A stretch of 64,000 nucleotides of DNA. It comes from Bolinopsis microptera. Its lineage: Eukaryota; Ctenophora; Tentaculata; Lobata; Bolinopsidae. The notes below the pieces were generated by a model. That model was not told the origin of the DNA. It did no database searches and saw nothing but the letters and a program-made list of their open reading frames with translations. Each line of letters starts with the position of its first letter. The stretch's first letter is position 1. Positions 1 to 64,000 of the stretch are shown in pieces. The stretch lies in NCBI RefSeq assembly GCF_026151205.1, contig NC_087076.1, positions 22,624,828 through 22,688,827 of the forward strand, given 5' to 3'. The translations under genes and the position numbers were made by a program.

Positions 1-28
1 ATGGTAAAAAACCGAAATATCTCTGATA

Positions 29-170
29 GGGGGGGGGGGAGGGGGGGGGGAGGGGGGGGGGGTACCAATGACATAAATTGCATAATGGAGAATTGGACAA
101 TAAAAATTTCCATTTATGCCATAAAACGTATGCCATTTTATGCCATTGGTACCCCCCCCCCCCCCCCCCC
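29..170. mobile_element. MITE with G-run/C-run termini
   Basis: A 142-bp element begins with an interrupted G run (29-62) and ends with a 19-base C run (152-170). Just inside the runs, TACCAATGACATAAA on the left matches TACCAATGGCATAAA in the reverse complement of the right end, so these are terminal inverted repeats. TGATA (or CTGATA) flanks both sides and looks like a 5-6 bp target duplication. It has no coding capacity. The CCAATGAC next to the G run is shared with the element at 57160-57539. Confidence 0.7.
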
Positions 171-179
171 TGATATAAA

Positions 180-599
180 CCCGCAAAAGTGTTATTTAAC
201 AAGGGCAGTTACCTGCTCTGTCCAAGCGGGCCGGGCAGGTTGTTCAGAGGGTCTTTGTTATGGTTGCCGGGCAACATGTTGTTCTGGTTGCCTGGTCACA
301 GGTTCCTCTTCGTCACAGACCATGTGCATGGCCTCCACAGACTGAGTACTGGCGCTCCGTTCTCTCACACACTGCTGCTTATCAGAGGGGCGGGCTGGTT
401 GGGAAAGTACTGGTGACCATCTTTCGAGGGAGAGAGTGGCATGGTGGGTCATGTGGTTCAGGCTCACCATATCAACGGGGCCCTCCTCTTCTCCCTCTCG
501 TAGTCTCGTTCCGCATCATAACTACTACAGTCACGTCTCCACCCTAGTGAGATATAGTGTTAATTGAGGAATAATATTTCTTTCTGAACTTCATAATGT
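180..599. other. No recognisable gene
   Basis: Moderately GC-rich sequence. Several short overlapping ORFs run on both strands, with no recognisable motif and no consistent coding signal. I see nothing further in it. Confidence 0.4.
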
Positions 600-926
600 G
601 GTGAAATCAGCAAGTAACATCAAACAGGCAATTTTTGGTGAACATGATGAGTAAGGTACATGGAAAATGGTAACTTTTGGTGAACATGGCGAGTAAAGTA
701 CATTAAAATTGGGAAATTTTGTTAGATATGGCGAATGAGATACCTCAAAACTGGTAACTTCTGGTGAAATTAGCGAGTAAGCTACACTAAAACTGGTAAC
801 CAAATAGGTAACTTTGGGGTGAAAATGACAAGTAAAGTACACCAAAACTGGTAACTTTTAGTGACCATGGCATGGTGCGAGCTAGGTACATAAAAACTGG
901 TTACTTTTAGTGAACATGGCGAGTAG
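600..926. repeat. Degenerate 42-bp minisatellite
   Basis: About seven copies of a unit like AACTTTTGGTGAACATGGCG followed by AGTAAAGTACAT. The GAGTA landmarks lie at about 649, 691, 733, 775, 829, 879 and 921, so the period is 42 bp with two longer units of 50-54 bp. Copies are well diverged. Confidence 0.8.
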
Positions 927-1064
927 AACGGGGACCCTAATGATCCAAATACTTATCGACCAATATCCATATTCCATACTCCCCTTACTTGGGAAATGTA
1001 TAGAATACTTTGTTAACCAACAGCTTACCGAGAACATTGAAACAAATAAACTGCTCACCAACCA
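915..1064 (+). pseudogene. LINE reverse transcriptase fragment, left part
   Basis: Translated pieces read NDPNTYRPISI and then CIEYFVNQQLTENIETNKLL. This matches the RT finger region of CR1/L2/Jockey-group LINEs (DPxxYRPISxL...GKxxE). The reading frame is broken between the pieces. The fragment is interrupted at 1064 by a Penelope-like insertion and resumes at 1971 with LLTNHQFGFRNN, the usual continuation. It is a decayed copy with no function expected. Confidence 0.7.
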
Positions 1065-1970
1065 GTTATGGAAGTGACAATGACTTGGTGAATGTTGTCC
1101 AGAAATACGAAGGTCACTTGAGACGAACTCGTAGTTTTAGTGAAAGTGAGAGTCAGCAAGCCACAAACTCCACCACAGCACCGAAAGGAAAAAACTGTTT
1201 CAGTTTGTGAAGAAAACGGGATCTACGCTTAGATCTCGCCTCGTTACATCTAAACAGCTTGCCTTAGGTGCTAAACATGGTAAAACTGAACCCTGTCACA
1301 GAAGAAACTGCAAGTGTTGTAAAATGATCATGAGTAAGGACTCCATCACATCAAATGGCAAAAAGATCAAATCAGCCCCTGGTTGTTGCAAGACCTATAA
1401 CATCATCTATCTTGTACAGTGTTCGATTTGTAAGAAAAACTATGTGGGTAGGACTATTAATAGCTTGCATAAAAGGATGGACGGACACAGGTCCAAATTT
1501 TATGAAATCATTGATGGTAGAGCATTTGATATTACTAGTGATGAGTATAGCCTAGGAGTTCACTTGATTGACTACGGTTTAGGAGTACATTATACATACA
1601 GATTTTAATGAAACTTTTATAACTTTTATTTTAGAGAATTGCAGTCCCAGTACACTTGAAGTAAAAGAAAATAACTACATACATTTGCTTAATTCTCTTA
1701 GACCTTTTGGCCTTAATACTGTCAATCCCTTTGGATTACCTATATTCCATAAACCTTAATATGATCTTTTTACCTTTTTCGGATTCTTAATTTTGTAACG
1801 GCTCGAGTTTCACTAACCTTTTAACATTTTTTAGGTTCAATGTCACTGGAGATGACTACAATCGAAATATATTTGGCAAGAATCTGAATGTTTTCAGTGT
1901 TGAAAGTTTAGTTTCTTAAATCCTGGAGTAGTCATTCGTGTCCCTGATATTTGGGTTAATTCTAACTCTC
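1065..1970 (+). mobile_element. Penelope-like element, 5'-truncated and broken
   Basis: The C-terminal part of a Penelope-like element. It shows the linker region (LALGAKHGK, a cysteine-rich CHRRNCKCC), then a GIY-YIG endonuclease core (YNIIYL...YVGRT) and the family's trailing HLLNSLRPFGLN block. Only the 3' portion is present and it is not intact. A 14-bp direct repeat, CTGCTCACCAACCA, lies at 1051-1064 and 1971-1984 on either side, within the older LINE fragment, and marks the target-site duplication. So the Penelope copy is younger than the LINE it split. Confidence 0.75.
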
Positions 1971-2030
1971 CTGCTCACCAACCATCAGTTTGGATTTAGG
2001 AATAATCAAGGATCTGAGAATATTCTTCCG
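1971..2030 (+). pseudogene. LINE reverse transcriptase fragment, right part
   Basis: Resumption of the LINE broken at 1064. The translation LLTNHQFGFRNN is the conserved QxGFR block that follows the finger region. It decays within about 40 bp into the unrelated tandem-repeat region. Confidence 0.6.
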
Positions 2031-2109
2031 CCCCGAGGTTCGAGACCTGGAACGGCCCTAAGGAACAAATTTGGCTTGGGTAGACTTTCTGAATACGAGG
2101 CTTTCTGAA

Positions 2110-2870
2110 TATGAAGCAGTTTTGCGCAATTGACCACGCCTTTTTTGGCACTTTCGCGATATATAAACCCACATATCTCAATTTCTGATTGGAGAAAGGA
2201 GATCAATGCAAAATGGGTATAAAAATGACCAGAATCATCACATTTAGGGGGTAGAACCTGGTTTCAAAGTCCTCACGCTTAAGGTTGATGAGTTATGTGA
2301 CCACGCCCTTCTACGCGTACGCTCTCGCGAGTAACAATTATCACACTTATTTCATGATATGATCTCAGCTTCTGATGGGAGTAAAGGGCTCATCTTTGGC
2401 ATACAAATGGTCAGAATCATCACATCGAGTGGGGTAGATCATGGTTTTAAAGTCTACAGACTTCAGGTTGTTGAACTATTAGGTCAAAACGTAACTTAAG
2501 GCTCTCGCGAGCCGAAATTTATGTACTTATTACAAGATATCTCAGCTTCTAATGGGAGCTAAGGGCTCATCTTTGGCATACAAATGGTCAGAATCATCAC
2601 ATTGAGTGGGGTAGATCATGGTTTTAAAGTCTGCAGACCTTAGGTTGTGGAGTTATAAGGTCAAAATGTAATTTTAGGCTCTTGCGAGTAGTAGTTAATT
2701 TACTTATTACAAGATATCTCAGCTTCTGATGATAGCTAAGCGCTCATCTTGGCCATAAAAATGGTCAAAATCATCACATTGAGTGGGTAGAGCACGATTT
2801 TAATGTCTACAGACTTCAGGTGTACGAGTTATTAGGTCAGACCCCATTTTTACCCATGTATACAAGCACA
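2110..2870. repeat. Tandem repeat, ~178-bp unit, about four copies
   Basis: The block ATGGTCAGAATCATCACAT, then GGGGTAGA, GTCTACAGACTTCAGG, CTCTCGCGAG and ATCTCAGCTTCTGATGGGAG, recurs about every 175-180 bp. The CTCTCGCGAG-like landmark falls near 2150, 2324, 2502 and 2680. Copies are perhaps 75-85% alike by eye. The unit is close to nucleosome-repeat length. No ORF spans it. Confidence 0.8.
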
Positions 2871-3749
2871 ATATACATTATACATAACAAGCACTATGTA
2901 CTAGCAATAAGTCCGATAAAAAACTTATAGAGAAAGTTCTGACTTTTGCACTTTAAAACAACTGATCGGTATAAGTTATAACGTAGGATGCCACGACCAT
3001 TGATGAAAGTGTTACTCGCAGCCCAAATTGGCACTGGGTGTGAAACTCAGTCAAGAATAGGTACCAAATTGTCAGCCTTAAAGGCGATTCCGGAAATGTA
3101 CCTTGAAGGCTTTGAGTAGAACTAAATGAAGCTCAGATCAAGAAATTTGAGGAATACTTGGTGAAAGTTTTTAAAGCTTACAACAGAGTTTGTCACATTT
3201 GACATGTTGAGAGCCTATCAATATAGTAATATTGATTATAAATTTGACTTGCCACCAACATCGCACTCTATTGTAAAGGGGACACATCCCAAGATTACCG
3301 GTCTTTCGTCAAAGACCAGTCCAATATGTTGGTCACATGTTTCTGTAAGAACAAAGATATCGACAACAGATGTGGCGGGAGATGTAAATTCTCAAAGAAA
3401 GGTGTGCTTAGCTATGCTTATTGTGTCTGCCAAAGACAGATCAGGCCCACCTAACTCAACCTAAGACTCTAAGAGATAGAAGCCATTAAAACCTTCAAGA
3501 AATACACGTAAAAAGGCTAACAAAGAGTAAGTTTATATATTTCGGTATTGATCAATCATTGCATATGAATGATGAACTGTTACTTGAATATCCCGTAAAA
3601 CGAAAATCTGACTATTTTATTTGTTATCAAGGGAAAGTTAAATACTATTATATATTCATCAAATAGATTATCATCCTATATTGAGTTGTGATCTCATGTT
3701 TCAATTTTGAAAATGTATGTCCATTTACTACATAACAATAGATTAGCAG
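2871..3749. other. No recognisable gene
   Basis: AT-rich sequence. An 86-codon open frame at 3204-3464 shows no motif I recognise and has no clear start context. The stretch lies between two fossil LINE pieces and is probably transposon debris. Confidence 0.35.
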
Positions 3750-4065
3750 AACAGTCTACTGCTTGTTTATTTGCAGATGACAGTGCACTATATTTTGATA
3801 ATATCACTTGAGGCTCGTCTGACAATGTAGTAGAAGTAGTATAAAGATTTTATATGAATGGCTTAGAATTAACAGGCTGAGATTAAATGTTTCAAAATCC
3901 TCATTCATAGTATTCGACAAATGTCCTAATCTTGATAGACTGTCGATCCCTCTTGATTTGGAACATGGCAGTCTTCACATAAATCCCAGAAATACCTAGG
4001 TCTGGTAATAGACAACCTTTTAAACTTTCAGGACCATATAATATTGATTATGTAAGATCATGTTA
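3750..4065 (+). pseudogene. Fossil LINE reverse transcriptase (palm/thumb)
   Basis: Broken frames read CLFADDSALYFDN, then RFYMNGLELT, then NSKS-like and YLGLVIDN-like blocks. This is the order seen after the [FY]ADD catalytic box of CR1/L2-type reverse transcriptases. Several stops and shifts are present. It may belong to the same dead LINE as the finger fragments at 915-1064 and 1971-2030, but the intervening part is not recognisable. Confidence 0.6.
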
Positions 4066-4614
4066 GTAGGAGAATAGGAGCATTATTATAATCTAGGTTT
4101 TAAAAAACTACATACATCTCGCTTGAATGACTTAAATGTACATCTTTGTTGGGTATATTTTAATGTCGAAGCGTGTAATAAATGTTAGAATTTATTTATT
4201 TATTTATTTATACTTCCACTGAAATATAGAAAAATGTTTGTAAACGCTCTTATGCTTCCTCAATTTGATTAAATGGATATTATAGCTGATTTTACATTTT
4301 GAATGCTTTAGACTAGTTTCTAGTACAATTGCCCACAATTTAATACTCTGTACTCAGATTAAAAACTAACTCACCTAGCAAAAGGGATCGGAGAGAGCGA
4401 ACAGGACTGTTGTGTTATTATCCCATAACGTCAGAATGTATAGTAGTTCATCTTGAGAAGAAAACATTTCCACTTATACTCTTCATCACATTCTGACAAA
4501 TATTTATCATTGATATATAGTATAATTACACAGCAGACTTCTATTTTGATTTGAACGGGTCATGTTTCAAGCAAATTAGGAGCCCTTACCACTGCCGTAG
4601 ATTATAAGTCCATA
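4066..4614. other. AT-rich spacer with TTTA microsatellite
   Basis: A short (TTTA)n run lies at about 4195-4215. No gene, hairpin or element boundary is evident. The T run at 4615 belongs to the next element. Confidence 0.4.
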
Positions 4615-5039
4615 TTTTTTTTTTTTTTTTTATTAAATACTTTTCAAATTTTACAGAGTACAGCAATAGATGAATATAAAATAGAATCGTTCAAAATATC
4701 GCCCCCATCTGTAAAATATGATGGGCACCCAAACACGGTAAACACATAGTGAACTATGTCCGCAGTAACTTGGACCCATTACATCGAATTAATCTAAATC
4801 CAAAAATTTATGAAAAACTATTTAATAACAAACAAATCCATGGTGAATAACTGTGGATATATAGTCAAAATTGGTATTTCAATACGTCAAATTCCAGATA
4901 CATTAGATACAGGTCTGATATGGTCATTAATGTGTGAGGTGTGCGGGTGAAGTGTGATATGATGTTGAAAGTATAAGAAGGTAGATAAAAAAATTAATAA
5001 AACAAAAATAATAATAATATGGGGAGCAAAGAGACTAGG

Positions 5040-8000
5040 CTAGGCTGTTGTTTCACTATCCAATAAACATTTCCATAGATGCTTAGTGACCTCAGCTTTG
5101 AAAACACTTGTAGACACAATCTGTCTTACCTGTAAAGGGAGTCCATTCCACAGTATATGAGTTCTGTAGAAAAATGATTTTGCCAGTGGGCTATTTGAGG
5201 TACATAAGGTGTGTGAATTCTGACTTAACTTAGGTAAAATTGATGACACAATAGACAGACTGTCGAGGTGGCAACGTCTTAGTCGAGAAGTGCCCTGATA
5301 TAAAGTGAGATAGTGAGGCAGCGATACAGGAATTAAATTGTTCAGAACTTTGTGGAAAAAAATAAGATCGTTCAAGTCAAACTTTTGAGACAAAGGGAGA
5401 ATGTCGACAAGCTTGCACTTTTTGACATATTGCTCGGGTGGATAACTGCGGCCCTCTTCAGACAGAATCCATTTAATAGCTCTCTTTTGGAGACTTTCTA
5501 ATTTATCACTAAGTGATTTATTACAAGGGCGCCAGATTATGGAACAATTTTCGAATTGGCTACGAACCAGGGAGAGGTAAAGCGCCCGGCGACGTTTCTG
5601 ATCAATGACAATATGGCCATCTCTTCTGACCATACCAAGTTGTTGGCAGGCCTTAGTATAAATTCTGTCGCACTGACTATTCCAACTGAGCTTAGGAGTA
5701 ACATCGACTCCAAGATCTTTTTCTAACTCTACATACACAAGAGGAGAGCCATCAAGATTATATGCGAATGGAGGAGATAAAGATGGTTTTCCTGAAACAA
5801 TAAGCACTTTACATTTTGCTGGATGGAATCGCATTTTGTTTCTAAGTGCCCAGTCAGAGAGATAGTCTATATCCATTTGTAAATTGGTATTATCAGAAGA
5901 TGAATGTATTTTACGCCAGATTTTTGTATCATCGGCATACAAAACAATATCAGTATTATCCGAAAGGCCAAGAGGAATATCATTGATAAACAATACAAAA
6001 AGTAAGGGACCAAGGATAGAGCCCTGGGAGACACCAGAATTAACTGAGAGGGTAGATGACATCTCATTACCAATAACCACTCTTTGGTAACGGCCTTGAA
6101 GGTAATTGGTAAGAAATTTGAGAAGTGTACCATCAATGTTATATAAGGTCTTTAGCTTATGAAGAAGGATATCATGATTTACAGAATCAAATGCCTTAGC
6201 AAAATCAAAATACACAACATGATTGATAATGTTTTCGTTAAGAGACAATGCCAGGCTATCACAAAAATCAACCATATTGGTTGTGCATGACTTGTGCTCT
6301 AGAAAACCATGCTGCCTGGGATCAAGAAGGGTACTTGTCAAAGAAAGCAGTTTACGTTTAACAATGCGCTCAAAAACTTTCATGACTAAACAAGTAAGGG
6401 ATATTGGTCTATAGTTTTCAACCTCACTTTTCTTACCTTTCTTAAATATTGGGACAACATTTGCAAGTTTCCATTCTTGTGGAATGTAGCCGCTGTTGTA
6501 GGATCCACGAAAAATGCATGTTAGAGGGTAAGCTAAACCTACGGAACAATTTTTTAGAATTTTACCGTGTATGCCATCTGGTCCCTGGGCTTTATTTGAA
6601 TTAATATTTGAAAGAAGCTTACGAACATCCCGATGATCGAAGTCAATATCAAAATCAACATCATTGACATAGGAGATGTCAGTGTCATAAAGTGAAGGAT
6701 CCGAAAACTGGTTATAAAAGAAAGAATTGAAAAGTTTAGCTTGATCTTTGGGATTGAACCGAAGCTGTCCAGAATAACTAACACAATTAGGAATACGGCA
6801 GGAGTTAGATTTATACTTAACATGTGACCAAAACTTCTTAGTTATAAGCGCTGGATCATCACTATTAAAAAGATTATCTCTTATTTTGGCTGATGAGAGC
6901 CTCTTAAAATCTTTACGGCTAGTAACAAACTTTAACTCATCAGAAATAGAACCAGAAATTTTAAATTTAGCTCTGAGTCTATCTTTTTTACGGCATGAAG
7001 AAAAAAGTTCACTATCGAACCACGGGGGTTGGAACTCTGATTTAATAATTACTTTAGGAATATGTATATCAACTAAATTCATAATGCAGTCTTTAACTAA
7101 CTTCCAAGACGAATCAGGATCTAGGCATTCTAGGACTTGCCAATTAATCGAGCATAATTCACGATTAATCATGTCCCAGTTTGCTTTCTTAAAATTATAG
7201 ATTTTACGTTTAGGAGTTTTCTTACGGGAAAAGGAGCTTTTAATTGAAAAAGTGACAGGAAAATGATCAGATTTGCACACGGAATGAGGATCACAGACAT
7301 TCAAGTTATCAATTGTGTTATCATAATTACTGAGAAGAATGTCTAATGTATTACCACTTTTATGGGTGGGTGATGTGATCAACTGGGAGAGAGAAAGATC
7401 ACTGAAAGAATCTATGAAGGATTGCTCAATAGGTACGGTACTGGATGAAGATAGCCAGTCTGTATGGGGGAGATTAAAATCACCAATAACATAGATTTTA
7501 GGGGGATTCTTTTTGGAAACTAGCTTGCGAATATAACTAACTATGACATCATGATTAGGTAACCCAAGAGTTCCTACTCTATAACAAGTACAGATTACAA
7601 TACTCTCTTTGTTAAGAAAAGAAATTTTAACGGCAAGCATTTCTGCACCTAGGCTAACTGGTAGTCGGGTTGTAGTGGCGTCGAGATCAGACCGAACAGC
7701 CAAAAGAACACCACCTCCATTTTCCCTAAACTTTTTAGGGTTATTAGGATCTTGAGGATGAGTCTTTCTCGTGCGGTCATTGCGGAAGATTTCATATTGA
7801 GAAGAAGGAAAGATTTCGTTGCTAGAAATAGATTTTTTGAGCCAAGTCTCATTTAGGGCAATTATGTCAGGCTGCTCTATGTTAGCAAAGGATTGAAGTT
7901 CGGAAATCTTATTACCATCAAGAAGGGGATGGGAGGAGCTTAGGTTACTGAAAGGAATGAGACCTTGGACATTTTGGTAGAGTACAGATAGAGAGTTGGG

Positions 8001-8504
8001 ACCTGGATTAAGCATAGAAGGATTAACAAGAGTTATCAAAAGAAAGTTAAGAGAGAAAACCCAAAGAATGAATAAAGAGACTAGACGCCTGAGGCGGCTG
8101 GAATACTTGACTCTATTCATCTTACCAGGGAGAAAAACATTTCTTATAAACCATGAGGAGATAATTACAAAGAAAAGTTTGATGTGGGAGCAAGCAAGAA
8201 ATGGTATAAGATAACGTGGGCTGTCAAGGAGTAGAGAGGAATGAATATTAGAATCTAGGGGGAATACGGTGTTCATGGACCTAACCGTGGAGAGAAGAAT
8301 TGGGAGAAAGTAAGTCATGATGAGAGAATAGAAGAGAAACATATGATTATGATAATTGTAGTTGATGTGTGGGGTGTATGGAGACTTAAATGTGTAAATT
8401 TTGTTAGGTATAAACGTGTTGATATGTATAAGTGCATTTCTTGACTGTGTACGAGGCCTTTTGCATGCAAAAAGACCTATTCTAAGTCTAAACGATTCAT
8501 TGTC
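5040..8504 (-). CDS. LINE ORF2: hydrophobic N-terminus, NPGP, APE endonuclease, reverse transcriptase
   Basis: An uninterrupted ORF2 body of about 1,150 codons. The N-terminal ~150 residues are hydrophobic and end in a transmembrane-like segment (LFILWVFSLNFLLITLV) directly followed by NPSMLNPGP. Then comes an APE-type endonuclease (YQNVQGL, LNETWL, GDFNLPHTDW, KSDHFPV). The reverse transcriptase follows, with YFDFAKAFDSVNH, SQGSILGPLLF and the catalytic YADDTKIW near 5930. The reading frame runs upstream into the inserted TIR element. Across the insertion site an ATG at 11670 is in frame (MLDN|ESF), so the element struck codons 2-4. A downstream ATG at 8120 just before the membrane segment is an alternative start. 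Nicking and target-primed reverse transcription are the family's known roles. Confidence 0.9.
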   Translation of the reverse strand, partial: DNESFRLRIGLFACKRPRTQSRNALIHINTFIPNKIYTFKSPYTPHINYNYHNHMFLFYSLIMTYFLPILLSTVRSMNTVFPLDSNIHSSLLLDSPRYLIPFLACSHIKLFFVIISSWFIRNVFLPGKMNRVKYSSRLRRLVSLFILWVFSLNFLLITLVNPSMLNPGPNSLSVLYQNVQGLIPFSNLSSSHPLLDGNKISELQSFANIEQPDIIALNETWLKKSISSNEIFPSSQYEIFRNDRTRKTHPQDPNNPKKFRENGGGVLLAVRSDLDATTTRLPVSLGAEMLAVKISFLNKESIVICTCYRVGTLGLPNHDVIVSYIRKLVSKKNPPKIYVIGDFNLPHTDWLSSSSTVPIEQSFIDSFSDLSLSQLITSPTHKSGNTLDILLSNYDNTIDNLNVCDPHSVCKSDHFPVTFSIKSSFSRKKTPKRKIYNFKKANWDMINRELCSINWQVLECLDPDSSWKLVKDCIMNLVDIHIPKVIIKSEFQPPWFDSELFSSCRKKDRLRAKFKISGSISDELKFVTSRKDFKRLSSAKIRDNLFNSDDPALITKKFWSHVKYKSNSCRIPNCVSYSGQLRFNPKDQAKLFNSFFYNQFSDPSLYDTDISYVNDVDFDIDFDHRDVRKLLSNINSNKAQGPDGIHGKILKNCSVGLAYPLTCIFRGSYNSGYIPQEWKLANVVPIFKKGKKSEVENYRPISLTCLVMKVFERIVKRKLLSLTSTLLDPRQHGFLEHKSCTTNMVDFCDSLALSLNENIINHVVYFDFAKAFDSVNHDILLHKLKTLYNIDGTLLKFLTNYLQGRYQRVVIGNEMSSTLSVNSGVSQGSILGPLLFVLFINDIPLGLSDNTDIVLYADDTKIWRKIHSSSDNTNLQMDIDYLSDWALRNKMRFHPAKCKVLIVSGKPSLSPPFAYNLDGSPLVYVELEKDLGVDVTPKLSWNSQCDRIYTKACQQLGMVRRDGHIVIDQKRRRALYLSLVRSQFENCSIIWRPCNKSLSDKLESLQKRAIKWILSEEGRSYPPEQYVKKCKLVDILPLSQKFDLNDLIFFHKVLNNLIPVSLPHYLTLYQGTSRLRRCHLDSLSIVSSILPKLSQNSHTLCTSNSPLAKSFFYRTHILWNGLPLQVRQIVSTSVFKAEVTKHLWKCLLDSETTA

Positions 8505-9365
8505 TGGGGGGGGTGTAACCCAAAAAAACCCAAAAAAACCCAATCCCAGTATTACCTTTTTCAGGGTAGGAGTTGGGTTTTTTTGGGTTTTTTACAAATT
8601 TTTCATTTGAAGGAAATAAAATCATGTAGGCACCTAGCAAAACAATTATTAGTACAACATCACTGTTGTGGTTCATCACTACAACATCACAATAGATATA
8701 ATCGCTTAAATATCACCCAAAAGCAGTATTTTATTCACTGATGTGCTCAGAAGAAGTTGGCCATCCAGATATGATATCAGCCATATGTAATGCTCACTTC
8801 GATGGCCATGGCAAATTGAGTTAGTAGGGACGCAACTCACTGATGACCCCAACCCTGACCGCAACCGGTACGAGAGGAATAAAGCCTTTCTTCTCACCTT
8901 CACGATCTCTGTTTCCGTTTTCCTGATCATCCGCTTAACGAGAAACCATGCTCTATCTCCAACTGAAAGAATCTTGCAGTTACCATCAGCTGCATGATCG
9001 CATGTGATATTGAGTGATATCTTCGCTTGTTTATGGCCCTGGAGTCGCTAAAATCTTGACTGGGATGGCATTCGATCTCGCCCTCCATTGAGGCAAACCT
9101 CAACAGCCGTATCATGATGCAGAGCATCACAATACACAGTTACTATTTTCGCCCATTCCTCTGATGAGTCAATATCCTCCACTTTACAAGTAGGCAGGTG
9201 GTCTTTCAATGGTTGTGTGAAGCTTAGGTGGCCCAAGGCGTCACCGCTGGATAGACGCTGGGTGGAAGCCCTGGTCTGATGTGAGGCTCCCAGAACTTTG
9301 AAAAGGGGTATCCTGCTGGTGCCCTCTTCCAGACACTCATCGGACAGCATGATGAAAGCCACTAC

Positions 9366-9412
9366 CTCTGCGTGCTGAAGACTGGATAGTATCCAGTCTT
9401 CAGCACGCAGAG
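9366..9412. repeat. Perfect 23-bp inverted repeat with 1-base spacer
   Basis: The left arm (9366-9388, starting CTCTGCGTGCTGAAGACTGG) and the right arm (9390-9412) are exact reverse complements separated by one G. It lies inside the 3.15-kb TIR element and within a 145-codon minus-strand open frame (9048-9485) whose product I do not recognise. Confidence 0.9.
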
Positions 9413-9559
9413 TGTGGATACTGGACAGGGGGTCCAGGCTAAAGGCAGGACGATCGACGGGAGACATTGAGCCCCGGTAGTTCAATAATTTGATCTATTG
9501 ACTCCTTAACTCTTGGTCTACAAGAGGCTTTGAGACTCGTAAATCTTTACTGTGGATTG

Positions 9560-11270
9560 CACAGTAGCTAAAGAGGTGTTGGCTGTTACCCTGTTCAACC
9601 TAGTATACTATGACCATTGACCCAGCTAGACTGGACCACACTCTGGTGGTCAGGATACGGCTCCCTATGCCCGGGGTACCGGGTAACGAAGTAGTCAGGG
9701 GAAGGGTTAGTCCCCGCTAAAGTGTAGCTCTGTTCTCACTCTAACCTCCTTATGCTTTGGGATAAAATCGGAAAGTCCCACACTGGAGCAGGTGACGATT
9801 GGGTAAGGATTACAACTGATGCTGTTGGGTAGAAAAAGGAAGTGTCACATTTGTCTTGTATAGCATATTATGTTCGTGCAATTACATGCTCAAGATACCC
9901 AAGATATTATGGTGAGAGTTAAAGATGGCTATTGTTCAAGCGGATGCCCTTAACCTTTTAGTGGCGCAAGAGTTAAGAACACAATCCACTGCAGGGGACT
10001 GCACAGGATTGTGAGCCAACTGAAAAGTCAAGATGAAGTTTATCAACAGCTTACGGGTTAAAGCCCCTTATTTTTCTAGTGGAAGTGGTTGCCGGGGAAA
10101 TTACGCTACTATTACAGAAGCTGATGACTCGGTCTCCACATCACGACAACCTATTTCTACAGAAAGTCAAACAAGAAAACATCAAAAAAATATGAACATC
10201 AATTGTATTGTATCATGTAAAAGGACTGCTAAGGTTAGCACATTTAACATAAGATTAAGAACAGCCAGAGAACAGCACAAACGCATCGAACTTGCAGAAC
10301 TATTTTCTCGAAGCAAGCTGCACATCCTTGGCCTGCAAGAATCGAACATCGGGTAGCGCATGCTGATTGCTGAGAATACCAGAATAGAAAAGATGAACAA
10401 AGGGATTCATCCAGTGATATCATCTGCGTGGAGAAACGCAGCTGGCGCTTCTAATGGGAGAGTAGGAATCATCTTGACGAGTACAGCAGCGCATATGAGG
10501 CTATAAGTCTTATAAAATTATAAAATCTTACAGCGCAAGGATCCTCACCATGTCTCTTAATGGAAAGCCCAGGCTCACTGTCATCACATGCTACAGTCCT
10601 ACAGAAGCCTCATCTGATGAGGAGGCATGAAATCTTTTTTGTCTAAAACCAAGCATCTTACAGTTAATTTAGTAGGAGAGGAGCCACACACAATAATTTC
10701 TAAGGACGGACATGCCTTAGAAGAAGTTGAGGATTTTAGTACAACGGAGCACGACTTTAGGTTACGCAAGGCCAAGGCATGGGCTGCCTACCACAAAATG
10801 TAGGCTATATGGAGGTCCAATTTGCGCCGAGATTTAAAGATCCGTCTGTTCAAGTTACGGTTGAATCAATCTTCCTGTATGGAACGAAAACGTGGACAAT
10901 AACAGAATCTTTGAAGAAAAGAATAGACGGATGTTACAGTAGAATGCTTCGGATGGCCCTAAACGTGGACTGGAGAGGACATCGCACCAACAAGGAGGTC
11001 TTTGGATCACTCCCAAGAGTTATTTCGAAGATACAGGCCAGAAGAATGAGGTTGGCTGGGCACATCCAGCGACATGATGACCTGGCAGCACACCAACTTC
11101 TCCTTTGGGAACCTAGGGAGGGGTAGACCACCGCTCACCTTCGTCGATAACCTAATAAGTGACACTGGATTAAGAACACTGGGGAGATTAAGGAGCTTAT
11201 GACGGACAGAAAGCTTTGGAGACACATCATCGAGACTCGGACTCTGAAGCCGCCTTAAGTCAAGTAATTT
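9560..11270 (+). pseudogene. Internally deleted LINE inside the TIR element
   Basis: An endonuclease-RT LINE of the type often annotated as craniofacial development protein 2-like. A GC-richer 5' leader (9600-9730) is followed by the endonuclease start at 10230 (STFNIRLRTAREQ, ILGLQESNIG), a further endonuclease piece near 10550 (SLNGKPRLTVITCYSP), and then directly by the C-terminal tail near 10860-11220 (LYGTKTWTITESL, RMRLAGHIQRHDD, LLLWEP). The reverse transcriptase core is missing and several stops interrupt the rest, so this copy is dead. It either inserted into the TIR element or was captured by it. Confidence 0.7.
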
Positions 11271-11812
11271 AAGTCATGTGCTTTGACTTGCCCTTGACCT
11301 TCGTCATAGCCTCCTTTCATGACAGGAGAACACATTTGCCACGTTTGGCACATTTCCACTTTGTGCATTCATATATGGATTATATCTCGATGAACGAGAC
11401 ATCCTGTTTGCTATCGTGATAACATACTATCAATATAAACACACTTATATACTATGTAAACTATCTATTAAGTTAAGACATGAGAACAACACGTAGGTAA
11501 GACTCAGTGGGAAATAATTCACATTCAATACAATTAATGAAATGGCTAGAATTTTGTTTAAATTTTGTTTAAAAAACCCAAAAAAACCCAAAAAAACCCA
11601 ATCCCAGTATTACCTTTTCTTGGGTAGGAGTTGGGTTTTTTTGGGTTACACCCCCCCCATTGTCTAACATATTGGAAAATGGACAGTGACCGAATGTACC
11701 TGAAATGGGAGGCATAAAATTGAGAAAAAGATTAAATCAGAGATTTGTTTGAGTTTTAATTTTAGGCGCAACGTCTTAATCAAAATATTAAATGGAAGAA
11801 AAGATCAAAGAT

Positions 11813-13195
11813 TTAAATTCCCAGAAGATTATTTACAACCCTGTCAAAACTGTGTTCGTTTACAACAAACTTAAGCCAAGTGGACAGTAAACCTACTCCT
11901 CTCATGTTGAGATGAAGCCAATCATGGTATAGAAGTTCATTACATGATCTAAAGTCTCGAGTTAAAAAGACTGAGAAACAGTCTAAGAACACGCAATTAT
12001 TATTTAGGCATAAGTCTTTAAGTAGATTATTAAAATCTAGAACATTCTTTGCTATGTAGGAATATAAACATTTAATAGGAAGACAACATTGGATAATTAT
12101 AATTGCAGCGGGAAATAACTGCTTAGTGGTGTCAATTAATTCAGTAAGATACTTCCTAAGGAACTGAACCCCATACTTAGAATGTTTAATGTCATTTGTA
12201 CCAACACTCAATATAATTTTTTCAATATCGTCAGCTTCTGCAGCTGCATGAGTTTTATGAAAATTATGAATGTTTTCAGTGATGTCTCTAATTTTTGCAC
12301 CACTTTGAGACACATTGATTACTTTCCTTCCCCGGAATCCCAACTTATTTGTCCGTACGAATTTTGTCATTGACGTACCAAACAGGACAGTGGTTTTCCT
12401 GCTCTTCGGTTTTCTTGGAGTATTTCGGTAGTAAATGGTTGGTGTTGAGGTGGTGGTGGGCGGCATAGGAATTGTAGTGCGGGCAATCTGCTCCTTGACT
12501 ACATTTGTATCTGTCTTCGGTATCTGGCAGCGAAAAGATAAGCTATACCGAGTCCCCTTAACTGAGCTCTCTGCACGAACCTTGTGAAGACAATATTCCT
12601 GACACCCCGGTTTCATAATATACAAACTACAGTCCTTTGGGGTGATATAGCATTTACTGTTACATCGCTTATCCCCATTTTCTGGAATTATGTCGATGGT
12701 CCTCTCAGCTCCAAATGAAACTACATAAATACCTTGCGACTGGTCAAGAGACACCTCGTCGTCGTTGTGGTACCTAGTTGCACAAGAACCAGACTTGTAC
12801 ATGCTTGCTAGGCATGAGTTTAGCTTGCAGCCAAACTTGGAGTTGATATCATGCATAAGCTCTGTTATCCCAGGATAATTTAAAATATCGATTGGCTCCT
12901 TAGTCGTGGTGTGTCCATTTGAGGAAGACCATACATATTCTTCTCCAGTGGAAGTGAGCCACTTTGTGGCAGTTTTCACAGCAGTTTGCTTGGCCATAAG
13001 TGTTTCAAGTTCAGACATCAACGTGCCATGTTGAACACTCTTGTTCTGAACAAAATCTGAATGCAACTCCAAGAAGTCCTCGCATTTAACAGAATTTCTC
13101 TTAAGTTTCATGACATTCTCAACACTGGCCTTGAGAGCTTTCAGCTCATTTAATGAAAACGAGTTTAAAACATTGGTAACAGAATTCAGATCCAT
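11813..13195 (-). CDS. LINE ORF1: AlkB-like dioxygenase fused to SGNH esterase (460 aa)
   Basis: Residues 1-70 are a helical, charged leader. Residues ~125-225 have the layout of an AlkB-type 2-oxoglutarate/Fe(II) dioxygenase: iron ligands H143-x-D145 in RYHNDDE, distal H204 in CLHKV, and 2-oxoglutarate arginines in RYSLSFR (R216, R222). The D-to-H spacing of ~59 is near that of AlkB. A proline/threonine-rich linker leads to an SGNH-hydrolase domain (~268-445) with FGTSM in place of GDS, SVGTND (block III) and DWLH (D425, H428). CR1 ORF1 esterases are known; an AlkB partner is not one I recall. AlkB enzymes remove methyl groups from bases in DNA or RNA. The intact frame suggests recent activity. 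Start: the ATG at 13195 is the first in frame. Confidence 0.85.
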   Translation of the reverse strand: MDLNSVTNVLNSFSLNELKALKASVENVMKLKRNSVKCEDFLELHSDFVQNKSVQHGTLMSELETLMAKQTAVKTATKWLTSTGEEYVWSSSNGHTTTKEPIDILNYPGITELMHDINSKFGCKLNSCLASMYKSGSCATRYHNDDEVSLDQSQGIYVVSFGAERTIDIIPENGDKRCNSKCYITPKDCSLYIMKPGCQEYCLHKVRAESSVKGTRYSLSFRCQIPKTDTNVVKEQIARTTIPMPPTTTSTPTIYYRNTPRKPKSRKTTVLFGTSMTKFVRTNKLGFRGRKVINVSQSGAKIRDITENIHNFHKTHAAAEADDIEKIILSVGTNDIKHSKYGVQFLRKYLTELIDTTKQLFPAAIIIIQCCLPIKCLYSYIAKNVLDFNNLLKDLCLNNNCVFLDCFSVFLTRDFRSCNELLYHDWLHLNMRGVGLLSTWLKFVVNEHSFDRVVNNLLGI

Positions 13196-13347
13196 AGTGA
13201 TGTGAGGAAGAGGGAGGAGAAAATGGCGGTGAGGGAGGAGAAAATGGCGAAGTCAATACTGTAGCCCAGGAAGTAGATGCGTTGCTTAGGATACAAACGG
13301 TCACGTCATAGTCTCTTCTATCGCTTTGACATTGGGACCTAAAATTA

Positions 13348-13376
13348 TTTGTTATATAGTAGTGTTGAAAGTATTA
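13348..13376. repeat. Shared ~28-bp motif at LINE 5' end, copy 1
   Basis: Read on the LINE strand, TAATACTTTCAACACTACTA followed by TATAACAAA lies about 150 bp upstream of ORF1. The same 28 bases sit upstream of ORF1 in the plus-strand copy (29936-29964), and a solo copy lies at 34092-34120. Confidence 0.75.
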
Positions 13377-13399
13377 AAACTTAAAATATTAGCAACCAT

Positions 13400-14350
13400 A
13401 TTTTAGGAATGCTGCATTCTGGACGGCATTGTTTTTCAGATCAATTCACCTGGACAAAAATAATAATTGAGTAGTTACCCTGTCTTCACTGCAAAAATTA
13501 TTCGGTGAATAAAAGATTATTATTCCCATTATTATCACTTATCAAACGAGATAGCTACAACAAATATCATCAAGTGTCTAGACGAAAGGTCTTACCTCTA
13601 TTCTCTGGTTGCTACTTGCGGGTTGGTTGAACATTTTAAAGTCAGCGAGTGCCAGCGGTAATCGATTACAATTCAACAATGAAATATACCAGCTTACGTG
13701 CATTGCATGACTCAATAACAAGTAACCTTAAACTCAGTTTTAATTCTCAAAACGAAAATATTTACTCCGCAAACGTTTACAAAGTTTGCAATTTGGATAA
13801 AGCTTGGATGCGCGGCTTGACTACTTGACTAGAATTACATAACATTTTTTAAAAAATTTCTAATGTAATGTCTTATTTCAATTTTTTTCTCCAATCAATG
13901 TTAATGACCAAAACTCTATTAAGCATACCATATACTAGTGTAGCGTAAGAATTATACTTATATATTAATCATACCAATACCATAATTATCAACACTGAAC
14001 GGCATATTTTGTATTTGTCATGAGCAAATAAAATAAACTACCGTCAATCATTAATTACGAACAGTGGATCCATTAAATAAAAAAATTTAATCGTTTATGA
14101 AATGACCACTTGTATATTTGAATGACGATTATTGCCAAATTTGGAAAACTAAAGTTTAAATTGATAATGAAATATAATTTGCAATTAGTCGTTGTTGCAT
14201 TGCGCGCGGCGCGAGTGACCGTCCGTTTGACACACTCGCTGCTAATAATGTATGCGTCTAATTCATCATAAATGGAAGGCGCGCCGGTGTAATTTTTGCG
14301 CGCGAATTTACGATTTAAACGAAAAGAAACTGCAGGGTTGATCAAGTTCT
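13400..14350. other. AT-rich spacer, no gene recognised
   Basis: Mostly low-GC sequence with a locally CG-rich patch at about 14200-14300. A 90-codon minus-strand open frame (14073-14345) has no recognisable domain and is probably chance. Confidence 0.4.
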
Positions 14351-14352
14351 AG

Positions 14353-14376
14353 CCCGTTACTTGGACTAGTAACGGG
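14353..14376. repeat. Small perfect stem-loop
   Basis: CCCGTTAC, an 8-base loop and GTAACGGG form a perfect 8-bp stem. It lies at the edge of a GC-rich block (14420-14575) that also contains short inverted repeats and borders an ATT-repeat tail. Its function is not known. Confidence 0.6.
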
Positions 14377-14575
14377 GGAACTAACAGTGTTAATAGTTTA
14401 AACTTTGTGCTATAACTGAACCTCAGGAAGAAGACGTCTGGCAATGCCAGGGAGTGAGTAGCTCTAGCCGGCAGCCATCCAATGGACTGCTGCCGTTACC
14501 GACCCCGGGGGTGCTGACCACGAGTATCAGCCTCGGACCCACTACTCACTAGCTCTGGTGTTCTGAGCGGGGGCC

Positions 14576-17500
14576 TTATTATTATTATTATTAATTAATT
14601 ATTATTATTATTAATTATTATTATATTAAATCAAAGTTCTAAACAAGGGATAGTTAAAAAACAACGCCCGAGTCTAATCTTTCCCTAAAACAAAAACTAA
14701 AAATTAAAAACTTCATTGCAATTTCCGCCAATATCTCTTGTCATAACTCAAATTACGGAGATAATGCAGGTCAAAGATATTATTCAAATAAATATTTCTT
14801 TTACATAAATCATGCACAATCAGCGAGAATAGATTGCTTTGGGGTCTTCCTCTTCTCCCTGGTAAGTCCAGTGTATTGATGGCAAAAATGAGGGAAGAAA
14901 ACGCTGGTCCGTCAATAGGACCCCGCAAAACATGTCCTAACATTCTCCACCGACTACGGGCCACTTTTTCTGACAATGGTTCAGCATTGCAGCGTTTATA
15001 CAAGTTTTTGTTGGAGATGACTCCTGGGTACTTTATATTCAAAATAGTGCGAAGATGTCTGCGGTGAACAACATCTAGTTTTTCAAGGAATATTTTGGGG
15101 ACGGCCCAACAGGATGAGTTGTACATAAGAACCGATACGACTAAAGCATTATACAGTATTAGACGTTTGTTTAGGGGCAGTTTATCACTCCAGGCCTTCT
15201 TGTAATTGTTAAAGGCAGCATATCCCAGGTTTATGCGACGCTGAATATCAGCTTTGCTACACAAGACGGACCCTAGAGTGATACTTTTCCTCCATGCTTC
15301 ATTCCCCGACACTAATTTTCCATCACTGTCGACTTCACCCGTACTAGCTAAATAAACATGAGTGAAGTCCGTTTTGTCTTCATTGACAAAGAGGTTCCAT
15401 TTCTCGAGTATAGCTGTTGCCTGGGGCAAAATAGCTCTCAAGTTGTCTTCCTCTTCATCATTGAAGTCAACATCATCAGCGTATTCAGTGTCAAGTGGAA
15501 GGCCAGCAATAGTAATCGGGGGGATCGGCCTATCTAAACTGATTGTTATAGTCCATCTAAGTTCATTCAAAGCACCAGCCAAGACAAGGGTGAACAGACA
15601 GCCGGATAGACAGTCACCTTGGAAAGCTCCAAGGAGACTTAAAAACTCAGCTGAAAGAACTCCATTTACCTTCACCCGTAGCTTTGTGTTGGACAACAAC
15701 AACCGGACAATCCTCAGCTCATCCTCAGTACAGCCACACAGTTTCAGGAGTTCAAGAATCGTAGTGCGTTTGATCGTGTCAAACGCACTAGACATATCAA
15801 TGCCCATGCGATGATACTCCCATTTCTTCCTTTGGACAACTGACAGTAGAACTCGCTGACACCAAACAATATCAGCACAAGAACGAGCGCGTTTATATGC
15901 ACACTGCCATGGACCAGTGAAAGCGTTCACTTTTTCTTCTATCCTTTTAAGAGTAGCCATAGACAGAATTTTTCTGGCTGCATTGGACAAGGTGAGTGGA
16001 CGTAAATTCTTCAGTGGACCAATAGGTTTTTTTGGCTTCTGTAAGGGTGTTATAGTAGCCTCTCCAATGGAAATGGGGAAAGTATGTGTCTCGAAACAAC
16101 TGTTGATGATTCCAGCATAATGTTCATGGACTGTACTATTAGAGTACTTAATTAGCTCGTTGGGTATTCCATCGGGACCATTTGCCCTCCCATTTTTCAA
16201 GCTAGAGGTGGCTGCATGTATTTCAACTCCAGTAAAAGGGACATTGAGAGCACGTGGTAGACCCTCAAAAGGCTCGAGAGGTTGCTCATTGCGAGTCAGC
16301 TGTTTTTCGAGATAGTCTCTAACAACAGAAGCTTTCATGTCGTCAGATGCAATCAAACAGCCATTTTCATCATGAACACCAATCGAGTTATTAGGTGGTT
16401 TACTTTTCTGAAGATGTCTTACTGCTTCAAACATTTTCCTTGAATCGTTTGTGTTAGTAATATCACTATAGGTCTGATCAGCTTGAGCAGACCTCACTTC
16501 AACTAATCTTTTCTGGATACTATTAGTGAGGTGGTTGATGGATGACCTCAATGTAGTTCGATCAAGAGATTGATTATTGTTAAGTAGCTGTCGGAGATCG
16601 TGACGCTTTTCAACAAGCTCTTTGAGAGTGTCATCACTGCTGTGATGTTTCAAGCGAGCTTTAGGTTTTGGGCCGATGGAAACATTGGCAGCATCACGAA
16701 TATGAGACATAAGATTTTGAAGGTCGGCATTTGGATCGTTGCTGGTCACAAAATTTGAGAACTTGCCTTCAAGGGCCAAGTGATATTTATGTTGCATATC
16801 TTTGTTGCTTACAAGTTCTGATATATTATAAGAAGGAACACGACGTTGTTTAGGTTTGAAACAAAGATGAATGTTGCTGAAATTGATGCGAGCAATGACA
16901 AGTCTATGATCTGAAAATGTTTTAGTACCAGCATAAGTTCTTGATTGAGTCAAAAGACACTTAGATCTATTTCGGCATAGTATGTAATCTATTTGAGAGT
17001 ATACAGGCAGTGTCTTCTTACTGTACCGACCAGCCGACCAATCCTTCCGCCAACCAGTAAATGATGTAGCACGTCTGCTAGGTTGTATAAAACTAGTGTT
17101 CACAGCAAACAGATTATGTTCTGAGATAAAATCCAGTAATCTAGAACCATTTTCGTTCCTTACTCCCATTCCGTATTTCCCCATATATCTACCAAAACCC
17201 TGTTCAATATCAGAAGGGGATAATTTACCCAGTTTTGAATTAAAGTCACCCAGGAATTGCAACTCCACATTAGAGGGGACATTCTTGGCCTCTCTTAGCT
17301 GCCCATAAAAGTTATCCAAAACAACTGGATTTTTACGGACTAGCCCCTGATGTGGACAGTAGGCATTGATCACCCTGCAACGTAGGGGTGTACCGCTACG
17401 TGAGGGGATGCAAATATCGACATAGCATACCCGGTCACTGATGTACTTCCAGCAAACCACATAGTTCATCATGCGAGGACTGATTATAAAACCCAAGCCT

Positions 17501-17830
17501 CCATGGCGACTGTCCAACTGCTCGAACAGAAACAAGTTAAAACCGTTGCGCAAAACAAAGCTGTCTGATTCGGTGACTTTAGTTTCCTGCAGAGCGCAGA
17601 TGTCGACATTGTACTTTTCACAGTCTAATCCTAGTAACTCACGTTTACTATGTAGGCTATCATCTTGCTGAACACCGAGCCCACGGATGTTAAATGTGGC
17701 GAAGCTGATCATTAATGCAATGGTTGTTGATACAAATGATTTCTTCTTCGGGTTAAATATGTTGGAGTTGGCGTCACCACCGTCTCCACCGCTGACATTA
17801 CTCGAACGGACCATCTGGACTTTGTTTGGA
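14576..17830 (-). mobile_element. RTE-like LINE with ATT-repeat tail
   Basis: One long ORF followed, in its own 3' direction, by a short 3'UTR and a (TAA)n/(TTA)n microsatellite (plus strand 14576-14640). A short repeat tail instead of poly(A) is typical of RTE-clade LINEs. The GC-rich block at 14420-14575 beyond the tail is either flank or a separate short retroposon; I could not decide. No target duplication was identified with confidence. Confidence 0.75.
14713..17814 (-). CDS. RTE-like endonuclease-reverse transcriptase (1033 aa, intact frame)
   Basis: A single intact ORF starting at an ATG (MVRSSNVSGG). An APE endonuclease occupies roughly residues 38-290, with ATFNIRGLG, ALQETK (catalytic Glu), LGDFNSKLG and SDHRLV. 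The reverse transcriptase follows at ~540-800, with LRPLTLSNAARK, GIDMSSAFDTI, GAFQGDCLSG and the catalytic YADDVDF. The C-terminal region carries RWRMLGHVLR and PGRRGRP, common near the end of RTE-type ORFs. There is no separate ORF1, as usual for RTE. The absence of stops across 1,033 codons suggests a young, possibly active copy. The exact clade (RTE, RTEX or Proto2) needs a tree. Confidence 0.9.
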   Translation of the reverse strand: MVRSSNVSGGDGGDANSNIFNPKKKSFVSTTIALMISFATFNIRGLGVQQDDSLHSKRELLGLDCEKYNVDICALQETKVTESDSFVLRNGFNLFLFEQLDSRHGGLGFIISPRMMNYVVCWKYISDRVCYVDICIPSRSGTPLRCRVINAYCPHQGLVRKNPVVLDNFYGQLREAKNVPSNVELQFLGDFNSKLGKLSPSDIEQGFGRYMGKYGMGVRNENGSRLLDFISEHNLFAVNTSFIQPSRRATSFTGWRKDWSAGRYSKKTLPVYSQIDYILCRNRSKCLLTQSRTYAGTKTFSDHRLVIARINFSNIHLCFKPKQRRVPSYNISELVSNKDMQHKYHLALEGKFSNFVTSNDPNADLQNLMSHIRDAANVSIGPKPKARLKHHSSDDTLKELVEKRHDLRQLLNNNQSLDRTTLRSSINHLTNSIQKRLVEVRSAQADQTYSDITNTNDSRKMFEAVRHLQKSKPPNNSIGVHDENGCLIASDDMKASVVRDYLEKQLTRNEQPLEPFEGLPRALNVPFTGVEIHAATSSLKNGRANGPDGIPNELIKYSNSTVHEHYAGIINSCFETHTFPISIGEATITPLQKPKKPIGPLKNLRPLTLSNAARKILSMATLKRIEEKVNAFTGPWQCAYKRARSCADIVWCQRVLLSVVQRKKWEYHRMGIDMSSAFDTIKRTTILELLKLCGCTEDELRIVRLLLSNTKLRVKVNGVLSAEFLSLLGAFQGDCLSGCLFTLVLAGALNELRWTITISLDRPIPPITIAGLPLDTEYADDVDFNDEEEDNLRAILPQATAILEKWNLFVNEDKTDFTHVYLASTGEVDSDGKLVSGNEAWRKSITLGSVLCSKADIQRRINLGYAAFNNYKKAWSDKLPLNKRLILYNALVVSVLMYNSSCWAVPKIFLEKLDVVHRRHLRTILNIKYPGVISNKNLYKRCNAEPLSEKVARSRWRMLGHVLRGPIDGPAFSSLIFAINTLDLPGRRGRPQSNLFSLIVHDLCKRNIYLNNIFDLHYLRNLSYDKRYWRKLQ

Positions 17831-18712
17831 TTTTATTATCATTTCATTGTTTGATGTTTATGGTAATCATGCGAGGTCTTTTAAATTTAACACTGATTTA
17901 ACAGATCACTTTCTCATCATCCACACAATATTGTAAAGGTAATCAATAATAATTAAATTCAGCGAAATTGACACAATGAGGGTGCACACTTTACAACGTC
18001 ACGTCATCTTTACTCAACTCAAGTTTTGCTTTTAATTAAATAAACTCTCACATTACATCTGCAGAAGCAATTTTGATTATCTTAATTCAAGCACGCTCCA
18101 GAGTTCCCATCAGGGGGGTGGAAGCTTAAGTTTAATCAACTTCCTTTTTAAGAATTACTCAACAGTCAACTGCTCGCGGAATTATAACCTGTATTGTAAT
18201 CACATGGTCCGGATCCGTGGAACACTGGTGAGCAGTCTGATGGGCTCTGGGTTTTGGTTAATTCCTTTTTTGTACCTTTTATAGAACAATGATATAAAAT
18301 GACAACGAAGTTACTCGGAATTATCACAATTTATTATATCAGGCTGACTACAACATTAAAATTGTGATTAATACGTTAATGTATCAGGGGATAGTGGAGT
18401 GAAGAGTTATATATGTTTTAGTGGTGTCAATGTTGAGGTAGTTTAAGGGGCGATGGTGCATGCAACCAGGTTGATTAGTAAACTCTCAAAACGTGACAGG
18501 GGACAGAGGCTGGTCACGTTGTTACTACCCACCTACAGGAAGCTAATGTAATAACTTAGAGCTAATATCCTTCCCTCTTGAAGAGATGTAATTGTTCCTC
18601 CAAGTTAAGAGAAAGGTTGCTGTATTAAATACCACGTTGAGAAGCTAAACTGTCCCATGTCTAGTGCAACTGGCCCAACTTGCATGATAATTATAGGAAT
18701 ACTAGAAAGCCC
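17831..18712. other. No recognisable gene
   Basis: AT-rich sequence upstream of the RTE-like LINE. I see no conserved ORF, no clear hairpin and no tandem array. Confidence 0.4.
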
Positions 18713-18720
18713 GTGGTAAC

Positions 18721-18863
18721 AGGGATGAAAGGAAATCGCGGAATCGCGATTTTCCCATTATTTGCGACAAATTTTATGTATAGTCAGAGTCTTATGTATA
18801 GTCTGTTAAAAATAGCGGTATCGCGATTTTTGGCAAAATAATCGCGATTTTCTTTTGTCCCTG
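18721..18863. mobile_element. 143-bp hAT-like MITE
   Basis: The ends read AGGGATGAAAGGAAATCGCG and, in reverse complement, CAGGGACAAAAGAAAATCGCG-like sequence, giving terminal inverted repeats that begin (C)AGGGA. GTGGTAAC flanks both sides (18713-18720, 18864-18871) as an 8-bp duplication. The CAGGG tip and 8-bp duplication fit hAT elements. It is non-coding. Internal ATCGCGAT palindromes recur. Confidence 0.75.
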
Positions 18864-19149
18864 GTGGTAACAGGGATGACGTAGTAGTAGTGTTCTTTGA
18901 AAGAAAGTTTTAATCGCATCAAAAAGTGTTTATCTTAGCCGAAGATACAACCGATTTAAATGTAAAACGCTTTAGACACAATGTAATTACCACAAAACCG
19001 ATCAAAACGACATTCCAACAATCTTTGCACGTGCGTATTACAACACCGTTGCTATTCAACCTTTTGGTTTTTACTTAACTTCCTATTATTCATCCAGTTT
19101 GCACGTGGGCGTTCGTACAGACAGACACACCTACAGAAAAAATCTTTAG

Positions 19150-19340
19150 AATTATATTAAAGATGGTCCGAATTAGGCTTGAGTACTGCTAGGCTCCGCC
19201 CTCTGGAATCCTCAAAAAGTACACGAATTCCAAGCACTGGAAGCAGTTTAAATGTCCTTCACCCGCAGGATATCAGGCTGCTAGAACTTGGACTACTGTA
19301 TGATTTTAAACCTAATTATTATTTCAATAAATAAAGATCT
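19150..19340 (+). pseudogene. LINE 3' fragment
   Basis: Broken frames read IRLEYC, LWNPQKVHEFQALEAV and SFTRRI, the RT thumb/C-terminal block common in CR1 and Jockey LINEs (LEYCSxVWxPxxxxxxxxLExVQRxFTRRI). The fragment ends near AATAAATAAAGATC. It is short and decayed. Confidence 0.65.
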
Positions 19341-20097
19341 GACACAAATATTACTATTACTATTGCGGTCATTTTGCACACCCTATAAGTATAGGCCATA
19401 GGGCTCCTGGGTGTCTTTTTGACACTGACAGTAGTTACAAGTTTTTACTTAGGCGCCTGGATAAAATTTGCTCTAACTTTTTCCCCATCAGATCCAGATT
19501 TAAAACTCTTTCATGGGGTGGTTCCTGAAACTATGGACAACAGTAACACCAAACACATTCCTGTAGAAAAATGGTTGTCGCAAATTCTTGACTAGATGGT
19601 TCTGTATTCAATTTAATTATCACTACTACTCCTCCTAAAATAAAATCCTGATCAGCATCGAATTTTTTAGAATTAAGAAATAAAACAACCTCTGAGATTA
19701 AAAAGTTTAAGAATTATACACGTAAATCTACATTTTACGACGAAACGTTCATTATGCCAATCAAATATAATCACAACAATCATTAATACATATAAATCAA
19801 TGGTCCTTAAAGGAAACAAATTGTTCGTTATAATTTGAGCCTATCAAAAATACAATTTCAACACGTACCAGGGCAATCATACCACATACTTATTTTTGTT
19901 CAATTCATAAAGTTATTTATTTTATCACCATCAGACAGTATCAAGAACTAAAGGCATTGCAAAGGTTTTTAAAATGTCGTGCCATGCACATTGTGTGCAT
20001 TACCCCCACTTCTCTCCCTCGATAAGAAGCAAGCATAGACCAGCAAGCAGGGTATAACCAGGGTATAATAACCTGGGTAGGAGACAACGTTCCAGTA
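19341..20097. other. No recognisable gene; downstream of GPCR
   Basis: AT-rich sequence that includes the presumed 3'UTR of the minus-strand GPCR at 20098. I see no repeat structure. Confidence 0.35.
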
Positions 20098-21087
20098 TTA
20101 AGGCAGTAGTCTATCTCGCTCTCTCGCCTGCTGAGCGGTGCGCTGATCTTCGTTGGAAACAAAACGTCTCCTGATGGAAGCAAAAACCGCCCTGATCCTA
20201 GACTTCAGGAACTCCTGGAAGCTGGTGAGACTGGCTGTGTAGATGAAGAAGTTAGCAGGGGCTTGCAGATACAATATGAACATTGCAAACCTAGTATATG
20301 CAATGTAGGAAGTTGGAGTAGACTGTGGCTGGATTTTTGGATGTTCAAATAGGTTAACAACTAACGGGACAGTTGCTATGGCATAAACAACCACAGTGAG
20401 AAGGACCGTTCTGATCCCCTGCCATTGGAGACCTCCAGCTCTTCTATCTGCAATCTTTTTTGCCAGGAATAGTAGCATAACGCTGCTTACTGTGATGATC
20501 CCTGTAGTGAAGAGGCCGACTCCTCCTATAACTACTCCAAAGACATAATCAATCTTGGACTTATGAACTGGAAGTGCATAGTCGCAATTGTAGCTCACGT
20601 AGCTGAAGTAAGCACCCTTTTCGGCAGCCACGAGCACTCCAAAAGAAGACATGCATGAAAACATGACCAGGGTCGTCAGATGACCTGCTCTTTTCGAAAA
20701 ATCAACTGCTCTCAGTGGATATTTCACGATCAGGAACTTGGCAAATGTTAGGGCACCGATGAGAAGAGCGATTGTTCCCCCAAAGCTGCCCGAAATGAAG
20801 AATCCTGCAGAGCAAAGGAAGTCACCGAAGACCCAGACATTAGCAACAAGTGAAACTGCACCAGGCAGGAGTCTAACGATGGAGATGACCAAATCAGCGA
20901 CAGCGATGTACTGGATGAATACCACCATTATCTTGTGAAGCTTTATAGCGTTGTACCTTATAGAGCCAATGAGGATGAGGGTGTCTCCTATCAGGGATGA
21001 TAGGAAAATGAAGGACGTGTATGCAGAGAGAACATACCTTTCAGCTTTGTCATGAATTCCAAATCTTGTGTAATTTTCGTACTTCAT
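20098..21087 (-). CDS. Orphan class A (rhodopsin-like) GPCR, 329 aa
   Basis: A single-exon receptor starting at ATG 21087. Seven hydrophobic segments are visible. TM1 has GDTLILIGSIRYNA (GN replaced by GD). TM2 has IAVADL with the conserved Asp. TM3 starts after the conserved Cys (FLCSAGF). The DRY box is replaced by VKYPLRA. An extracellular Cys (YNCDYAL) can pair with the TM3 Cys. TM7 reads PANFFIY in place of NPxxY. The C-tail is arginine-rich (RIRAVFASIRRRF). It acts at the plasma membrane; the ligand is unknown. It is clearly related to the receptor at 36237-37394 (shared YNAIKLHK and KYPLR), so it belongs to one lineage-expanded family. Confidence 0.85.
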   Translation of the reverse strand: MKYENYTRFGIHDKAERYVLSAYTSFIFLSSLIGDTLILIGSIRYNAIKLHKIMVVFIQYIAVADLVISIVRLLPGAVSLVANVWVFGDFLCSAGFFISGSFGGTIALLIGALTFAKFLIVKYPLRAVDFSKRAGHLTTLVMFSCMSSFGVLVAAEKGAYFSYVSYNCDYALPVHKSKIDYVFGVVIGGVGLFTTGIITVSSVMLLFLAKKIADRRAGGLQWQGIRTVLLTVVVYAIATVPLVVNLFEHPKIQPQSTPTSYIAYTRFAMFILYLQAPANFFIYTASLTSFQEFLKSRIRAVFASIRRRFVSNEDQRTAQQARERDRLLP

Positions 21088-21868
21088 TTCGCGACTGGAA
21101 GTCTTACTTTAAAATAAGCACTGACACAAAAACAGGCCGGGTCACAAATGAGAAATGCAAAATTACGTAACCGCGGACTTGGACTTTTAGTAGTATGTCG
21201 TAGGTACATGGCAAACAATTTCTGGGGACCCCAGGCTATTAAGTTCATAAATAGAGATTCAACGGAATTACAGGCTGAGCACCGCCCAGTAATATTATAC
21301 CCCCTACAGTCTAGTAGCAGGGTGTATTGCATGGAGTGTGCACTGTGCACTTCGATGTACTGAGTTTCTTGCTACTCAATTGGGAATTAAATAGGTCACT
21401 CAAATATTTATATACAAGCTATGAAGCAACATAGGGTCTATTATATTGCTTGAGTTTAGAGATATTTATTAAAAACTGGTTTACCTTCGCTTCGTGCATC
21501 CAAAAATAATAACATCAAACAAAATCCTTCCAGCTATTTTAGGCGGTCTTCGGCTCCGTCTTTCAACCTTTCAATCTTTGGTTACCTCAAACTAATAATT
21601 TTAGTTTTTTGTAGCATCCTCTGAATGCTACCTCCTGCTTTCCAATTTCTAGCATTTGGATCACTTTGGATCTTCCCGGCTGTATCTAACATTTTCCAGC
21701 AACAAAACTACATCAAAGTGCACACTCAACTACACTGCTGCTACTGGAGTATTTACTGTTTTTCCAGGCATTAATGATTAAGACTCATCGAAAGTCGTTC
21801 AGCAGGCATATTTTAAATTCAAAACATTCTGATTCAATGTCAAAGATGACAGGAATAATGAATAGTAC
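21088..21868. other. No recognisable gene
   Basis: Sequence upstream of the minus-strand GPCR, likely including its promoter. No TATA box or start element could be chosen with confidence. Short open frames on both strands look random. Confidence 0.35.
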
Positions 21869-22190
21869 GAGGTGCAGTGTGCACGATAAAAATAAACTTG
21901 CTCGGATTTTCAAAATGTTTGTACCATTGTTTTTTAAAGAGTATAAGCCTTTTCACAATACCAAATTTGTTACACCTTTTTGGAATTATCAGTGAGTTTC
22001 GCATAGGTGCCATATTTGAGCTTTTGGAGCTTCAGTAAGTGTAAAAGTCCGTAATTTGACGAAATTCGTTGATTTTCTGTTTTCGTCGTATTATTTTGGC
22101 ATATATTTGGTTCCTAGAATGAGATCATTTTAAAAATTTGTAAAGACCTTCCAATTGGACTTTAAAAACTTTAAAAAGGGGTTGCAAAAG
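21869..22190 (+). repeat. Dispersed repeat, copy 1
   Basis: About 320 bp matched in inverted orientation at 42230-42530. Shared stretches include CACGATAAAAATAAACTTGC, TTTCACAATACCAAATTTG, CAGTGAGTTTCGC and GAGATCATT. Identity is perhaps 75-80% by eye. No ORF is conserved between the copies. Element class unknown. Confidence 0.75.
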
Positions 22191-22677
22191 GCCGGTCACA
22201 AAAGGCTCTTTCTCCGGCCGGAGTGCACCAGAGAGAGGTATACAACGTTTAGCAAGATTCGATTAATCAGTAATCACTCTGCACTCGACTGTACGTAGCT
22301 ATGTAGAGTTTCTGTAACGTGAAGTTAGAGATATGTCTGTAGTAGTGAACCCTTCAATCCTTGTCTTGTGTGTGGTTCTATCATGGTCCTGGGATGTAAT
22401 AGGTTAGTACTGATGTACATTTAAGTGAAGTAATGTACCTTCAAGTGAAATAATATAAGGGACAATTATAATGCAATGTAAAGGTCTAAGAGAGCTGGCC
22501 CCTTCACGAACTAACACACTTTCTCTGGCTCTAATACTCACGTGGCGTTTGGTCCCTTATTTATGGTAAATCTTACCTGGGAATCTCAGGTACCTGGTAC
22601 ATCTACTGTTGGCTTTCTTCACTATATAGCCTTTCCCTCCGATTGCCTGGTACATTGTTCGATTTCGCGATACTAAG
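22191..22677. other. No recognisable gene
   Basis: Spacer before the large inverted-repeat structure. A short internal duplication is seen at about 22420-22455 (GTACATTTAAGTGAAGTAAT / GTACCTTCAAGTGAAATAAT). Nothing else stands out. Confidence 0.35.
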
Positions 22678-22923
22678 TATATCCACCAGCGGGCTATATT
22701 TTGTCTTCTGACCTCTCGCAGCCCGATGTAACAAGACACAGTGCGCGTCCAGCCCGCTTAAAATACAGCACGCGAGCAAATGACACTTAACGTGACAAGT
22801 AACAATACAGCCCGGAAAACAAACAAAATTGCAAATTCCCACCCAGCTCTAATTATGTGGCCTAAAAGTTCCACACTACACTTTCATAATTCCCACCGCA
22901 ATATACTTATAGTAATACATATA

Positions 22924-23098
22924 GATATCACCGCAGCCTTGAGGGCGGTACTGAATATTGCACAAGCGTGCGCGTGCAATATTTTATATCTCCACGAGGG
23001 CGCTAGCCCGAGACGGAGATATTTTCGTATAGCACGGAGGGCCCAACGGGCCCGAGTGCTATACGATAGTTCCGCCCTCATGGCGAGGAATGATATCG
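22924..23098. repeat. Cloverleaf-like hairpin cluster, copy 1
   Basis: Three adjacent near-perfect hairpins lie at 22954-22983 (AATATTGCAC...GTGCAATATT), 22986-23022 (ATATCTCC...GGAGATAT) and 23026-23065 (CGTATAGCAC...GTGCTATACG, with GGGCCC in its core). They are enclosed by outer arms at 22924-22950 and 23070-23098 that pair imperfectly (GATATC...GAGGGCGG with CCGCCCTCATGG...GATATC). The whole can fold as a cloverleaf of about 175 bases. Confidence 0.8.
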
Positions 23099-25200
23099 TG
23101 TATATCCATGAGCGGGCGCTTTACAGTTTCCAACAATCATAGCAAATAGAAGTAAAAGATTTCGAACTCAAGTTGCAAATTTACGAGAAAATCATGCTTT
23201 AGCCTTTGGTTTAAGATGCAGAACAGGGAAAAATTACAGATTATAGAACACACTAGAAGAATAAAGAACCGACGAAAAACCGGCCGTTATCAAAAAATTT
23301 GTCAGCTTATTGCGTCATGTAATTGTAAACAATCATAATGCAGGCCATCGCCATGAGTATGAGTTCGTCAACAAGTGTAAGCATCTATGACTTAAGTTAC
23401 CAGGAGAGTTTGAGACGGCAGACGGAGAAAACGTGAGAGTAGAACATAAAATTCGCAAGAACATCATTTTACTGGCGGTGTCAAAACAGCTAGGGCATGT
23501 TCAAAGTTTCTATTCGGTACACAATGTATTTTTAAGTACAAGCACGCTGCACGGCCTAAATATAAAAAACTAATTCAGCTTACAGGTTTTACCACCAAAA
23601 AGAGTAACCCAGAGATCAGCTCGAGATCACAGTCTGATCAGTGATCATGGACATTGAATATGAGAGTTAAAGATCAAATTCATAACATAAAATATGTTGA
23701 TGGCAGTTTCAAAACAAAAAACAGGGTAAAATATCTTTCGGGAACACAATAGAATTACACGTAAAATTTCGGCCTAAAATTTCAAGGTTTATCAACTGAA
23801 ATAGTGAGCAATTTATATAGAAATGGTAAACAAATAATTATTAATACTAACACAATGAAATAGGGATTAGAGACGCAGACTTCAAGTCGCCACGAATTTT
23901 GTAACCATAGTTACAGTATGTCACGTGTTCAATATGAGCCAATCATGCGCCGACTGGGTGATATACTGATATAGGGGATACTAGGATCGAGTAGGGGGTG
24001 AGCTCAGAGCTTATACATTCTTTGTAATTGTATTACTATAAGTATATTGCTGTGGGAATTATGAAAGTGTAGTGTGGAACTTTTAGGCCACATAATTAGA
24101 GCTGGGTGGGAATTTGCAATTTTGTTTGTTTTCCGGGCTGTATTGTTACTTGTCACGTTAAGTGTCATTTGCTCGCGTGCTGTATTTTAAGCGGGCTGGA
24201 CGCGCACTGTGTCTTGTTACATCGGGCTGCGAGAGGTCAGAAGACAAAATATAGCCCGCTGGTGGATATAATTACAAAGAATGTATAAGCTCTGAGCTCA
24301 CCCCCTACTCGATCCTAGTATCCCCTATATCAGTATATCACCCAGTCGGCGCATGATTGGCTCATATTGAACACGTGACATACTGTAACTATGGTTACAA
24401 AATTCGTGGCGACTTGAAGTCTGCGTCTCTAATCCCTATTTCATTGTGTTAGTATTAATAATTATTTGTTTACCATTTCTATATAAATTGCTCACTATTT
24501 CAGTTGATAAACCTTGAAATTTTAGGCCGAAATTTTACGTGTAATTCTATTGTGTTCCCGAAAGATATTTTACCCTGTTTTTTGTTTTGAAACTGCCATC
24601 AACATATTTTATGTTATGAATTTGATCTTTAACTCTCATATTCAATGTCCATGATCACTGATCAGACTGTGATCTCGAGCTGATCTCTGGGTTACTCTTT
24701 TTGGTGGTAAAACCTGTAAGCTGAATTAGTTTTTTATATTTAGGCCGTGCAGCGTGCTTGTACTTAAAAATACATTGTGTACCGAATAGAAACTTTGAAC
24801 ATGCCCTAGCTGTTTTGACACCGCCAGTAAAATGATGTTCTTGCGAATTTTATGTTCTACTCTCACGTTTTCTCCGTCTGCCGTCTCAAACTCTCCTGGT
24901 AACTTAAGTCATAGATGCTTACACTTGTTGACGAACTCATACTCATGGCGATGGCCTGCATTATGATTGTTTACAATTACATGACGCAATAAGCTGACAA
25001 ATTTTTTGATAACGGCCGGTTTTTCGTCGGTTCTTTATTCTTCTAGTGTGTTCTATAATCTGTAATTTTTCCCTGTTCTGCATCTTAAACCAAAGGCTAA
25101 AGCATGATTTTCTCGTAAATTTGCAACTTGAGTTCGAAATCTTTTACTTCTATTTGCTATGATTGTTGGAAACTGTAAAGCGCCCGCTCATGGATATACA

Positions 25201-25375
25201 CGATATCATTCCTCGCCATGAGGGCGGAACTATCGTATAGCACTCGGGCCCGTTGGGCCCTCCGTGCTATACGAAAATATCTCCGTCTCGGGCTAGCGCC
25301 CTCGTGGAGATATAAAATATTGCACGCGCACGCTTGTGCAATATTCAGTACCGCCCTCAAGGCTGCGGTGATATC
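25201..25375. repeat. Cloverleaf-like hairpin cluster, copy 2 (inverted)
   Basis: The reverse complement of the cluster at 22924-23098, lying near the outer end of block B'. All three inner hairpins and the outer arms are preserved. Confidence 0.8.
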
Positions 25376-25410
25376 TATATATATTAGAATCAATGAAACA
25401 ATAAGTTTTG

Positions 25411-25688
25411 AATATTAATGAATACACACAAGGGTATATCGCTGTGATATAATTTCACAATTCAGCTGCCAGATGTCTTGCTACTATACTTATAGAATTA
25501 GAATAGAACCTCAGATATAAATTACAAAATGCAATGCTTTTAATAGCTACATTTTCTTCGACACCTTAGAAGCCTTGATCGTTTACAAGAACGTGGACCA
25601 TTAATAAAGAACCTGGTAAGATTGCCCCACATAACTGAATTGTGAAATTATATAACAGCGATATAACCTTGCGTGCACTCATTAATAT
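25411..25688. mobile_element. MITE with ~54-bp terminal inverted repeats
   Basis: The left arm (25411-25465: AATATTAATGAATAC, then TATATCGCTGTGATATAA and TTTCACAATTCAG) pairs with the reverse complement of 25635-25688. The arms are about 85% alike and the interior has no ORF. It directly follows the A-B-A'-B' structure. Confidence 0.65.
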
Positions 25689-25885
25689 TTAATATTCATT
25701 ATATTTCGTTGCAAGGTATAGTGCCCTGGACCTATGCGGTAAGTTTGATCTTACCTGGGGACCCTGCTTAGTGATTAGTCGTCTACCTCACACAGATACT
25801 CTTATGTAGTAAGATTATGATTTATATGGCAGAATCGTTCATATATTATACTGCCAGCCATAAATAAAAGAGAATTATTATGTAG

Positions 25886-26250
25886 ACGGGGGGGGGGGGG
25901 GGGGGGGGGGTACACTACAGACAGTTGAGCTTTTACTGAACTAAAAAGAGAACTATGTGGACAGTTGAGCTTTTACTGAAATACAAAGATAAATATGTAG
26001 ACAGTTGAGCTTTTACTGAAACACAAAGAGAAATATGTAGACAGTTGAGCTTTTACTGAAACACAAAGAGAAAAATGTAAACAGTTGAGCTTTTACTGAA
26101 ACACAAAGAGAAATATGTAGACAGTTGACCTCTTACTGAAATACAAAGAGAAATATGTAGAGTGTAGACAGTTGAGCTTTTACTGAAATACAAAGAGAAA
26201 TATGTAGACAGGTGAGCTTTTATTGAAACACAAAAAGAATAATGTACCTA
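25886..26250. repeat. G23 run and 40-bp minisatellite, ~8 copies
   Basis: A run of about 23 G (25886-25910) is followed by about eight copies of a 40-bp unit, ACAGTTGAGCTTTTACTGAA plus ACACAAAGAGAAATATGTAG-like sequence, from about 25918. One copy carries a 6-bp extra piece. Copies are more than 90% alike, so the array is young. It is not a CRISPR array, because there are no spacers. Confidence 0.9.
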
Positions 26251-27670
26251 CATAACACGATAAAGAGTTTAGCTAGATTCAAGCCGCTAGACACATACTA
26301 TTTGCAGTCGAGATTTCTTCTCGGCTGTGGTTATTGACTTAGATCATCTTGTTAAGTTGTCATCTTGTTATGTCGTGATCTTACCTTTAGTTTCGAGGAT
26401 TTCCCGGCTGAATGGCTGATGTTATTCAGTGGGAGCGGGACTGCCTGTATCCCGTGCAGTTTGGGTGGTTTAGTCCCAGAAAGTGGCATTTATAACATTG
26501 CTATTTAATACAGTTTACCGGTATTTGTTTTGTATCTTAGTGGAAGAAGCCCGCACTTATGTGTTGCCTCTGGTAGAAATGTGCATATGGATATTCATTT
26601 TCCCATCCCTCCGTGGCGTTAAAGAAACTTTTAGTTTGCTCTAAGTCTAACCAGAGCCCTTTCAGTTACTGTCACTGTCACAAGGGTGGGACATTTTCAG
26701 CCTAGCCACTATATACGGAGAATAAACAGGAGTGTTGTAAAGTTTTTAAAGTAATTGTTAAATATTATTACTACACTGTACACAGCTCGTAAAGTACACA
26801 GGGGATTTAACCCCAGTAGTTTCGCTCTTCGTAGCATCGCATTGTTTATCGTCCCTGGAATATAGCTGTGCTACTGCTAATTGATAAATGTACATGCTGT
26901 GTCTTCTTGTCTGTCTTGTCTGTCTTCATGTTTAATTAACATCAAGTTGCTGTCGTTTCACGACATTACATTATATTATATTAAAAGAGATAATTATTTG
27001 ATTATAGCTGAGTAACAAGACTGAAAGCAAAAACATTGTACATTTTAGAAAATCCTTAAAGTTTTGGCGGGGTTTTAGTCTTAATTACTATACAACGATA
27101 TATATCATACGTATAATATCAGTGCATATTTCAACGGGTGATACTCGTAGAATATTTGTTCCAAATATTCCAAGACCGTCGACGAGTCCAGCTCGGTGCG
27201 CGTCTTGTACCTATTGGTACCTATTAGTAGGTTATTTTCTTACAATGCAGGTATAATTAAGATCCATTAACTTAATTGAGGGTGATTAGTCTTAATACTG
27301 ACTCTGGTGACCAGAGTCTGGTCATAAGGAAAGTTCGAACGAGTTGGACCACGTTTTTAAGATATGCATATGATATTTCACATTTTCATATGTCAACTAA
27401 TTGAGGGTGACATGATTAGTCATACTACTAAATATCTATGTGGTTACTATGGTTACTATTTGGTTACTATATAAATATTGTCTGATATAAGACTCGGTAC
27501 ACTTTTAATAATTGTAATCTGACTTTTGTCTTGAGCATGTGCTCACACGTCAGCAGTGATGTTTTCATTCATGCTTCTATGGCATTTTTGTATATTGTTA
27601 ATTTTTTGTGATTGTTTTTGTGTTTCCAAGCCCGGCATGGGATATATGATTTTCCCATTCTGCCGTTATA
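26251..27670. other. No recognisable gene
   Basis: AT-rich. Partial internal duplications are present (CTTAATTGAGGGTGATTAGT at about 27270 and CTAATTGAGGGTGACATGAT at about 27398). No ORF with recognisable similarity. Confidence 0.35.
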
Positions 27671-27758
27671 CTTTGGCACATTACATTCTAATGGTGCAGT
27701 TTTCTTCAAATTTAAGACCAGGTGACTGCCAGTCACCTTAGAATGTAATGTGCCAAAG
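27671..27758. repeat. Inverted repeat, ~21-bp arms
   Basis: CTTTGGCACATTACATTC at 27671 is repeated as its reverse complement ending at 27758, with about 36 bp between the arms. The inner bases GGTG/CACC extend the pairing. It is a long stem-loop or a tiny MITE. Confidence 0.7.
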
Positions 27759-28730
27759 TTGGAAAATACTTAACATCCTCAAAACCTTCATATAACATGG
27801 ATTCTAAAATCGTGGTTATAAAAACTTTGACAATGCAGGACTGCAAGATACTATGTCATTATAGTTGTTGAATGCCGATGGATCTACCAAAAATAGGTTT
27901 CTCAGTAGAACAAACAGATAGTTGCAATACACAAGTTGCAATATACAAGTTGATATTGTAGATAGGTTCCGACAACAAGAGTGCTGCGGCCCGCCAGCTG
28001 ACAGCTCACCTAATCACTTGTTAGACTCTGCCACAGCCAAGCGACTAATAGTGAGGGGTTAAGGTACCATACTGCATACGGGAATAACTCTCTCCATTTA
28101 ACCACCGAGAACAGGTCCTAGCCAACTCCGACGTGCTCCAACTCCAAAAGGGGTCCATAATAAAACACAAGGTTTTATTTTAAAATCCATCATATGTCCT
28201 TACTCGTTATTAACGATCTTTAGGTAAGATATATTAAGGTCGCCCCTTCATGCTTTGCATCAAAAAGGCAATTGTCACTTGATAATAATTGATAATAATT
28301 GGTGGAAATGGGTCGTATTTTCTATTGGATGTGGATATATTTTAAAAGCTTAATTGATGTTTTGAGGGGGTTTCCAAATGATTACACTAGTGTAATTTTT
28401 ACACAATAGCTATGTTTAGAACTCATAACGGGTAGGGGGAGGGGTTAAAATAGTCCAAAAAGTGATTACGTAATAATATGTTAACGACCCCTTAATATAG
28501 AGTCAGAAACTATTTCCACCATTTTAAGAGCCCGAAGCACACCCGTGAAATTACATTCAGATACTTCGACAAATAAAGTTCACCAGAAATCACACTTGTC
28601 GAACTTTGGTACGTGACGAACTAAAGTTCAGGTAGCGTACTCTAGTTCGATAAATATTTTCCTTCGATTTTCTGTTTGTGATCCAAACTGGCAAGCACAA
28701 CCGTCGGCTATTATACGAATATTAGTTTAT
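27759..28730. other. No recognisable gene
   Basis: AT-rich intergenic sequence. No ORF, tandem array or inverted repeat stands out. Confidence 0.35.
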
Positions 28731-29368
28731 GTAATAAGCGCCATGTGTTGGCACAGAATTTTTTGTCTCTGATTTTGATAAATTTGGTACCAAAAGTTGC
28801 CTTTAACTGTGAATAATGAAAATTCACCGTGTAGCACGATAACGTTAAAATGTATGTGGGCCTCCTGTGCATTGCAAAAGTGTACAAAGGACGAAAAATG
28901 GTTAATTTATTGCTTTAAATGCCTATAACTCCTAAAATATTGAATATTTTGAAATAATTCTTTCAGGATCGTAATGAACTTAATCAGACGCAACTTTTGG
29001 TACCAAAATTATAATATTTAAAGCACGAAAATTTGTTCAAAATTTTACACAGTACAAAATCAAAAACTTTTGAAAAAAATGTCCTTTAATTTTAAATCTT
29101 AAAATATTAGTATTAAAAGTTTCATCTCGATGAGCTGATTACGATACCATAATAATTATGTGATAATAATTGAAAATGTGAAAGTTATAGGCCAAAAACT
29201 AAAAATTTGTGCGAAAAAAGCACGCGCGGCGAACAAGCGCCGTGTAGCATTTTTAGCAAAAATTGCTACACGGTGGATTTATTTTATTCACATTTTTAGA
29301 CAACTTTTGGTACCAAATTTATCGAAATCGGAGAAAAAAGTTCTGTGCTCGCGCTTGGCGCTTATTAC
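28731..29368. mobile_element. MITE with ~106-bp terminal inverted repeats
   Basis: The left arm (28731-28836) begins GTAATAAGCGCC and contains AAATTTGGTACCAAAAGTTG. The right arm (29263-29368) is its imperfect reverse complement ending GGCGCTTATTAC. A third internal TTTTGGTACCAAAA lies at about 28995. An extra hairpin (CCGTGTAGCATTTTT...AAAAATTGCTACACGG) sits at 29240-29273. Non-coding. No target duplication was decided. Confidence 0.75.
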
Positions 29369-29935
29369 ACTGACTATATAATAGTAATACCCCTTTACTA
29401 ATACTATTACACCCACTTGAAACTATATTTTTTCTTCATTTAGAAATTTTGCAGGGCTTCTAAAACTTGACCAAATCGATAAAAAAGTCAAAAGGGTTAA
29501 ATTAAATGAATTTAAAAAGCAAGCAACCGATCTCATTCTCAGTATCATTTTGAATCTGAGAACGGTAATTAAAATTGATATCATTTATTTCTTTTTGTTT
29601 GGGAAAAGGAGACACTGATGGCGACGGTCCACTGGGTTTGGTAAAAATTAAAATCAATGAATAAGAGGTCATGGCTTTTGTTCACCATTTTGTTCGGTCG
29701 TGGTGCTGGCTTTTAATAATGAACATTATCTTTATGTTTTATCATACAAGTGAAACACTCATAATAGGCTGACATACGGATATATCCATGGTATAATCAT
29801 GATCGGTTTTGTTCACATTTTCTATTATTCACTGTACCATAAAACGATTCGTTTTTATGCCTAGCTTTTCTGCTAATTTCTGCCAATGAATAATATGCTA
29901 ATATTTATGCTAATTATATGCTAATTAATATAATT

Positions 29936-29964
29936 TAATACTTTCAACACTACTATATAACAAA
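29936..29964. repeat. Shared ~28-bp motif at LINE 5' end, copy 2
   Basis: TAATACTTTCAACACTACTA plus TATAACAAA, in the same orientation relative to the LINE as at 13348-13376, about 460 bp before ORF1. Confidence 0.75.
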
Positions 29965-30427
29965 TAAAAAAATTTAGGCATGTACGATGGCATGACGGGG
30001 TAGGAAGTACAGCCGATCTCCTGGTATGCGGGTACGCTGGGGTTCCTGAAGTTCACCCTTGAGTTAGGCTCCTCTCGCCCAGTGCTTGCACTGGGCAGCA
30101 ACACCCTCAAACACGCTGTAAGCTGATCTTTTACTTTGATTTTATCCATAATTTTGCTTTCAATGATAACATGATTGATGTTAGTCACACATTTACAACT
30201 CTGATATTGATTATTGCCCCTCTTATCATTATTCTAGCTAAAGTTTCACTGGCAAAATTTACTTACGCTTGGCAAAATTTACCTAGAACCACTTGTACCA
30301 TTACCCATTTTCTCTTGCCCTTTCTCCTTCAGGTAGTGTTTAGTGTTGTGTGTGGTTGCCTACTCTGGGGTGTTATGGATGGTTCCCTGGCAAACTTTGC
30401 TGCCAGACTCGACAATCTCTGATAATA

Positions 30428-31795
30428 ATGATAAACCTTGAAGAGATTTTCGACTATGTTAAAGCTGCTTCAATTGAGGATCTGCAAAATATCCTCAACT
30501 GTGTCCAGAACGAGCTCCCTAAGCGTGAGGGAAAGGTGGACAACTTTGTTTTGCACCTAGAGGACTTCTGTGGTGATGATGTCCTCCTTGATGCAGTATG
30601 GGTGGAGTGTGGGTCCTTGAAGATGAACACTGGGGGGAGAAACAAGGCTCAAACCGCTTGGTTATGCTCGCAGGATCAGGCCTATACGTACCCGGACACA
30701 AACCCAGTACACTCACCACAGGATATCAGTAGTTTCCCTAACTTCAAAAGGCTGCTGAGTCTCGTTAACTCAAGCACAGAGATAACTGGACCTTTGGACT
30801 CCTGTCTGGTCATCAAGTATAATAACAACCAGTCCAGCACCTCGTTACACTGTGACGACGAGACACTCATCGACCAGGAGAAATCGACATGCTCTTTCTC
30901 CCTGGGGTGTGAACGGACACTTGAGTTTTACGAGGGTACAAAGAAGAATCCTAAATGTGCCAAAGCGATAAGGATGAAGAACAACAGCCTTGTCGTAATG
31001 AGGCCTGGGACACAGCAGAATCTGAAGCATGCGGTGCGTGCAGAGCTGGCTACTGGTACGAAGGAGGATGGTCAAGACCAAGTGCGATACTCCCTGTCTT
31101 TTCGCGCAATCGTGAAAACTGGCAGCCAGGCCAGCTCTGAAACCAACAGTGCCAGTGAGACTAGTACACCTGCTTGTGGCATTAAAGTCAAAGAACCTGT
31201 GCAGAAAGTCACGTTGGTTGCTGGAGACTCTTTTGCTCAGAGATTGGACTCGGACAAGCTGGGAAAAGGGAAAGTCAAAGTCGATAATGTTGCACAAGGT
31301 GGAGCAAAGATGGACAAGGTCCAGAAGCAGCTTGAGGACTATTCTGCTGCACATCCCGATGTTCAGGTTGATAAACTTTTAATTAGTGTTGGTACGAACG
31401 ATATTAGACGGGTAGACGATGTAGGCATAGTTAGAGGGCCTCTGAAGCAACTCTTTAGTAAGATATGCCAATTAATTCCTTATTGTAAGGTTTATGTTCA
31501 ATCTTTATTGCCATTACCCTTAACGTCTGATGATGATAGATTAACTAACAAGAGGATAATAGACTTTAATAGGATTTTATATAATGAGTGTGTTTTCAGG
31601 AGGTTCTTCTTTATGGATGTCTTTTATCCCTTCACTAAATTCAAGAGAACTTATAAGGAACCCGTTAGGAGATTTGACCCGTTATTTGAGAGCAATGGTA
31701 TTCACCCTAATCCTCAGAAACGAATGGGGGTGTTGGCTAGGTCTTATATTCGTGCCATACACAGTAGATATTTTAATCCCTTTGTATATCAATAG
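30428..31795 (+). CDS. LINE ORF1: AlkB-like dioxygenase fused to SGNH esterase (455 aa)
   Basis: Intact. The ATG at 30428 gives MINLEEIFDY, comparable to the helical start of copy 1. The AlkB-like domain (~120-228) has iron ligands H141-x-D143 in LHCDDE, distal H201 in LKHAV, and R220/R226 in RYSLSFR. The SGNH-hydrolase domain (~260-440) keeps a canonical nucleophile block VAGDSF (S268), SVGTND (322-325) and the catalytic His in NGIHPN (H426, with Asn423 where Asp is usual). A serine/threonine-rich linker joins them. Domain order, spacing and motifs equal copy 1 although most other residues differ, so selection has kept both enzymes. Likely role, inferred: RNA or DNA base demethylation plus the ester-hydrolase activity known for CR1 ORF1 proteins. 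Confidence 0.85.
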   Translation: MINLEEIFDYVKAASIEDLQNILNCVQNELPKREGKVDNFVLHLEDFCGDDVLLDAVWVECGSLKMNTGGRNKAQTAWLCSQDQAYTYPDTNPVHSPQDISSFPNFKRLLSLVNSSTEITGPLDSCLVIKYNNNQSSTSLHCDDETLIDQEKSTCSFSLGCERTLEFYEGTKKNPKCAKAIRMKNNSLVVMRPGTQQNLKHAVRAELATGTKEDGQDQVRYSLSFRAIVKTGSQASSETNSASETSTPACGIKVKEPVQKVTLVAGDSFAQRLDSDKLGKGKVKVDNVAQGGAKMDKVQKQLEDYSAAHPDVQVDKLLISVGTNDIRRVDDVGIVRGPLKQLFSKICQLIPYCKVYVQSLLPLPLTSDDDRLTNKRIIDFNRILYNECVFRRFFFMDVFYPFTKFKRTYKEPVRRFDPLFESNGIHPNPQKRMGVLARSYIRAIHSRYFNPFVYQ

Positions 31796-33839
31796 TTTAA
31801 CCTGAGCTGTATTATGGACCTTGTATAGCTAGTTATATGCAGATGTAGTCTGGCAAGTATACTTACCTGTAAATTACCGTAGACGTGGTACAGGTAGTAT
31901 CTTTGACATTTTAGACAGCTGCATTGATCCTAGCTTCTTTTTATATATATATAAAAAGAATATATATATTCTATGTTTTATTCATATGCCATTTCTCACT
32001 CATCATCATCACTAGTGCGGGGGTTAGTGGGTTGGCTTTTTCTAGAGTCACATATGATTGCCGAGCCTTTGTACCAACATATCCAGTGCCTAACCTGTGC
32101 CGATATTTTACTGTATATTTCCTTCTACACTTAGCAAATATGTATTATTTCCGGAATGATTATAGTTTCGACGGCCTTTACAATTTCTGCCATGTTACAA
32201 TCTATAGGAATTTAAACTTTTTATCTACTGGTAGAGCTGGTATTGCACTAACTGGATGCATAATTTGGTTGTTCTTGTTGAATGGTATTTTGATAGTTTT
32301 TGTAAATCCTGGAATCGTAAACCCAGGACCCCCTCCTATAGATATTAGGTTGGGGAATAGTAAGGTATTGAATGTTTACTTTCAGAATGTTCAAGGCCTT
32401 ATTCCCTTCGGTGAGCTTAATAATGCCCACCCAATGCTTGATAACACCAAATGTCTTGAGCTTTCAACTTATTTTAATGAGGCAAATATAGATATTGCAA
32501 TACTTAACGAAACTTGGTTTAAAAACTCCATAGCTGATAGCGAATTCCTGCACCCTGATAAATATAAGATATTTCGCTCTGACAGATCTAAGAAAACTCA
32601 TCCACCTGATCCCTCTAATCCGACCCGGTTTAGGAGAAATGGTGGCGGGTTCATGATTGCTGTGAGAGCAGACCTTCAATTATCTTCGAAAGAAATCCGA
32701 CTTAAAGAGGGGGCTGAGATTCTTACTGTGGAGTTTACAACATCAACGGGCATTAAATTTGTTATCTGTACATGTTATCGTGTTGGTACACTGGGCTTTG
32801 CAAATCATGAAAAAATTCTTGGATCTCTGAAAACTCTTCTTCGGAGAAGAGGGCTAAGCAAAGTATTTATCCTAGGAGATTTCAACCTGACTGGAGTCTC
32901 CTGGTCTACCTTGGCCGGCTCCTGTCCTATTGAGCAGATTTTTGTTGAATCTTTTGTAGACCTTGGCCTTCGGCAATGTGTACTTACACCCACCCATTGC
33001 AAAGGCAAAACACTGGACCTTTTGCTCACAAACTCTGACTCTAATATCAGTGACCTAATGGTAGGTGAGCGAGATAGCGTCTGTAAGTCTGATCATTTTC
33101 CAATCAACTTTAAGATCAACATTAAGGTAAATAGGAAGAAGCCGGTTAAGCGTATGTGCTATAACTATAAAAACGTGAACTGGGAGAGGCTAAACCATGA
33201 ACTCCGGCACACAGACTGGAATGCATTGCTTAGTGGCACAGAACCTGAAATTGGGTGGAAAAAATTTAAGGAAAAACTTTTCAATATCACTGACAAATTC
33301 ATCAAGAAATGCTCAGTTAAGACAGATGGACAAGATCCATGGTTTGACTCAGAGTGCTATGATGCATGGTGCAAGAAAATAAGACTGCATAAAGATAGAC
33401 ATAAAAGCGATAGAGCCCAAATAGCGTTCTCCCTTGCCAGGAAAAACTTCAAAAATGTGGTTGCTAAAAAAATGCGAGAAACATTAAATGAATCAGATGA
33501 TAGCGCTCTAATTGTAACAAAAAAATTCTGGTCATATGTAAAATCAAAAACAGCTAGTCAAAGAATTCCTGAGTTTGTAAGCTACAAAGGCATTGTCCGC
33601 AACTGCCCAGAGGACCAGGCCAACTTATTTAATGGCTTTTTCTTCGAGCAGTTCTCTGAAGCATCATTATACGACATAGATATTGATTATTCAAACGATT
33701 GGCGCTTTGATATTGCATTTGACCACCAAAGGGTTCGCAAAATCCTTTCCAATATTAACCCTAACAAAGCTTATGGGCCTGATGGTATTCATGGGAAACT
33801 TTTGAAAAACTGTGCTGTTGGGCTTGCATACCCATTATC

Positions 33840-34160
33840 ACTACTAGCAGGAACCCGTCTAACCCTAAAGTGGTTTCAAGACTCAAGAGACTAAATAATT
33901 ATTACCTATTTAATTCGCGTTTTTGACACCACAAGTTGATGCCGTGGTGTCAGTAAAATGGCACAGATAAATATATATATAAATATATATATATATATTT
34001 CATGGCTGGACTTCTACATAATAAAAGAAAGCGGTTGTGATTAGATCTTCGAAAGTCTTTGCATCGTTTATTTACATCAATTCTCAAATTACTTGTTATA
34101 TAGTAGTGTTGAAAGTATTAATCGATATATATATATATCGTCTCGCTTTATATATAGTAA
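33840..34160. mobile_element. ~320-bp insertion in LINE ORF2
   Basis: Comparison with the copy 1 protein shows extra sequence between the RT segments GLAYPL and SxYNxG. The insert is AT-rich, with (AT)n runs at about 33970-34000 and 34125-34142. It includes the 28-bp LINE-5'-end motif in reverse orientation (34092-34120). ATTAT occurs at both breakpoints and may be a 5-bp duplication. No terminal inverted repeat is clear. Confidence 0.6.
34092..34120. repeat. Shared ~28-bp motif, solo copy
   Basis: CTTGTTATATAGTAGTGTTG plus AAAGTATTA, identical over 28 bases to the LINE 5'-end motifs but away from any LINE start. A more diverged relative lies at about 38967-38998. Confidence 0.7.
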
Positions 34161-36174
34161 GATTATTTCATTCATGTTACAACATTGGGACATTACCTAG
34201 GGAGTGGAAACTGGGACACGTTGTACCCATATATAAAAAAGGTGATAAACATGAGGTTTCAAATTATAGGCCAATATCCCTTACATGCTTAATCACCAAA
34301 GTTCTTGAACGCATAATTAAAGATGAGTTACTTGCACTTACTAACGGCATGATCAACGATAAACAACACGGTTTTCGAGCTGAAAGATCATGTGCAACTA
34401 ATCTTGTAGGTCTATGTGACAGCCTAGCTCTCTCACTGAATGAAAATATGAGAACAGATGTAGTCTATTTTGATTTTGCCAAAGCCTTTGACTTAGTTAA
34501 CCATGATCTTATATTATTTAAGCTAAAGAGCAAATTTGGTATTGATGGGAGGCTACTGAAATTTCTCACTGATTATCTAAGAGACAGGCAACAACAGGTC
34601 TTGATAAGTGGTAAATTTTCTTCCATGAGAAACGCCCAATCTGGTATACCACAAGGGTCAATTTTGGGACCTTTGTTGTTCATTATGTTCATTGATGATA
34701 TATCAGTGGGGATTTCACCAGGCACACAACTGTCACTGTATGCCGATGATACTAAAATTTGGCGTGAGATTGTTTCGGAGTCTGATATCCTGCGACTGCA
34801 GAAGGACATTGATTATCTCCATGACTGGTCACTTTCTAATAAAATGAGATTTCATCCCGACAAATGTAAGGTCCTCACCGTCGCAGGAAGGATATCCGAG
34901 ACAGTTTCCCTCCTTAGTGTCCTACCACTCTTTAACTTTGTATACTCCATGGGAAGAATCGCACTTGACTATGTCGATCATGAAAAGGATCTGGGTGTTT
35001 TTGTGACCAAGAATCTCGACTGGCAAGACCAGTGATCTAAAGTCCTTTCAAAGGCCAACCAAAAATTAGGCATGGCAAGGAGAAATTGCTATTTTGTTCA
35101 AGATGTAAATCGTCGTAGAGTACTGTATCTCACTTTAATGAGAAGTCAATTTGAGCATTGCTCAGTTATATGGAGACCGGTCACCAAATCCCAGATAAGC
35201 AAGCTGGAGGACCTCCAAAAGCGTGCTATTAAGTGGATTCTTCGCGAGGAGTATATGAGTTATCCACCATCCACATACATTCAAAAATGCAGACAGCTTA
35301 AGATTATGCCCATAGAAGACCGCTTCGACTTTCTTGACCTTATTTTCTTCTTTAAAATTGTGAAGCAACATATTCCTGTCACTTTACCCTCATATTTGCA
35401 ACCATTTCAAGGCCACTCAAGGTTAAGAAATAGCCACATGGACCCCTTATGTTTTGTAAGCTCGATCTTACCACGAGCAAGCTCTAACGCTTTTGCTAAG
35501 AACTTTTACTTTAGGACCCATTCCAAATGGAATCATATTCCTCTAGCTATACGTGAGATAGAGACTATTTCTGAGTTCAAAAGCAAATTGACCTCCTACA
35601 TGTGGGATAAAATTCTGCCGGAGGACTTTGATTATGATCTAGATTATTCCCTCGAGACAGAGATGTGAGGCAGTTTACCTAACGCTAAAAATATGTTCAT
35701 AAGAGTTTAAATCCCTGTTGTCTGTATTTCTCATTTCTCATTTTAGTGCATATCATCACATCATGGATTTCACTTTATTATATGATTTTATTGCTTTTGA
35801 TATTTTTGTGTGTTTCTATTTGAAATTCTATTTTAAATTCAAGATTTTCGTGGGCCCATACTTGTGCAGGAGGTGCATTTTGCTCTCAACATCTGTGTTT
35901 TGGTGACCCTCAGGTCCTTTGATTACATACATTTTGTCTTAGAAAATCTGATTTTATCGGAGTCTTATACTTAACTTTTGAGAAAATTTAATGTTGTTCA
36001 TTCATTGTGTAAATTTGTATGTAATTGATCGATTTGAAAGATTTCAATAAAAAATATGCTAATTTTTATCCTAATAACATTCTAATAATATGCTAATAAT
36101 ATCCTAACGAGTTGTTATTTTAGGAATCACGGGTCAGATGGTATCAACGATATTCCACCACACAGCAATAATAG

Positions 36175-36231
36175 TATACTAATACTACTACTATAGTAGT
36201 ACTACTAGTAGTACTAGTAGTAGTAGTAGCA
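36175..36231. repeat. TAG/CTA microsatellite before the GPCR start
   Basis: A 55-bp run of TAC/TAG trinucleotides with mirror symmetry ends six bases before the ATG of the GPCR at 36237, so it lies in its probable 5'UTR. Confidence 0.8.
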
Positions 36232-36236
36232 ACAAG

Positions 36237-37394
36237 ATGCAGACAAATAATTGGGAAGGGTCAGCCACACTTTCAACTTCTTCCTACACCCCCACAAACT
36301 GGGAGGACATTGATCGTAAAACTCTTCATGGAATAACGGACAATTACGTAGAGCGGACTATTTTGATAACTTGGGCGATGACAGTTTTAGTTTTGTCACT
36401 TATCGGAGACAGCATAATACTAGTGAGCACTGTAAAGTATAACGCTATAAAGCTGCACAAGGTAATAGTGGCTGTGATGCAGCACCTTACAGTTATTGAC
36501 ATTCTGCTCGCTCTGTTCGAAGTGTTACCCACCACAGTGGCACTGGTTGCAGACGGTGGGGTGGTCGGAGTGTTCCTCGGACATGTTGGCATCCACACCA
36601 AGAACATGTGTGTTTCAGCGACTGTGCTGTTTAACTGTGCCATGACAATCCTAAAGCTGGTATATTTAAAGTATCCTCTGAGAACTGCAGGACTGTCAGC
36701 AGTGCTTGGTCACAAGATATGCGCGGCTCTGTGGAGTCTGATGTTGTGTTTCTATCTGCCCCTCATCGTGGGCAGCATGTTGTACATCAGGGACGATATC
36801 TACTTCGACTACAAATCTTACACGTTCTCCTACAACGAACACTTTGCTCCAATCTGGTTGAATTGGTACACTTTAATCTGCTCTAGTGTTCTTCTCATTA
36901 CTCCCTGTCTTGTCCTCGTGGTCACATCCGTCCTCATCTTCGTAGTAGCGCACAAAGCAGCATCTCGACATGGAGGGAGACTGCGGAGGGAGGGTGCTGT
37001 AACAGTGCTGCTAACAGTGGGGGTCTTCTTTATTTCCTTCCTGCCTATCTGTCTGGTAGACCTGGTCTGGAACGTTAACAAACGTTTTCATTTCAATATC
37101 ACATTCCTTAGGGCGGTACATTTCCTTACTTACTTAAACATTATGGCTAACTTTTTTGTGTATTCCCTTACCGTGAGAAGCTTTAGAGCATTTTTGAGTA
37201 AGAAAATATCACACATCTTCTTTTTGTTTGGTTTATCCAAAGGTAAAGGGCCATTTACGGGATTGTTCACAAACAAGGGTTCAAATCAATTAAAGTACAA
37301 CAGGTCTAGGACAGGATCTTGCCCCAACTTATCATCAAGCAAGCACGTCAGAAGTCTTCCCAAAATATTTTTATCTCCTCATCTGGCAAGCTAA
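36237..37394 (+). CDS. Orphan class A (rhodopsin-like) GPCR, 385 aa
   Basis: A single-exon receptor. ATG at 36237 (AACAAGATGC). The N-terminus is Ser/Thr-rich and lacks a clear signal peptide. TM1 has GDSIILVSTVKYNA, the loop has IKLHKV, TM2 has LTVIDILLAL, and the DRY box is replaced by LKYPLRT. TM5 is long (LICSSVLLITPCLVLVVTSVLIF). TM6 has FFISFLPICLVDLVW. TM7 has NIMANFFVYSLT in place of NPxxY. The basic C-tail is longer than in its relative at 20098-21087. The usual TM3 Cys sits in an atypical context (KNMCVSA), so the disulphide is less certain. Plasma-membrane signalling through G proteins is inferred from the fold; the ligand is unknown. Confidence 0.85.
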   Translation: MQTNNWEGSATLSTSSYTPTNWEDIDRKTLHGITDNYVERTILITWAMTVLVLSLIGDSIILVSTVKYNAIKLHKVIVAVMQHLTVIDILLALFEVLPTTVALVADGGVVGVFLGHVGIHTKNMCVSATVLFNCAMTILKLVYLKYPLRTAGLSAVLGHKICAALWSLMLCFYLPLIVGSMLYIRDDIYFDYKSYTFSYNEHFAPIWLNWYTLICSSVLLITPCLVLVVTSVLIFVVAHKAASRHGGRLRREGAVTVLLTVGVFFISFLPICLVDLVWNVNKRFHFNITFLRAVHFLTYLNIMANFFVYSLTVRSFRAFLSKKISHIFFLFGLSKGKGPFTGLFTNKGSNQLKYNRSRTGSCPNLSSSKHVRSLPKIFLSPHLAS

Positions 37395-39589
37395 AGCACA
37401 TCAACTTAAAGTCTGCATCTTCCGACGGTACATTCAGCAGTTAAAAACCTATTTCTGCTCAAGTCAAATAGATCAGGTACCTGCAACTGGTATTTTACTT
37501 GAAAATGCATAATTTTTAGTGTGCACTTTCAACTTTGAACTTTTACAGTTATTGTTAGAAATGATTATTTGCTTTCCAAATGAAAATAATCCTCTTTTGC
37601 CATGTTGAAATTCATCAAGGATGGAGCTAGATACAATTCCTTATAGTTATACTCTTATAGACTGTATCGATATTTTATCGAGAATCAATCATACTCGTAG
37701 AGCATTTAAATTATTTCAATCGGTATTGATTTTTATCCTGATGCAGTGTCTTATTGTCAGCTATTTACCTTGTACTCCGTTTTCTTTTTTTACCGTACAG
37801 TGTAGTACGTGTTGGACTTCGATTTTCATTTCTTTCTTTTCTTAATAATTCGGCGGCTGCTTTTCTCTATTTTTTATCAGCAGTACCGTTTAGTTCATTC
37901 TACGTTTTATTTGGAGCTATGTTATTTAAAATTGTGGTGCTAAACAGAAACTCCCACAACACTACTCAACTCACATTCTTTGAATGTATTAAACGTTATC
38001 TCAACTCACAGTCACGTAACTCTATTTGCCGTCATCTCCGCTGTGTTTATAATATATTAGTTTTACTAATTACAACACTACAAATCTATTACATTTATTG
38101 AGAAAATTATGTAATGTAACGCGATGGAAGTTCTTTAAGCGGGCAATTCCAGTCCAAATCCTGGAAACATGACATAAAAGATTCGTTTTTACTTGTTTGG
38201 ATGAAAAGCTCTAATATAATATATTCCTCTTCCCTCTTCGTAGCCCGGATTAAACAACAATATGCAGTTTCATATCTTTTTGTGGAATGAGGTGCATTAA
38301 ACTGAAAAAGTAAGTATCATACAAGTGACTTATCAATTTTAATAGATTTTGAACCAATTATTTTGTGAAAAGTTTACATTAAGTTTGACAGATGGGATGC
38401 ATATGAATTTCCTCAAAATTGTTACAACGTAGCTTGAGCGCCGCTCATGGTCAGTCTATTATAAATAGACAACGGTTTCTGGTGCACAATAAAACGATCA
38501 AATGGTATAATTAAAATGATTAAAAACAAAATCGAAACAGTTTTAACTCGAGTACTGGACGTGACAGGTGTGCCAAACCTGAAAATTTGTAAACATTTAA
38601 AAAGTAATCTATGCGGTCCTGCATTGTATTTATGCCTATGGGATAATTAAAATGCAAAAAGATATTAACTTCGAGATTTCGTGATATATCAACTTTTTAT
38701 ACAAAACATGCAGCACGTAATATCTTGGAGTGCAAATATAAATAATATAAGTTTTTAACTTTACAAATTGGTAAACAAATTATTAAGATAAAAACACTTT
38801 TTTTCTCGTCGTTAATAACAACAGTGCGATAATTTTCGATAATGTTCATAATTATGCACTGAATGTATATTATTATATAATTATATTGTATACAGTGATC
38901 AACCTTTGATTAACATTTAACACCATGGGTATATCGCAATTTCGGGTTGGATCATAGATTAATTATAAAGTTATTAGTAGTGTTGACTGTTGAAAGCATT
39001 AAAACCCTAATGCATTTTATAGTCATAATGGTTGTTTTTGATCCAATACTAATGCTATTAATGTTTTTGCATTTTATTTCGTTAATTTAAAACAGTCCTC
39101 CAGCTAAAACGACAAAATATAAATATATTAAGTTACAGTAGTTCGGGATCGATTAAGTACCTTACGGAAATTAATTGTACGCTGGAGGCCCTAGAGTTCA
39201 TTTTTAATGTTGAAATAAAGTCTGTCCGTTGAATATTTTCCCCAAAAGTATTCCACTACAAACTTTTTTCCCAGGATATGAATAATTTTTAATTTCGGTC
39301 AAATTCAATTTATATAATCGGACTAAATTATATCAAACAACTGCTTTTCTTGCCTTGAACAAATTTCAGATTTTTAATGCTTTGAATGCATCCGAGATTT
39401 CAATTTCAATGCCCGTTTAAAATCCTGTCCGTTCACGTGATGTCCTTTCCAACGTCCGGTAAGCTAGAGAGAGATATAATCTGAATAGTTCTGGGGACGA
39501 GTTGTGAGACGTGGTCGTTTCGTCGCTTCGTGCATTATCATGCTTTCTTCGCTCGAGGAAGTTTTTAACTAGTAGTAACTAGTAGTACC
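37395..39589. other. AT-rich spacer with one dispersed repeat
   Basis: Begins with the GPCR 3'UTR. At 38067-38105 a ~38-bp stretch (CTAATTACAACACTACAAAT then CATTACATTTATTGAG-like) recurs at about 58320-58355. The open frames at 37621-38101 have hydrophobic translations but no recognised family and low-GC codon use; I do not call them genes. Confidence 0.4.
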
Positions 39590-39795
39590 ATCGGCATAAA
39601 GTCTCCAGGACGAACCTCTTCTATCAAGGGTTCGCATTAAGTGTCCAGGGTGAACATCGTCCATCAAGGGGTCGCATTAAGTGTCCAGGGTGAACATCGT
39701 CCATCAAGGGGTCGCATTAAGTGTCCAGGGTGAACATCGTCCATCAAGGGTTCGCATTAAGTGTCCAGGGTGAACATCGTCCATCAAGGGGTCGC
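39590..39795. repeat. 40-bp minisatellite, five copies
   Basis: Unit GTCGCATTAAGTGTCCAGGG plus TGAACATCGTCCATCAAGGG, repeated five times with the first copy diverged. The last unit contains the stop codon of the minus-strand ORF at 39784-40911, so array length and the ORF end are linked. Confidence 0.9.
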
Positions 39796-40911
39796 GACAT
39801 CCATTTCAATTGATGGTGTTGTTCCTGCGGTTGCTTGATCGAAGCGGGTCAATTTGAGAGTATAGCCTGTAAAAGCAATGACCCATCCAAAGAATTCAAA
39901 ATATTTTTGTGCCTTGAAGGACAAAAATAAATAGTATATGAAGGAATCTTCCATGATTTCTTCAGGTGGAAGGAATTCTTTGACGTCACTTTCTTCTAAG
40001 AAAAAGCCTGTGTGATCTTGTATTAGCTCACAAAATGTGTTATTGTACACGAAGTCCTTCAGCAAGGGGGGACAAATGACCCAGAACGCTTGTCCAGCCT
40101 GAGTGGAAAGTTCCTCAGGTGCCAATAAAACCCATGTAAGGTCGTCTACCAAAAGCTCTTTGATAAATTCACACGTTTTTGGTGATTCCAGCATGAGTTT
40201 TAGTTTGCCTGCTTTGAGATCAGCGTCCTTAGATGCATTCCATACATTTATCATGAGCTCACCTTTTCTCGCTTTCTGCAAAAATACCCTCAAAAGTTTT
40301 AGTTCGATGTTGTCCGCTTCCGCTTGAGATATTGGCTTGAAGTCTCTTTTGTGAAGCCAGCACGAGTAACTGTTCTGGAGTGAGACTTGGACCTCTGGGG
40401 GCACAGGTTCTATCGATTTGTTGAGCAGGGAGTCTGAGACAGAAGTTGTGTTGTCCGTTATAGTTGATGGTCCTAAACCAGTTATGTTATCATTGGCGGC
40501 TATCTGTTCAGTCATTGCGCTTGTTTCAAGTTCATCTGGGTTGTTAAGAGCAGATTCATTGACATGTATAATGACAATATTTGGTTTTGCAGTGGATTCT
40601 GTAGTTAGAATGTCGTCAAAGATTTCATAAACAAGATCGTCTGGTGCTTCAGACGATTCTTTCTGATGGTCCAAATTGTGTTCGTCAAGGCTGCAATATA
40701 TCCTGTCCTCGTCTTCAACTGGATCGTTCTTTTTACTAGAAACTTCAACTTCTAGAGGGCTCAAGCTTAGCGAATGCATTTGAACGTCAGTAGAACGGCT
40801 CACAGACTCCGTATTTTCATTCGCACTTGTTGACTTAGTATTCAGCAGATGGTTCGAAAATGCAAGCGGAGCACTTTTATCCTTTCGCCTATCTGAAATT
40901 TTTTTAATCAT
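39784..40911 (-). CDS. Unrecognised protein, 375 aa
   Basis: An open frame of 375 codons. The N-terminal half is acidic, Ser/Thr-rich and probably disordered. The C-terminal part (~190-350) is richer in Leu/Phe/Trp and reads like a folded globular domain (CWLHKRDFKPIS, LLVDDLTWVLLAPEEL, KAQKYFEFFGWVIAFTGYTL). I do not recognise the fold. The ATG at 40911 gives MIKKISDRRK; alternatively TTTCAG at about 40894 is a splice acceptor and this is a last exon. It lies just downstream of the adhesion GPCR C-terminus on the same strand, but the phases do not match a simple alternative last exon of that gene. Confidence 0.5.
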   Translation of the reverse strand: MIKKISDRRKDKSAPLAFSNHLLNTKSTSANENTESVSRSTDVQMHSLSLSPLEVEVSSKKNDPVEDEDRIYCSLDEHNLDHQKESSEAPDDLVYEIFDDILTTESTAKPNIVIIHVNESALNNPDELETSAMTEQIAANDNITGLGPSTITDNTTSVSDSLLNKSIEPVPPEVQVSLQNSYSCWLHKRDFKPISQAEADNIELKLLRVFLQKARKGELMINVWNASKDADLKAGKLKLMLESPKTCEFIKELLVDDLTWVLLAPEELSTQAGQAFWVICPPLLKDFVYNNTFCELIQDHTGFFLEESDVKEFLPPEEIMEDSFIYYLFLSFKAQKYFEFFGWVIAFTGYTLKLTRFDQATAGTTPSIEMDVATP

Positions 40912-41050
40912 TTCACTTTCCGTCTCCAGGAATTGATAAATTAATAATTCATTAACATTTCATTTTCTTAACTGCTCCTGGCAGAGAACAAGCATATAAT
41001 ATCATTAATAACAAACATGAAAAATGGTAATAATATTAATCAGAATGGAA

Positions 41051-41197
41051 TCATAAAGTGTCTCCACCTTTGTCGCCGGTGCTTAAATCAGTATTTGACA
41101 GCACAGGAGCGTTCCTTTTGTATTGTTTGAATTTTAGTTTCCAGAATTTTTCGGTTTCTGCATCCAGCAAAACGTTAATCAGGAATATGAATAAACC
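41051..41197 (-). CDS. Adhesion GPCR, last exon (TM7 end, C-tail)
   Basis: Acceptor CTCCAG precedes the exon in phase 0. It reads GLFIFLINVLLDAETEKFW, the QGxFIF...L block typical of adhesion-GPCR TM7, then a short basic tail (KLKFKQYKRN) ending at a TGA. With the preceding exon it forms NAPQ|GLFIFLINVL. The tail is about 40 residues, short for the family. Confidence 0.85.
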   Translation of the reverse strand, partial: GLFIFLINVLLDAETEKFWKLKFKQYKRNAPVLSNTDLSTGDKGGDTL

Positions 41198-41426
41198 CTG
41201 GAGTAAAGATTTGATTAAAATGAATATGCTGAGATGCAATGTGAAAGCTGTAATGTGAATAAATAATGGCAAAAAAATCTTGTTTACTTGATAAAGGCCA
41301 AAAGTACCATACACTCACTTTCAGTGCAGCACTCAAAGTGTCGAAACATTTAAAAACGTTGATTAAAAATTGTTTAAACTAACGGTTCAAACATTTTTTT
41401 TGGAATTATAGTAGTTGTTCTCTTAC

Positions 41427-41570
41427 TTGAGGAGCGTTGAAAACAATAAAAAGCCACCTTAAGACAAGGCTGATTTTACCATAGTTCGAATCATTCATCA
41501 AAAGGAAAAATCCAATGATCCAACTCAAACCCAGCATTATTGACACAGCGAGAGCTGACCGAAGCTGCCT
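41427..41570 (-). CDS. Adhesion GPCR exon (TM6, start of TM7)
   Basis: Acceptor TTTTCAG and donor GTAAGA frame 48 codons in phase 0. The translation RQLRSALAVSIMLGLSWIIG is the ICL3/TM6 block of family B2, where GLSWIIG stands for the family's GxxWxxG. LRWLFIVFNAPQ begins TM7. Confidence 0.85.
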
Positions 41571-42229
41571 CTGAAAATAAATGATTGATAATCTTTATCA
41601 AATGATCTATAAATCGAAAAACTTTCAAATAAACATTCAAAATTTAATACACTATGAATATCGTATAGAATGATATTTTTACTTCATTTGCATTCCGCAT
41701 GTGCCAGCTCATTAAAATAATAATCTGGGCAACAAAAGATTCAGTAAATCGTTTTTTCAAAATGACTTAAAACTTATCAAAACTCGACCAAATTATTTAA
41801 TAATTTGGCCTCAAGAACAGACAATCATACGGAAAGATTATAGCATAGTTTTTGTGCTAGACTGAGATGTTTATATTTATTATCTCGATCTCGAAAATAT
41901 TCTTTTTATTTTCAGTGTCGATTTTTCAGTCATTTCTATAACTAGGTAGTGCGCCATCGACAGTGAGCTGCGCGTGCCGACTGTAGGATGGTTTTTTGCG
42001 CTAATTTCGGCCAGCACAATTTTCTTCAAACAAATAGATATTGAGTATCCTTCAGCTTCCCGACCTCCAATTGCAACCAAAATTGGTAAGCTTACTCATA
42101 GACTTACAAGGAAAGTGCCCGAAAAATTTAAAGCATATCTAACCATCAGACATTATGTTACAGCTAAAAGCAGGGTATTTTGCCCCATTTTGATCACTAT
42201 ATCAACTCCGATATCCACCAAATTTTTCA

Positions 42230-42530
42230 GACAGTTGTGAAAGTCCTATTGGAAGGTCGTCGCCAATTTTCAGAATGATCTCATTTAAGGAACTAAAAAT
42301 ATATCCGAATAATACGACAAAAATCAACGAATTTGGTCAAATTACGCGACTTTACAGCTACTTTTGCTTCAAAAGCCGCGCACCATCAAATATGGCACCT
42401 AGGCGAAACTCACTGATCTTTCCAAAAAGGTATGACAAATTTGGTATTGTGAAAATTCTCACAGTCTCTAGAAAACAGTGGTACAAAAAATTTTAAAATC
42501 CGAGCAAGTTTATTTTTATCGTGCAGCTCC
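42230..42530 (-). repeat. Dispersed repeat, copy 2
   Basis: Inverted relative of 21869-22190. It lies in an intron of the adhesion GPCR gene. Confidence 0.75.
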
Positions 42531-42615
42531 TACTATAACTACGGTTGCAACAAACAACAGTCAACAACAAATTTATAAATAGATCAAAGTTAATTTACTA
42601 AATTTTAAAACTTAC

Positions 42616-42778
42616 GATTCTCAGTTTGGTGTTTGAATCGCCAGTTTGTTGAGCCTTAGTCTTGGTTGCTATCAAAATAACACGTGCAATGAAGATGAAC
42701 ATAATCCAGTTGGAAGCTACTCCTAACACGACAGGTCCATAGAAACTAACTAGTCCGTAAGGGTACTTGATGAAGCAT
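42616..42778 (-). CDS. Adhesion GPCR exon (ECL2 Cys, TM5, ICL3)
   Basis: Acceptor TTTCCAG, donor ATC|GTAAG. The translation reads CFIKYPYGLVSFYGPVVLGV then ASNWIMFIFIARVILIATK, the conserved ECL2 cysteine and TM5 of adhesion GPCRs (C...FxGPVxxxxxxN). It joins the upstream exon in phase 2 (AC|A, Thr) and the downstream exon in phase 0. Confidence 0.85.
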
Positions 42779-43479
42779 CTGGAAATAATATAGTTACGTT
42801 CAATATGTAAAATATTATATTCTTTACTTTAAATTAAGTTTATAAGTGAGTGAATAACATATTTCGGAAACGTGTCAGTATCACTAAAAAAAATGTCGGA
42901 AGTTATGTAAAAAATATTTTATGATCACTAATCATTAAATATTTTTTAATTATAAGAATATAATAGTAGTTATGTCACACCTATTTAACTGTTACGTTTG
43001 AGTAGTCGTGCCATGGCTAAATCTAACTATGACAAGTGGTGTCGATTAACATTTAATAGGTGAGTCTAGGTGACACAAATGGAAAATTTTAAGAAAAGAC
43101 GGATCAAAACACAGATCCAAGGACAAGGAGACCCCACTGTAGGACCATACATGCTATTGGCTTGTGCATGGCCCAAACGGTTCCAGTTGTCCAGGAAACT
43201 GTACCCAGCTGGTCAACTAGTTTTGAATTCAGACTAGGCTTGATGAGTTCTGGGGTTTCTAGAGGAAAGATTTGATGGTGCCAGGTTTGTTCAGGCGGAC
43301 ATGGAATTTATGCGATGAATATATAGGTATGTACAAATCATATCAATATAAAAATAGATCCAAAAATAGATCCAAAGATTCACACGGCAGTCAGGGAACT
43401 TCTAGACAGGATGCTTTTGAAACAGGTATAATTAGCGCTTTTGTAATTAATTGTATGCAAGGGATGGGATGCTGATCAA

Positions 43480-44967
43480 CTAAGCTGGTTCAATGCCCCA
43501 GCTATTTAGGGGGAGCCACTCAATTTCACGCCCAGGTGTTGTCAATTGCTGGGTTTCAAGTAAAATCTTTTTGATACGGCTCTTGATAATTGAGATGGGG
43601 GAGGAAAGGTCGGAAAATTTACTAGAGCCAGGGACCATGACATTGTTTTCATTAGGAGTGCATTTGTCGAATATTTTATCAACCAAACTGTTCCATATAG
43701 TCGTACCTTTGAAGACAAAATTGTGTTTAGAAATGTCAAGTTTGTGTCGGGGGACCCGCATAGTTTGGCTATATGTTCTGGAACTTGTTTGGAATAAACT
43801 TGTCAGAGAGATGGGTTGATGCAGTTTCAAAATTTTAAACAGTGGATATATGTTGGGTGTACAGGTTGTGGATTGACATGATTTTCTCGGTATTGAATAT
43901 TGGCTTAGTGTTTTCCAAAGCAAAGCTCCTTTTTGCGATGTGTTCACTGTATGGTCTTGCACGTGCACATGTTTCATAGTACTCTGCCCGGTCAAAGCTT
44001 GGTTTGCTTCCAAATAGAAGGCGTACGCATCTTTTTTGGATGGAGAACAGTTTAGATAGTCTAAAAGGTGTGACACCACCCCAGCTACTGATACAGTCAT
44101 ATGAGACTTGAATAAGGAGTCATACAGTTTATGGGACTCTGTTTCTGGAATAAACTTCATAATACGTTTAATTATAGCTATACTTGTAGTTAGTTTACAT
44201 TTTATGTTATCTAGTTGGGGTTCCCAGGATAGTTCATGGTCTATGATAACACCAAGGAATCTCACCTTATCTATACTCGTGTAAGCGTGGTGCCTGATAA
44301 CGTGAGTGAGTTCTCAGAGCCATATTCACGAGCACGTGCACAGGACGAGTATCGGCCAGGTCTGAATAACATGTAGACCGATTTGCTTTGGTTAATGTCC
44401 AGCAAGTTAGATTCCATTACATATAGTTATTTACAGATTCAAGTACTTTATTAGCATTCAAATAGGCTTCTTGTTCAGTTTTTCCAGCAACAAATATGTT
44501 CGTGTCATCTGCAAACAGTATGAAGTGTCCAAGTTTGCTAGAGTTAGTAATGTCATTAATGTAGAGTAAGAAGAGGAGAGGGCCTAGAACTGATCCCTGT
44601 GGTACCCCATATTCAATTTTGCAGTGATCAGAGTGTGTATTTTGGAAATCAACATACTGCTGTCGGTTACACAAATAACTTTCAATTAGGTCAAGACAGG
44701 GCCCTCTTATGCCATAGTGTTTAAGTTTGACAAGTAATTTTCTGTGGTCGATTGTGTCAAACGCTTTGCTAATTAAGTCAATAAATATGCCGATTACATG
44801 ATTCTTACTTTCTAGGTTTTTAAGAATGTGGTCAATGGAGTAATTGATGGCATGTATATGTGCCGTTGAGTGGTTGGATCTGAATCCAAACTGTTTATCG
44901 TATATGACCATAGCTAAAAAAGCTAAATAGTCGGCAGTAAATTACTTTTTCAAATATCTTACCAAAG
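43480..44967 (-). pseudogene. 5'-truncated CR1-like LINE
   Basis: Reverse transcriptase from the GKIFEKV block onward: QFGFRSNHSTAHI, GIFIDLISKAFDTIDH, YGVPQGSVLGPLLF and FADDTNIF (about 44490). After a frame break near 44270-44417 the thumb and C-terminal region follow (MRFLGVIIDHELSW). ORF1, the endonuclease and the start of RT are absent. The 5' edge abuts the A-rich tail of another retroposon at 44968. It lies inside an adhesion-GPCR intron, antisense to nothing and sense with the gene. Confidence 0.8.
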
Positions 44968-45436
44968 TAGTTTTTTGTTTTGTTTTTTTGTTTTTTTGTT
45001 TGTTTTAAAATTTAAAAAAACTATAAATATGCAATCTACTAGTACTAAAACCGATGGTGCCCTCCCCGGGGTCATTCCTCTCGCATTTGCGAGAGTCGTC
45101 CCAACGGTGCAAAAGGATGTCAGGATTTGTTCCCACCTTAAGCTCTAACATCGGCCTTCACTGAAAGTGAAGGTAAGTTTTTTGAGAGTGGAGGCCGACC
45201 GTCAGCATGGGATGCAGGGCCAAGTGGGAAACAACGTCAAGGCCCCTTCCTACATGGGCCATGTTGGTTTTGGCAGATACTGTGGTAATAAGATATGAAG
45301 TGAATGAGTGAAATGAAGTGAGTGAAAAGGGTGTAAGAGAGGAGGAGTTTGTAAGGTAATTTAGGAAAGGAAGGAAGCGCATGATGTGCGCATTGTTAAC
45401 ATGAAACAAAACCACGAAAATATGAAGTGATCTACA
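44968..45436 (-). mobile_element. Retroposon tail/SINE-like sequence
   Basis: Plus-strand T-rich run (44968-45003, TTTTTTTG repeats) corresponds to an A-rich 3' tail on the minus strand. Upstream is a GC-richer body with a perfect stem-loop CTCTCGCA-TT-TGCGAGAG (45078-45095). No protein is recognised, and I could not identify A/B boxes. It may be a LINE 3' end instead. Confidence 0.45.
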
Positions 45437-46339
45437 ACTGCAAAGGGAAGTTGGTCGTTTACCACCTGACAGTCTATGCAACGTCTATGCAACGTCCGTG
45501 CAACAACAAAAGAACCGTCTATGCAACGTCTATGCAACGTCCCTGCACAATGAACACTCTATGCACACTCCCTGCACGGTCAGTCTATGCAACGTCTATG
45601 CAACGTCTATGCAACGTCTATGCAACGTCCCTGCACAGTACCATATGAACACCGGCTACTAGCCGGCTACTAACCGGCTAGTAGCCACTTTTGTAATAAC
45701 AGCTCCTCAACTTCACATTAACAACCGGCTACTAACCGGCACTTGAAAAGTGGTCACTAGCCGGCTACTAACCGGCTACTAGCCGGCTAGTGACCACAAA
45801 GTGGCTACTAACCGGCTAATAAGCGGTCACTAGCCGGCTATTAGCCGAGCTCTAAAGCAGACCTACTAGTAGCCGGTTCCAAACCGGCTACTAGCCGGCA
45901 CTTAGAAAGTGGTCACTAGCCGGCTACTAACCGGCTACTAACCGGCTAGTAACCACCAAGTGGCTACTAACCGGCTACTAACCGGTCACTAGCCGGCTCT
46001 TAAGCGGACCTACTAGTAGCCGGTTCCAAACCGGCTACTAGCCGGCACTTAGAAAGCGGTCACTAGCCGGCTACTAACCGGCTACTAACCGGCTAGTAAC
46101 CACCAAGTGGCTACTAACCGGCTACTAACCGGTCACTAGCCGGCTCTTAAGCGGACCTACTAGCCGGCACTCGAAAAGCGGTCGATGTGGCAATGATAAA
46201 TTACGATTAAAAACATTGTACTTATGAATTAAGCAACTTATATTATTTTCGTAACTTATGACATGACAACAAAATAATGCAATATCCTATTTTTTTTTGA
46301 CTCAATAAGATTAAACTTTTCATTGCAAACATTAACGGT

Positions 46340-46640
46340 TTGAGCAGGGAAAATTGATCGTGCGTGGTGTGACCGCGGCGAAATTCTTGCTTATTTTTTA
46401 TGTTGATTTGAAGGCCATTAAGGCATTTGACCCAGTCATAACAAATTTGAGTATTATATCTTTTACGGTTTTTGCGGAACGGATTATTATGGACGATATT
46501 CAGACCCAGAAAGACGCCGTGACTGTCGCTAAGGAGCTTCTCTCCCTACCTAATACTCGGATTGAACTTCTCAACATCCACAGAGAGGACAGCGCCAAGG
46601 CCCTCAAACCGCTCCCCAGCTACACCTTCTAACAGGAGTT
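46340..46640 (+). other. Short open frame with dispersed motif
   Basis: A possible 47-codon peptide from ATG at about 46490 (MDDIQTQKDAVTVAKELLSL), preceded by the dispersed motif ATTGATCGTGCGTGGT that recurs at about 49710 and, inverted, at about 53920. I do not recognise the peptide. It may be a decayed transposon gene. Confidence 0.3.
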
Positions 46641-46680
46641 GTTGTATTTAGTTGGTGTATTCAGAGTATTGTCATGACAT

Positions 46681-46755
46681 CAGTCATTTTATCACAATTA
46701 ATTTATCCCAGTTATTTTATCACAATTAATTTATCCCAGTTATTTTATCTCAGTT
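46681..46755. repeat. 30-bp direct repeat, ~2.5 copies
   Basis: TTTTATCACAATTAATTTAT plus CCCAGTTA is repeated in tandem within the TIR element. Confidence 0.75.
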
Positions 46756-47205
46756 CATATTAAAGGATTGGGAATTACATTATCAATCCTTATCATTTAT
46801 AATTGCTTGAATTTAAACTGCTTCCTTCACTTGTCTAATCCTGCAATCTCACAGTCCAATTGCAAATTCATTCTGAAATTGAATATAATATAAAATATAA
46901 TATAATATAAAATTCAGATAGCCACAAGTACAAGCACTAGTAGTAGTATAAAATATTTACAATCATGTCTAAATTCAAGCAACAGTATTCAAGGGTTCTT
47001 TTGTAATAGTCAAAACGGTTGTTGCTATCCAGCGCTGGATAACGCTGGATAGCGCTGGATAGCGCTGGATGACACTGTCGCACACGCTGGCCAAATGCCA
47101 GTGCTTATCAGTTAATTGCTTTTGCGTCGGTTTAAACAGCTCTCACTGTGTAGCAGATAATATACTCGTGTATATTAAACTGGCCCTGCGTGTACATTGT
47201 ACATC

Positions 47206-48105
47206 ATGGTTAACAAATACTTGGAGAATCTTGACAATGAAATAGCGTTGAATTACTCTACACTCAAATTCAGATCAATGTATGCTGAACAGATTTTGGG
47301 TGCTCAGATTATGCTACTCAACGATATGCGTCAAGCGGCAGGTGTTCAGAAATCCAATGTGTTACGTAAAGAAACGCTCAACAAGCCTCAGATCACCAAG
47401 GCTACGCTGTGTGATTGGATGGAAACTTTTATCGACATTCTCGACAGTTATTGTTCACCGCTGTTGTTTTCAGCCACCAAACTACAAGATGAAATCGACC
47501 AACTGAAGGACGAAAAGATTGCAGATCAGAACACTGTGATTAAACTGCAAGGACAATTGCTTGAGAAGAAAAGTGAAGATTTGACCTCTGTTCAGACGAC
47601 AGTGAAAAGCGAACTCAAAGCCTGGTCGTCAGTTGTGAAGAATTCATGCAGCAAGGCGCTAGCGCCTAAGAAAATGAAAGCTGCTCTGAAACGTGCCTCC
47701 GAGGAAGAGGATCGTAGTCAAAATCTGGTCATCTACGGTCTACCAGAAAAGAGTGAAGAAATCCTGGAAAAGAGAGTGCTTGAGGTACTAGAAAACATAG
47801 ATGAGAAACCTCGAATCGTTTCTTGCTGTAGGATGGGGAGAACTGTATCAGATGGAGGACCAGCCGTTAAACCTATCAAGTTCACTCTCAGCGGCTCAGA
47901 TCATGTGCGGCAAGTGTTGAGCAAAGCGAGAAAACTAAGAGAAGTGGAGGGGTATGACTCAGTGTACATCAGCCCCGACCGATCAGCCGAGCAGAGAGCT
48001 GCCTTCAGGAAGTTAGTTCTTGAAGTTAAGCAAAAACGGGAATTGGAGCCTCAGCGAGTTCATGTTATAAGGAACAATAAGATCGTAAGCTCCGAGAAGG
48101 ACTGA
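47206..48105 (+). CDS. LINE ORF1-like protein (about 299 aa), coiled coil plus RRM-like region
   Basis: Starts at ATG 47206 (ATCATGGTT, good context). The middle (~95-135) is a charged heptad-like stretch (LQDEIDQLKDEKIADQNTVI). The C-terminal part reads SQNLVIYGLPEKSEE, CCRMGRT, PIKFTLSGSDHVRQVL and SVYISPDRSAEQRAAF, the order seen in RRM-type ORF1 proteins of CR1/L1-like LINEs. About 190 bp after the stop comes TTTTGAAAAGATTTTCATAA then an A run at 48327, which resembles the 3' end of the LINE at 29936-36055. There is no ORF2. This is an ORF1-only half-LINE inserted in, or carried by, the 4.1-kb TIR element. The ORF is intact. Confidence 0.65.
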   Translation: MVNKYLENLDNEIALNYSTLKFRSMYAEQILGAQIMLLNDMRQAAGVQKSNVLRKETLNKPQITKATLCDWMETFIDILDSYCSPLLFSATKLQDEIDQLKDEKIADQNTVIKLQGQLLEKKSEDLTSVQTTVKSELKAWSSVVKNSCSKALAPKKMKAALKRASEEEDRSQNLVIYGLPEKSEEILEKRVLEVLENIDEKPRIVSCCRMGRTVSDGGPAVKPIKFTLSGSDHVRQVLSKARKLREVEGYDSVYISPDRSAEQRAAFRKLVLEVKQKRELEPQRVHVIRNNKIVSSEKD

Positions 48106-48334
48106 TGGGATATGATTTTTTATCAACATATTATTTAATTGATTTTCATTTACCAGGGACTAGGCTTGTGCGGTGTGGTTTCGACTACAATTTTACTGCG
48201 TTCTGGTTTCCCTTTGAAATTTACATACATCTGTCCTTTAGAGATCGCAATCAGTTATATTTTGTTTTTATTTTGCGCCACATGTTATATTGTATGTAAA
48301 TTTTGAAAAGATTTTCATAAAAAAAAATAGCAAT

Positions 48335-48400
48335 GCGACAATTGACCCCCCGACAATTGACCCCCCGACAATTGACCCCCCGACAATTGACCCCACGATA
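48335..48400. repeat. CGACAATTGACCCCC tandem repeat, 4 copies
   Basis: A 16-bp unit directly after the half-LINE A run. The same unit recurs around 55500-55730 and, inverted, at 56010-56055 beside the TCAGGG array. Confidence 0.85.
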
Positions 48401-49816
48401 TTTCATCATTATACTTTAGTACTAAATATCTTATTTAAAATTCAGAGAATTATATTTGTTAGGTAAAAAACGGAATTTGTATAGTAACCATGGTAACGAT
48501 GATTACTACATGAACTTGCACGTGCAAAGATTTGCGAGCATCATTTTGATTGATTATGTGGTATTTACATTTACGTTGTGCTTTACATTTACAATTTGTT
48601 TCAAATAACAAGTTTCAAATAGTAGCCGGTTAGTAGCCGGCTAGTGACCGCTTTTCAAGTGTCGGCTAGTAGCCGGTTTGGAACTAGAAGGACCGCTTTA
48701 GAGCCGGCTAGTGACCGGTTAGTAGCCACTTGGTGGTTACTAGCCGGTTAGTAGCCGGTTAGTAGCCGGCTAGTGACCGCTTTCTAAGTGCCGGCTAGTA
48801 GCCGGTTTGGAACCGGCTACTAGTAGGTCTGCTTTAGAGCTCGGCTAATAGCCGGCTAGTGACCGGTTAGTAGCCGGTTAGTAGCCACTTGGTGGTTACT
48901 AGCCGGTTAGTAGCCGGTTAGTAGCCGGCGAGTGACCGCTTTTCAAGTGCCGGCTAGTAGCCGGTTTAGAACCGGCTACTAATAGGTCTGCTTTAGAGCC
49001 GGCTAGTGACCGGTTAGTAGCCGGTTAGTAGCCACTTGGTGGTTACTAGCCGGTTAGTAGCCGGTTAGTAGCCGGCTAGTGACCGCTTTCTAAGTGCCGG
49101 CTAGTAGCCGGTTTGGAACCGGCTACTAGTAGGTCTGCTTTAGAGCTCGGCTAATAGCCGGCTAGTGACCGCTTAGTAGCCGGTTAGTAGCCACTTTGTG
49201 GTCACTAGCCGGCTAGTAGCCGGTTAGTAGCCGGCTAGTGACCACTTTTCAAGTGCCGGTTAGTAGCCGGTTGTTAATGTGAAGTTGAGGAGCTGTTATT
49301 ACAAAAGTGGCTACTAGCCGGCTAGTAGCCGGCTAGTAGCCGGTGTTCATATGGTACTGTGCAGGGACGTTGCATAGACGTTGCATAGACGTTGCATAGA
49401 CGTTGCATAGACTGACCGTGCAGGGAGTGTGCATAGAGTGTTCATTGTGCAGGGACGTTGCATAGACGTTGCATAGACGGTTCTTTTGTTGTTGCACGGA
49501 CGTTGCATAGACGTTGCATAGACTGTCAGGTGGTAAACGACCAAGTTGCCACTGCAAACTACATACACTTACAGATCGACGGCGACACCTAAGATGCGCG
49601 CAGAGTATTTCAAGTTCTGCACGCTTAATATGATATGAACGATTATCACGTGCGCCAAACACCACTCTGGGATGCAATACAAGTAAAACAATTACATCGT
49701 AGGGAAATTTGATCGTGCGTGGTATACCCGCGTCAAAATTCTTGTTATTCAATCTTTCAATGAAACAATAAACTGAAGTAAAAAGTAGTCAATAAAAGTT
49801 TGTAAACTGAACAAAC

Positions 49817-50034
49817 GTTTTCGGATCAGCAAATGGCACTCCAGTTCCACTACTCCAAGCCACCCCGATGAGGGGAAATATGATCGGGATACCCCATCCA
49901 AACACACTGTACTTCAACAAAGCATTCCTGGTGTACGTTCCAAATACCTTGACTAAAGCGTTGTACAATATCACAGCTTCTACAATCATCCAACTAAGCT
50001 GACACAACCAGAAGTAATTCAAAAGAAACGCCAC
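49817..50034 (-). CDS. Adhesion GPCR exon (TM3-TM4)
   Basis: Acceptor CCTTAG|GTG, donor AC|GTTTGT, 218 bp. The translation reads VAFLLNYFWLCQLSWMIVEA, the TM3 signature of adhesion GPCRs (FLxFxxxSWMxxEA), then KYSVFGWGIPIIFPLIGVAW, the TM4 GWGxP block. GTG is a splice junction, not a start codon. Confidence 0.9.
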
Positions 50035-50210
50035 CTAAGGTTAAGAATCTTAACATTAGTTAGAATTTTACCTTACAAAAGAACTGAAATTAGGTGAAGA
50101 TAACTTATAATGGGATGCTATTATAATACTAGTTATATGTGGGCATACTTATATGTGGGCAAAATCGATTACAAACCTCTCCAGTATCCTGCATCTCTGA
50201 ATCAACTTAC

Positions 50211-50453
50211 TATGGAACAAGAAATGTTAGGTTTGGCATTCCCCTCTGCTGCTACAAAAGAATCCATCAGGAAGAAACAAATTATAGAAATAGTAAGAGC
50301 CAAGACAAGCATTAAATTCGCTTGAACTTTCTTCTTCCTCATATATTTCCTGAGAGAGTATAAACTAACATTGATCAGTATTAGAACTAAATTTCTATAA
50401 CACAAGGCAAATTTGTATTCCAATATCGCTGCCATCACTGTGATTAAAGTTTT
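50211..50453 (-). CDS. Adhesion GPCR exon (TM1-TM2)
   Basis: Ends at a strong donor ATA|GTAAGT. It contains LCYRNLVLILINVSLYSLRK (TM1) and KVQANLMLVLALTISIICFF (TM2, the family's INLxLALLxA block). The 5' boundary is uncertain: TTAAG|AAA at 50453 keeps phase 0 with the GPS exon, while CACAG at 50438 would not. Confidence 0.75.
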
Positions 50454-50783
50454 CTTAATTGTTAATTGATTGTACACAGTAACTGGGAGTACTTGTTGGG
50501 GATGATTGCAGCAAGGGTCAGTAGAAGAAAGAAGAGACTCATCGCTAGCAGAATATGTGAAACGAGCTCTTCTAAAGAGTTTTCCTCGCTCGTAAACGAC
50601 TGTGAGATGGTTGGTAGTCATTATTAATCAAATAATATCTGTAGTTCATAATAAACATGATTTAATTAAGTAGCTTTATTTTTTCGGATAGGCTTTTAAA
50701 ATTTGTTAAAATCTATGATGACCAATTTGAATCACTTTAAGTTTGATGACACGTTAAACTATTTGATCTAATAACTTATTTAC

Positions 50784-50890
50784 CATGAGGACGGCAAAAC
50801 TGGTCAGATGATAACATGAACACATAACTTCTGTTTCTCCTCTCTCTCCATTGTAGCTTGGATTAGTGATGCAACCTTTAACACTCCAAA
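50784..50890 (-). CDS. Adhesion GPCR exon: GPS autoproteolysis motif
   Basis: Acceptor TTTCAG, donor CATG|GTAAAT, 107 bp. The translation reads VWSVKGCITNPSYNG and then MCSCYHLTSFAVLM: the full GPS signature W-x(n)-C...C-x-C-x-H-L|T. Cleavage in this family occurs between Leu and Thr. All four signature cysteine/tryptophan positions and the HLT are present, so autoproteolysis is expected. Confidence 0.9.
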
Positions 50891-50996
50891 CTGAAATTCA
50901 ATGCCGTGAAATAAACGTTACGGTCATTTGCTCGCTCTTTGAGAGTCTAAAGAAAAATTTGAGCAAATGTGATTCTCAACTTATTTAGGTTAGGAC

Positions 50997-51090
50997 CTGC
51001 TGTTGTTGTGTCGTAGAATTTACATTCCAGTTTGCTGGTGACTGTAGTTTTCCGTTTTGTAAAACTATGTACTTTCAGCTCGGTTTCATC
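50997..51090 (-). CDS. Adhesion GPCR exon: GAIN domain end
   Basis: A 94-bp exon, acceptor AACCAG|GAT, donor GCAG|GTCC. It reads DETELKVHSFTKRKT and then KLECKFYDTTTA, where CKFYD is the first cysteine block before the GPS tryptophan. It joins the GPS exon in phase 1 (G|TT TGG). Confidence 0.75.
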
Positions 51091-51120
51091 CTGGTTGGAT
51101 TGAGGGGTTATTCAGGTAAG

Positions 51121-51432
51121 CTAAAAGAAATACGCGAGGTGCATGACGGATGATCCTGTATCTAAAGTGTCAACACAACTAGGAAGCGAGCTGCATGACT
51201 CTGTATCTAAAGTGTCAACACAACTAGGAAGCGAGCTGCATGACTCTGTATCTAAAGTGTCAACACAACTAGGAAGCGAGCTGCATGACTCTGTATCTAA
51301 AGTGTCAAGTACTAGGAATGATGATAATTTTCCAACCTTGACGTTGAATGTTATGTTAATGTCTATCTGGGACAAAATCTCATCGTTTTGCACAACATTG
51401 ATATCAGAAATGACTGTAGCCACAATCGAAAC
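51121..51432 (-). CDS. Adhesion GPCR exon: GAIN strands, with a 45-bp repeat
   Basis: Acceptor TTTTCAG|GTT at 51432. It reads VSIVATVISDINVVQNDEIL then DINITFNVK, consistent with GAIN beta-strands. The frame continues into three to four tandem copies of DTLDTESCSSLPSCV and a stop at 51121. The true donor is not clear: if it lies at about AAG|GTTGGA, the repeat is intronic; if not, it is coding. The 3' boundary given is therefore an outer limit. Confidence 0.55.
   Translation of the reverse strand, partial: VSIVATVISDINVVQNDEILSQIDINITFNVKVGKLSSFLVLDTLDTESCSSLPSCVDTLDTESCSSLPSCVDTLDTESCSSLPSCVDTLDTGSSVMHLAYFF
51150..51310. repeat. 45-bp tandem repeat, 3-4 identical copies
   Basis: Unit GACTCTGTATCTAAAGTGTC plus AACACAACTAGGAAGCGAGCTGCAT-like remainder. 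The copies appear identical, and the period is a multiple of three. Open on both strands. Confidence 0.9.
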
Positions 51433-51674
51433 CTGAAAAGATAAATAGGAAATTTTGATCAGCATGCAATGATTTTTCACCTTATCATTAATATTAAAAC
51501 CATTACTCAAACTTGACATGACTCATTATCACATAATCACAGTTACAGTTCATTGTCAAGAATAGCATGGGATACGAATCTGGTACTGGTATTTAATTTG
51601 AGATAAATTGCAGAATTATTTTTTAATCGAGGCTATGTGGGATTCAAAATTGTGCTAACTGCAATAAAATTTAC

Positions 51675-51848
51675 CTTTTTATCATCATCGTCATTGCTCT
51701 TCTTAACACCAGGGCTTGTCGCTATTTCCTTTGCAATTTTTTCAAACGAGTCCTCGTCTGCAGAAGAAACTGCACTGGATGGAAATACTTTGTCCGTTCC
51801 ATAGTATACCGCTGTTAAAACCTGATCCTTCGCCAAATTCATCTCTGC
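51675..51848 (-). CDS. Adhesion GPCR exon: extracellular, GAIN N-terminal part
   Basis: A 174-bp phase-0 exon with acceptor CGACAG|GCA and donor AAG|GTAAAT. It encodes 58 residues (AEMNLAKDQVLTAVYYGTDK..., then FEKIAKEIATSP). Assignment to this gene rests on strand, phase and position; the residues are not diagnostic. Confidence 0.55.
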
Positions 51849-51899
51849 CTGTCGAAGAATGAGTTGAAAACTGGGCAAGTTTCCATAACTAATTTTTTG

Positions 51900-52760
51900 T
51901 GATCAGCGGTAATAACCGCTTTTTTTACGCTAAAAAAGCGCTCATTGATAAAACCCACCGTTATTTGGCGATTATAAAGCGATTATAAACGGTCCCGGTA
52001 ATAAACGGTTAAAAACGATTATAATCGCTTTTTCCATAAAATATTTTTGCAAAAGCGATTATTAGCGCTTTAAAAGCGATAATAAATCGCGAATTAAAAT
52101 TATTAGTGATAAAAAAACGCTTTTATTTTAGGGTTGTCGATTATTATCGCTCCGTAAGCGCTTTTCAAAAAACGCTTATAAACCGTTTTTTTGGACCGTT
52201 TTTAAAACGCTTTTAATCGACTATAAGCGATTATATTCACTAGGGAAAGTTCCAAATTAAAAAGCGCCTACTAATCGTTAAAAAACCGCTTTTTTATTTT
52301 GAGTTAATAAGCGGTTTAAATCGATTATAAATCGATTATAAGCGACAATAAGCGATTTTTTGAAATCTGCTAAAAAGCGATATTTTCACTATGATCAGCG
52401 CTTATAACCGCTTTTCTTGAAATTTTCCTACTGAAAAGCGTTTATAAGCGCTTATTTATTTGCTGTCTATAAGCGATTATAAACGATTATAAGCGCTTTT
52501 TTACGTATTTGAAACGAGGAAAAAATTGTCAGGTACGAGATATTATAAGCGATTATAAGTGATTATAAAGTATCGTAAATGTTATTGTCTTCAATTGTCG
52601 CTTATAAGCGATTATAAACGATGAAAAGCGCTTTTTGACGCATTTTAAAACTATGATCAAAATATGTTTTGATTTGATTTATTTGGGGTATATAAGTGAT
52701 TATGTAAGCGGGGTATATAAGCGATTATAAACGATTATAAGCGCTTAATTCTTTACGTAT
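51900..52760. repeat. GCGATTAT/AAGCGCTT oligomer field
   Basis: About 850 bp dominated by short motifs such as AAGCGATTATAA, ATAAGCGCTT and AAAACGCTTTT on both strands, irregularly spaced without a fixed period. Many are self-complementary (AAGCGCTT, ATCGCGAT). No ORF. Confidence 0.75.
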
Positions 52761-52796
52761 TTGGAACGAGGACACAATTAACAACAAAAATTACGC

Positions 52797-53010
52797 GATA
52801 GCCGGAGGTCCCCAGGTAACGTCTCCGTCTCCGTCTCCGTCTCCGTCTCCGTCTCCGTCTCCGTCTCCGTCTCCGTCTCCGTCTCCTCTCCGTCTCCGTC
52901 TCCGTCTCCGTCTCCGTCTCCGTCTCCGTCTCCATCTCCGTCTCCGTCTCCGTCTCCGTCTCCGTCCCCGTCTCCGTCTCCGTCTCCTTCTCCTTCTCCT
53001 TCTCCTTTTC
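52797..53010. repeat. CCGTCT hexanucleotide microsatellite
   Basis: About 180 bp of (CCGTCT)n grading to CCTTCT at the right. The Arg- and Gly/Asp-rich open frames here are translation of the repeat only. Confidence 0.95.
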
Positions 53011-53019
53011 CTTTTTGAA

Positions 53020-53290
53020 TTCGATTGTTTAGGGCTAGGGCTCGGGTTAGGGTTGTGGTAAGGGTATCGGATAGCTTCGGAGTTATATATATTATGGTCG
53101 TTAGGGTTGGGATTACGCAGGAGGAGCAAAGTGCAAAGAAACTGCCACAAACTGCTACAAACTGCTACTAACTGCTACAAACTGGCACTAACTGCCACAA
53201 ACTGGCACTAACTGCTACAAACGGGCACTGACTGCTACAAACGGGCACTAACTGCTGCAATCGCGCCCACGCATTGCTCCTCCTGTGATT
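53020..53290. repeat. TTAGGG-like remnant and 10-bp ACTGCTACAA repeats
   Basis: A degenerate GGGTTAGGG-like stretch (53028-53075) is followed by about 15 copies of a 10-bp unit (AAACTGCTAC / TAACTGCCAC / AAACGGGCAC) from 53145 to 53255. Confidence 0.75.
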
Positions 53291-53302
53291 AGGGTTTATG
53301 TT

Positions 53303-54312
53303 GTCATACGTTGTATGACCCGCCGCGCACGAAGTGCGCGGCTCCCCCTGTAGCGTCGAAGACGCTACAGTGAAGCGGCAGTGAAGCGGCAGTGGGGGTC
53401 ACCGCGTGATACAAGGTTTATGTAAAACCGTTTTTTACGCTGCAAAACTATAAAAACCTTGTACCCCCATCGTTGTTTCATTATACCCCTGTAGAGTTTC
53501 TACGATACAATTACAGGGGGAGCTATTATAGCTGCGCAATTGTGCGCAGCGCGGCGGGTCATACAACGTATGACAATAAAACCAAAGTCACATGAAATTT
53601 TTGGGCGAGCGAATTAGTAAAAGCCAGCTCGGCATTTTGCCGCAATCTACGTGGTTGCGAGAAGAATTATTTGATGCGCGGCGCAGCCCAGTAGTGCATT
53701 GCGCTACAAGTAATTGTTCTACTTTATTGTATCCCAGAGTGGTCAGTGGTATTTGACGCACGTTACTGGGCGGCGCTCAGCCTGTCATTCCGCCGAATCT
53801 CTATTATGAACATAATAGCCTGAGGTCTCCAGGTAAGACGCACGTTATAATTGTTTATATTAGGCGTGCAGAATTTTAACAAGAATTTCAACAAAAATTT
53901 TGCCGCGGTTAAACCACGCACGATCAATTTTTCTAATTGCCAAACACCACTCTGGGATATACAATAAAGTAGAACAATTACTTGTAGAGCGATGCACTAC
54001 TAGACTGGACTGCGCCGCGCATCAAATAATTCTTCTCGCAACCACGTAGATCGCAGCAAAATGCACTATTGGGCCTTGCCGAACTGGCTTTTACTAATTC
54101 GCTGATTTGCTCGCCCAAAAATTTCATATGACTTTGGTTTTTATTGTCATACGTTGTATGACCCGCCGCGCACAGGTGCGCGGCTACCCTGTATCGTAGA
54201 AACTCTACAGGGGTATAGTGAAACGGCGATGGGGGTTACTGGGCGGCGCTCAGCCTTTCATTCCACCGAATCTTTATTCTTTATGAAACATAATAGCCTG
54301 GGGTCCCCAGGT
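53303..54312. repeat. Nested inverted and direct repeats
   Basis: Three copies of the palindromic tip GTCATACGTTGTATGAC followed by CCGCCGCGCAC lie at 53303 (+), 53574 (-) and 54146 (+). A long inverted pair spans 53464-53742 and 53947-54236. A direct pair beginning TTACTGGGCGGCGCTCAGCC spans 53763-53835 and 54236-54312. This looks like two or more related MITEs inserted in each other. Non-coding. Confidence 0.75.
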
Positions 54313-54525
54313 AACGATGGGGGTCACGACGTTCACATAGCCATGTGCCTACGCGTACTGCGTGACGCGCTTGTTTCACAAGTAGGATAGGCACATACAG
54401 ATCAGCACACATAAGATGGTACGTGTGCGCGCGCGCAGTGCTGACAATTGCGTCGTATTTAACCCCGGGTGCACGTACATCGTGTGCGATTATTTATACT
54501 TATCGAAGGCTATAAATGCCTCTTG

Positions 54526-55447
54526 TTTATTTTAATTTGGTATTGTTCACTTTTAGACGATAAAATACAGGAATTGCGGTATAATAATACGAATAATTAA
54601 GATTGTACGATCAAAATACATCACGAAACAGTATCAACTACCTCGCTACTTATCAACTTATACTATGTACTATGCGACAAAGATACACAATGCAATATTT
54701 ATATACTTATAGAATAAACGAAACACAGTATTCAGTATTTACTAGTACTACCCCGCTACTAGTAGTAGTACTACAACTTAATGCGACAAAGGTCAAAGAT
54801 ATTGTATAAAATATAACTAAATAAACAATACGGTGCCCATGCCTGAGCTTTATAAAACTGGAAACACTTCTCAGATTAATTATTTTGCTTCTCAAAAACA
54901 ATTACAAACTAACAATTTTCGACGTTAAACAGCTACATTAAACATTAACATTACACTTCACAATCCGAAAGAAAGGGGCTCGTCGACTTTATTTTAATTT
55001 GGTATTGTTCACTTTTAGACGATAAAATACAGGAATTGCGGTATAATAATACGAATAATTAAGATTGTACGATCAAAATACATCACGAAACAGTATCAAC
55101 TACCTCGCTACTTATCAACTTATACTATGTACTATGCGACAAAGATACACAATGCAATATTTATATACTTATAGAATAAACGAAACACAGTATTCAGTAT
55201 TTACTAGTACTACCCCGCTACTAGTAGTAGTACTACAACTTAATGCGACAAAGGTCAAAGATATTGTATAAAATATAACTAAATAAACAATACGGTGCCC
55301 ATGCCTGAGCTTTATAAAACTGGAAACACTTCTCAGATTAATTATTTTGCTTCTCAAAAACAATTACAAACTAACAATTTTCGACGTTAAACAGCTACAT
55401 TAAACATTAACATTACACTTCACAATCCGAAAGAAAGGGGCTCGTCG
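54526..55447. repeat. Perfect-looking 460-bp tandem duplication
   Basis: Copies at 54526-54985 and 54988-55447 are separated by AC. I saw no mismatch; the translated frames are identical. The unit contains a CTAGTAGTAGTACTAC microsatellite and no recognised gene. Confidence 0.9.
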
Positions 55448-55494
55448 CTGCAGGCCTGACTTTGACTTGATCCTGAAAAAGTACATGTCATTTA

Positions 55495-56055
55495 GGTACC
55501 GCGACAATTGTGAATTGACCCCCCGACAATTGACCCCCTATGTAATTACACTGGGGTCAATTGTCGCGAAATCTAGGGTTTAGTACGACAATTGGCCCCC
55601 CGAAAATTGACCCACCGACAATTGACCCCCTACCTATGTAATTAAACTAGGGTCAATTGTCGCGAAATCTAGGACTTAGTACGACAATTGACCCCCATGT
55701 AATTACACTGGGTCAATTGATCGGGTTAGGGTCAGGGTCAGAGTCAGAGTCAGTGGTCAGGGTCAGGGTCCTGGATCAGGGTCAGGGTCAGGGTCAGGGT
55801 CAGGGTCAGGGTCAGGGTCAGGGTCAGGGTTAGGCCTAGGGTTAGGGTTAGGGTTAGGGTCCTGGGTCAGGGTCAGGGTCAGGGTCAGGGTCAGGGTCAG
55901 GGTCAGGGTCAGGGTCAGGGTCAGGGTCAGGGTCAGGGTCAGGGTCAAGGTCAGGGTCAGGGTCAGGGTCAGGGTCAGGGTCAGGGTCAGGGTCAGGGTT
56001 AATTGTATTAAATTATATTGTCGGGGGGTTAATTGTCGGGGGGTAAATTGTCGCC
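55495..56055. repeat. TCAGGG/TTAGGG array framed by GACAATTGACCCCC repeats
   Basis: A ~265-bp array (55724-55998) of mostly GGGTCA with a short GGGTTA core. GACAATTGACCCCC units flank it on the left and their inverted form (GGGGGTTAATTGTCG) on the right. The flank unit itself contains GGGTCA in reverse complement, so the array may have grown from the flank rather than from telomeres. Confidence 0.85.
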
Positions 56056-56326
56056 CACCCGTCATTTAATGTAATTACATAATACTATATAATACATAAT
56101 ACAATGTAAATGTTGCTGTTACAAAATGTATAGCTAACATAAGCGAGCGTTCATGTATGACGTCAGCAGCCGAGGGAAAAGGGTATTTGGAAATGCTGAC
56201 GGTTGCTGACAGGAGGGGGAGGTATGAGCCTTGTTAACGTCAACAAAAATACGTGAATTCAAATCAATTTTATTAGCAATAAAACGTCACTAATTTCCTT
56301 AAAATTAGTACTCGAACTGAACTCTG
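56056..56326. other. No recognisable gene
   Basis: A short spacer between the TCAGGG array and the Penelope-like remnant; nothing distinctive. Confidence 0.35.
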
Positions 56327-57506
56327 GTGACCAACTGCTTAAATCAGTCACACACTAATTTTCCCTGCCTCATGCCTACTACTGGAAACTGTATCTCCAG
56401 ACAAGTGTCAGACGTTACTATGCATTGGTTGCTCTTCAAAAAGGTTAGCAAAAAGATAAAGAGTGCGACCCTGATAAACTTTTGGGAGAGATTCATCGAC
56501 GACATATTTGGAGTGTGGATGGGGACAGCGGGACAATTTACAATGTTTGTCGAATTGTTGAACAAACTGGCTAAATCAAACTGGCAGAACCATATAGAAT
56601 CAAGGTTAACTTTTTAGACCTTACCTTGAGCTTGGACTCAGAAAATCAGATCTGGTACAAGCTATTTAGAAAGGAAACAGATGCTAGGAACTACTTGAGA
56701 TCAGATACATATGTAGTTTCCAACCCCACCATGTGTAGAGGACCTGGGCGAACTAAAGGAGGATCTTGCCAGATGCGGACACAACAACAACGGTGACAAA
56801 CTAGAAGAAATCGAGCCGAAAGCAATACAGAGGTCTATTGAGAACCCAGGAAATCCAACCAGAGACACTGAGGATAAGACACAACAGAGCCTCGTATTTT
56901 CCGTACAACACTCTTGATAACATTAGTCTTACAAAGTTGGTTAAGAACTTAATCTGGTCATTAAGCTACTAGGTTAATGTTATGTGGGGATGTACGGATA
57001 GTATTTGCCACTAGGAAACACCCTTCAATCGGTAATACACTAGAAAAGAATCGACAACTGGGACAACTGGAAACCCTTGATGTAGGACAATTACAGAGGT
57101 GTAATGGACCTAGCTGCAAAATTTGCCCCGTCCTCTTTGACAAGGACTCAAAAGATCATGGGGGGGGGGGGGCCAATGACTACCAATGGAGACTTTTGGG
57201 GACTAATGGGGACTAAAAATCATGGGGACTAGAGGTCAACTCGTTGACGTAATTCACCATTTGTCCCCATAAGTCCCCAGAATTTTTGACAGTTATTTAT
57301 GGTTTTCAAGTTAGTTTAATAACGATACGATCGAGATGTTTTGTCCAAGATAAGAGTAGGATAAATCTAAATGGGGACTAATGGAGACTTTTGGGGACTA
57401 AAAATCATCTAAATGGGGACTAATGGAGACTTTTGGGGACTAAAAATCATGGGGACTCGGGGTAAAATCGTTGACGTAATTCCCCAAGTCCCCAAAAGTA
57501 GTCATT

Positions 57507-57540
<34 letters not shown>

Positions 57541-57715
57541 ATCATGGTCAACAACATAGAACTGGTGCTAGACGGAACTCTAAAATGCAAGGACAAGCAT
57601 GTTATCTACCTTATTGGTCATAATTATCACGGACATTACTTTCACACTGAAGACCTCAGCGTGAATAATTATGTCCGTGAAAATAATGTCTGTGGTATTA
57701 AGGTCCGTGAATAAT
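56327..57715 (+). mobile_element. Penelope-like element, broken, split by a MITE
   Basis: Penelope-type reverse transcriptase catalytic block (FWERFIDDIFGVW) and the following FLDLTLSLDS region, then the linker and GIY-YIG part (HPSIGNTLEKN, QRCNGPSCKICP, CKDKHVIYLIG). The order and motifs identify the family. The copy is incomplete and not intact, with multiple breaks. It was later split by the G/C-tipped MITE at 57160-57539. Confidence 0.75.
57160..57539. mobile_element. MITE with G13/C31 termini
   Basis: Starts with 13 G then CCAATGACTACC and ends with GTAGTCATTGG then 31 C. GATCAT flanks both sides (57154-57159, 57540-57545) as a 6-bp duplication, or GATCATGG if shared G are counted. The interior has repeated GGGGACTAATGGAGACTTTT blocks. 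Non-coding; the poly-proline frame is repeat translation. Shares G-run plus CCAATGAC with 29-170. Confidence 0.8.
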
Positions 57716-58552
57716 AAAGTCCGATAATTATTTCCATTAATTTTAGTGTGCGTCCCACATAGGCGTAGATATGTCTGTAGCCGATTACTATATTAGCTAA
57801 TTAGTATACTAGGACAAATATAATCACTCCTCAGTTACATTCTAGAGTTCAGAAAAAGAGTAAAAAACTGAATATTAAAAACTGGAGTTATTTCAATTTT
57901 AAAGAAGTCATTTTGGCTAGTATCCCGAACCGAGATATTATATGTGCAATTTTTTTCATGGACCGTTTCAATCCAGCTGCACAACAAAATTTGTTGTTTT
58001 CTTGATTTTTTATGTATGGTGTAAAACAGTGTAGAGAAGTGTACGATCGAAGAATATTTCCAGATTTAAACATGTAACAATTGTTGTTTAAATGCTACCT
58101 GAAGCTGTTCAAATGAAATTGAACTGGGAGAATCGAGAAGATTACAAGTCACAGCTACGTACAACAATCAGGGTCAGGAATGAAAAGGGATACGTAGATA
58201 GAGTTCCTTATAATCCCTGACTACGACAGGGAGCTGAAGGCAGATCTGGGAGGGTCTGGGCACAATATTATATTGCTATTATATTATCATCTGCACACTT
58301 ATACTTTAACTTAGCTTAAACTAATTACAACACTACAAATCCATTACATTTATTGAGGATATGAGTATGACGTAGTTATGTCGATACGTTATTCAACTAT
58401 TTATTTCTATTAGAATCTGTCTTCACTAAGTCTATTTAGAGACAATCAGAAATTTGAATCATTTATCAAGACATTATACTTATACATCACAAAACCTCCG
58501 ACTTGATTTACAACTTAACTTCACAAACACTAATCATATAATACAAACTTAC
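57716..58552. other. Spacer with one dispersed repeat
   Basis: AT-rich. About 58320-58355 repeats the 38-bp stretch of 38067-38105. No gene recognised. Confidence 0.35.
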
Positions 58553-58645
58553 TCTGTCGGTTATCATATTATAATTCAAGGCAACATTAGCGTCCGTGAA
58601 TTGATCTCTGCAGGAGCCCTCCCTTACTAAAACTTGTGTCTTCAT
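58553..58645 (-). CDS. Candidate exon, 31 codons
   Basis: Acceptor ACGGCAG|ATG and a strong donor AGA|GTAAGT frame a phase-0 exon reading MKTQVLVREGSCRDQF and then TDANVALNYNMITDR. The composition looks like an extracellular segment. It could be an upstream exon of the adhesion GPCR at 41051-51848 (same strand) or of another gene. Confidence 0.4.
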
Positions 58646-59433
58646 CTGCCGTATTACTTGGGAATATCGCCGGTCTCAGCTTCAAACATAAAGGTATGAT
58701 ATTCAATAGACGCCGCTCTGCAAACGTCACCTTATCACCTACCTGAAACAGATTTTAAGATAAGCAACTAAATAAAGATTCGTTGAGATTCTGAGTTTCT
58801 GCCCTGACGGCTAACCAAATAAAATTTGGTCGGACAGACTCATCTCGCATATAAGGAAAAGCAGCTGAGGTTTAAGATATTTACCTTCTTTCAGATTTCT
58901 TTTTTAGACTGAACTAAACTTTAAACGATAACCTCTGAATGATCTGAACAACTAACTTTAAGGACATCGATCCTAAGAAATGGCCGTTTTTAAAAGCTTT
59001 AAAAAATTTCAAAGGGTCTACACAATGTCAATAACGCGCGGCCGGCTGGCGCTAGATATTGTAAAAGGCTTACGATATTTTCCTTTATTCATCAGAAAGT
59101 CAATGTGGCAGACATAAAGAGCTAAAACTCTGTCAAAGCTTCTAGATCAATCTTTCGATACTGTTTAGGCGGGAACTACAGGAGGTGCTATTTTCAGGTC
59201 CGTCTAGATCTCTGATAGGAAAGGTTAGTGGATCACTGGATCCGTCCCTGAAGTGAAACAAATGTTACTATCTTGCAAATGTTAACCATTTTATTTCGAT
59301 TAGAATCGAATTTAACATACTTAAACTTGATATGATGTAATAATGAGGTACGTGTAAAAATCAAGGGTATCCCTCGAGCCAGTTCAGCTTGTGTAATATA
59401 ACAAAATAAATAGGGAAAAATAAGGGAGAGTAC
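58646..59433. other. Presumed intron or spacer
   Basis: No conserved ORF or repeat stands out; a short CG-rich patch is at about 59030-59055. Confidence 0.3.
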
Positions 59434-59510
59434 CTGGTGCCATGCTGTGTCAACAGAAGCGCTGAGGATAAATTCAGTGAGCATTAGTTGGAAAGGATTG
59501 TCATCAGTTA
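59434..59510 (-). CDS. Candidate exon, 25 codons
   Basis: Acceptor CACACAG and donor CAG|GTACTC frame TDDNPFQLMLTEFI and then LSASVDTAWHQ. It starts in phase 1 and ends in phase 0, so it could splice to the phase-0 exon at 58645. It is supported only by splice signals and composition. Confidence 0.35.
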
Positions 59511-60089
59511 CTGTGTGAGTTAGTGTTGTGGTGGACGAAAGGATAAGCCGCTGATCAGGGATATAGGCCCCTCCTCACGAACCCTCTGCTGTGTTGGCGC
59601 AACGAGTGAGACTTTGGGTTGGTCAAAAGATGTGATGGTCCCGTCAAGTCTTGGCGAAACTCAACATAGGTCAGATAAGTAGAAAACAATGCCATTGGAA
59701 AACTCTATCCAATGCAATAGTCACATTATAGTCATTTCTAGAAAAAAAAAAACCTGGTTAATGTTGTTTAATGTGAGAGAATAAGATAAAAGAGTCGACC
59801 AATTTTTGTCAGTGTAAATATTGTCAAACAGCGGGCTCCAAAATCGTCTAGGGGGAAAGAGCCCTGAATATCAGCTATCTGCCTTAGTACCTTGGCTCTA
59901 AAGTCTAAATTATGCAGCGATGACGACATAAAAAGTCGCTGTATCATGGCAAATCTTGCTTTGTCAGAACTAAAAGAAGGTTTAGGAGCAAAGTAAATAT
60001 CAGACTTAAGATATGAAAGCACAGAAAGACTGAGTCAAATGTACAATTGTAGCTGCTGTCAGCTATTCTGCATCAAATAAAATATTAAG
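59511..60089. other. No recognisable gene
   Basis: An 84-codon minus-strand frame at 59768-60022 has no recognisable motif. Otherwise nothing stands out. Confidence 0.3.
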
Positions 60090-60633
60090 GGGCCATCTAC
60101 TTAGGACGTCCAGCAAAAAGGGAGGGGGAGGTGGTTTTGGAATTTCGGACAAATCCGGACAGTGATAGGGAGTGGTTTCTGAAAATCCGGACGTCCGGAA
60201 ATTTTGGCAGAATTAACGAAAAAGTCGCATTTATTTCAACTCTTTGACACTAATTACTCAGTAAGTTTAGATCCCTGTATTTTGAACGAGAAGTCGTTTC
60301 CCAGAGCAGCTCATGAGAGCCGAGACACAACTCGCATATTCTGCTACTGCCTTAAAACTTATTCCATTGGATGGCTACCTACTTAAGTACCTTAATGTAA
60401 CTGTGCTAAACTTGTTCGACACTAAATGTATTATTGTCTATTCTAAGTGACTACACATTTTAATAACAATGAATTTGAGTTGGTTTTATTTGTACTCTTT
60501 AAAGTAGCTGGAAATCCGGACGTCCGGGGGAGGGGGTTTGAAAATTCGGACACACCCGGACAGGGGGAGGGGGTGCTCCCCGGGGGTGGTCTGAAAATCT
60601 GCAATTTTGACGGACGTCCCAAGTAGATGGCCC
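60090..60633. mobile_element. MITE with GGGCCATCTACTT ends
   Basis: The left end GGGCCATCTACTTAGGACGT and the right end's reverse complement GGGCCATCTACTTGGGACGT form ~22-bp terminal repeats. Subterminal CCGGACGTCCGG palindromes and G-rich GGGGGAGGGGG tracts occur inside both ends. About 540 bp, non-coding. No target duplication decided. Confidence 0.75.
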
Positions 60634-61009
60634 ATAAAGTCTAAACAAAAGTTCTCAAAACGTACACAACGAGAGAGTGTCGACCTACATGTCAATGAAA
60701 CAGACTGTTTCACTGTTTGAGACAACACGTGTGTTTGCGCGCAATTCTGGAATAATCCGAGAGATGAACTGTAGCGAGTGTAACCTTAGTGTGCAGATGA
60801 GTGTGTACTTCGATGTATACTATTTCTGCACGTACAGGATCCTTTGTAAGGGGTCATTCACATATTTAGTTATCACTCACTTTGCTAACCAATACAGCAA
60901 TACTGGGGTAGGTTCACTGATAGTGTTTCTCAGAGATATAGATGGCTGTAAATTATGCTAATAAATATATAAAAATAAATATGGTCAAATGTTAAACAAT
61001 GAGATGATT
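60634..61009. other. No recognisable gene
   Basis: A 94-codon plus-strand frame at 60677-60961 is open but matches nothing I know and lacks a recognisable domain. Confidence 0.3.
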
Positions 61010-61245
61010 TAAGAGAAGCAAATATTAGTGGACTGAAATTATAATCTGATAAAGTGCAGCTGTGAACTCAAATGTATAAAACAAACTCACAATTCGGATC
61101 GAACAGTTTAAAATGAAACACAATAAGACAGAGTAATTGGTAAAATGTTAAACAATAAGCTGTTTTAAGACAAGAAAATATTAGTCGACTGAAATTATGA
61201 TCTGATAAAGTGCAATGTGAACTCAAATGTATAAAACAACAGATC
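61010..61245. repeat. ~150-bp direct repeat, two copies
   Basis: AAATATTAGTGGACTGAAAT ... TGTATAAAACAA at about 61020-61085 recurs at about 61170-61237. It precedes the satellite and may be a diverged edge of it. Confidence 0.65.
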
Positions 61246-61289
61246 GAACAGTATACAATAGTACATTTAACAAATGTACTATTGCAAAT

Positions 61290-64000
61290 GACAAAAGTGT
61301 AATAAGGTAACTGGTAACAAGTCTGCTGGTTATTCAAAATTTAACATTAAAATATGTCCCGGCCCTTTGAATCATCCGCCGAATGATCAACTGAATGATT
61401 GCAACAGACAAAGAAACAAGCAAAATTTGTTAAATGGAGTGCATGATCAAAGAAGGTATATTAGCTCCCTACAAAAATCTAATCCAATGAGAAAATAAAT
61501 CTAAAGTCCAATTGCAAATGACAAAAGTGTAGTAAGGTAACTGCAGGTAACAAGTCTGCTGGTTATTGAGAATTTAACATTAAAATATGTCCCGGCCCTT
61601 TGAATCATCCGCCGAATGATCAACTGAATGATTGAAACAAACAAAGGAACAAGCAAAATTTGTTAAATGGAGTGCATGATCAAAGAAGGTATATTAGCTC
61701 CCTACAAAAATCTAATCCAATGAAAAAATAAATCCAAAGTCCAATTGCAAATGACAAAAGTGTAGTAAGGTAACTGGTAACAAGTCTGCTGGTTATTGAG
61801 AATTTAACATTAAAATATGTCCCGGCCCTTTGAATCATCCGCCGAATGATTGCAACAGACAAAGAAACAAGCAAAATTTGTTAAATGGAGTGCATGATCA
61901 AAGAAGGTATATTAGCTCCCTACAAAAATCTAATCCAATGAGAAAATAAATCTAAAGTCCAATTGCAAAAGACAAAAGTGTAGCAAGGTAACTGCAGGTA
62001 ACAAGTCTGCTGGTTATTGAGAATTTAACAATAAAATATGTCCCGGCCCTTTGAATCATCCGCCGAATGATCAACTGAATGATTGCAACAAACAAACGAA
62101 CAAGCAAAATTTGTTAAATGGAGTGCATGATCAAAGAAGGTATATTAGCTCCCTACAAAAATCTAATCCAATGAGAAAATAAATCCAAAGTCCAATTGCA
62201 AATGACAAAAGTGTAGTAAGGTAACTGGTAACAAGTCTGCTGGTTATTGAGAATTTAACATTAAAATATGTCCCGGCCCTTTGAATCATCCGCCGAATGA
62301 TCAACCGAATGATTGCAACAGACAAAGAAACAAGCAAAATTTGTTAAATGGAGTGCATGATCAAAGAAGGTATATATTAGCTCCCTACAAAAATCTAATC
62401 CAATGAGAAAATAAATCTAAAGTCCAATTGCAAAAGACAAAAGTGTAGCAAGGTAACTGCAGGTAACAAGTCTGCTGGTTATTGAGAATTTAACATTAAA
62501 ATATGTCCCGGCCCTTTGGATCATCCGCCGAATGATCAACCGAATGATTGCAACAGACAAAGAAACAAGCAAAATTTGTTAAATGGAGTGCATGATCAAA
62601 GAAGGTATATATTAGCTCCCTACAAAAATCTAATCCAATGAGAAAATAAATCCAAAGTCCAATTGCAAATGACAAAAGTGTAGTAAGGTAACTGGTAACA
62701 AGTCTGCTGGTTATTGAGAATTTAACATTAAAATATGTCCCGGCCCTTTGAATCATCCGCCGAATGATCAACCGAATGATTGCAACAAACAAAGGAACAA
62801 GCAAAATTTGTTAAATGGAGTGCATGATCAAAAAAGGTATATTAGCTCCCTACAAAAATCTAATCCAATGAGAAAATAAATCTAAAGTCCAATTGCAAAA
62901 GACAAAAGTGTAGCAAGGTAACTGCAGGTAACAAGTCTGCTGGTTATTGAGAATTTAACATTAAAATATGTCCCGGCCCTTTGAATCATCCGCCGAATGA
63001 TCAACTGAATGATTGCAACAAACAAAGGAACAAGCAAAATTTGTTAAATGGAGTGCATGATCAAAGAAGGTATATTAGCTCCCTACAAAAATCTAATCCA
63101 ATGAGAAAATAAATCTAAAGTCCAATTGCAAAAGACAAAAGTGTAGCAAGGTAACTGCAGGTAACAAGTCTGCTGGTTATTGAGAATTTAACATTAAAAT
63201 ATGTCCCGGCCCTTTGAATCATCCGCCGAATGATCAACTGAATGATTGCAACAAACAAAGGAACAAGCAAAATTTGTTAAATGGAGTGCATGATCAAAGA
63301 AGGTATATTAGCTCCCTACAAAAATCTAATCCAATGAGAAAATAAATCTAAAGTCCAATTGCAAAAGACAAAAGTGTAGCAAGGTAACTGCAGGTAACAA
63401 GTCTGCTGGTTATTGAGAATTTAACATTAAAATATGTCCCGGCCCTTTGAATCATCCGCCGAATGATCAACTGAATGATTGCAACAAACAAAGGAACAAG
63501 CAAAATTTGTTAAATGGAGTGCATGATCAAAGAAGGTATATTAGCTCCCTACAAAAATCTAATCCAATGAGAAAATAAATCTAAAGTCCAATTGCAAATG
63601 ACAAAAGTGTAGCAAGGTAACTGCAGGTAACAAGTCTGCTGGTTATTGAGAATTTAACATTAAAATATGTCCCGGCCCTTTGAATCATCCGCCGAATGAT
63701 CAACTGAATGATTGCAACAAACAAAGGAACAAGCAAAATTTGTTAAATGGAGTGCATGATCAAAGAAGGTATATTAGCTCCCTACAAAAATCTAATCCAA
63801 TGAGAAAATAAATCTAAAGTCCAATTGCAAATGACAAAAGTGTAGCAAGGTAACTGCAGGTAACAAGTCTGCTGGTTATTGAGAATTTAACATTAAAATA
63901 TGTCCCGGCCCTTTGGATCATCCGCCGAATGATCAACCGAATGATTGCAACAGATAAAGAAACAAGCAAAATTTGTTAAATGGAGTGCATGATCAAAGAA
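61290..64000. repeat. 233-bp satellite, ~12 copies, open at the right edge
   Basis: The landmark TGTCCCGGCCCTTTG falls at 61355, 61589, 61819, 62039, 62269, 62504, 62736, 62969, 63202, 63435, 63668 and 63901. The last five intervals are exactly 233 bp, so copies are most uniform to the right. Each unit has TCATCCGCCGAATGATCAAC. Odd and even units differ slightly at the left (AACTGGTAAC versus AACTGCAGGTAAC), hinting at a former dimer. The open frames on minus are repeat translation. Confidence 0.95.

Follow-up and report, generated by a model that had tools for sequence, protein, structure and literature searches.

The 64-kb window, by which we mean the whole stretch of Bolinopsis microptera DNA that was analysed, contains two LINE-like elements whose first open reading frame (ORF1) encodes an AlkB-type domain followed by an SGNH hydrolase domain. 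Element 1 lies on the plus strand, and its ORF1 (30428..31795, +), recognized from the ORF listing and by Pfam, is open and encodes an AlkB-SGNH protein of 455 aa. In the structure model, helices are predicted near the N-terminus (residues 4-13 and 16-34) and are followed by the AlkB-type dioxygenase domain (residues 36-230; 30533..31117, +), which is matched by PF13532 at residues 73-226 and by the fold of ABH2. An interdomain linker modelled with low confidence (residues 233-253, pLDDT <50; 31124..31186, +) leads to the SGNH hydrolase domain (residues 258-447; 31199..31768, +), which was identified by PF13472 and by a fold match of the model and contains S268, G292, N324, and H426. The original prediction had placed this ORF upstream of an endonuclease-reverse transcriptase (EN-RT) ORF2, and both domains are indeed found downstream. 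The first open piece of ORF2 (31924..33894, +; Pfam and tblastn) has a hydrophobic N-terminus with the motif NPGIVNPGP and encodes an AP-type endonuclease and the start of the RT. The RT region is interrupted by roughly 0.3 kb of foreign sequence with approximate edges (33847..34163, +), recognized from the sequence and from a break in tblastn similarity to a Mnemiopsis relative, which stops at 33846 and restarts at 34142. The remainder of ORF2 (34164..35668, +; Pfam, tblastn, and sequence) encodes the rest of the RT and a C-terminal region, and it is interrupted by an in-frame TGA at 35033-35035. In element 1, then, ORF2 is broken and ORF1 is open. A repeat scan and the sequence itself point to 11-bp ATGCTAATAAT-like repeats (36045..36108, +) as a candidate 3' tail at the putative end of the element. 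We also observed 11-bp repeats of the ATGCTAAT type on either side of element 1, at 29884-29931 and 36045-36091. Over 48 bp the two stretches agree at 83%, and they could represent either tails of LINEs or intron ends rich in branch points.

The window also holds a second, strongly diverged AlkB-SGNH LINE that the original prediction overlooked. ORF1 of element 2 (11813..13195, -) is open and encodes a protein of 460 aa that is 27% identical to that of element 1. Element 2 has its own EN-RT ORF2 (5040..8543, -; PF14529, PF00078, and sequence), which is open and, as delimited here, begins inside the end of an inserted transposon; Pfam identifies an AP-type endonuclease and an RT in the ORF2 of both elements. 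This DNA-transposon-like insertion (8506..11657, -), recognized from the sequence, separates ORF1 from ORF2 and is bounded by 8-bp direct copies of AGACAATG at 11665-11658 and 8505-8498, with inverted ends that were spotted by eye. An exact 25-bp sequence occurs three times in the window (29939-29963, +; 13349-13373, -; 34093-34117, -), compared with a mean of 0 in 100 shuffles. Two of the copies precede the two ORF1s, oriented alike relative to each, and are shortly followed by TTTAGG, which is like a 3' splice site; the third copy is inverted within the RT insert of element 1.

The fusion of AlkB and SGNH domains in one ORF is confirmed. In ORF1 of element 1, Pfam detects both an AlkB-type 2OG-Fe(II) oxygenase (PF13532), which scores 58.4 bits against a cut-off of 31.2, and a GDSL/SGNH hydrolase (PF13472), which scores 47.5 bits against one of 32.9. 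No NCBIfam family was found for the protein. A first protein search with ORF1 returned 121 proteins at E <= 0.001, and a profile search from diverged members returned 104, of which 95 were new; together, these represent at least 215 distinct clusters of relatives, fragments included (120 plus the 95 new). One relative (P0001) is automatically annotated as “alkylated DNA repair dioxygenase AlkB/lysophospholipase L1-like esterase”, a name that makes no reference to a LINE. We examined active-site conservation in two alignments. Alignment A1 comprises the window protein and 94 of the best 120 of the 121 matches, with 26 short or partial rows dropped. Alignment A4 has 91 rows, namely the proteins of elements 1 and 2, 78 of the 95 new matches, and 11 earlier ones, with 17 short or partial rows dropped, and the rows dropped from either alignment are outside the counts that follow.

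Within the HxDDE motif (30848..30862, +), the Fe ligands H141 and D143 and the acidic residue E145 are each present in all 95 rows of A1, as is the third Fe ligand, H201 (31028..31030, +); D144 is found in 65/95. The motif RYSLSFR (31085..31105, +) contains R220 (94/95) and R226 (93/95), which we take to be the 2OG/active-site arginines of the AlkB family. The SGNH Ser, Gly, Asn, and His are each kept in 95/95, and 93 of the 95 rows retain these four together with the full AlkB set of five (H, D, H, R, R). Only 14 columns of A1 are invariant, among them H141, D143, E145, H201, S268, G292, N324, and H426; the probability that the three iron ligands and the four SGNH residues would fall within 14 invariant columns of 455 by random placement is 4.5e-12, a figure for which the SGNH Gly was chosen with the alignment in view. 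In the more diverged A4, the Fe ligands are present in 91/91 rows, the equivalents of R220 and R226 in 89/91 and 90/91, and the SGNH Ser, Gly, Asn, and His in 90/91, 90/91, 91/91, and 90/91, respectively. The full set of nine residues is complete in 85 of these 91 rows, three of the others being without one arginine and three having an SGNH residue missing or gapped. The iron ligands are thus unchanged in all 174 aligned proteins. Searched singly, members of A1 match PF13532 in 89/95 cases and PF13472 in 95/95, and those of A4 in 68/91 and 91/91. The Asp three residues before the SGNH His is more variable, as it is Asn in element 1 and, among the residues listed for A1, mostly Asn, Gly, Lys, or Ser, and is present in element 2 and 68/91 rows of A4. 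The original prediction had named H141, D143, H201, R220, and R226 as AlkB-like residues sharing an ORF with an SGNH domain; they lie where it put them, and the Pfam matches agree.

Judging from sequence profiles and structure models, the N-terminal domain of ORF1 is predicted to be an AlkB 2OG-Fe(II) dioxygenase by its fold and its HxD...H and R...R residues, and its closest solved homologues appear to be ALKBH3 and ALKBH2. Against the PDB, the A1 profile matched ALKBH3 (E 1.9e-13), ALKBH2 (7.3e-12), E. coli AlkB (5.1e-5), and ALKBH1 (0.089), and the A4 profile matched ALKBH3 (8.9e-20), ALKBH2 (1.3e-17), and AlkB (0.003). The element 2 protein alone matched ALKBH3 at E 7e-8, and that of element 1 alone gave a weak match to the ALKBH2/ALKBH3 subgroup (E 0.0069). 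The original prediction had made an AlkB-like double-stranded beta-helix its structural test, and fold comparison of the models recovered this fold. The top Foldseek match for two ORF1 models was ALKBH3 (8jnk_E; E 4.9e-13 and 6.8e-14), and residues 36-230 of the ORF1 model align with residues 63-258 of ABH2, almost all of the chain in the solved structure. From their alignment with AlkB enzymes, the HxD, H, and R residues would be expected to cluster in one site, as the original prediction required. FTO and ALKBH5 have this fold as well but score lower than ALKBH3 and ALKBH2, and they are missing from the sequence matches listed at E <=1 for the A1 profile or <=0.1 for the A4 profile, which is no proof of absence. 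E145 and its counterpart E147 in A4 (90/91) align with the DDE of ALKBH3. An acidic residue lies near the active site in ALKBH3 (Glu195) and ALKBH2 (Glu175), and FTO and ALKBH5 have one too (PMC3985658); as for the roles of ALKBH3 Asp194 and Glu195, these terms are absent from PMC10816986. The resemblance to the human enzymes thus extends to the best profile and fold matches, the HxDDE, H, and R...R residues, and an alignment beginning at model residue 36. Unlike them, the domain described here is fused to an SGNH hydrolase within a LINE ORF1; it also varies at the Asp that follows HxD, and its demethylase activity is a prediction.

The SGNH half was compared with the esterases of known transposons. 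It matches the ZfL2-1 LINE esterase (4c1b_A) at E 2.8e-8 with the A1 profile, 1.4e-12 with A4, and 2.8e-5 with element 2 alone. Both profiles give a stronger match to a bacterial (Bacteroides) sialate O-acetylesterase (5.7e-10 with A1; 8e-14 with A4), which falls slightly behind 4c1b_A when element 2 is used by itself (7.7e-5). As in the ZfL2-1/CR1-type esterase ORF1 proteins (PDB 4c1b; ORF1 type IV), the SGNH domain lies in ORF1 upstream of EN-RT, and to this extent the comparison with CR1 esterase ORF1s made in the original prediction stands. In PMC3905857, the pair H191/S228 of ZfL2-1 is reported to be conserved only among transposon esterases, and in this the comparison is limited, as the aligned positions hold Ser (89/95 in A1; 73/91 in A4) and Gln (95/95; 85/91). 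The proteins described here also differ in having an AlkB domain in front. ORF1 proteins of the ZfL2-1 type have an N-terminal coiled coil for dimerisation; what the model predicts at this end of the element 1 protein is the two helices given above. As the SGNH half occupies the same place yet has a different pair of residues, it may have been captured independently or may form a deep sister branch.

Relatives in another ctenophore have the same neighbours. In Mnemiopsis leidyi, gene model P0077 joins the AlkB half, with the first part of the SGNH domain, to an endonuclease, and P0122 joins them to an endonuclease and RT. Both models leave ORF1 within the SGNH domain, and the joins are therefore probably splicing artefacts of annotation, yet they record the same neighbourhood. 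The ORF2 pieces of element 1 are 86-88% identical to P0122, and ORF1 is 71% identical over 325 residues. Across 174 distinct proteins, the distances between AlkB halves and between SGNH halves have a correlation of 0.87 (at most 0.04 in 200 permutations), and mean identity is 37% for the AlkB half and 39% for the SGNH half. If only splits that leave at least six sequences on either side are counted, the AlkB tree has 58 and the SGNH tree 55, and 17 of the former recur among the latter. The correlated distances, similar identities, and recurring splits indicate that the two halves have largely been inherited together under about equal constraint, with occasional swaps being possible. We also tried pairing ORF1s with ORF2s by equal source-sequence length (215 lengths for ORF1, and 119 of the best 120 rows for ORF2); this gave six coincidences, including P0077, which was matched by both searches, and as 40 shifted controls gave 0 to 5, the pairing is no evidence. 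We further scanned viral contigs and the genomes of prokaryotes, using one or two short peptide patterns per scan; there were matches, none of which was confirmed by tblastn.

Each part has a precedent of its own, as orchid Ty3/Gypsy elements have an AlkB ORF and CR1/L2 LINEs have ORF1s with an esterase. What appears to be new here is the AlkB-SGNH fusion within a LINE ORF1, for which we found no earlier description. Among the matches listed from the open-licence literature (titles and the starts of abstracts), an AlkB domain in a LINE was not described. There is no mention of AlkB, esterase, demethylase, or oxygenase in PMC6338049, of AlkB, dioxygenase, 2OG, ctenophore, or Mnemiopsis in PMC4120745, of AlkB, dioxygenase, or 2OG in PMC5408684, or of AlkB in PMC12859917. 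The nearest precedent for a retrotransposon with an AlkB-type domain is the AlkB ORF of Ty3/Gypsy elements in the orchid Phalaenopsis, described in PMC9289625. The orchid element is an LTR element in which an ALKBH5-like m6A eraser occupies a separate ORF, whereas here the domain is ALKBH2/3-like, fused to SGNH, and part of a LINE ORF1. The same paper describes AlkB domains in plant RNA viruses of the Alphaflexiviridae, Betaflexiviridae, and Closteroviridae, which are likewise RNA-based parasites with an AlkB domain of their own. These are viruses, however, and not a retrotransposon. We know of no SGNH partner for their AlkB domains.

We lean, by a modest measure, towards the reading that these LINEs encode an ORF1 protein with an ALKBH2/3-like AlkB enzyme and an SGNH enzyme, in which the AlkB domain binds and demethylates the RNA or cDNA of the element. 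The ORF1 protein would form an RNP with element RNA through its AlkB domain, which, with Fe(II), 2OG, and O2, would remove Watson-Crick-face methyl groups (m1A and m3C) from the RNA template or the single-stranded first cDNA, allowing target-primed reverse transcription to run full length. The OTTR paper (PMC12140624) reports that m1A and m3C interfere with reverse transcriptases, that m1A impedes the non-LTR R2 RT, and that AlkB treatment removes both modifications. The SGNH half may hydrolyse a lipid or other ester, or it may tether the RNP to membranes, as has been proposed for the ZfL2-1 ORF1 protein of zebrafish. According to Schneider et al. (PMC3905857), no esterase ORF1 protein in RepBase had a known structural RNA-binding domain, a gap that the AlkB domain would fill. 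Demethylation of the element's own RNA or cDNA fits the sequence. The fuller proposal, that the LINE encodes in cis an ALKBH3-like m1A/m3C eraser as one part of its RNP protein, with repair of template or cDNA built into target-primed reverse transcription, is one that we put forward tentatively and hold with less confidence.

A different use of the same domain would be to conceal the element from readers of the host by erasing m6A from RNA or 6mA from DNA. FTO and ALKBH5 share the fold, and PMC9289625 reports m6A RNA demethylase activity in vitro for the orchid AlkB protein, for which such a hiding role has been proposed. We nevertheless consider this unlikely, since with ALKBH3 and ALKBH2 as the closest solved relatives, and with FTO and ALKBH5 outside the sequence matches listed and lower in fold score, host base methylation is less favoured as a target than RT-blocking m1A and m3C. 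It is more doubtful still that the AlkB domain is chiefly a nucleic-acid binding platform for the RNP, with catalysis secondary or absent. The model of the OSK domain, an RNA-binding relative of SGNH hydrolases, is also matched by 23/95 members of A1 and 4/91 of A4. A platform of this kind would meet the need left by the esterase ORF1 proteins, which have no known structural RNA-binding domain according to PMC3905857. A pure binding module, however, needs neither Fe ligands present in every row of both alignments nor two nearly invariant arginines.

Elsewhere in the AlkB superfamily there are enzymes with protein substrates, and the dioxygenase might similarly target a host protein or a small molecule, for example in countering host defence. 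We give this little credence, as the solved structures closest to it are those of nucleic-acid repair enzymes and the alignment with ABH2 spans nearly the entire chain. Least probable of all, to the point of being negligible, is that ORF1 is a host gene merely adjoining a LINE, a possibility that the original prediction had raised against itself. In its favour, element 1 has an intact ORF1 beside a broken ORF2. Against it, the window contains another, diverged copy accompanied by an EN-RT of its own, the Mnemiopsis models join part of ORF1 to EN or EN-RT, and the relatives form at least 215 distinct clusters, fragments included. Because the second element and the Mnemiopsis models share the EN-RT neighbourhood, ORF1 most likely belongs to an old LINE lineage.

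Whether methylation of RNA or cDNA limits retrotransposons, and whether elements fight back, is an open question that is usually studied through host erasers. Here, the element itself appears, from its sequence, to carry the eraser. As this predicted enzyme is borne by the element and its iron ligands are unchanged, the question can be put directly to a single purified protein and its point mutants. The self-demethylation reading also bears on the mode of nucleic-acid binding in esterase ORF1 proteins, which PMC3905857 raised as a question in 2013. If it is true, an esterase-bearing ORF1 protein gains the nucleic-acid-binding module thought to be missing, and these proteins would form a two-enzyme ORF1 class.

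There are several further observations from the window. The ORF2s of both elements have a hydrophobic stretch and then NPxxxNPGP near the N-terminus (~32250-32340, +; ~8075-7997, -), and NPGP occurs within the first 300 residues in 85 of 119 ORF2 relatives among the matches listed. This motif resembles 2A-like signal sequences, and the window ORF2s do not have the D(V/I)ExNPGP motif given for such signals in PMC4981915. A third EN-RT ORF (14713-17814, -; 1033 aa) belongs to a different LINE, and no ORF of at least 80 aa is present in the adjoining 17815-19940. Scans of the window for tRNAs and Rfam families gave no matches. There are two GPCR-like ORFs, one of which (20098-21087, -) reaches the Pfam cut-off for 7tm_1, and the other (36237-37394, +) is without a Pfam match and was called by eye from its translation. 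Lastly, a 233-bp satellite occupies 61281-64000, with 11.8 copies and 96% matches, and extends to the end of the window.
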